In this document: piece after piece, positions 1 through 33,608 of the stretch | How positions within the stretch are numbered: the first letter of the stretch is position 1 | How the letters are laid out: every line of letters starts with the position of its first letter | From: Prevotella sp. | GTDB taxonomy: Bacteria > Bacteroidota > Bacteroidia > Bacteroidales > Bacteroidaceae | DNA length: 33,608 nt | Direction: 5' to 3' | Assembly (NCBI GenBank): GCA_016283605.1 | Contig: JAEENF010000131.1 | Coordinates: 1-33,608 of the forward strand | Notes under the pieces: generated by a model | Told to the model about the DNA's origin: nothing | Seen by the model: only the letters and a program-made list of their open reading frames with translations | The model's database searches: none | Translations under genes and position numbers: made by a program

Positions 1-952
1 CCGCCTGAGTGGATCTTACACTGTCGCTGACCGCTGCATCCGGATTGTTTGTACAGCTGAAGAAGGCACCCCCGATAATGGCCAGTCGGGTGTTGGTATA
101 GGCCATTGAGTCACTGCCAGCAACATTGTTGGGATAATTGAAGTAGGGTGCATACTTTGCCGTCAGCTCACTCCATACGTCATTGGTGGGAACTACAAAC
201 CAATACGTGCTGTCCTCAGAACTGATCTCACCATATTTTTGCATCAGGTCGTTGCGCAAGTAGGTGACAGAATCGAGATAGTGAGTCACACCGTCGATGA
301 TTTCGCCAGGCACACTCTCAGCCTCTTGGAACTCGTAGGTGTTGTGGCTCGCCAAGAACTGGTAGACGCTGTCCAGACCCTCAGTCATATCAAGTGCCTC
401 GAACACATTGGGAACGTAGTCGAGTTTGGAACTGATGGTAAACAACTGACCGTTGCGGCAACCTATGTTCTTCGACGTCAGCGACAGTCCGGAAATCTCT
501 GTGGCGCTAATGTGTGCATACTTGCTGTTCATCAGTGTAAGCGTCTCGTCGGTGATCGAAGAAACAGGATGCCTGTATAGGGCTATATGGTTTTTTAAGA
601 AACGACGTATCACTGTATTCTCGTCGTTACGTACCCCACGTGCAGCCTGCTCGTTATAGCTGGTAATGAGGGCTTCAGCCTCCTGGCTGGTAAACGATGC
701 ATTGGAAGGTGCGAAAACGGTATAGGTTTGGTCGCTGCTCAGGATATGGTCGTAGCCGGCAGATTGTGCCACACGTGCGAAATTCGACAGGTCGCTGTTG
801 GCTGTGATGGCCTCCCACAGCGAGATTCCACCATCGGTAGCCCCCTCGTAGTGCTCATTCCATGTATCATTACAGGAAGCGAAGCCAATACCCAGTAAAC
901 AATAACTGATTAATGCTATCGTTTTGTATATCTTATTTATCTTGGTCTTCAT
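1..952 (-). CDS. Fasciclin (FAS1) domain lipoprotein, C-terminus cut by window edge
   Basis: Reverse strand reads MKTKINKIYKTIALISYCLLGIGFASCNDTWNEHYEGATDGGISLWEAITANSDLSNFARVAQSAGYDHILSSDQTYTVFAPSNASF...; lipobox Cys and FAS1-type 'YTVFAPSNASF'; frame open to position 2. Absent from the ORF track because no stop lies in the window. Confidence 0.82.
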   Translation of the reverse strand, partial: MKTKINKIYKTIALISYCLLGIGFASCNDTWNEHYEGATDGGISLWEAITANSDLSNFARVAQSAGYDHILSSDQTYTVFAPSNASFTSQEAEALITSYNEQAARGVRNDENTVIRRFLKNHIALYRHPVSSITDETLTLMNSKYAHISATEISGLSLTSKNIGCRNGQLFTISSKLDYVPNVFEALDMTEGLDSVYQFLASHNTYEFQEAESVPGEIIDGVTHYLDSVTYLRNDLMQKYGEISSEDSTYWFVVPTNDVWSELTAKYAPYFNYPNNVAGSDSMAYTNTRLAIIGGAFFSCTNNPDAAVSDSVRSTQA

Positions 953-993
953 AATCTTCAATTTTCAATGTTTAATTGTCAATTATCTATGCT

Positions 994-3066
994 TTACAGC
1001 ATCGGTTCCATGCTTCCCTCATCGGTAATGCCATATACGCTGCGGGGTACCAACTCGAGGTAGTCGAGCATGAACTCATTGTCGTTTCCCTGCTTGGCTG
1101 ATACGCAACGGATGCGAAGGTAGTGATCCTCGCTGGCATTAATGTTGGTTGTACAAAGTACCATGCGGTATGTGTTAGCCTGTTTGCCGAAATAGATGTG
1201 GTCGTTGCCGCCACCATAAGGCAGATGATAACCACCTGTGGCACCACGGTAATAACCTTTATTCTTAAGCTCTTTCTGGTCGGTAGACAGTTCCAACTGA
1301 GTCATCGAGTTGTAGTCAGCCTTCCAGTTAGAACCCAGGATGGAAGCGTCGTTCAGGTTCTTGGTCATGTCTAGAGGGATACCCTGTGGCTTACCGTCGA
1401 AGTAGATCTGTGCCACACCACGTGTAGGTTCAGCGGCAAAGCCCAAACGAATCTGCCACTGTCCGTCGAAGGGTACGGGAGGTAGCTTAAAGGTGAAGTC
1501 GAAGTCCTTGAAGAGGTTCATTTCGTCGCCTTCGTAGCTGTCATAGAAATCGCGTGGATAACGGTAGATAAACAGACAACCGTCATTCATCGTGACACCA
1601 TCGAGGTAGCCATTGGGGAAGTAGTAATTACGCCCATACTTGTCTGTTTCGTCATATGCGGGCGGATTATAAATCTTTAGTCCACCATTCCTGTAATTAA
1701 GACGAACGTCATTGGTCATCAATTCAGGGAATACCGTCGAGAAGTCCATACGGATGAGGGCATTGAACACCTCGTTGCGCGTTTGGTCGTCAAAGGCCAG
1801 GATGTCGTCCACATAGAAGTAACGGCCATTTAGTGCATCGTTTTTGTATTCTGTCTCCACCGTGGGGTAGATATAGGCACCGGTAATCTTGAATTCGTCG
1901 TCCCAGCGGCGGTTGGCGTAGCGCTGTCCGATGATGCTCGGTCCTGCCCACTTACGGACAGTGAGACGCTCGAATTTCATCATAGAATGAGGGAGCATGG
2001 TCTCGTACCAATCCACGGGATTCATCTCACGCGTCTCTATACCAATGTCGTTGTAGGGTGTCAGATAGTTCCAGCCCTTCACGTCACGTGTCAGTATGTG
2101 GTAGGCCAGGAAGCGGTGCAGCGGATTCTTCTCGTTGGTGATGTGTGCGAAGTCATGATAGTCCTTGTCCTTATCCTCAGGATATTGCACGTCGTATATT
2201 TCACAAGCCTTTTGGTAAAGCTGTTCCAAGGTTGTAATGCTATATTTCTCGCGTAACACCGAGTCGGTGGGTGCGAAGATGGTGAAACCTATGCGCTTCT
2301 CGTCGGGCACGGTAGCCGTCTCTTTATTTACATGCGACTGATAGCGTATGCGGGGGTAGTTGGCTTTCACCATCTCCCACTCCTCGTCACGGTACTGATA
2401 AAGAACATTGGCAAAACCTGCCGCGCGCAGTGCCGAAGCGAAGAGACTTATATTGGGATTCAACTCCAACATATCGAGAATCATGCGGTTCGAACTCTCC
2501 AGCACTTCGGTGACGGGCTGTACGAAGCCATTCTCCACAGAGTCGTCACGCAACTCAAATATAATGTGTGACGTGCCATTGAGGAACACTACCGAATTAC
2601 CGTCTTCGTCGTTGCCGTGACTCACCTCAATATAGCGTCGGTTCATGTTTGATGTGGGCAATACACCGTCGTTCATGTCTGCCGTGGTCAGCATATCTTT
2701 TACCAAGTGGGTGCGTACCAGCGTGTCGCAGTCTTCAAACGATAGCTGGTCGAAGCTTGTCAGTCCTTTCTTGGTAAGGTAGTTCTGCATGGCTTTGTTC
2801 GTAGGGGCAAAGCAGGTGTACTCACCGTAGGTGGAGAGCAGTTTCATCATGCCAGTACGCTGTACCAGGGCAGTAAACTCGCTATACTCACTGTGGCTAG
2901 TAAGATACTCGCTCATCATCTGACCCTTGAAGGTATAGTAGTTGGAACTATCCGGTTCGTCGGAGCAGGATGTAAGGAGTAAGGGAGAGAAGGAGAGAAG
3001 GAGTAAGTAGATTACTCCTGCCATGAACAACTTCACCCATTTTTTATTGTTTATCTTAGTAATCAT
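994..3066 (-). CDS. FAS1 domain outer-surface lipoprotein (690 aa)
   Basis: Signal peptide ending LLLTSC-SDEPD (lipobox plus acidic residues after Cys); FAS1 motifs 'YTCFAPTNKAMQNYL' and 'FTIFAPTDSVLREKY'. Confidence 0.82.
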   Translation of the reverse strand: MITKINNKKWVKLFMAGVIYLLLLSFSPLLLTSCSDEPDSSNYYTFKGQMMSEYLTSHSEYSEFTALVQRTGMMKLLSTYGEYTCFAPTNKAMQNYLTKKGLTSFDQLSFEDCDTLVRTHLVKDMLTTADMNDGVLPTSNMNRRYIEVSHGNDEDGNSVVFLNGTSHIIFELRDDSVENGFVQPVTEVLESSNRMILDMLELNPNISLFASALRAAGFANVLYQYRDEEWEMVKANYPRIRYQSHVNKETATVPDEKRIGFTIFAPTDSVLREKYSITTLEQLYQKACEIYDVQYPEDKDKDYHDFAHITNEKNPLHRFLAYHILTRDVKGWNYLTPYNDIGIETREMNPVDWYETMLPHSMMKFERLTVRKWAGPSIIGQRYANRRWDDEFKITGAYIYPTVETEYKNDALNGRYFYVDDILAFDDQTRNEVFNALIRMDFSTVFPELMTNDVRLNYRNGGLKIYNPPAYDETDKYGRNYYFPNGYLDGVTMNDGCLFIYRYPRDFYDSYEGDEMNLFKDFDFTFKLPPVPFDGQWQIRLGFAAEPTRGVAQIYFDGKPQGIPLDMTKNLNDASILGSNWKADYNSMTQLELSTDQKELKNKGYYRGATGGYHLPYGGGNDHIYFGKQANTYRMVLCTTNINASEDHYLRIRCVSAKQGNDNEFMLDYLELVPRSVYGITDEGSMEPML

Positions 3067-3089
3067 AATTATTCATCATTAATTATTAA

Positions 3090-4817
3090 TTATTCACTCT
3101 TCACTATGCTGCTGTTCTCACCGCTGCCAAAGGCAGGGTTCTGCTTCAGATTCTTGTTCACTTTCAGTTCGTCAGTGTGGTAGGGCCAGAAGATTGCGTC
3201 CAGGCGGGAGAGTTTGCTCGATATGGCCGTACCACCGTCGCTACCTTTACGGGCTGCCTGACCAACAAGGAAGGACGTATTTCCGTCACGCATCGAGCGA
3301 CGTACCAGGTCGTACCAGCGCTTGCCTTCGAACATCAGTTCGCGTTGACGTTCTTCGAGCACGAGGGTGCGCATGAGCGACTTCGACGAGTACTTGTCCC
3401 AGTCCAACTCCTTATCACCGGCTTCCTTACTACAGTTGCTGCGTTTATTGATGGCATTGATTATGGCAAAGGCCTGTTTCAGCAGTTTTTCGGCATCGGC
3501 CTTATCAGCATCGTTGTCACCTTCGGGAGCCAGTTCTACCAATGCCTCGGCTTTCATCAGCATAATGTCACTGAGGCGATAAACAATCCAGTTTGAATGG
3601 TTCTTTTTCTCAGTGTATAGCTTACCGTATTCAGCTTTTATATCAGCCTTTGTCATGTCTACTGCTGTCGAATTTGTCGTATACTTATTGATGCCGTAGG
3701 TGTTCGACTGTCCACTGATCGGTTGCATGTTCTCATAAAAACGGGTATCATACTTTGACAGAAATACCGTGAACGACTCGTCGCTGATATCCGTTCCGAT
3801 GAAGTCTGCAGGACGTGCCAGACCGGGGAATGTCGTGGCATTGCCGTAGAGCGAACTTACTGCATCGTTTGCCAACATTTCATCGTCGTTCATGAAAATA
3901 AGTTCGAAAATGCTCTCTGAACTGTTGCCTTGGCCGAAGATCTGATCGAAGGCATAACCGTACATACTTCCTGTTGCATCGTTGTCATTGATGAGCGGAT
4001 AGCCGTCAATGAGATCATTCGCGTTTGCCGTCACCGCATTCTTCTGGTTCTTCTTCGACTCATACTCTTCCAACTTGGCATTGATAATCTGGTCGGCATA
4101 GTTAATGGCAGCCTGGTAGTCTCCGTTCCACAGATGGAGGTCACAAAGCATGGCATGAATGGCATCCTGCGTGATACGTCCCCGCTGGTAATATGTCTGT
4201 GTCAAGGGATATCGTTTTACAGCCATCGACTGTACCTTCTCCAGATCCTCAATGAGTGCTTCCAAAACGTCCTTAAACGGTGTTGCCGGCAATTCTATCG
4301 TCTGATTGTCGTCCAGGAAGGGCTCTGTGGTGTAGGGTACGTCGCGGAACGTGCGTATCAGGTAGAAATACATCAAGTCGCGCAATGCCGACACCTCGGC
4401 AATGGTGGTGTTTAGCTTGCTCTGCGTATAGGCAGGGTCCTTCTCGGCCACTTGTGGTGCATATTTCTGCACAATATTACAGCGGTTGATCACATTATAG
4501 AAGTCACCCCACTTGGCATAGGTGTTGCTGGCGTTGATGTTCTCCTTGAAAATATTGGCTATCTGAATGTTGTTCTCGTAGTTCTTACCACCGGTGATGT
4601 TGTCGGAACGGAACTCTCCCCACACCATCATTCGTTCGATAACAGCACTCGACTGCATCGAGGAATAGCACCCTGCTACGATACCTTCTACATCAGCCTC
4701 CTGATCCCAGTACTTGTCGAGTACAATAATTTCCTTCGGCTCTATTTCAAGGAAGTCGGAGCAGGAAGAGAATACAGGTAAAAGGGTAAAAAGGTAAATA
4801 AAAAATCTATTTCTCAT
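3090..4817 (-). CDS. susD: SusD/RagB-family nutrient-binding lipoprotein
   Basis: MRNRFFIYLFTLLPVFSSCSDFLEIEPKEIIVLDKYW..., 'AEVSALRDLMYFYLIRTFRDVPYTTEPF', C-terminal 'LVLEERQRELMFEGKRWYDLVR'; immediately downstream of SusC. Confidence 0.95.
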   Translation of the reverse strand: MRNRFFIYLFTLLPVFSSCSDFLEIEPKEIIVLDKYWDQEADVEGIVAGCYSSMQSSAVIERMMVWGEFRSDNITGGKNYENNIQIANIFKENINASNTYAKWGDFYNVINRCNIVQKYAPQVAEKDPAYTQSKLNTTIAEVSALRDLMYFYLIRTFRDVPYTTEPFLDDNQTIELPATPFKDVLEALIEDLEKVQSMAVKRYPLTQTYYQRGRITQDAIHAMLCDLHLWNGDYQAAINYADQIINAKLEEYESKKNQKNAVTANANDLIDGYPLINDNDATGSMYGYAFDQIFGQGNSSESIFELIFMNDDEMLANDAVSSLYGNATTFPGLARPADFIGTDISDESFTVFLSKYDTRFYENMQPISGQSNTYGINKYTTNSTAVDMTKADIKAEYGKLYTEKKNHSNWIVYRLSDIMLMKAEALVELAPEGDNDADKADAEKLLKQAFAIINAINKRSNCSKEAGDKELDWDKYSSKSLMRTLVLEERQRELMFEGKRWYDLVRRSMRDGNTSFLVGQAARKGSDGGTAISSKLSRLDAIFWPYHTDELKVNKNLKQNPAFGSGENSSIVKSE

Positions 4818-4851
4818 AATTATAGTCTTTTACTTTTCTACTTTTTTTCTG

Positions 4852-7800
4852 TTAGAAGTCAACGGTAATACCCAGTGTATACGACTTGGAACGGGGTGTC
4901 TGGCCGACATCGGCAGCAGCACCATAGCCGCCATATGCAACTTCAGGGTCTACCCCCTTGTACTTAGTAAGTACGAACAGGTTGTTAGCACTGGCATACA
5001 GGCTTAGTCGCTTTATTCCCAGCAGTCGCTTAATCGCCTTCGGGTCAAATGAGTACGACAACTGCAGATAGTTCAGTCTGAGGAATGAACCATCCTCAAC
5101 GAAACGGTCACTGACCAGTGTATTGTAGTTCGTTGAAGCACCGTACATAGCTCTGGGGATTTCGGTCTGGTTACCCTCTTTACGCCAGCGCCAGTTTACG
5201 GCCTTGCTCTGATTGTTGTTCGTTATCATGGCCTCGTTGTCCAAGCGGGCCAGGTTCAGGATCTTGTTGCCTATGCGGTAGTTAAACTGCGTGTTCAACT
5301 TCCAGCGGTTGTAGTTCAGCGTAAATCCGAAACCTCCGGTAAGCTTTGGCAGCGACGATCCAAGATAGACAATGTCGAGGGCATTGATCTGTCCGTCGTA
5401 ATTCACATCGTCGTAGATGGCGTCGCCGCCCTGGAATTCATAGTTCCTTCCCGTACCATCGTGCGTGTAGTTATACACCATGCGGACTGGCTTGTTCTCG
5501 TCGTCGACCACAATCTCGCCCTCGGGGCTCAGCACGTAGGGTGCGGTATGTCCGTCGGCCACAAACTGCAGACGCTCCTCGTTGGTCATATCGACGAAGG
5601 TTTCGTACTGGTACTCGTAAACGCCCTTGAAGCGGAATCCGTAGATGGCACCGAAGGGGTTGTAGAGTTGTACGCGCTGCAACACCTCGCGGTTGTCGTA
5701 ATGGAACTCACTGTTAAGCGACGACAGCACTGTTTCGTCCATCGAGAGTATCTCGTTGGAATTGTTGCCGAGCGTGAAGTTGAGGTCGGCCGTAAACTTA
5801 CCGGCCCTAATCAGCTGGTTGGTGTTGAGGTTGAGCTCCCAGCCTATGTTGCGCATGGAGCCTACATTACGGAATGACAAGGTATAGAATCCTGTGCTGG
5901 AGGGGATGCTGACATTCTCCATGAGCATGTCGCGACGTGTGGAGTGGTACCACTCGCCCTGTAGGGTGATGCGGTCGTCGAACAGGCCCAGGTCGAAACC
6001 AAGATCCCATGTGGTGGTGGTTTCCCAACGCAGGTCGGTCAGACGGATGTTTTCGGGTTTCATGGCGCCCATGTTGATATACTTGTTGTCACGGCTGTAG
6101 ATACTCTCATACAGATAGTCACGGCTGGGCTGGTTACCCACACGGCCCCACGAGGGTCGTATCGACAGCATCGACAGCCAGGGCTTCTGCTTTTCGTAGG
6201 TGCCTGCCAACCGTTGGAACCAGGGTTCGTCGACAATGTTCCAGCGCAGTGATACGGCAGGGAAGTAACCCCACCGGCGGTCGGGGCCGAATTTCGTGGT
6301 ACCGTCGGCACGGAGTGAGAAGTCGAACATGTAACGGCCCTTGTAGGCGTAGTGGGTCGAGAAGGTGTAGTACATCGAGCGCCACTCGCTATAGTTGGAG
6401 CCCATGCCCGTAACGCGCCCACCACCGATGGGCGTGGTGATGCCGCCCGAAGCCAGTTTCTCGGCATTGGTAGACTGACCGTTGGACGATCCGCTGGTGA
6501 GCTCGAAACGGGCCATGGCCATGAGGGAGTGGTCGCGGTTGCGGAAGTGGGGTATGTAGGTCAGCGTCTGCTTCGTGTTGAATGCCACACTCTTGGTGCT
6601 GGCAGTATAGGATTTGTTGACGCCGTTGTTCCACGACACGGTGACAAGCTCTTGGGGATAGAACTGGTCGACGTATTCGTTGAAGATGTTCATATACACG
6701 CGACTCTGCCAGTTCAACTGGTGGTGCTCTTCGTCCATACCCAGCAGACGATAGTTCAACTCCAGTTCTGGTGTGATATCGTACGTGCGGTCGTCGTATT
6801 TTGCCAGTCTGGCTACGGCCACGGGATTGGGGTACGACTTCTGGTTGCCGTCGAACACTGAGTTGGCCGATTGCAGCATAGTGTAGTAGTGGCCGGTATT
6901 CTGACCTTGCAGGGCGTTTCCTACGGGATATTGCTCATAGATACTCATGTTTGGCATCTTCTTATAGGCAATGGTCAGCAGGTCCTGATCGTCAGGCCGG
7001 TAGTTTTTCTTGTTGTCGGTATAGGTCAGCGCAAAGTTGGTGGAGATCTTGATACGCTCACTGACATAGTAGTCGAGCGCCACACGGGTAGAGAAGCGGT
7101 TGAGCCGCTGTTCGATGATGGAGCCAGTCTCATGATCGTATCCGCCCGAGATGCGGAAGGTGGCCTTCTCACCGCCACCGGTGACCGACAGGTAGTGGTT
7201 CTGGCGCAGGCCGAACTGCGTGATGGCGTCCACCCAGTCGGTATTGTTGTTATACTGTTCGAATTCCGAGAATGTCGGGTCGTAGTTCAACTCGCGAATA
7301 TTCGAGGCTGCATCGTTCTGCTGGGGATTGAAGTAGCTCTCCTTCAGCAGCATGGTGTAGTCGTCGCCGCTCAGCATCTCGTAGCCCTTGGGCTGGTAGG
7401 TTCCAGTCAGTCGTAGCGAGTAAGTCACCTTGGGGGCTCCGCGCGAACCACGCTTGGTGGTAATCTCAATCACGCCGTTGGCACCCTGCGAACCGTAGAT
7501 AGCCGTTGCGGCGGCATCTTTTAGCACGGTGATGCTGGCAATATCCTCGGGATTCACGTTCAACAACTGTGCAAACTGCTCGTCGTTGGCGTTGGATGCG
7601 TCAAAGTTGGCCATGTCTACGTTCCATGTGTTGCCGTTGACCACGATAAGGGGGTTCGAACTCGACAGTGTGGAGATGGACGATGCACCGCGCAGGCGCA
7701 TGGTGGTTCCTGCTCCCAGATTACCCGAGTTGGTCACGATGTCTAGTCCGGCTATACGTCCTTGTAGGGCTTCGTCGACGGTGGTCATTCCCAATCCCTC

Positions 7801-8235
7801 AAAGGCCTTCATGTCGATGGTCTGTGTGGCATACGATATCTCTCGCTCAGGAATGGCCAGACCACCGCTGTTCAGGCGTTTCTTCGACTTCACCGTCACT
7901 TCCTGCAGGGTGGTTGCCGACTGCATGGTGACCTTATAGCTGTTGCGGTCGATGGCCATTGTCAGCGTCTTGTAGCCTACATAGCTGAACCTCAGTTTGT
8001 CCTTGGGATTACGTATTTTCAGGGTGAAGTTACCGTTAAGATCGGTGGTGGTAGCCTCGATAATACGTTCGTTGCCGTCAATCTCGCATACCGATGCGCC
8101 CATCAGCTCGCCCATATCGTCGCGCACCGAGCCGTGCACGTTGGTAATCTGTGCATTGACGTTGAGGCTGAATAGCAGCGAACAGATAATAAAAATTAAA
8201 TATGTCAGTTTCTTCATATTGCAATCCTTTCTCAC
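4852..8235 (-). CDS. susC: SusC/RagA-family TonB-dependent transporter (start may be the internal Met at 8217)
   Basis: N-terminal carboxypeptidase-regulatory-like domain (VHGSVRDDMGELMGASV...), plug 'VDEALQGRIAGLDIVTNSGNLGAGTTMRLRGASSIS...PLIVVNGN', 'VLKDAAATAIYGSQGANGVIEITTKRG', terminal beta strand ending TLGITVDF. Confidence 0.96.
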   Translation of the reverse strand: MRKDCNMKKLTYLIFIICSLLFSLNVNAQITNVHGSVRDDMGELMGASVCEIDGNERIIEATTTDLNGNFTLKIRNPKDKLRFSYVGYKTLTMAIDRNSYKVTMQSATTLQEVTVKSKKRLNSGGLAIPEREISYATQTIDMKAFEGLGMTTVDEALQGRIAGLDIVTNSGNLGAGTTMRLRGASSISTLSSSNPLIVVNGNTWNVDMANFDASNANDEQFAQLLNVNPEDIASITVLKDAAATAIYGSQGANGVIEITTKRGSRGAPKVTYSLRLTGTYQPKGYEMLSGDDYTMLLKESYFNPQQNDAASNIRELNYDPTFSEFEQYNNNTDWVDAITQFGLRQNHYLSVTGGGEKATFRISGGYDHETGSIIEQRLNRFSTRVALDYYVSERIKISTNFALTYTDNKKNYRPDDQDLLTIAYKKMPNMSIYEQYPVGNALQGQNTGHYYTMLQSANSVFDGNQKSYPNPVAVARLAKYDDRTYDITPELELNYRLLGMDEEHHQLNWQSRVYMNIFNEYVDQFYPQELVTVSWNNGVNKSYTASTKSVAFNTKQTLTYIPHFRNRDHSLMAMARFELTSGSSNGQSTNAEKLASGGITTPIGGGRVTGMGSNYSEWRSMYYTFSTHYAYKGRYMFDFSLRADGTTKFGPDRRWGYFPAVSLRWNIVDEPWFQRLAGTYEKQKPWLSMLSIRPSWGRVGNQPSRDYLYESIYSRDNKYINMGAMKPENIRLTDLRWETTTTWDLGFDLGLFDDRITLQGEWYHSTRRDMLMENVSIPSSTGFYTLSFRNVGSMRNIGWELNLNTNQLIRAGKFTADLNFTLGNNSNEILSMDETVLSSLNSEFHYDNREVLQRVQLYNPFGAIYGFRFKGVYEYQYETFVDMTNEERLQFVADGHTAPYVLSPEGEIVVDDENKPVRMVYNYTHDGTGRNYEFQGGDAIYDDVNYDGQINALDIVYLGSSLPKLTGGFGFTLNYNRWKLNTQFNYRIGNKILNLARLDNEAMITNNNQSKAVNWRWRKEGNQTEIPRAMYGASTNYNTLVSDRFVEDGSFLRLNYLQLSYSFDPKAIKRLLGIKRLSLYASANNLFVLTKYKGVDPEVAYGGYGAAADVGQTPRSKSYTLGITVDF

Positions 8236-8248
8236 TCTTAACTATTCA

Positions 8249-10870
8249 CTATTCACTTTCCAGCAACGCTGTCACTTCCTGCTTCCAGTTGGTCTGCTGA
8301 CTGGCATCGTAGATCAGCGGACCGTCGATGCAGTGTACCACCACGTCGCTGGCGTTGTAGATCATCTCGCCATGGTTGGTGTTGTTGCGTGGCACATTGA
8401 GCCAGTATTCGCGTCCCATCAGATTGTATGTATCCTTGCTGGTGGTTACCACGTGACGTGTGTTACCCGTCTGGTCGGTAATGCTCATGCCGTAGTCGTC
8501 GGCCGTCACACGGACATTGTAGAATCGCTTGTTCTTTGCGTTCAGGGTCGACGTCTCATACTTCGTGCCGTTCACGGGGTTGCCACTCACATAGATGGAG
8601 TTGTCCTGTATGTGGTACTTCACGAAGTTCATGATGCGTTCACTCACAATCTTCCGGGCCTGACGCAACAGGGTGGCGTCCTTCGCTATAGAGCGCCATA
8701 CACCGTTGGTGTCGGATAGTGCCTCGTAGTCTTCCCATGTCGGCAGGTAGTCTTTATCCTGCATGGCCTTGATGTCATTGTCGGAGGGTACATATACCGT
8801 GTAGTTGTAGGCATCGAACAACGAACAGTTATAGTCGGCACATGTGTAGCTGCCCATGCGATTCTTCAGCAGGGTGTTCGCGCCACCGCCCTTGGTCAGC
8901 AGGTCGAAGAATGCCGAGCAGTTCTCGCGGCCGTTCAGCAGAGCGTAGAGCGACCTGCGGCCGCCCATAGGCAGCTGGCTTTCAACCACATAGCTCTTAC
9001 CGTTACCTGTCTCTGTCTGGTCGTAGATGGTTGTCACTTTTATGGGGGTGCCAGTCTCTATCTGCAGTCCGCCCTCAATGGTCATGGTGCCTGCCTGTCC
9101 AGCATTGGCCACGCGCAGTGTGCTGCCGCCCTTGGTGATGTAATACTGGTGTCCGCTCTCTAGGGAGTCTACGATAATCAGGTTGTCCAACAGGTCGCGC
9201 AGACGGTTCTTTACCTGTTCGTCGGTAGCGTCCACCACTTCGCCTTCCATCTTTGTGCCGCTTTCCACATCGTAGTTAAAGCGGTGGGCTCCGACGGTCT
9301 TGCGCACATCGTCCCAGTAGAATTCATAGAGTATCGACGACGGGTTGCCATAGGTACCGGGGTCCACGTAGGTCAGCATGGCGTCGTTGGTGGGTATAAT
9401 AAAACTGTAGTACGAGTCCATTGAGTTCAGGTAGGGTTTGAAATCCAGGTTTGTGATGGCCCAATAGATAATGTTCATCGTGTTCTCATGCACCAATGCG
9501 GGGAACGCCACCGAACTGTACGTTGCCGGAGTGAACACGCGGTTGAGCAGGTATACCACACCGTTACACCCCATGAAGCATGAGTCTACGTCGGCGGTAG
9601 TAATGCCGATGGGCACCTTGTTGGTGTTGTCTACAATATTGCTGAACTTCGACGGGACACTCTCAATAAACGAGCGTACAAAATCAATGTCGAGCATCTC
9701 CACCAGCACCTGCATGGGCACATTCTCCCACGAGCCGTACATGTCCTGCAGACTCTTGCCGTCGTGGTTCCACCAATAGTCCAAGGCTTCGTTCGTGGGT
9801 ACCAGCAGGGCACCGGCGTCGTAGTGTAGATCACGACCGTTGGATGCGTACATATACTGGTTCCATCCTGGGTCGAAGGCCAACTGCGCGTCTACGCTAC
9901 GTCCATCAGGGTCGGTATTCAGCTCACCACCTTCTGAGTCGGGGTAATCCTTGACGTTGCTGTTCGACGAGAAGTACTTCAGTACATACACTTTTTCCTC
10001 GTTGTTGTACAGACGATTGTACTCTTTCGTGGCAGCCTCGTCGTAGAATGGTGCCGCGAAACGGTCTATCAGCGAGGCAAATCGCGACATATTAGGGTGT
10101 GCGTGTACGATTTCCGCCATGTTGTTGGCAGCGGTCGGCAGTCCGTTCACCTTGTGAATATATCCGTTCTTACAGGTAATATCTCGCTCAGTCACCTTGT
10201 GGCCGTTCACCCAGGCGTCACCCGTCGACGTCGACACACCGTTGGTCAGCGTCGTCAGATCCTGGTCGGTAATCTTGTTCGTACGCATGAATACCGGCAG
10301 AAAATGTATCATTGGCTTCGCTGTGTTATCACGCAGCAATACGATGGGTTTGCCAGCCTCACGGTGTCGGGCCCAATAGGGTGTGTTGGGCATCGCCGCA
10401 GGACTGATGGTCGTCACCGAATCGAATACCGACGTTGCGGTTGGCCTACGCATACACTGACCCTTCAAGGGCTTCGGGCCGCTCACACTGCTTAACAGCT
10501 CAATAAGGTAAGCATTGTTCACCATGCTGCTGTTGAAAATCAGTTTCTTCTGAGCCTCTGACAGCGCCTCGTAGTTTCTCACGCCCCACGAATTGGTCTT
10601 AAAGAACGCGTCGTAGATGCTGTCGCTGGCCACAAAGAGCGTCTTCGAACCCGTCTGGCTCAGCACTTCCTTCTGGTTCAAGTCGTTGATGAGGCGCATC
10701 GTGTAGGTGTAGCCTCCCTCTTCGCCCAACCGTTCGTAGATGGAATTGCCTAGCCATGACGGTTGCTCCATCAGCTCGTCTTTCTCGCTACATGCCGTCA
10801 GACCTGCCCCCAGGGCACAGCCTACCAGACAACACGCTGCCAGATTGCTTAGCTTTTTAGTCATTTTCAT
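8249..10870 (-). CDS. Multi-FAS1 domain lipoprotein (873 aa)
   Basis: Lipobox 'LGAGLTACSEKDELME'; several FAS1-like cores: 'KTLFVASDSIYDAFF', 'GALLVPTNEALDYWW', 'YSFIIPTNDAMLTYV', 'YTVYVPSDNDIKAM'. Confidence 0.8.
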   Translation of the reverse strand: MKMTKKLSNLAACCLVGCALGAGLTACSEKDELMEQPSWLGNSIYERLGEEGGYTYTMRLINDLNQKEVLSQTGSKTLFVASDSIYDAFFKTNSWGVRNYEALSEAQKKLIFNSSMVNNAYLIELLSSVSGPKPLKGQCMRRPTATSVFDSVTTISPAAMPNTPYWARHREAGKPIVLLRDNTAKPMIHFLPVFMRTNKITDQDLTTLTNGVSTSTGDAWVNGHKVTERDITCKNGYIHKVNGLPTAANNMAEIVHAHPNMSRFASLIDRFAAPFYDEAATKEYNRLYNNEEKVYVLKYFSSNSNVKDYPDSEGGELNTDPDGRSVDAQLAFDPGWNQYMYASNGRDLHYDAGALLVPTNEALDYWWNHDGKSLQDMYGSWENVPMQVLVEMLDIDFVRSFIESVPSKFSNIVDNTNKVPIGITTADVDSCFMGCNGVVYLLNRVFTPATYSSVAFPALVHENTMNIIYWAITNLDFKPYLNSMDSYYSFIIPTNDAMLTYVDPGTYGNPSSILYEFYWDDVRKTVGAHRFNYDVESGTKMEGEVVDATDEQVKNRLRDLLDNLIIVDSLESGHQYYITKGGSTLRVANAGQAGTMTIEGGLQIETGTPIKVTTIYDQTETGNGKSYVVESQLPMGGRRSLYALLNGRENCSAFFDLLTKGGGANTLLKNRMGSYTCADYNCSLFDAYNYTVYVPSDNDIKAMQDKDYLPTWEDYEALSDTNGVWRSIAKDATLLRQARKIVSERIMNFVKYHIQDNSIYVSGNPVNGTKYETSTLNAKNKRFYNVRVTADDYGMSITDQTGNTRHVVTTSKDTYNLMGREYWLNVPRNNTNHGEMIYNASDVVVHCIDGPLIYDASQQTNWKQEVTALLESE

Positions 10871-10883
10871 GTTTTATTATTTT

Positions 10884-13193
10884 TTATTTTATAATCATTT
10901 TCACACTAGCTTTCTCGTTGCCGTTCTGAGCCTGCAGGATGTATAGTCCAGGCGTAATGCCTGATGGGATCTCGTAGCTGCCATTGCGTAGCAGGCTTTG
11001 CTGATAGACCACCGCACCGCTGCTGTTTACCAGACGTACAGGCACCTGCCACTGTGTGGCAGCTGTAATGTTTATCTCTATGGTCTCGCCACGGGCAACC
11101 ACCGTACGACTGGGGCTCACGCTAAATGTTACAGCCTTGTTGGCATTGTTCTCCTCTCCCAAGTCAATAGTTTCAATGCCTGTAGCGGGTTTGGTAAAGT
11201 CAGGGTCGCGCAATGTCGTGGGGTAGGCATACCATTTTATCTGCGCCTTGGCGGGCTGGTAAACGTTGGTGCCCATTTTCAGACGGTAGTCAAAATGTGT
11301 CTTCCGGGTTTCTTCACCTTTATAAATATAGTCGGTGTTGCACACTACCAGTATCACCACGTTGTTGGCCGGCGACTCCTGCAGTTGCATCAGCACTTCG
11401 CCTTCACCCTCCAAGGGTTGCGACAAATATATCTTGCCGCGTTTGGTGCGGTAGCACAGCATCGACGTCATATTCTTACCCAACGGCTTTACGTAGACGC
11501 TGATCACGTCGTCCTTCCCACCGCTCACGTGCAAAGGTATCTGGTTGGCTCCGCTCCATCCTGGCGTAGTACGCCATTCGGGCTTCCACCAGCCGACGCT
11601 GTCCACCTCGTCACACTTGTACATATTGGCATAGGGGGTAGCCTTCCATGGCTCCACCTTCTTCCAATAGGGACTCCACTCCTGTTCGAGCGATACCAGC
11701 CAGTTGTCGTCTAGAAGCTTGCGGCAAGCCTTCGACCACTGTCCTACGTCGACCATTGCCTGACGTACGCGGTATTCCAGTATCATATGGCGCATCTGTT
11801 GCTCGCCTAACGAATCGGCCATACCTTCCAGCACGCGCTCCTTGCAGTAACGCCATATCCAGGGAATAGCTCCGCGACCCATAATCTCGCTCAGGAAGTG
11901 GGGAAACAATTCACCGTATTGCACGCCGCCCAGCAGTTTGCGCCACGTGCATATCTGACCGTTGTTGCCATACATGTTCACACCCTCTGCTGCCGGACCA
12001 CCGAAACTGTCGTCGAGCAACCAACCCGAATAGCACTCTATGGGCATAAACGGGGCTATCATATTGCCCGCACTCAGCCATCCCATGCTCTCAGGCGTCT
12101 TACCGCTCTTTTCCAGCTCGGCCTCGCCCTGTAGCCACGTATTACCTCCTTCATGGAACCACGAGCTCTGCTTGCAGCCCTCCAGATCGGCAAAAGTGGC
12201 GTGTATGCCTTCGTGCACACAGGCATTCTGCTGTGCCACGGCATCATTATATGTACATTTCGGATCGAACGAGGCAATGGGATAGTAACTCAGCAGCACC
12301 ATCGGCCATGACTCGCCTTTGTACCACGTAGCACTCTGCCAGCCGCCAAGGGCGGTGTTTGGCTCACCGTCAGTGCCTATGCCACTGCCGTAGCCGTATA
12401 TTTGGCTGTAGTATCCGTTGCGGGCACGCTTATCGGGAGGCCATCCGAATACGTCGCGGAAGTACTTAAAGTCTTCGTCCATCTTCTTCACCAGCAGCAC
12501 CATGGCCGTGTCGGTAATAGCTTTGTTGGCCGTAGGGCCTACAGCCACGCTCCACCACTCACCGTGTTTCTCGCGGGCTACAGTCATACCTTCGGGCAGA
12601 CGACCTTTCGTAGGAGCCGACAGGGTAGGATACTCCCAACGGAAGTCGTAGTTCAGTGTCGGCTGATAGGCAGGCCACTGGTAGTAGTCTGTGGGATCCA
12701 CATGCCCCATCAGTTGCAGTTCACGCAGTCCACATGCGCGTATACCTCTTATATAAATACGTATGCGCGCAGTAGCAATAGTAACACTCGTCGTCGACAG
12801 CTGGCGCTCACCAGGGGCTGCCAAATTGTCGCCGCGTTGCCAAGCATTGCCGTCCCACCAACTCACGTAAGCCTCGGTGGGTAACAGTATATTGTCGTCA
12901 TTGTTAGCCCAGTGGGCACGTACTTCCAGGATGCTCTGGCGCTGGGGCCACGCCATCTCGACGTAGGCCTCCTCGCCCCAATGGTTCTCACCTTGGTCAT
13001 TACTCCAGTATTTCACGCTCATAGCATAGCGGTTGTCGTTCAGAGGTTTAAGATCTTGACTGCTATTGTTCACTGATGCGTTGACAACTGCCTTCAGTGC
13101 AAGGTTGGTCACCGTCTGTCCGACAGCCGTTACAGCCATCAGCAGCACCAAGAAAGTGGTCGATACTCTTGCAGACAATTTATGATGTCTCAT
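10884..13193 (-). CDS. Secreted putative zincin metallopeptidase with N-terminal F5/8C-like module and T9SS-type C-terminal domain
   Basis: HEGIH (codons at 12201-12215 complement) followed by 'WFHEGGNTWLQGEAE' (HExxH-x16-E spacing); N-terminal 'NLALKAVVNASVNNSS...' discoidin-like; C-terminal 'VPVRLVNSSGAVVYQQSLLRNGSYEIPSGITPGLYILQAQNGNEKASVKMIIK'. Confidence 0.65.
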   Translation of the reverse strand: MRHHKLSARVSTTFLVLLMAVTAVGQTVTNLALKAVVNASVNNSSQDLKPLNDNRYAMSVKYWSNDQGENHWGEEAYVEMAWPQRQSILEVRAHWANNDDNILLPTEAYVSWWDGNAWQRGDNLAAPGERQLSTTSVTIATARIRIYIRGIRACGLRELQLMGHVDPTDYYQWPAYQPTLNYDFRWEYPTLSAPTKGRLPEGMTVAREKHGEWWSVAVGPTANKAITDTAMVLLVKKMDEDFKYFRDVFGWPPDKRARNGYYSQIYGYGSGIGTDGEPNTALGGWQSATWYKGESWPMVLLSYYPIASFDPKCTYNDAVAQQNACVHEGIHATFADLEGCKQSSWFHEGGNTWLQGEAELEKSGKTPESMGWLSAGNMIAPFMPIECYSGWLLDDSFGGPAAEGVNMYGNNGQICTWRKLLGGVQYGELFPHFLSEIMGRGAIPWIWRYCKERVLEGMADSLGEQQMRHMILEYRVRQAMVDVGQWSKACRKLLDDNWLVSLEQEWSPYWKKVEPWKATPYANMYKCDEVDSVGWWKPEWRTTPGWSGANQIPLHVSGGKDDVISVYVKPLGKNMTSMLCYRTKRGKIYLSQPLEGEGEVLMQLQESPANNVVILVVCNTDYIYKGEETRKTHFDYRLKMGTNVYQPAKAQIKWYAYPTTLRDPDFTKPATGIETIDLGEENNANKAVTFSVSPSRTVVARGETIEINITAATQWQVPVRLVNSSGAVVYQQSLLRNGSYEIPSGITPGLYILQAQNGNEKASVKMIIK

Positions 13194-13236
13194 CGGTTTG
13201 TTAGTTTTTTCTTTTAGTAGGGTATTGAATTTGCTA

Positions 13237-13244
13237 CAAAGTTA
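13237..13244 (-). promoter_or_regulatory. Candidate Bacteroidales -7 box (TAACTTTG on minus strand) for the 13193-to-1 operon
   Basis: Plus strand CAAAGTTA is the reverse complement of TAnnTTTG; CAAG about 20 bp away could serve as -33. Confidence 0.5.
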
Positions 13245-13325
13245 GGTCTTTTTATTTTTCCCTGCAAGTAAAATCACAATTAATTTTGAAAAAAGTAATG
13301 TTTTTCACCCCCAAATATAACTATT

Positions 13326-13352
13326 GTCCAAAAAGCTAAAAAAATCGTCTAA
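13326..13352 (-). promoter_or_regulatory. Candidate operator: TTAGAC-N15-TTGGAC on minus strand
   Basis: Plus strand GTCCAA at 13326 and GTCTAA at 13347, 21 bp apart; same architecture as two copies at 26235-26309. Confidence 0.5.
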
Positions 13353-13400
13353 AGCACGATTATTTTGCTCGTTTTCCTTGTTTTTTCCCACAAAAAATCC

Positions 13401-13408
13401 TACTTTTG
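13401..13408 (+). promoter_or_regulatory. Candidate Bacteroidales -7 box TACTTTTG for the DUF4859-repeat gene
   Basis: Exact TAnnTTTG, preceded by TTG at 13378-13380 (20 bp spacing), in a divergent intergenic region. Confidence 0.6.
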
Positions 13409-13471
13409 CACTATCCAGACTCGGATACTACTTTTATTATTATCTATATTATTAATTAAACTGTTTATGGT

Positions 13472-15910
13472 ATGATTATTACTCGTATGAAGAATCTGCT
13501 TCTTGCAGTCGTTTGTCTCTTGACAGGCGTCCAGGCACAGGCTCAGTTCAAGGGTGAGATTACGCAGTATCCCACTACTGACTACTCAGCCAAAGCTGCC
13601 GAGTTTAAGTTGTCTGAGGTAGCTACCACGCTTGGCACCGATGCTGCCACCCTGTCTGCTGCTATCAAGACTTACATTGAGGCTGAAACGCCCGACCCCA
13701 TTCTGTTTTATGCAGTTGTCGGTGATCAGGACACTCCTTGGACTGCTGCCACCGAGGCTGATGCCCATGGTTTCTGGGTTAATGCCGAGGGTGTACCTGT
13801 AGGCTGGGGCGACAACGCCAAGTTCTTTATCAGCCCCAACATCGAGGGTGCTGCCGACGACATTTTCGCCTTCTATTGTGGCCAGATGCCTGAGAAGATG
13901 CAGGCTGGCGACAAGGGTACAGCCACTATCAAACTGAAGTTCAACGACAAGGAGGCTACCTTTGCACTGACGCTTAACGTTATTGACAAGCCCGCCTTCG
14001 ATGTGCCCGATCCTACCCTGAAATGGGCAGATCTGACCATCGTGGGCCAGCAGGAGAAGGTTATCGAACAGTATCCTCGTGGCGACTACAGCGGCGACGA
14101 GGTGAAGGTCAGCGTCAAGGATGCACTCACACTGCTGGGCATTACCAATAAGGAAGGCATGGCCGAAAATATTGGCAAAGTACTCTATACTACCTGGTAC
14201 AACACCGCTGACGTTGAGCAGGGTGGCGGCATGAAGAAAGACTCGCTGACCAATACTCCTACTGGTGAGGGACACGGTTTCTGGTTCCGTCCTGTTGACA
14301 ATGCCCAGGGCGAGAAAGACGGTGAGGTGTCTGCTGCAGGTTGGGGCGACGTCGACAAGTTCTACCTCAACAACTTCACCTACAATGCTGTTGACGATAC
14401 CCTGGCAGTTACGCTGGGTCAATATCCCGGTTCTTGTAAGGACAACGAGACTTGGTTTGCCAACGTTTATATTGTCTATGGCACTCAAGCTTATCTCATC
14501 AAGTATACATTGAAACTAATCGAGAAGGAGCAGGGCAACGGTCTGGCCGACTACGAGAAGGTGGGCGAAGGCTCAACCGTCGTTGAGGCAGAGCCCAACA
14601 GCACCTACACAGCCAAACAGGTCAGCATCGACGTTGAGACCATCGCTGCCGCACTGGGCTGCGAGACAAGCGCACTGGGCGTCATCGTGCTCGACGACAA
14701 GGACAACTTCGGAAGCTCTACTGCCAACAACGGCGGATGGTGGCTCAGTAGCGCTGGCACAACCGTGGCATGGGGCGCAGGATCGGTATTCTTCATCGAG
14801 CCGCCTACCGCCAACGACTGGAGCGTGGTCAACGTGGGACAGTTCCCCGACGCACTCAACGTGGGCGACGAGGTGAGCGCCACGCTCAACTTCGTCAACG
14901 GAACCAAGTACTATCCCTTCACTATCACGCTCAAGATCGTCGAGCCGCAGAAGCAGGAGTTCAACTTCGAGAGCGTAGCATCGCGCACCTTCGCCGTGCA
15001 GCAGCTGCTCAACAATGAGTACACCATGAGCGAAATCGGCAACATCGCCGTTGAAGACATCGAGGCACTCCTGGGCACCAGCGCACCCGTGCTCTATGCA
15101 CTCCTTCCCGACTCCGTAGCCGCCATCAAGGGCGATTACACCAAGGAGTGGAACTGCGACCCGAATCCCGGATTCTGGATGTCAAAGGAAGGCCACAAGA
15201 CGACATGGGGCAATAGTTCGTACATGGGCGTTGTCTATGCCGACGGTAAGTTCCAGGGTTGTCAGATGCCCAACCAGCCCGCTGTTGGCGACGTTTGGAA
15301 AGCTCCGCTCTTCCTGGTCAACGAGGAAACCAACAAGATGATCACCGTCAACATCCAGATTAGCTTCGTAGAGACCCTCGAGCAGAAGGAAAAGGTTGGC
15401 GAGGAGACAGTATGGCTGCCTGTTCAAGAGGGTATGTCTGTCGACATCGACCTGGCTAAGGCTGCTCAGGCTCTCGGTGTCACCACTGATGACCTGCTGA
15501 AGGCCGAGAACAAGTACCTCCGCGGTATGGCCAACGGTACTTATGGTGAGGGTAAGAGCTGCGAGGACGGTCTGAGCTTCGGCAACGATGGCAACTACGA
15601 CGGCTATGGCAACATCTTCTTCACCATCAAGAAGGATGGAGACAAGTTTATCGTAGAGACCGCTAGCAACGATCCTGTTGCTGAGGACTTCCTCGTCGAC
15701 GCACAGTTCTGCTTCGAGGTTAGCAACAAGCAGTACGTCTACTACGTTAAGCTCGCTTCTAAGGCACAGTACGAGAAACGTGAGACTGGTATCAGCACCA
15801 TCAAGACCGATGTCAAGGACGCGCGCATCTTCGATATCCAGGGCCGTCAGGTCAAGGTCGCTAAGAAGGGCCTTTACATTATCAATGGCAAGAAGGTTGT
15901 GATTAAGTAA
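13472..15910 (+). CDS. Secreted protein of about five tandem DUF4859-like repeats with T9SS-type tail (start may be MKNLLL at 13487)
   Basis: Signal peptide MKNLLLAVVCLLTGVQAQAQ; repeated core G(F/W)W-x5-G-x4-WG: 'HGFWVNAEGVPVGWGD', 'HGFWFRPVDN...AAGWGD', 'GGWWLSSAGTTVAWGA', 'PGFWMSKEGHKTTWGN', degenerate 'LSFGNDGNYDGYGN'; tail 'ARIFDIQGRQVKVAKKGLYIINGKKVVIK'. Confidence 0.8.
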   Translation: MIITRMKNLLLAVVCLLTGVQAQAQFKGEITQYPTTDYSAKAAEFKLSEVATTLGTDAATLSAAIKTYIEAETPDPILFYAVVGDQDTPWTAATEADAHGFWVNAEGVPVGWGDNAKFFISPNIEGAADDIFAFYCGQMPEKMQAGDKGTATIKLKFNDKEATFALTLNVIDKPAFDVPDPTLKWADLTIVGQQEKVIEQYPRGDYSGDEVKVSVKDALTLLGITNKEGMAENIGKVLYTTWYNTADVEQGGGMKKDSLTNTPTGEGHGFWFRPVDNAQGEKDGEVSAAGWGDVDKFYLNNFTYNAVDDTLAVTLGQYPGSCKDNETWFANVYIVYGTQAYLIKYTLKLIEKEQGNGLADYEKVGEGSTVVEAEPNSTYTAKQVSIDVETIAAALGCETSALGVIVLDDKDNFGSSTANNGGWWLSSAGTTVAWGAGSVFFIEPPTANDWSVVNVGQFPDALNVGDEVSATLNFVNGTKYYPFTITLKIVEPQKQEFNFESVASRTFAVQQLLNNEYTMSEIGNIAVEDIEALLGTSAPVLYALLPDSVAAIKGDYTKEWNCDPNPGFWMSKEGHKTTWGNSSYMGVVYADGKFQGCQMPNQPAVGDVWKAPLFLVNEETNKMITVNIQISFVETLEQKEKVGEETVWLPVQEGMSVDIDLAKAAQALGVTTDDLLKAENKYLRGMANGTYGEGKSCEDGLSFGNDGNYDGYGNIFFTIKKDGDKFIVETASNDPVAEDFLVDAQFCFEVSNKQYVYYVKLASKAQYEKRETGISTIKTDVKDARIFDIQGRQVKVAKKGLYIINGKKVVIK

Positions 15911-15958
15911 GAATAAAGCTTAAGATTGTTTTGAAATAAAACAAATATTGTATAAAAG

Positions 15959-15994
15959 CGATGGGCTGAGATTGTTCAGCCCATCGTTTTTTTT
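15959..15994 (+). terminator. Rho-independent terminator downstream of the DUF4859-repeat gene
   Basis: Perfect 11-bp stem CGATGGGCTGA / TCAGCCCATCG, 6-nt loop GATTGT, followed by TTTTTTTT. Confidence 0.92.
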
Positions 15995-16007
15995 CTCTAT
16001 TTAAAGA

Positions 16008-16455
16008 CTTCCACTTCCATAAATCCGTCTAGTATGCCTGTGTTTATCAATATTACAGAATATGGAAGAGACTAATTTCTCTTCCATCCTTCTTCCATAT
16101 TTTGGGACACCTTTGGTTCATTTAGATAGTTCCTTTGAGTCATTCGGATAGTCCTTTTGAACTGTTCAGATAATCTCTTATAGGGATAAGGAGCTATTCG
16201 AACGAGTCAATAAGTCCATCTTAATGGATGATAAGTGCCACTTCTTTTCTGATAATGACGGGTTATTACGCAATAATGGCTGGTTATTGCGCAAGAACGC
16301 TAGGTTATTCGACCAACTCGCCTATTCCCCAAATTAAAGACTAGAAAAATCGATGACTAAATAATATGGAAGACTTATGGAAGAGAAATAGGTCTCTTCC
16401 ATATGCATAGTTAGCATAAACAAAGGGGGAATAGAAGATTCATGGAAGATGGAAA
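16008..16455. repeat. Intergenic element with imperfect inverted arms of about 95 bp (16008-16103 / 16362-16455) around a repeat-bearing centre
   Basis: 16060-16101 ATATGGAAGAGACTAATTTCTCTTCCATCCTTCTTCCATATT versus reverse complement of 16363-16404 ATATGGAAGAGACCTATTTCTCTTCCATAAGTCTTCCATATT (37/42 identical by hand); similarity extends outward through TGTTTAT and CTTCCAT-AATC. Confidence 0.7.
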
Positions 16456-16485
16456 ATAAAAAATGAATAAATGGAGAAATTTAAA

Positions 16486-16506
16486 GGCAGCACTTATGGT
16501 GCTGCC
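16486..16506 (-). terminator. Hairpin downstream of the S9 peptidase gene, possible weak terminator
   Basis: GGCAGCAC-TTATG-GTGCTGCC perfect 8-bp stem; minus-strand 3' side is TTTAAATTTC, an imperfect T tract. Confidence 0.55.
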
Positions 16507-16569
16507 CGAGATTGATTATTAAGGTCTTTTTTCTACTAATTTATTACTAACTTTCTATCAACTATTATT

Positions 16570-18681
16570 TCATCTTAAATCTTTCCACTGCGGAGGGTTG
16601 ACACCGAGGAGATGGCGCACGAAGAAATCCTGACGCTTGTGGTCGCCAAAAGCCTCACCCATTGTATGACGAGCTCCAGGAATGACAACAAGTTCAAAAT
16701 CCTTTCCTGCCTTTTCCAAGGCGTTTACCACCTGCATTGTAGATGCTGGATCCACATTATCGTCCATCTCGCCAACCACAAGCATTAACGGTCGTTCAAG
16801 TCTCCAAGCATTTTCAACGTTGGAGCAGGCAACATAACTGCTGTCTACAGGATACGACATCCACTGCTCGTTCCACCATATTTTGTCCATGCGGTTGTCG
16901 TGACAGCCACAGGCGGCATAGGCAGCCTTGTAGAAATCGCCGTGGAAGAGTACGGCGGCAAGGGCGTTCTGTCCTCCGGCAGAGCAGCCATAAATACCAA
17001 CACGGTCGGCATCGATATAGGAATACTTCTGGGTAGCGGCCTTAATCCACGCTTTGCGGTCGGGGAAACCGGCATCCTTGAGGTTCTTGTAGCAAACGGC
17101 CTCAAAATCCTTTGAACGCCACGAGGTGGTCATGGCATCGAGCTGTACGACAATGAATCCGAGCTCAGCAAGTTCGGCCATACCCCAGTACCACTCACGC
17201 CACGACTTGGGAACGTACTGGTCGCCAGGACCTGAGTAGATATACTCGATGATAGGATACTTCTTTGTAGGGTCGAAATTAGAGGGACGCAGGATGATGC
17301 CCCACATGGGGGTAATGCCGTCGCGACCGGGGGCTACGAATACTTCTGGGGCGCGCCAGCCGGATGCTAAAAGGTCGGTGATGTCAGCCGTCTCGAGGGT
17401 CTTAAGGATGCGTCCGTCCTTGGCGGAGCGTAGCACGCTGACGGGGGGATTAGTAACCGTCGAGTAGGTGTCAATCAGGTAGGTAAAGTCATCGGTGAAC
17501 GTAGCGCTATGGTGGCCTTCCTCGGGCGTGAGGCAGGTCAACTGCTTACCATCGATACGAATCTTATAGTAATGTATCAAGTACGGATCTTCCTGCTTGT
17601 TCATACCACAGGCAGAGAAGTAGATGACGCCCTGCTTCTCGTCGACATGCTGGATTTCGCGTACGTTCCACTCGCCCTTTGTGATTTGACGCACCAAGCG
17701 GCTCTCCTGGCTCTCGCGCCCACGGTCGTAAAGATAGATATGGTTATAGTTGTCGCGCTCGCTAGTCCATAGGATGTGGCGACTATCTTCAAGGTCGATA
17801 CGACGTTGACGTGTGTAGTTGACGTAGCGTGGGTCCGTCTCTTCGATAAGGATGCGAACATTGGCCTGCAAGTCCATCTCCAGCACGCGATAAGTCTTGT
17901 GACCACGCTCGTTGAACTCAAAGGTGATAGTCTGCCCATTCTTGTCCCACCGAGGCATCGTCACCTCATACTGATGGGCAAAAAGTGTGGTGGCAGGCTC
18001 TACGACACGCCCCGTAGCCACCTCGATGATGACGGGCACACGATAATTCAGCGAATCACCGGGCTTAGCATACTCCTGTTTATGAAGAATGGGTTCGGTG
18101 CGACCCTTGGGTGACGACTCAATATAGTAGACGTAATGCTTCGGGGCGGGCTTTATGCGCACGGTAGCATAGTAGCGCCCGTCGGGTGAGAACGAGCCCC
18201 ACGATGAATAGTAGTTGTCTGGGGTTCCGTTTGTGGTCAGCACACGACCACTGAACCACAGATTGTTATCCTTATGGTAGATGCTGTCCTTGCCGTCAGG
18301 TGTGCGCTGGACGCCGTCCTTCTCGTCGGGCACTTCCATCCAGTGGCGCTCGGGTTTGCCGTCGGAGGGTCGTGGTGGCTGTGGCAGCTCAGGATTTTCG
18401 GGAAGTAGAGTGACGGTGCGTTTGTCGGCATCGACCTCCTTGTAGACCTCCTTATTGCCGTTCCATACGGAGTACCAGAAGCGATGCGTGCTCGGGACAA
18501 GATGCACACGCACACCGCTATTTTTGGTCTTGCCCGAATAAGTGGTACGCAGACTGTTGGCGCGACGATAATCGTCGAGAGTGCCCTGAGCGCTTATAGT
18601 GAGAAATGAGAAGTGAAAAGTGAAAAACAGGACTATGCCGACCACCTTCACTGCATGCATCTTATTGCTATTGATAATCAT
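16570..18681 (-). CDS. S9 family (DPP4-like) serine peptidase; start revised from 18768 to 18681
   Basis: Beta-propeller-type region ('WTSERDNYNHIYLYD') then alpha/beta hydrolase with 'GIYGCSAGGQNAL' (Ser), 'GEMDDNVDP' (Asp), 'PGARHTMG' (His). Met at 18681 begins MIINSNKMHAVKVVGIVLFFTFHFSFLTISAQ and removes the overlap with the upstream gene. Confidence 0.85.
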   Translation of the reverse strand: MIINSNKMHAVKVVGIVLFFTFHFSFLTISAQGTLDDYRRANSLRTTYSGKTKNSGVRVHLVPSTHRFWYSVWNGNKEVYKEVDADKRTVTLLPENPELPQPPRPSDGKPERHWMEVPDEKDGVQRTPDGKDSIYHKDNNLWFSGRVLTTNGTPDNYYSSWGSFSPDGRYYATVRIKPAPKHYVYYIESSPKGRTEPILHKQEYAKPGDSLNYRVPVIIEVATGRVVEPATTLFAHQYEVTMPRWDKNGQTITFEFNERGHKTYRVLEMDLQANVRILIEETDPRYVNYTRQRRIDLEDSRHILWTSERDNYNHIYLYDRGRESQESRLVRQITKGEWNVREIQHVDEKQGVIYFSACGMNKQEDPYLIHYYKIRIDGKQLTCLTPEEGHHSATFTDDFTYLIDTYSTVTNPPVSVLRSAKDGRILKTLETADITDLLASGWRAPEVFVAPGRDGITPMWGIILRPSNFDPTKKYPIIEYIYSGPGDQYVPKSWREWYWGMAELAELGFIVVQLDAMTTSWRSKDFEAVCYKNLKDAGFPDRKAWIKAATQKYSYIDADRVGIYGCSAGGQNALAAVLFHGDFYKAAYAACGCHDNRMDKIWWNEQWMSYPVDSSYVACSNVENAWRLERPLMLVVGEMDDNVDPASTMQVVNALEKAGKDFELVVIPGARHTMGEAFGDHKRQDFFVRHLLGVNPPQWKDLR

Positions 18682-18688
18682 AATATTC

Positions 18689-21511
18689 CTAATTATATAT
18701 GACAATGTCTCTGAGTTCACCCCACGAGGTGTTGTCGTTGTAGGTGGTCTGATAGACGCCGACGGCAAGCTTGGGACTGGTCACATCAACAGGCGAGCCA
18801 GGCATATTGTTCCAAGTCTGCCCATCACGACTGGTGCGTGCGAAGAGTTTGTTGCCACGACGCTCGAACTGAATGATACGGTCGAATTCGTAACCTCTGT
18901 AGTTGGGATACTGCGGGCGACCATGACGCGAAAGGATGGTGAACATATTGCCGCAGTTGTAGAGCGGGAAGGCGCCGAGCTGGTAAAATACCGACTCTTC
19001 CATAGTTCCTCCCTGCTGAGGGGAGGGAATAGATACCAGAATGCCGACTTCGTTGTAGCCCTTGACGGCATGCTGTTGCAAACCTTCCATATCGGCAATG
19101 GTGGCCATGATAACGAAATCGCCTTCTATCTCTTTCAACTGTTGGGCACCATCTTCCCACGGATGGTCGTTGAAAGAACCACCCTTGGCCGAGAGGTGCA
19201 GTGAAGACTGCTGAACGACGGGCTTCATCGTGGTTGGCAGCGTGAAACGGCTGTCGGGATCGCTCTCATCGAAAGGTTCATCACCCAAGCTTTGAACTTT
19301 GAACTGCTCTGAACTTTGAACCTCATACGACGAACGGATGTCGGCAGCAGAGAGAGCGTAGGGCATGATGTTCAGACTACTGATATAGCCTCGGAAATTG
19401 TTGGCACCACTGCCGTCGGCACCGATGCTGACAGGGCCGTCAGGCCGGACCATCATAAAATTGTTCTGCTCATGAATCAGTTGGCCGTCGAGATAGACGC
19501 GCTCCATCCATCCGTCGAAAGTGACAGTCCACTGATGCCATGAGCCGATGGCCTTCTGGATGGCCTCGGGGGCTCCATAGCTCTCAAACGAGCCATTGTG
19601 ACAGATGAGACCCGTACGCGGATCGCTGCCCAAACGGAACTCGGTTGTGGCCAGATCGGCATGCGACGGCGACAGCGAGGCCACGGTGGCCACTGCCCCA
19701 CCCTCGGTCTGCAACAGCCAGGCACTGATGGTATAAGGCGCGTTATAGCAGAACTCCTGAGGCAGGGGCGCGTTGCTGGTCAAACGCTGCGAACCGTTGA
19801 AGAAGAGGGCCCAGCGACCATCTTTCACGCGAGCGTGGATGGGCTTGTTGGCCTTGAAGCCATTCAGCTCCGTCACATCAAAGGGCGCCTGACGTTGCTT
19901 TGCCTCATGAGACATATCAAAGCCAATGACGGCAGCGGTACGTTGCAGAGGACTCACGTCTTTTTTATGCATGCCTGGATAAGCATCATTGGTCTCGGTG
20001 GGGTCGGGAGGCAACAAAGGCGCCTGCTTCCAAACCTTTACATTCCAGATGGCAGGCATGTGGCCGTTCTTCTGTGTATCGGCAATGGTGATGCGGATGT
20101 AGCGCGCTTTGACATTGCCACGGTCGATCATAGGCGAGCCTTGCATCGTGCTCTGCATACGGTCGGCAAAGAGCGTCCATGTCTGTCCATCTACAGAGGT
20201 TTCTACCTTATACTGATAGAAGAAGGTGGCGTATTCAAATTGCGTCCAGATCTCATTGAAGCGCTGCTTGCTGCCCAGGTCGATCTGGAGCCACTCGTCG
20301 TGATGACGACCACCATTCTGTCCCCAGTTGGTGGCGGAAGCCTTCCATAGCGTGGCGTTGTTGTCATCGACGGCATATTCAGGCCGGAACCACTCGTCGT
20401 AGTACGAGGAAGCCGTCACTTTGGCCTGATAGGCAAGATTGACAGTACCCTTTTCAGTCGCTAGAGGGGCTCCGTGGGTGGGCTCGACGGGAAGGATATC
20501 GCCATTGGCATCAAACTTCATCTCATCGATGGCTATCTGACGGTTGAAGCCGTGAACGGAACGCGGAAGGTTATGACGATGGTAGACAATGTAGTAACGG
20601 CCGTCTTCAACGAGAACGCTGTGGTGGCCAGGACCGTGGATGGAGCCATCACCATTGGTTTTCAGAATGCAGCCCTTATATTCGAAGGGACCCATAGGGC
20701 CTGTTTTCGATATGGCATACTGCACGCGGTAGGTGTCGTCGTGACACGAGCCGGATGAGTAGGTGAAATAGTAGATGCCGTTACGCTTGAAAACATAGGG
20801 CGCCTCGAAGATATCCTTCAGCTCATCGTTGGGTATGAGTTTCTTTTCAGAAAAGAACGTGTCGGCTGCAATGGGGAAGGGGTCGTTTTCATTCCAGAAC
20901 CGGGCGTCGTGGAATTGAGAATTGAGAATTGAGAATTGAGAATTTGCTACCGCCTTGTTTAGTTTAGCCACTCCACAGCCGAAGCCTTTATAGATACCCC
21001 AGGTGGTGAAATAGAGATACTCTGAGCCGTCATCGTCGCGGAACAGCTGCGGGTCGAGAGTGATGGCATTGTGGACGTAGCGGTCGGGCACCATGATGGC
21101 GTCTTCACGGCCTAGGATGTTGTTCCACGGCCCGATGGGCGACGTGCTTTGGCCAATGCTGATGACGCACGGCTCGCAATAGAAATAGCGGTAGGTGCCG
21201 TCGGGCTGCTGAACGACATCAGGTGCCCATACCACCTCGGTGGTGGGCCAGTTCATGACGATATTCTTCCAGTTGCGGAAGTCGTAGGACACCCACACCT
21301 GTGCAGGACCGTAGCCGTTGCCCGTGCCATCGGTAGTAGCATAGAGGTAATAGGTGTCGCCAAACTTACGGATGGTGGGGTCGGCAAAGTAGCCGGGAAC
21401 AAAAGGATTTCCCGCTGAGGGTGTGTTCCATTGGGTGTATCCGGTCTGCCCCTCTGCGACCACCGTTGCAGAGAGAAGCAGAACGCACAAGAAATGCTTT
21501 ACCATGATCAC
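18689..21511 (-). CDS. Glycoside hydrolase family 43 protein with F5/8C-like, LamG-like and C-terminal DUF1349-like modules
   Basis: 'GYFADPTIRKFGDTYYLYATTD', 'VVWAPDVVQQPDGTYRYFYC', 'DIFEAPYVFKRNGIYYFTYSSG' (three GH43 acidic positions); 'AKVTASSYYDEWFRPEYAVDDNNATLW...' discoidin-like; 'YTISAWLLQTEGGAV...WHQWTVTFDGWMERVYLDGQLI' LamG-like. Confidence 0.88.
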   Translation of the reverse strand: MIMVKHFLCVLLLSATVVAEGQTGYTQWNTPSAGNPFVPGYFADPTIRKFGDTYYLYATTDGTGNGYGPAQVWVSYDFRNWKNIVMNWPTTEVVWAPDVVQQPDGTYRYFYCEPCVISIGQSTSPIGPWNNILGREDAIMVPDRYVHNAITLDPQLFRDDDGSEYLYFTTWGIYKGFGCGVAKLNKAVANSQFSILNSQFHDARFWNENDPFPIAADTFFSEKKLIPNDELKDIFEAPYVFKRNGIYYFTYSSGSCHDDTYRVQYAISKTGPMGPFEYKGCILKTNGDGSIHGPGHHSVLVEDGRYYIVYHRHNLPRSVHGFNRQIAIDEMKFDANGDILPVEPTHGAPLATEKGTVNLAYQAKVTASSYYDEWFRPEYAVDDNNATLWKASATNWGQNGGRHHDEWLQIDLGSKQRFNEIWTQFEYATFFYQYKVETSVDGQTWTLFADRMQSTMQGSPMIDRGNVKARYIRITIADTQKNGHMPAIWNVKVWKQAPLLPPDPTETNDAYPGMHKKDVSPLQRTAAVIGFDMSHEAKQRQAPFDVTELNGFKANKPIHARVKDGRWALFFNGSQRLTSNAPLPQEFCYNAPYTISAWLLQTEGGAVATVASLSPSHADLATTEFRLGSDPRTGLICHNGSFESYGAPEAIQKAIGSWHQWTVTFDGWMERVYLDGQLIHEQNNFMMVRPDGPVSIGADGSGANNFRGYISSLNIMPYALSAADIRSSYEVQSSEQFKVQSLGDEPFDESDPDSRFTLPTTMKPVVQQSSLHLSAKGGSFNDHPWEDGAQQLKEIEGDFVIMATIADMEGLQQHAVKGYNEVGILVSIPSPQQGGTMEESVFYQLGAFPLYNCGNMFTILSRHGRPQYPNYRGYEFDRIIQFERRGNKLFARTSRDGQTWNNMPGSPVDVTSPKLAVGVYQTTYNDNTSWGELRDIVIYN
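19290..19320. repeat. Interrupted heptanucleotide repeat (CTTTGAA-type, four units) inside the GH43 gene
   Basis: CTTTGAA CTTTGAA ctg CTCTGAA CTTTGAA; encodes SSEQFKVQS linker on the minus strand. Confidence 0.75.
20915..20942. repeat. Perfect (TTGAGAA)x4 heptanucleotide tandem repeat inside the GH43 gene
   Basis: TTGAGAATTGAGAATTGAGAATTGAGAA read directly; encodes ...ANSQFSILNSQF... on the minus strand. Confidence 0.95.
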
Positions 21512-21518
21512 TATATGT

Positions 21519-24500
21519 TTACTTGATAATCACCTTGCGACCGTTGATGATGTTGATGCCACGCTGGGGCTGGGTGAGACGCTGACCCTGCAGATTATAC
21601 GTGGGACACTGAACGCCGGACATCGAACGCTCTATGGTGTCGATTCCTGTGGTGGGATCGGCATAGTTGACAGAGCGGAGCGTATAGTCAGCCGCAGTGT
21701 CACCCACAGTGACGTGGAAGATGAAGTTGGCGTTGGCAAATGTCTTGGCATTCTTACGGTAACGCAGGGTCTGACGGATGGTGTACTGCGAGCCCTCGGT
21801 GCTCTTGGCCGGATACTGGCCGATGGTGAACGAAAGCTGTGAGGGAGCGAACTCAGAGAACAAATAACCGTCGTTGTAACCCGACACTTTGCCATCGGCA
21901 CTAAACCAGTGGCCATAGCCATTGGCGGTGCTGCCAGACTGAGCCAGCGAACCGTCGGGATTGGCAGCATAGAGACAGATTTTGCCGTTTTGCGGACCAC
22001 GCTCGTCCCATTGTTGCATCTTGTCGTTAATGGCGGTAGGCTGCATCTGGAAAGCAGTGCCCAGGGCAGCGGCATTGCGCCCGCTGATGTTGACAGTCAC
22101 ACCCGTGTAGCCATACTGGCTATTGTCGAGTGGGAAGTGGACATCGTATTCGTAGGTGATGTCGGCAATGGCACGGCCATCAATAGTGGCATCGGCATAC
22201 ACAGTGGCACTGCCCCCAATATCGGTACCTTCGAGCGTGAAGCGGTAAGGCCACATATCGTCATCGGCAATCTTGTCGTCCCAACGGTGACAGATATAGT
22301 CCTTCAATGCCGGGGCTACGACAGCCCACAGGCGACGGACACCTTCGGGCAAGGTGATGGCATACGATTCGGTCTTTGTACCACGTCCCTGACAGTAAAC
22401 CCTGTCTTCAGAGAAATACTGGGTGGTGCCGTTGTCCATCAGGACTACGAAGCCCATGCGGAAGCCTCGCCAGGTGGCATTGCCTTGTGAAGAGGTCTGA
22501 TAACGGCGCTTGCCGTTGGCATCGGACTCAAGGCGCACATATTTCGACTCTCCGTCGAGATACTCTCCAGGGTCGTTGTCCAGCAATTCAGCACCAGGAT
22601 TCAGTGCCGTGAGATTAAATTTCACTTCCGTACCAGCGGCAGGTACTTGTAGGGGAATGACGTTGTAGCCCGTGCCCTGTGGACAGCTTGAAAGTGCCAC
22701 TTGATACGCATCGTCGTTGGTGAGGATGCAGTTGTAGACGAAGTTGCCTATATGCGAGTCACTACGATAGGGACTGCAGACTGTCATATCCCATGTGACG
22801 GCGTGGCATGCGAAGTCGAAATGCAGCTTATAGAGATCGCTGACCGAGAGGTTCTTACACTTCATCAGTGCCATATTGAAATCGGATGCCTTGCCCTGTT
22901 GCTGACCCTCCATTGGCGTGTTCCACACCTGTGCAACGGTGGTGATGTCGTCGTATTTCTCGGTGAGGTAGCTGATGAAGGGGAAAGCCTGGTAGCGGTG
23001 CCACTCATGGTTGAAGGCGTAATTGTGGCTGCGGTTGTAGATGGCCGACATATAGCTCATGTCGAAGAATTCCTGTGGAAAACTCTGCAACGACTGCCAG
23101 TTGGCGGTAGTCTCCCAAATGGTCTGGCCGATACCGTTTTGCAGGTGGAAACCGGTATTGTCGGTATCGGAGTTCTGGTGACCGCTATGCTCAGCGAAAC
23201 ACATATAGTGGAATGAGTGACCTACCTCGTGGGCTACGGCTGAGCCTACGGGCTTGCAGGTGGCGGGGTTGAGCCACAGGGCGTTGATGACAAAGTCGTA
23301 ACCGCCGCCGTAGCAGGTCCACTCGGTGGTGTGGTTCATGAGCACCATCATCTTGTATTTAGCCACGTTAGACATCTCGGGGTCTACGAAGCCCAATTTC
23401 GTGCTTTCAAGCTCGTAGTAATCCTCGCACTGCTGAAGCAGGTAGTCCATGTCGACGTAGTAGAAGTCATCCTTTGGAAGGTCCTTGGGATTGCAAGTGT
23501 AGCCGTTGTCCCAAAAGAGTATGACATTGGCTGACTCCATGGAGCGTGTCTTCGACCACACGTACTGGCCGTCGGGGTCGCTCTCCTTATAGAGGCCTGA
23601 ATTCCAGCGCCACTCCTCGGGGATATAAACTTTCTTATTTGACAATGTCTCTGCCGGTACGGGTATGCCGGCATTAACGTAGTTGATATGTTTCAGACGG
23701 TTCTTAATCCAGGTCTCCATTTTATTCAGTTCAGTGTCGAAGTTTTTGCCGGCAATAGGCCAGCGTTTGGCCTCGCGCTCCAGAGCTCCTGAGGTGCGTA
23801 GTTGCTCGACATACTTCATGCATTCGTTCCAGGCATAGGTGACTAGGGTGTCTTTGCAGGCATCCCATTGCTCCTTATATTGCAGAACAAACTCACGACA
23901 TCCGAAGAGGTCGGTGAAGAAGCGTGGCATATAGGGGTAGTTGCCGTTGCGACGCAAGGGGTTGGTACCCATGACGAGCTCGGTATAGTCGGCAAAGAAG
24001 TCATGCCCATACATATTGCCCCAGTCGAAATCGTAGCCGGCATCGAAGTCCCAAAGAGGTCCCATGAACCACTTACCGTCACCGTCCTTATGCATATAAA
24101 CGGAGCGGGGTGCGTCGAGTTCGACATTATAAACGAACTCCTGAATTTGCAGGTACTTGATGAACGAGGGAATGTCGAGCACTTTCTCGACAGCATTGTA
24201 GTTTTGTACTTTTATGGCTTTCTCGAGTTTGCCGAAGACATTCTTGACGCTGTCGATGGTGTTCGAGGTAAAAAACTCGTCGTCGGGATATTTCACACAG
24301 ACGGGCATCTGGTAGCCTTCGCTCCAGAAATTGTCGCCTGCATCAGGGCTGAGCTCAGGACCATCGTCCTTGTCGAGCTGAATCAGAATGCCGCGCTCGT
24401 CGCTGACGTTGACACGGTTCTTGTTCTGCTGTACCTGTTCGGTAAGCTGATAGACGCCGCGGTATTTGTCGTTGACATATAGTTCAACATAGCGCGTGTG

Positions 24501-24950
24501 GTTGGTGAAAGGCAGTCCCAAGGCCTGACCCATGGCAAACACAAAGGTGTTCATCAGGTCGGTGATGTCGCGGTAGTTAGCCAGCAGCACCCAATTCTTG
24601 GCTTTGGGCAGTCCCAACATCTCGGTTTTCTTGTCGAACTTGAGTCGGTAGGCCTTCTTGGGGTACCATAGGAAACTACTGTTGCCACGGCAACGTATGC
24701 TGGCCGCAGCACTATTGATGTTGGTATACGACTCTTTGCCGTCGAGCGATACCTTACAGGTTTTGTATTCCTCTTTCGAGATAATATCTCCACCGTCGTC
24801 AGTAGTGATGTAAAGGGGATAGACTTGGTAAGGATTCGCCGTTTGTGCAGAGATTCTCATATTCTGGGCAGCAAATAACACTGCTGCCAGCAGGAGAATG
24901 GTTTTGAGGTTGTTATTCATTATTTTTGTAATGTTTTTTATTTCTTGCAT
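21519..24950 (-). CDS. CotH-like domain fused to HEVGH zincin module, DUF4859-like module and T9SS-type tail (start may be MNNNLK at 24920)
   Basis: CotH-like 'SIRCRGNSSFLWYPKKAYRLKFDKK...WVLLANYRDITDLMNTFVFAMGQALG...YVELYVNDKYRGVYQLTEQV'; 'AVAHEVGHSFHY' at 23217-23231 complement; 'GYGHWFSADGKVSGYNDGYLFSEF' DUF4859-like; tail 'YNLQGQRLTQPQRGINIINGRKVIIK'. Confidence 0.82.
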   Translation of the reverse strand: MQEIKNITKIMNNNLKTILLLAAVLFAAQNMRISAQTANPYQVYPLYITTDDGGDIISKEEYKTCKVSLDGKESYTNINSAAASIRCRGNSSFLWYPKKAYRLKFDKKTEMLGLPKAKNWVLLANYRDITDLMNTFVFAMGQALGLPFTNHTRYVELYVNDKYRGVYQLTEQVQQNKNRVNVSDERGILIQLDKDDGPELSPDAGDNFWSEGYQMPVCVKYPDDEFFTSNTIDSVKNVFGKLEKAIKVQNYNAVEKVLDIPSFIKYLQIQEFVYNVELDAPRSVYMHKDGDGKWFMGPLWDFDAGYDFDWGNMYGHDFFADYTELVMGTNPLRRNGNYPYMPRFFTDLFGCREFVLQYKEQWDACKDTLVTYAWNECMKYVEQLRTSGALEREAKRWPIAGKNFDTELNKMETWIKNRLKHINYVNAGIPVPAETLSNKKVYIPEEWRWNSGLYKESDPDGQYVWSKTRSMESANVILFWDNGYTCNPKDLPKDDFYYVDMDYLLQQCEDYYELESTKLGFVDPEMSNVAKYKMMVLMNHTTEWTCYGGGYDFVINALWLNPATCKPVGSAVAHEVGHSFHYMCFAEHSGHQNSDTDNTGFHLQNGIGQTIWETTANWQSLQSFPQEFFDMSYMSAIYNRSHNYAFNHEWHRYQAFPFISYLTEKYDDITTVAQVWNTPMEGQQQGKASDFNMALMKCKNLSVSDLYKLHFDFACHAVTWDMTVCSPYRSDSHIGNFVYNCILTNDDAYQVALSSCPQGTGYNVIPLQVPAAGTEVKFNLTALNPGAELLDNDPGEYLDGESKYVRLESDANGKRRYQTSSQGNATWRGFRMGFVVLMDNGTTQYFSEDRVYCQGRGTKTESYAITLPEGVRRLWAVVAPALKDYICHRWDDKIADDDMWPYRFTLEGTDIGGSATVYADATIDGRAIADITYEYDVHFPLDNSQYGYTGVTVNISGRNAAALGTAFQMQPTAINDKMQQWDERGPQNGKICLYAANPDGSLAQSGSTANGYGHWFSADGKVSGYNDGYLFSEFAPSQLSFTIGQYPAKSTEGSQYTIRQTLRYRKNAKTFANANFIFHVTVGDTAADYTLRSVNYADPTTGIDTIERSMSGVQCPTYNLQGQRLTQPQRGINIINGRKVIIK

Positions 24951-26164
24951 TTAATAGAAAATGTATAGGGAAACTTCAGGTTGTAGAAGCCTTCGTGAAC
25001 TGTTGGGGCTCCCATGACGACCAGATAAAGGTGGCGTAACTGGTGTCCGGAGGGAACGGTAAACGTGTTGCCATTAACGGCTCCGTAGAGCGTCTCGTCA
25101 TTGGTGGTGACACCCACAAAGCCGTAGCGCAGGTTCTTACCGTTAACGCGCACACGGAATGTGCGGGCACTGAGGTCTGTGCGATTGTCCAGAAGGATGG
25201 CGTTGAAGCCATAGCTCTCGAGTGTGTCGACAGGTGCCAGCATGCCCTTACCCTGCGCCTTGAGTTCGGTATCGAAAGTGCAGGCATAGCTGCGTGTCTC
25301 GTTGCGGGCGTGTTGGAAGTCGAAGTTCACCAAGTGCTGGTAGCCTTGTAACATTTCATCGCAGAAAGCCGACTGTGAGAGGCCATAAAGGCGCATATAG
25401 GTAGATGCGGGATCTTCGCCGATACGTCCCTGACGGAACAGTTCGGCAATACTTTTCCGGCCATGTAGATCGCTCCACCACTGGATGACATAGGGTGAAT
25501 GGTAGATGTTCTCCATGTGGAGGAATGCCTTATGAGTGAGCTTCTTGAAGGCCTCAAAATGGTAGTTTTCGTCGGTAAGCCAGTCAGGATTCACCTGCCA
25601 TAGCATCCACTGTGAGGTCATCTCGAAAAATCCTGTACCGCCCCAGCACTGACCGATGCTGTCTGCCATGATCTGTGCCTGGAAGGAGTGTCCCAGTTCG
25701 TGGGCCATACAGTTCATCTTGACATCCTGTATGCGGTTGGGGGCTACCCAAAGTGCCCCGATAAAGTTATCATAGGTACCACCGTAGGCTGTTCCGTCGA
25801 GCGAGTAGTTCACCATTACCATCATTTTGTAGCGATCAGCCTTTGAAGGGCCTGTCACCCAACCCAGCGTATCGCGGAAGAAATGGTAGAAATGTTGTAC
25901 ACGATAGCGCAGGTTGTCCAGGCGGAATGCCATGGGTTTGCCCTCGAGCATTGGCGGATTATTCAGGTCCTGTCCGAAGCCCTTCTCCCACATAAAGATA
26001 AGGTCAGGGGTCTCGATGCTGCGTTGTAGTGACCACTGCGAAGTGTCGGCTCTAAGATTCATACCACGCAAGTCCTCAGGTACATAAATTAACTTATCAC
26101 CGTCGTTAGCCACGAGGGCCATCGAACAGCAAAAAAGCAGTGTTGTTAAGGCAGTCTTTATCAT
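24938..26164 (-). CDS. Secreted putative zincin metallopeptidase, paralogous to the zincin module of the adjacent CotH fusion
   Basis: Signal peptide MIKTALTTLLFCCSMALVA; 'YKMMVMVNYSLDGTAYGGTYDNFIGALWVAPNRIQDVKMNCMAHELGHSFQ' with HELGH at 25688-25702 complement and downstream 'FFEMTSQWMLWQ'. Confidence 0.75.
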   Translation of the reverse strand: MIKTALTTLLFCCSMALVANDGDKLIYVPEDLRGMNLRADTSQWSLQRSIETPDLIFMWEKGFGQDLNNPPMLEGKPMAFRLDNLRYRVQHFYHFFRDTLGWVTGPSKADRYKMMVMVNYSLDGTAYGGTYDNFIGALWVAPNRIQDVKMNCMAHELGHSFQAQIMADSIGQCWGGTGFFEMTSQWMLWQVNPDWLTDENYHFEAFKKLTHKAFLHMENIYHSPYVIQWWSDLHGRKSIAELFRQGRIGEDPASTYMRLYGLSQSAFCDEMLQGYQHLVNFDFQHARNETRSYACTFDTELKAQGKGMLAPVDTLESYGFNAILLDNRTDLSARTFRVRVNGKNLRYGFVGVTTNDETLYGAVNGNTFTVPSGHQLRHLYLVVMGAPTVHEGFYNLKFPYTFSIKCKK

Positions 26165-26195
26165 TGGTTATTGACGTTTGTGACCATTTACGCCA

Positions 26196-26203
26196 CAAAG
26201 GTA
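26196..26203 (-). promoter_or_regulatory. Candidate -7 box TACCTTTG (minus strand) for the 26164-to-16570 operon
   Basis: Plus strand CAAAGGTA is the reverse complement of TAnnTTTG, 32 nt upstream of the start codon. Confidence 0.6.
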
Positions 26204-26234
26204 AGTTATTTAAATGATTTCGAATGAAAAATCT

Positions 26235-26261
26235 GACCAAGAATATGACAAAATCGTCCAA
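26235..26261 (-). promoter_or_regulatory. Candidate operator for the minus promoter (TTGGAC-N15-TTGGTC)
   Basis: Plus strand GACCAA at 26235 and GTCCAA at 26256, 21 bp apart; 32 bp from the minus -7 box edge (26203 to 26235). Confidence 0.55.
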
Positions 26262-26282
26262 AATAGCGCAAAATTCATTGAA

Positions 26283-26309
26283 TTAGACAATATTTCAAAC
26301 ACTTTAGAC
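26283..26309 (+). promoter_or_regulatory. Candidate operator for the plus promoter (TTAGAC-N15-TTAGAC)
   Basis: TTAGAC at 26283 and 26304, 21 bp apart; 32 bp from the plus -7 box edge (26309 to 26341). Confidence 0.58.
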
Positions 26310-26340
26310 TATTTTTTTATGCTGATACCTAATAAATTAC

Positions 26341-26348
26341 TACTTTTG
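26341..26348 (+). promoter_or_regulatory. Candidate -7 box TACTTTTG for the 26366 plus operon
   Basis: Exact TAnnTTTG; identical 8-mer to the one at 13401-13408. Confidence 0.6.
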
Positions 26349-26365
26349 AACCGTGAAGAAAAAAA

Positions 26366-29293
26366 ATGACTGAAAAATATATGAAAAAGAGAATGGTTAC
26401 GGTTCTGGTGTCAGCACTGGTGTGCATAGGGCTATGGGCAGCAGGCAACCGCACGATAACGAGTGTTGAAAGTGTCAGCGTAGAGGCACCCGCAGGTTGT
26501 ACTCCACGCCTACCCTATCAGTTGTGGGTGACCTATGCTGACGGCACGGCTGAATACCGGCAGGTAAAATGGCTTAATTTCTGGGAAGCGACAGAGATGG
26601 CAGAGGCTGACGTTTCCATCAATCCTGTGGGTACAGAGTATAAGGTTCGTGGATTCCTTATCGGTGACAATACGACGCCTAACGGCTTTCCCGTGACGGC
26701 ACAGGTTCGTGTGACCGACAGTTCATGGCACGTGCCCTCGAACATTCCAGTGGCCGAGACGCTGCCATTGGACCAGGTGAGTATTGACGGTGACAACCGT
26801 CTGACATGGAACCGTGACCTGGATATCGATCAGCTCATCAGTCTGCCCGTGAAACAGCAACTGTATAACTATCGCGACACATACGGAATGTCTACAGAGG
26901 GCTATCCTGTGGCCGACGGCTGGGACTCGCCGACAACGAAACTGAAGGGTCACGGATCTGGCCACTATATGTCGGCCATGGCCATGGCTTTTGCCAGTTG
27001 TCAGGATCCTGCAAAGAAGGCCATCTTAAAGAAAAACATCAAAGAGATGGTTGACGTCCTGCGCGAGTGTCAGGAGAAGACCTTTGTGTGGAACGATAAG
27101 TTAGGCCGCTATTGGGAGGCTCGTGACTTTGCCCCTGAGGAGGAACTGAAACAGTTGCAGGGTACGTGGAAGGATTTCGACCGCTACAAGCAGCACTGCG
27201 AACAGTATGGCTACGGCTACCTGAACGCCATTCCAGCCCAGCACTGCGTACTGATAGAAATGTATCGCGCGTACAATAATGAAGAGTGGGTGTGGGCACC
27301 GTATTATTCGGTTCACAAACAGCTGGCAGGTCTAATTGACATTGCCACCTATATCGATGACAAGACCACAGCCCAAAAGGCACTGCTCATAGCTAAGGAT
27401 ATGGGGTTGTGGGTGTGGAACCGACTGCACTATCGTACCTTCGTCAAGAGCGACGGACGCCAGGACGAGCGTCGTTCACGTCCTGGCAACCGCCATGAAA
27501 TGTGGAATATGTATATTGCCGGCGAAGTGGGAGGTATTGCGGAGTCACTGGCACGACTCTCGGAGATGACTGGTAACAAAGAGGAAAAAGCCCACCTGTT
27601 AGAGGCTGCTAACTATTTTGACAGTCCGGCATTCTTCAATCCATTAGCTAAGAATGTAGACGCCATCCGTACGCGCCATGCCAATCAGCATATACCTATG
27701 GTAACTGGTGCGTTGCGCTCGTTCCGTAGCAACAATAATCCGTACTACTATAATCTGGCTCAGAATTTCTGGACTATGATACAGGGGCGCTACCGCTATG
27801 CCATGGGTGGTGTGGGTAATGGTGAAATGTTTCGACAGCCTTATTCACAGATTACTTCGATGGCAAACAACGTCAGCAGTTGGGGCGGGCACATCGTCCC
27901 TGAATCGACTATTAACGAGACGTGCTGTGCCTATAACTTAGCAAAGCTCACCAAGGATCTGAACTGCTTCAATCCTGACGATGCACGCTATATGGACTAC
28001 TACGAGCGCGTGCTTTACAATCAGATTATTGGATCAGTGAATCCCCGTGAGTATCAGACAGTCTACCAGTATGCCGTGGGTATCGATGCCTCGAAACCTT
28101 GGGGTAATGAGACTCCACAGTCTACCTGCTGTGGTGGTACGGGTGTCGAGAACCACGTGAAATATCAGGAGGCAGTTTACTTCGTCAACGATAATACGCT
28201 GTGGGTGGCACTATATATGCCTACGACGGCTAACTGGTCCCAGAAGGGTGTCATCATCCGTCAGGAATGCCAATGGCCTGCTGAGAAGTCGATAATTAAA
28301 GTTCTTAAGAGTCAAGTACCAGAAGCCAAGAGTAGGTTTGCCATGAAACTTCGTGTCCCTTACTGGGCTACTCAAGGATTTGATGTGAAACTGAATGGCA
28401 AAAGTATTGCCAAGCACTATCAACCATCTAGCTATGTCGAGATTCCCACACGCACATGGTCGTCGGAAGATGTAGTTGAGGTCGTGATGCCCTTCACCAA
28501 GCACCTCGATTTCGGTCCTGACAAGATGGAAACGGCTCCTGCTTACGAGGAAGATGGCAAAACGCAGTATACGCCTATGTGGACGGGAGCCTTTATGTAC
28601 GGTCCACTGGTAATGGCTGCTACGGGCATCAGAAACTGGGACGAAGCTACTATTGATGTGCGTAGCGACTTGAGTGATGTGGTGCTCAATGGTGCCAAAG
28701 GCATTACGGGCTATGATGCCAACCTATATACGCTGACGTGGAACGGATGTAATTTTGTTCCTGACTATGCTTGTGACGAACACGCCACCCATTATTTCCG
28801 CATGAACATCCCTTCATCAAACAGTGTAATTGGTGGTACTCTTGCCGATATTGATAAATCGCAACTCCGTGAACTGCTTATTATCGCCAAACAGCGCGTT
28901 GACGAACAGCAGGCATGGAACGCTCTGACAGTAAAGGTACCCGAATACGCTCCTTGGGCTCCGCACGGTTTTGCACGCATGACAGAGCAGATGACGTTGA
29001 CCCAGAGCTGCCTTGAAGCCTCTGACGACAAGTATACTCAAGAGGAAATTGACAAAGCGGCCGGTGCTCTGAATGCTGTTATTAACACCATGCGTCCTGG
29101 CAATCTTGCCGAACTCGAGGATATGCAAGAGCTGTTACAGGTGCTCGACGAGGTGAAGAAGAGCGACCACAAGGATGCCGCAACGCACGAGGCCATCAAC
29201 TATGCCGGTATGGTCATCCGCTATGTCAGCAACGGTAGTGGCACAAGAGATATGATTAATCGTGCAACAAGACAGCTTAGTGAAGTGAAGTGA
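26366..29293 (+). CDS. DUF1680-superfamily (GH146/GH127-like) putative beta-L-arabinofuranosidase with N-terminal Ig-like domain (start may be 26381)
   Basis: 'WDSPTTKLKGHGSGHYMSAMAMAFASC', 'YYSVHKQLAGLIDIATYIDD', 'SSWGGHIVPESTINETCCAYNLAKLTKDL', 'YYERVLYNQIIGS', 'QSTCCGGTGVENHVKYQEAVYF'. Confidence 0.85.
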   Translation: MTEKYMKKRMVTVLVSALVCIGLWAAGNRTITSVESVSVEAPAGCTPRLPYQLWVTYADGTAEYRQVKWLNFWEATEMAEADVSINPVGTEYKVRGFLIGDNTTPNGFPVTAQVRVTDSSWHVPSNIPVAETLPLDQVSIDGDNRLTWNRDLDIDQLISLPVKQQLYNYRDTYGMSTEGYPVADGWDSPTTKLKGHGSGHYMSAMAMAFASCQDPAKKAILKKNIKEMVDVLRECQEKTFVWNDKLGRYWEARDFAPEEELKQLQGTWKDFDRYKQHCEQYGYGYLNAIPAQHCVLIEMYRAYNNEEWVWAPYYSVHKQLAGLIDIATYIDDKTTAQKALLIAKDMGLWVWNRLHYRTFVKSDGRQDERRSRPGNRHEMWNMYIAGEVGGIAESLARLSEMTGNKEEKAHLLEAANYFDSPAFFNPLAKNVDAIRTRHANQHIPMVTGALRSFRSNNNPYYYNLAQNFWTMIQGRYRYAMGGVGNGEMFRQPYSQITSMANNVSSWGGHIVPESTINETCCAYNLAKLTKDLNCFNPDDARYMDYYERVLYNQIIGSVNPREYQTVYQYAVGIDASKPWGNETPQSTCCGGTGVENHVKYQEAVYFVNDNTLWVALYMPTTANWSQKGVIIRQECQWPAEKSIIKVLKSQVPEAKSRFAMKLRVPYWATQGFDVKLNGKSIAKHYQPSSYVEIPTRTWSSEDVVEVVMPFTKHLDFGPDKMETAPAYEEDGKTQYTPMWTGAFMYGPLVMAATGIRNWDEATIDVRSDLSDVVLNGAKGITGYDANLYTLTWNGCNFVPDYACDEHATHYFRMNIPSSNSVIGGTLADIDKSQLRELLIIAKQRVDEQQAWNALTVKVPEYAPWAPHGFARMTEQMTLTQSCLEASDDKYTQEEIDKAAGALNAVINTMRPGNLAELEDMQELLQVLDEVKKSDHKDAATHEAINYAGMVIRYVSNGSGTRDMINRATRQLSEVK

Positions 29294-29329
29294 CATAATG
29301 TAGTAACGATATAACAGAATAACAAAGGA

Positions 29330-31996
29330 ATGAAAAAAATACTGACCCTTGTCATCAGCATGATAGTTACTTGTGGACAGTTGTCTGCCAAGGACTATAC
29401 ATTGGTTTCGCCCAATGGTAAGAATGAGGTGACCATCAGCAACGGGATCACACTGAAGGTATCGCGGCAGGGTAGAGAGGTTGTTTCCGTCAAGGCCAAC
29501 CTCAACGACCGTGATTTCAAGGTGAAAAATGTGAAAATATCGAAAGTGCTGAAGCATCATGTTAAGGCACCTTTCTACCGCCAGTCTGAGTTTGATGACA
29601 TCTTTCGCCAAGCCATTGTATATATCGACCGCGACCTGACAATGGAGGTACGTGCTTATGATGAGGGCGTGGCCTATAAATTCGTCAACTCAGTGAAGGG
29701 AGAAACCATTATAAAGGATGAAACGGCCGACTTTGTTTTCCCAGAAGACGCCAAAGCCTGGCTCTCGTATTCTACCAATAAAGACAACCCCTATGCTATG
29801 GCATTCCAGAACACCTACGACGAGACCATGCTTAGCAAGGCCAAGGATACGCCAGTCTTTCTGCCTGCAACGGTACAAAGTGGTGGTGTGAAAGTGACCA
29901 TCCTTGAAAGCGACTTGCACTCCTATCCCGGCATGTTCCTTAAGGTCAACGGCATACAACTAAAAGCTACTTTTGCTAAGTATCCCAAGAAAATGGCCTA
30001 CTACAGATGGCGCGGCATGAGCTATGTAGCTGAAACTGAGAACTATATTGCCAAGACGGCAGGAACGGACTGCTTCCCCTGGCGCGTGATGGCAATCACA
30101 GAGAAGGACACAGAAATGCCCACGAACAATCTGGTATATGCTTTGGCACGTGCCAACCAGATAGGCGACACAAGCTGGATCAAACCCGGCAAAGTGGCTT
30201 GGGACTGGTGGAACGATTGGAACTTAAAGGGTGTCGATTTTGAAGCAGGCATCAATACTCGTACGTACGAGTATTATATCGATTTTGCCGCCAAGAATCA
30301 TATCGCATATGTGGTGCTTGACGAGGGATGGTATGACTCTGCCAAGGGTGACATCATGCATGCTGTCAAGGATATTGATCTCAAACATCTCATTAACTAC
30401 GCCCAGCAGAAAGGTGTCGGCATTGTACTCTGGACTGTGTTCAACGTGCTCGACGAACACCTGAAGGAGGCTTGTGAAAGCTATGCTAAGATGGGAATCA
30501 AAGGTTTTAAGGTCGACTTTCTTGACCGTAACGATCAGACGGCTGTCGAGATGGGCGAGCGCATTGCCAAGACGTGTGCACATTATCATCTGTTTCTCGA
30601 CTACCACGGATACTTTACTCCCACAGGTATGAATCGCACTTATCCAAATATTCTGAATTACGAGGGTGTATTCGGAATGGAAGAGTGCCGCTGGGCAAAA
30701 AAGGAAACGGATATACCTCGCTACGATGTGACCTTTCCTTATATCCGAGGGATGGCAGGCAATGTTGACTTCACACCAGGTGCCATGCGTAACGGTACGA
30801 AAAACAACTGGGTAGAATGCTACCAAAACCCAGTTTCAATGGGTACGCGCTGTCACCAGTTGGCCTGTTACGTGCTGCATGATTCTCCCTTCACTATGCT
30901 ATGTGACGCGCCCACGAACTACGAGCGGGAGCAAGAATGCACAGATTTGATAACGAGTATACCAGACACATTCGATGAAACAAGGGTCTTGCAAGGTCAA
31001 ATAGGAAGTTATATTGTCACTGCTCGCCGTAAAGATAACGACTGGTATGTAGGTGGACAAGCGAACTGGGACGGGAAGGGAATCGAACTGTCTCTCGACT
31101 TCTTAAATCCTAGTGAAACTTATGAAGCAACTATCGTCTCCGATGGTGTAAATGCAAATCATAATGCTGAGGACTATGATATACAAGTAAAATATGTCAA
31201 AGCATCCGACAAATTAAATATCCGTATGGCATCTGGCGGAGGATTTCTTATTATATTCAAATGCCTCCAGTCTGGTGCAATTCAGCCTGTACCTTCAGGA
31301 AAAAGTATTCCAGACTTCTACAAAAAATATTTAGAGGCATACGGTCTCTACATTACCTCATCAGAAAAAGTCCGAAACGAGGCATTGCTACAAGCACGCG
31401 ACATTATGACACTCATGTTGGCTAAACGTCCTGACATCAAACAATATATGGCAAAACGAGGCTGTCACGTAATGGTCATCGGTGAGCAAGAAAAAACTTG
31501 TGACCTACCAGAATATTCACATTTATGTGATACACCAGAACATATCGCCTATTGGAACAAAAGGGCCAGAGGATTTGGCGGTGCACCAGAGGACGACTTG
31601 TCTTCGAGCTGTGGTGAAGAAAATCTCTTGGCTTTGCCTGGCGATCGTTACGAAGGAGAAAACATATTAATCCATGAATTCGCTCATCTGATTCATACAA
31701 TTGGTTTATTGGGGGTAGAACCCGATTTTAATCAAAAACTTGATGAAGTAATGAATCATGCAAAAAAGAATCATTTATGGGAAAACACTTATGCACTCAC
31801 TGACCGTTACGAGTATTTTGCAGAATGTGTACAATCATTCTTCAACTGCAATCGATATTCAAATCCAGCTAACGGAGTCCACAATGACATAAACAGACGA
31901 GACAAACTTAAGTCATACGATCCTATGATGTACCAACTACTATTAAATTATTTTAATGAAACAGATATTCCTATTAAAAACAAAATTCATGAATAA
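29330..31996 (+). CDS. GH97 glycoside hydrolase with fused C-terminal HEFAH zincin-like module
   Basis: GH97: 'LVSPNGKNEVTISNG', 'WWNDWNLKGVDFEAGINTRTYEYYIDFAAKNHIAYVVLDEGWYD', 'GIKGFKVDFLDRNDQ', 'LFLDYHGYFTPTGMNRTYPNILNYEGVFGMEE', 'NWVECYQNPVSMGTRCHQLACYVLHDSPFTMLCDAPTNYE'. C-terminal about 244 aa: 'ENILIHEFAHLIHTIGL...ALTDRYEYFAECVQSFF' (H at aa 782, E at aa 832). Confidence 0.88.
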   Translation: MKKILTLVISMIVTCGQLSAKDYTLVSPNGKNEVTISNGITLKVSRQGREVVSVKANLNDRDFKVKNVKISKVLKHHVKAPFYRQSEFDDIFRQAIVYIDRDLTMEVRAYDEGVAYKFVNSVKGETIIKDETADFVFPEDAKAWLSYSTNKDNPYAMAFQNTYDETMLSKAKDTPVFLPATVQSGGVKVTILESDLHSYPGMFLKVNGIQLKATFAKYPKKMAYYRWRGMSYVAETENYIAKTAGTDCFPWRVMAITEKDTEMPTNNLVYALARANQIGDTSWIKPGKVAWDWWNDWNLKGVDFEAGINTRTYEYYIDFAAKNHIAYVVLDEGWYDSAKGDIMHAVKDIDLKHLINYAQQKGVGIVLWTVFNVLDEHLKEACESYAKMGIKGFKVDFLDRNDQTAVEMGERIAKTCAHYHLFLDYHGYFTPTGMNRTYPNILNYEGVFGMEECRWAKKETDIPRYDVTFPYIRGMAGNVDFTPGAMRNGTKNNWVECYQNPVSMGTRCHQLACYVLHDSPFTMLCDAPTNYEREQECTDLITSIPDTFDETRVLQGQIGSYIVTARRKDNDWYVGGQANWDGKGIELSLDFLNPSETYEATIVSDGVNANHNAEDYDIQVKYVKASDKLNIRMASGGGFLIIFKCLQSGAIQPVPSGKSIPDFYKKYLEAYGLYITSSEKVRNEALLQARDIMTLMLAKRPDIKQYMAKRGCHVMVIGEQEKTCDLPEYSHLCDTPEHIAYWNKRARGFGGAPEDDLSSSCGEENLLALPGDRYEGENILIHEFAHLIHTIGLLGVEPDFNQKLDEVMNHAKKNHLWENTYALTDRYEYFAECVQSFFNCNRYSNPANGVHNDINRRDKLKSYDPMMYQLLLNYFNETDIPIKNKIHE

Positions 31997-33608
31997 AAGA
32001 GCAACAACAATGGTGCTGGGGCTAATGGTGATTCTGTTGGCCTTCGCACAAGAAAAACAGACCACAGCGAACGGGTACCCCATCGATCCCATTCCGTTTA
32101 CGAGTGTCAAGATAACCTCTGGCACGTTCTGGGGACAACGATTGGATGCCAGTCGTAAGGTCACTATTCCTCTTGCTTTCTCTAAATGTGAGAGCGAAGG
32201 GCGTTACAAGAACTTTGAGAACGCTGCAGCACACCTCGAAGATCCTTCAAAAGTGTTTAAGGTCAATGGCGTGGGCTATTCTTTTGATGACACCGATCCC
32301 TATAAGACGCTTGAGGGAGCTGCTTACATCCTTCAGACCTATCCAGATAAACGCCTGGAGGCTTACTGTGACTCTGTCATTGATATCATTGGGAAAGCAC
32401 AAGAGCCGGACGGTTATCTCTACACTTCCCGTACCCAGAACCCAGCCGACCCTCACCACTGGGCTGGCGATCGTCGATGGGTGAAGGAGGAAGACCTGAG
32501 CCATGAACTTTACAACCTCGGTCACATGGTAGAGGGTGCCGTAGCTTATTGGCAGGCGACAGGCAAACGTAAGTTCCTGGACATTGCCAGTCGCTACGCT
32601 GATGTGGCATGTAAGGAGGTGGGGCCTCTTCCCGGGCAGATGCGCGTCGTTCCTGGCCACCAGATAGCAGAAATGGCCATGGCACGTCTCTATCTGGCTA
32701 CTGGCAAGAAGAAATACCTTGACTTTGCCAAATTCCTTCTCGACCATCGCGGAAAGACAGAGATTAAGACCGAATACTCGCAAAGCCACAAACCTGTAGT
32801 TGAACAGGACGAAGCTGTAGGTCATGCTGTCCGAGCTGCCTATATGTATGCCGGTATGGCCGATGTGGCCGCTCTTACGGGTGATCAACACTATATCAAA
32901 GCTATCGATACCATTTGGGACAATATTGTCTCCAAGAAACTATATATTACAGGAGGCATTGGTGCTACAGCCAGCGGTGAGGCCTTTGGCAAGAATTATG
33001 AACTACCCAACATGAGTGCCTATTGCGAGACCTGTGCAGCCATTGGTAATGTGTATGTAAACTACCGCCTATTCCTATTACATGGTGAGTCAAAATATTA
33101 CGACGTCCTGGAAAGAACACTCTACAACGGACTTATCAGTGGTGTATCACTCGAAGGTAATGGTTTCTTCTATCCTAACCCCTTGGAGTCGATGGGACAG
33201 CATCAGCGCCAAGCATGGTTCGGCTGCGCTTGTTGTCCAAGCAATATCTGCCGGTTTATTCCCTCTGTGCCCGGTTATGTCTACGCTGTTAAAGATCGTA
33301 ATGTCTACGTTAATCTGTTCCTTTCAAACAAGAGCAATCTGAACGTAGCAGGCAAGAAAGTGAGTCTGAGTCAGGCAACAGAGTATCCTTGGAATGGTGA
33401 TATTACTATTTCGATAGACAAGAATGCTGCAGGACAATTTGCCATGAAAATCCGTATCCCAGGCTGGTTGCGTGGTCAAGTGGTTCCCTCAGATCTCTAT
33501 CAGTATTCTGACAATAAGCGTTTGGGCTACACTATAAAGGTAAACGGACAAGAGGTGGCTGCAAATTTGACTCAGGATGGCTATTATACCATTTACCGTA
33601 AATGGAAG
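31989..33608 (+). CDS. GH127 putative beta-L-arabinofuranosidase, C-terminus cut by window edge
   Basis: MNKRATTMVLGLMVILLAFAQEKQTTANGYPIDPIPFTSVKITSGTFWGQRLDASRKVTI...; 'YCETCAAIGNVYVNYRLFLLHGESKYYDVLERTLYNGLISGVSLEGNGFFYPNPLES...WFGCACCPSNICRF'; 540 codons open to window end. Missing from ORF track because no stop lies in the window. Confidence 0.92.
   Translation, partial: MNKRATTMVLGLMVILLAFAQEKQTTANGYPIDPIPFTSVKITSGTFWGQRLDASRKVTIPLAFSKCESEGRYKNFENAAAHLEDPSKVFKVNGVGYSFDDTDPYKTLEGAAYILQTYPDKRLEAYCDSVIDIIGKAQEPDGYLYTSRTQNPADPHHWAGDRRWVKEEDLSHELYNLGHMVEGAVAYWQATGKRKFLDIASRYADVACKEVGPLPGQMRVVPGHQIAEMAMARLYLATGKKKYLDFAKFLLDHRGKTEIKTEYSQSHKPVVEQDEAVGHAVRAAYMYAGMADVAALTGDQHYIKAIDTIWDNIVSKKLYITGGIGATASGEAFGKNYELPNMSAYCETCAAIGNVYVNYRLFLLHGESKYYDVLERTLYNGLISGVSLEGNGFFYPNPLESMGQHQRQAWFGCACCPSNICRFIPSVPGYVYAVKDRNVYVNLFLSNKSNLNVAGKKVSLSQATEYPWNGDITISIDKNAAGQFAMKIRIPGWLRGQVVPSDLYQYSDNKRLGYTIKVNGQEVAANLTQDGYYTIYRKWK

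Follow-up and report, generated by a model that had tools for sequence, protein, structure and literature searches.

Mirrored direct-repeat operators and a candidate hybrid two-component regulator in a Prevotella polysaccharide utilization locus

Genes and operator sites of the locus

The window analysed here is a contig stretch of 33,608 nucleotides from a Prevotella draft genome. The Pfam domains of its gene products identify it as a polysaccharide utilization locus (PUL), and the presence of GH127, GH43 and GH97 proteins suggests arabinose-containing plant glycans as the class of substrate. The loci described in a transcriptome study of Xylanibacter ruminicola (PMC11107044) could not be matched to it. 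The features of the window are listed below.

2..13193, minus strand: operon downstream of the third operator (769-aa protein, fasciclin-like, SusC, SusD, two fasciclin-domain proteins)
13237..13244, minus strand: likely -7 box of the SusC/SusD operon, TAACTTTG, N81 from the third operator
13315..13352, minus strand: third operator, of the same kind, preceding the SusC/SusD operon (core 13352-13326; model match, E 1.2e-7)
16570..18768, minus strand: DPP IV-type S9 peptidase (Pfam)
18689..21511, minus strand: GH43 protein with F5/8 type C and laminin-G-like domains (Pfam)
21519..24950, minus strand: CotH kinase - DUF6055 - DUF4859 protein (Pfam)
24938..26164, minus strand: DUF6055 protein, first gene of the minus operon (Pfam, E 1.4e-100)
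26196..26203, minus strand: -7 box of the minus promoter, TACCTTTG, at N31 (sequence and genome pattern search)
26224..26261, minus strand: minus operator, distal unit 26261-26245, proximal unit 26240-26224 (sequence, genome-model match)
26262..26282, no strand: 21-bp gap separating the back-to-back operators (length kept in relatives, sequence not)
26283..26320, plus strand: plus operator, two direct 17-bp units 21 bp apart (sequence, genome-model match, conserved in relatives); from the sequence, distal unit 26283-26299, proximal unit 26304-26320
26341..26348, plus strand: -7 box of the plus promoter, TACTTTTG, N31 from the proximal TTAGAC
26366..29293, plus strand: GH127-family protein, first gene of the plus operon (Pfam)
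29330..31996, plus strand: GH97 glycoside hydrolase (Pfam)
31956..33608, plus strand: second GH127-family protein, running off the contig (Pfam)

The initial annotation had placed a core TTAGAC-N15-TTAGAC at 26283-26309 on the plus strand and a core TTGGAC-N15-TTGGTC at 26261-26235 on the minus strand; letters and coordinates of both are exact, as verified on the sequence and by genome pattern search. Their description as outward-facing direct repeats with a 21-bp period in both operators was likewise confirmed from the sequence. The spacing between operator and -7 box is equal on the two sides, as had been proposed, but consists of 31 bases, the reported 32 being a coordinate difference. Two further elements were absent from that description. 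One is the third operator, 13352-13326 on the minus strand. The other is the full length of the half-site, which, in the relatives' sites, extends beyond TTRGWC to 17 bp: an extended unit of approximately TTRGACGATWNTTKYAT, repeated at 20-22 bp, is common to the sites of relatives across the genus. In sites collected by the composite search described below, this unit contains near-invariant positions lying outside the search pattern.

The TAnnTTTG sequence is the -7 consensus of promoters read by the primary sigma factor of Bacteroidetes (PMC7366714), and both promoters of the window carry it (TACTTTTG at 26341, TACCTTTG at 26203). No TTTG, as expected of a -33 box, was seen within the 30 bp preceding the -7 box in either of the two; the tail of the operator lies approximately there.

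The gene of a protein with four DUF4859 domains (13472-15910) is divergent from the SusC/SusD operon. It has a TACTTTTG box at 13401, its own operator being absent within the window; a homologue in genome G054 does have an operator (N92). Between two convergent genes lies a noncoding region (15912-16560, about 650 bp) in which short repeats abound.

Occurrence of the operator in the genome and across the genus

The composite pattern TTRGWC-N15-TTRGWC-N28..34-TAnnTTTG matches the 2,682,477-bp draft genome exactly twice, at the two mirrored sites, whereas the reversed control of the pattern has no match in the same genome; a rough estimate from base frequencies gives about 0.01 chance matches per genome. 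TTRGWC-N15-TTRGWC, the short core by itself, shows no genome-wide enrichment (43/44 matches versus 180/134 for the reversed control, at most one mismatch allowed), as would be expected of repeats arising by chance in AT-rich intergenic DNA, and the case therefore depends on the composite together with its position and conservation. Simple repeats of the TTTAGACTATAGA type (G000:C261:2036-2289) also match the short core and are not operator-like in appearance.

A sequence model was built out of sample, from 32 sites all belonging to other species, and scanned over the whole genome. The three best matches are the plus operator (26283-26348, plus strand, E 1.6e-10), the minus operator (26261-26193, minus strand, E 2.5e-8) and the third operator (13352-13295, minus strand, E 1.2e-7); the fourth is far weaker (E 9.7e-4). 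This ranking contradicts an origin by chance, as do the absence of control matches for the composite and the conservation across species reported below, which makes that explanation extremely improbable. The scan gives three strong sites at one locus only, so that the genome-wide regulon implied by the initial annotation is too wide.

When 399 genomes of the genus were searched with the composite, 25 places were found in 24 genomes, versus six for the control, and most of the 25 precede homologues of the genes in the window. The named relatives are rumen and other gut Prevotella, Xylanibacter ruminicola, Prevotella communis and Hallella seregens. In the fetched loci, the spacing of unit pairs has a sharp peak at 20-22 bp (20 bp, n=8; 21 bp, n=35; 22 bp, n=3); the same loci, reversed, contain about one unit pair per spacing or none. 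Sites with a 20-bp period (G129, G178, G054) are recovered by a two-unit scan and missed by a weight matrix fixed at 21 bp.

Within the PUL regions of 23 genomes, which were selected for holding PUL genes, 48 of the 49 called sites, a few of them overlapping, directly precede PUL genes; the exception is an operator whose downstream gene was missed by the ORF picker. Among the 55 listed sites of other genomes, the -7 box stands at N31 in 34 and at N32 in 5. TAnnTTTG is absent at 30-32 in the remaining 16, which include promoters of the SusC/SusD type and promoters with a weaker box.

At the SusC/SusD operons, the distance between operator and -7 box is 81 bp in the window and in G063, G009, G097 and G121, 92-93 bp in G129, G178, G047, G054 and G326, and 71 bp in G041. 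These distances differ by steps of about one helical turn. In SusC/SusD operons (13240-13300 in the window; also in loci L147, L148, L151 and L152), the stretch from the third operator to the -7 box contains a recurrent CTTGCA-like element (CTTGCAAGG, CTTGCAGGG), which may be a -33-type box or the site of another regulator.

A different direct repeat, TTGGACAAAA..., with a 21-bp period and an equal distance to the -7 box, was seen outside loci of the window type, in L098 (G247), L104 (G108), L103 and L106; it is possibly the operator of a sister hybrid two-component regulator.

The candidate regulator and its proposed action

The candidate regulator is a hybrid two-component system (HTCS) protein with an AraC-type HTH, encoded at C213:5847-9854. 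Its domains (Reg_prop, Y_Y_Y, HisKA, HATPase_c, Response_reg and HTH_18) follow the one-protein HTCS architecture with its periplasmic propeller sensor, and it carries the phospho-acceptor histidine and aspartate contexts as well as the SHIP motif, which has been linked to phosphorylation-controlled DNA binding (PMC11253607). The end of contig C213 overlaps the first 230 bp of the window with 99.6% identity and one mismatch, an assembly overlap rather than closed sequence. The SusC/SusD operon continues there with genes for a fasciclin, SusC2, SusD2 and an M61 peptidase, the HTCS gene being the last. The link between HTCS and susC/susD genes, made here through the C213 overlap, is found as an uninterrupted order in G121, G178, G326 and G047; gene order in the relatives is much alike, with DUF6055 often replacing the M61 peptidase.

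The next-best homologues of the same genome are far weaker matches. The DNA-reading helices are near-identical among the HTCSs of these PULs, and unlike those of other HTCSs. With a threshold of at least 45% identity, an HTCS orthologue was detected in most genomes bearing the locus, versus one (46% identity) of the 24 tested genomes without it. G059 and G173 have neither detectable sites nor an HTCS orthologue; in G157 the HTCS match is partial (42%), and G045 has a match of 46% without the DUF6055 marker.

On these grounds, the region is very probably a shared control point of the PUL, at which the HTCS would activate both divergent operons together with the SusC/SusD operon. Co-control of the two divergent operons had been suggested in the initial annotation; it is supported by the mirrored pair being kept in different species, next to several different flanking gene pairs.

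It is improbable, though conceivable, that a different regulator, either a stand-alone AraC-type or a SusR-like protein, binds the repeats, the HTCS being merely a neighbour. AraC-type proteins likewise recognise direct repeats with a spacing of about 21 bp, and two draft genomes, G357 and G097, have sites while no HTCS orthologue was found among the 16 candidates scored in each. Yet no other regulator gene was recognised beside the sites among the ORFs searched for domains, and in 17 genomes the HTCS is found again inside the locus, while three others have it on the same contig, which is its position in G129. In two genomes an operator with a 20-bp period directly precedes the HTCS gene (G267:C1:3398033 and G067:C1:55866), pointing to a probable autoregulation. 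Of the regulator types named initially, the hybrid two-component one is supported, by the presence of an HTCS in the locus and by the 20-22-bp period. SusR-like regulators resemble the present system in activating PUL operons through direct repeats; they were rejected on spacing, since SusR repeats are published with a distance of 67 or 77 bp (PMC3878776), unlike the 20-22 bp seen here.

Under regulation by the HTCS, this protein, whose gene is the last of the SusC/SusD operon, would sense a periplasmic oligosaccharide and phosphorylate its own receiver domain; the AraC-type DNA-binding domain would then be released and bind the 21-bp direct repeats as a dimer, one dimer for each mirrored operator at the divergent promoter. 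The end of each proximal half-site is separated by 20 bp from the -7 box and falls approximately at the expected place of a -33 box, so that direct recruitment of RNA polymerase by the bound protein is probable, in a manner that may be class II-like by analogy with other activators. The same HTCS, on the third operator, would activate the SusC/SusD-HTCS operon from further upstream, by the same analogy class I-like. Since the HTCS gene ends this operon, positive feedback is predicted.

In enterobacteria, activators of the AraC and CRP type work as class I or class II from sites that abut the promoter or step by a helical turn. The operators described here share these arrangements, and differ in the Bacteroidetes sigma factor with its -7 box, and in that a single membrane protein unites the sensor with the kinase and the regulator. 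Closer at hand are the HTCS regulons of Bacteroides. Their motifs are direct repeats averaging 21 bp, bound by a dimer with its monomers on one face of the DNA (PMC3878776); HTCS_Man of Bacteroides thetaiotaomicron, for instance, has two 16-bp sites with a 5-bp spacer (Ravcheev et al. 2013, PMC3878776). Direct-repeat HTCS operators being published for Bacteroides, the kind of operator is already known. The B. thetaiotaomicron regulons also share the AraC-type HTH in a hybrid protein and the restriction to PULs. Unlike them, the present case concerns another genus and locus, with a unit sequence derived here; its mirrored operators, phased gap and two fixed kinds of operator-promoter distance were not met with in the papers searched. 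What is new is a well-defined Prevotella member of this kind, with spacing details for which no description was found in open-access papers.

Among the regulators of fibre-digestion loci in Bacteroidetes, HTCS proteins form a major class; the operator is known for few of them and promoter engagement has been little studied. Here, sensor, operator unit, targets and fixed promoter distances are predicted jointly across one genus. The spacing rules thus become directly testable, and offer a route to assigning operators to other Prevotella HTCS genes.

Spacing of the mirrored operators

Across 11 species, the gap between the mirrored operators, which the initial annotation did not consider, measures 11, 21-22 or 43-44 bp. 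It is 21 bp in the window, G157, G067, G022, G333, G151 and G357, 22 bp in G094, 11 bp in G121, where one half is degenerate, 43 bp in G047, as measured from the N31 operator and with a degenerate third unit inside, and 44 bp in G326. Here too the step is of about one helical turn. Treated as circular data with a period of 10.5 bp, the gaps gave R 0.93 and a p-value of 5e-6 against uniform gaps, or 5e-5 after collapsing by flanking gene pair; both p-values are optimistic, because related species are not independent.

The phasing of the gap suggests a possible contact between two dimers. The mirrored operators may tentatively be regarded as one unit, on which two touching HTCS dimers, placed whole helical turns apart, would fire both promoters; if true, this would be a phase-locked four-site array. 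Mirrored or phased HTCS operators were not found described in open-access papers, and such an array would be new for these regulators. There is about an even chance that the two operators are instead independent, the constant gap reflecting shared ancestry or the steric room required by two polymerases rather than interaction; this reading concerns the gap only and is compatible with regulation by the HTCS. Orthology among several of the mirrored promoters means that their gaps are not fully independent, and two separate dimers need no more than the four half-sites. On the other hand, the gap sequences are unrelated (mean identity 30%, versus 27% after shuffling), and yet the lengths are held across six kinds of flanking gene pair. 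Leaders of the same kind of promoter, unlike the gap, range from about 4 to 87 bp, as roughly estimated from the distance to the first long-open ATG.

A search of the 399 genomes with the gap left free between 6 and 36 bp returned three mirrored places with four half-sites, having gaps of 21, 21 and 22 bp and all belonging to this locus; the reversed control matched two other genomes.
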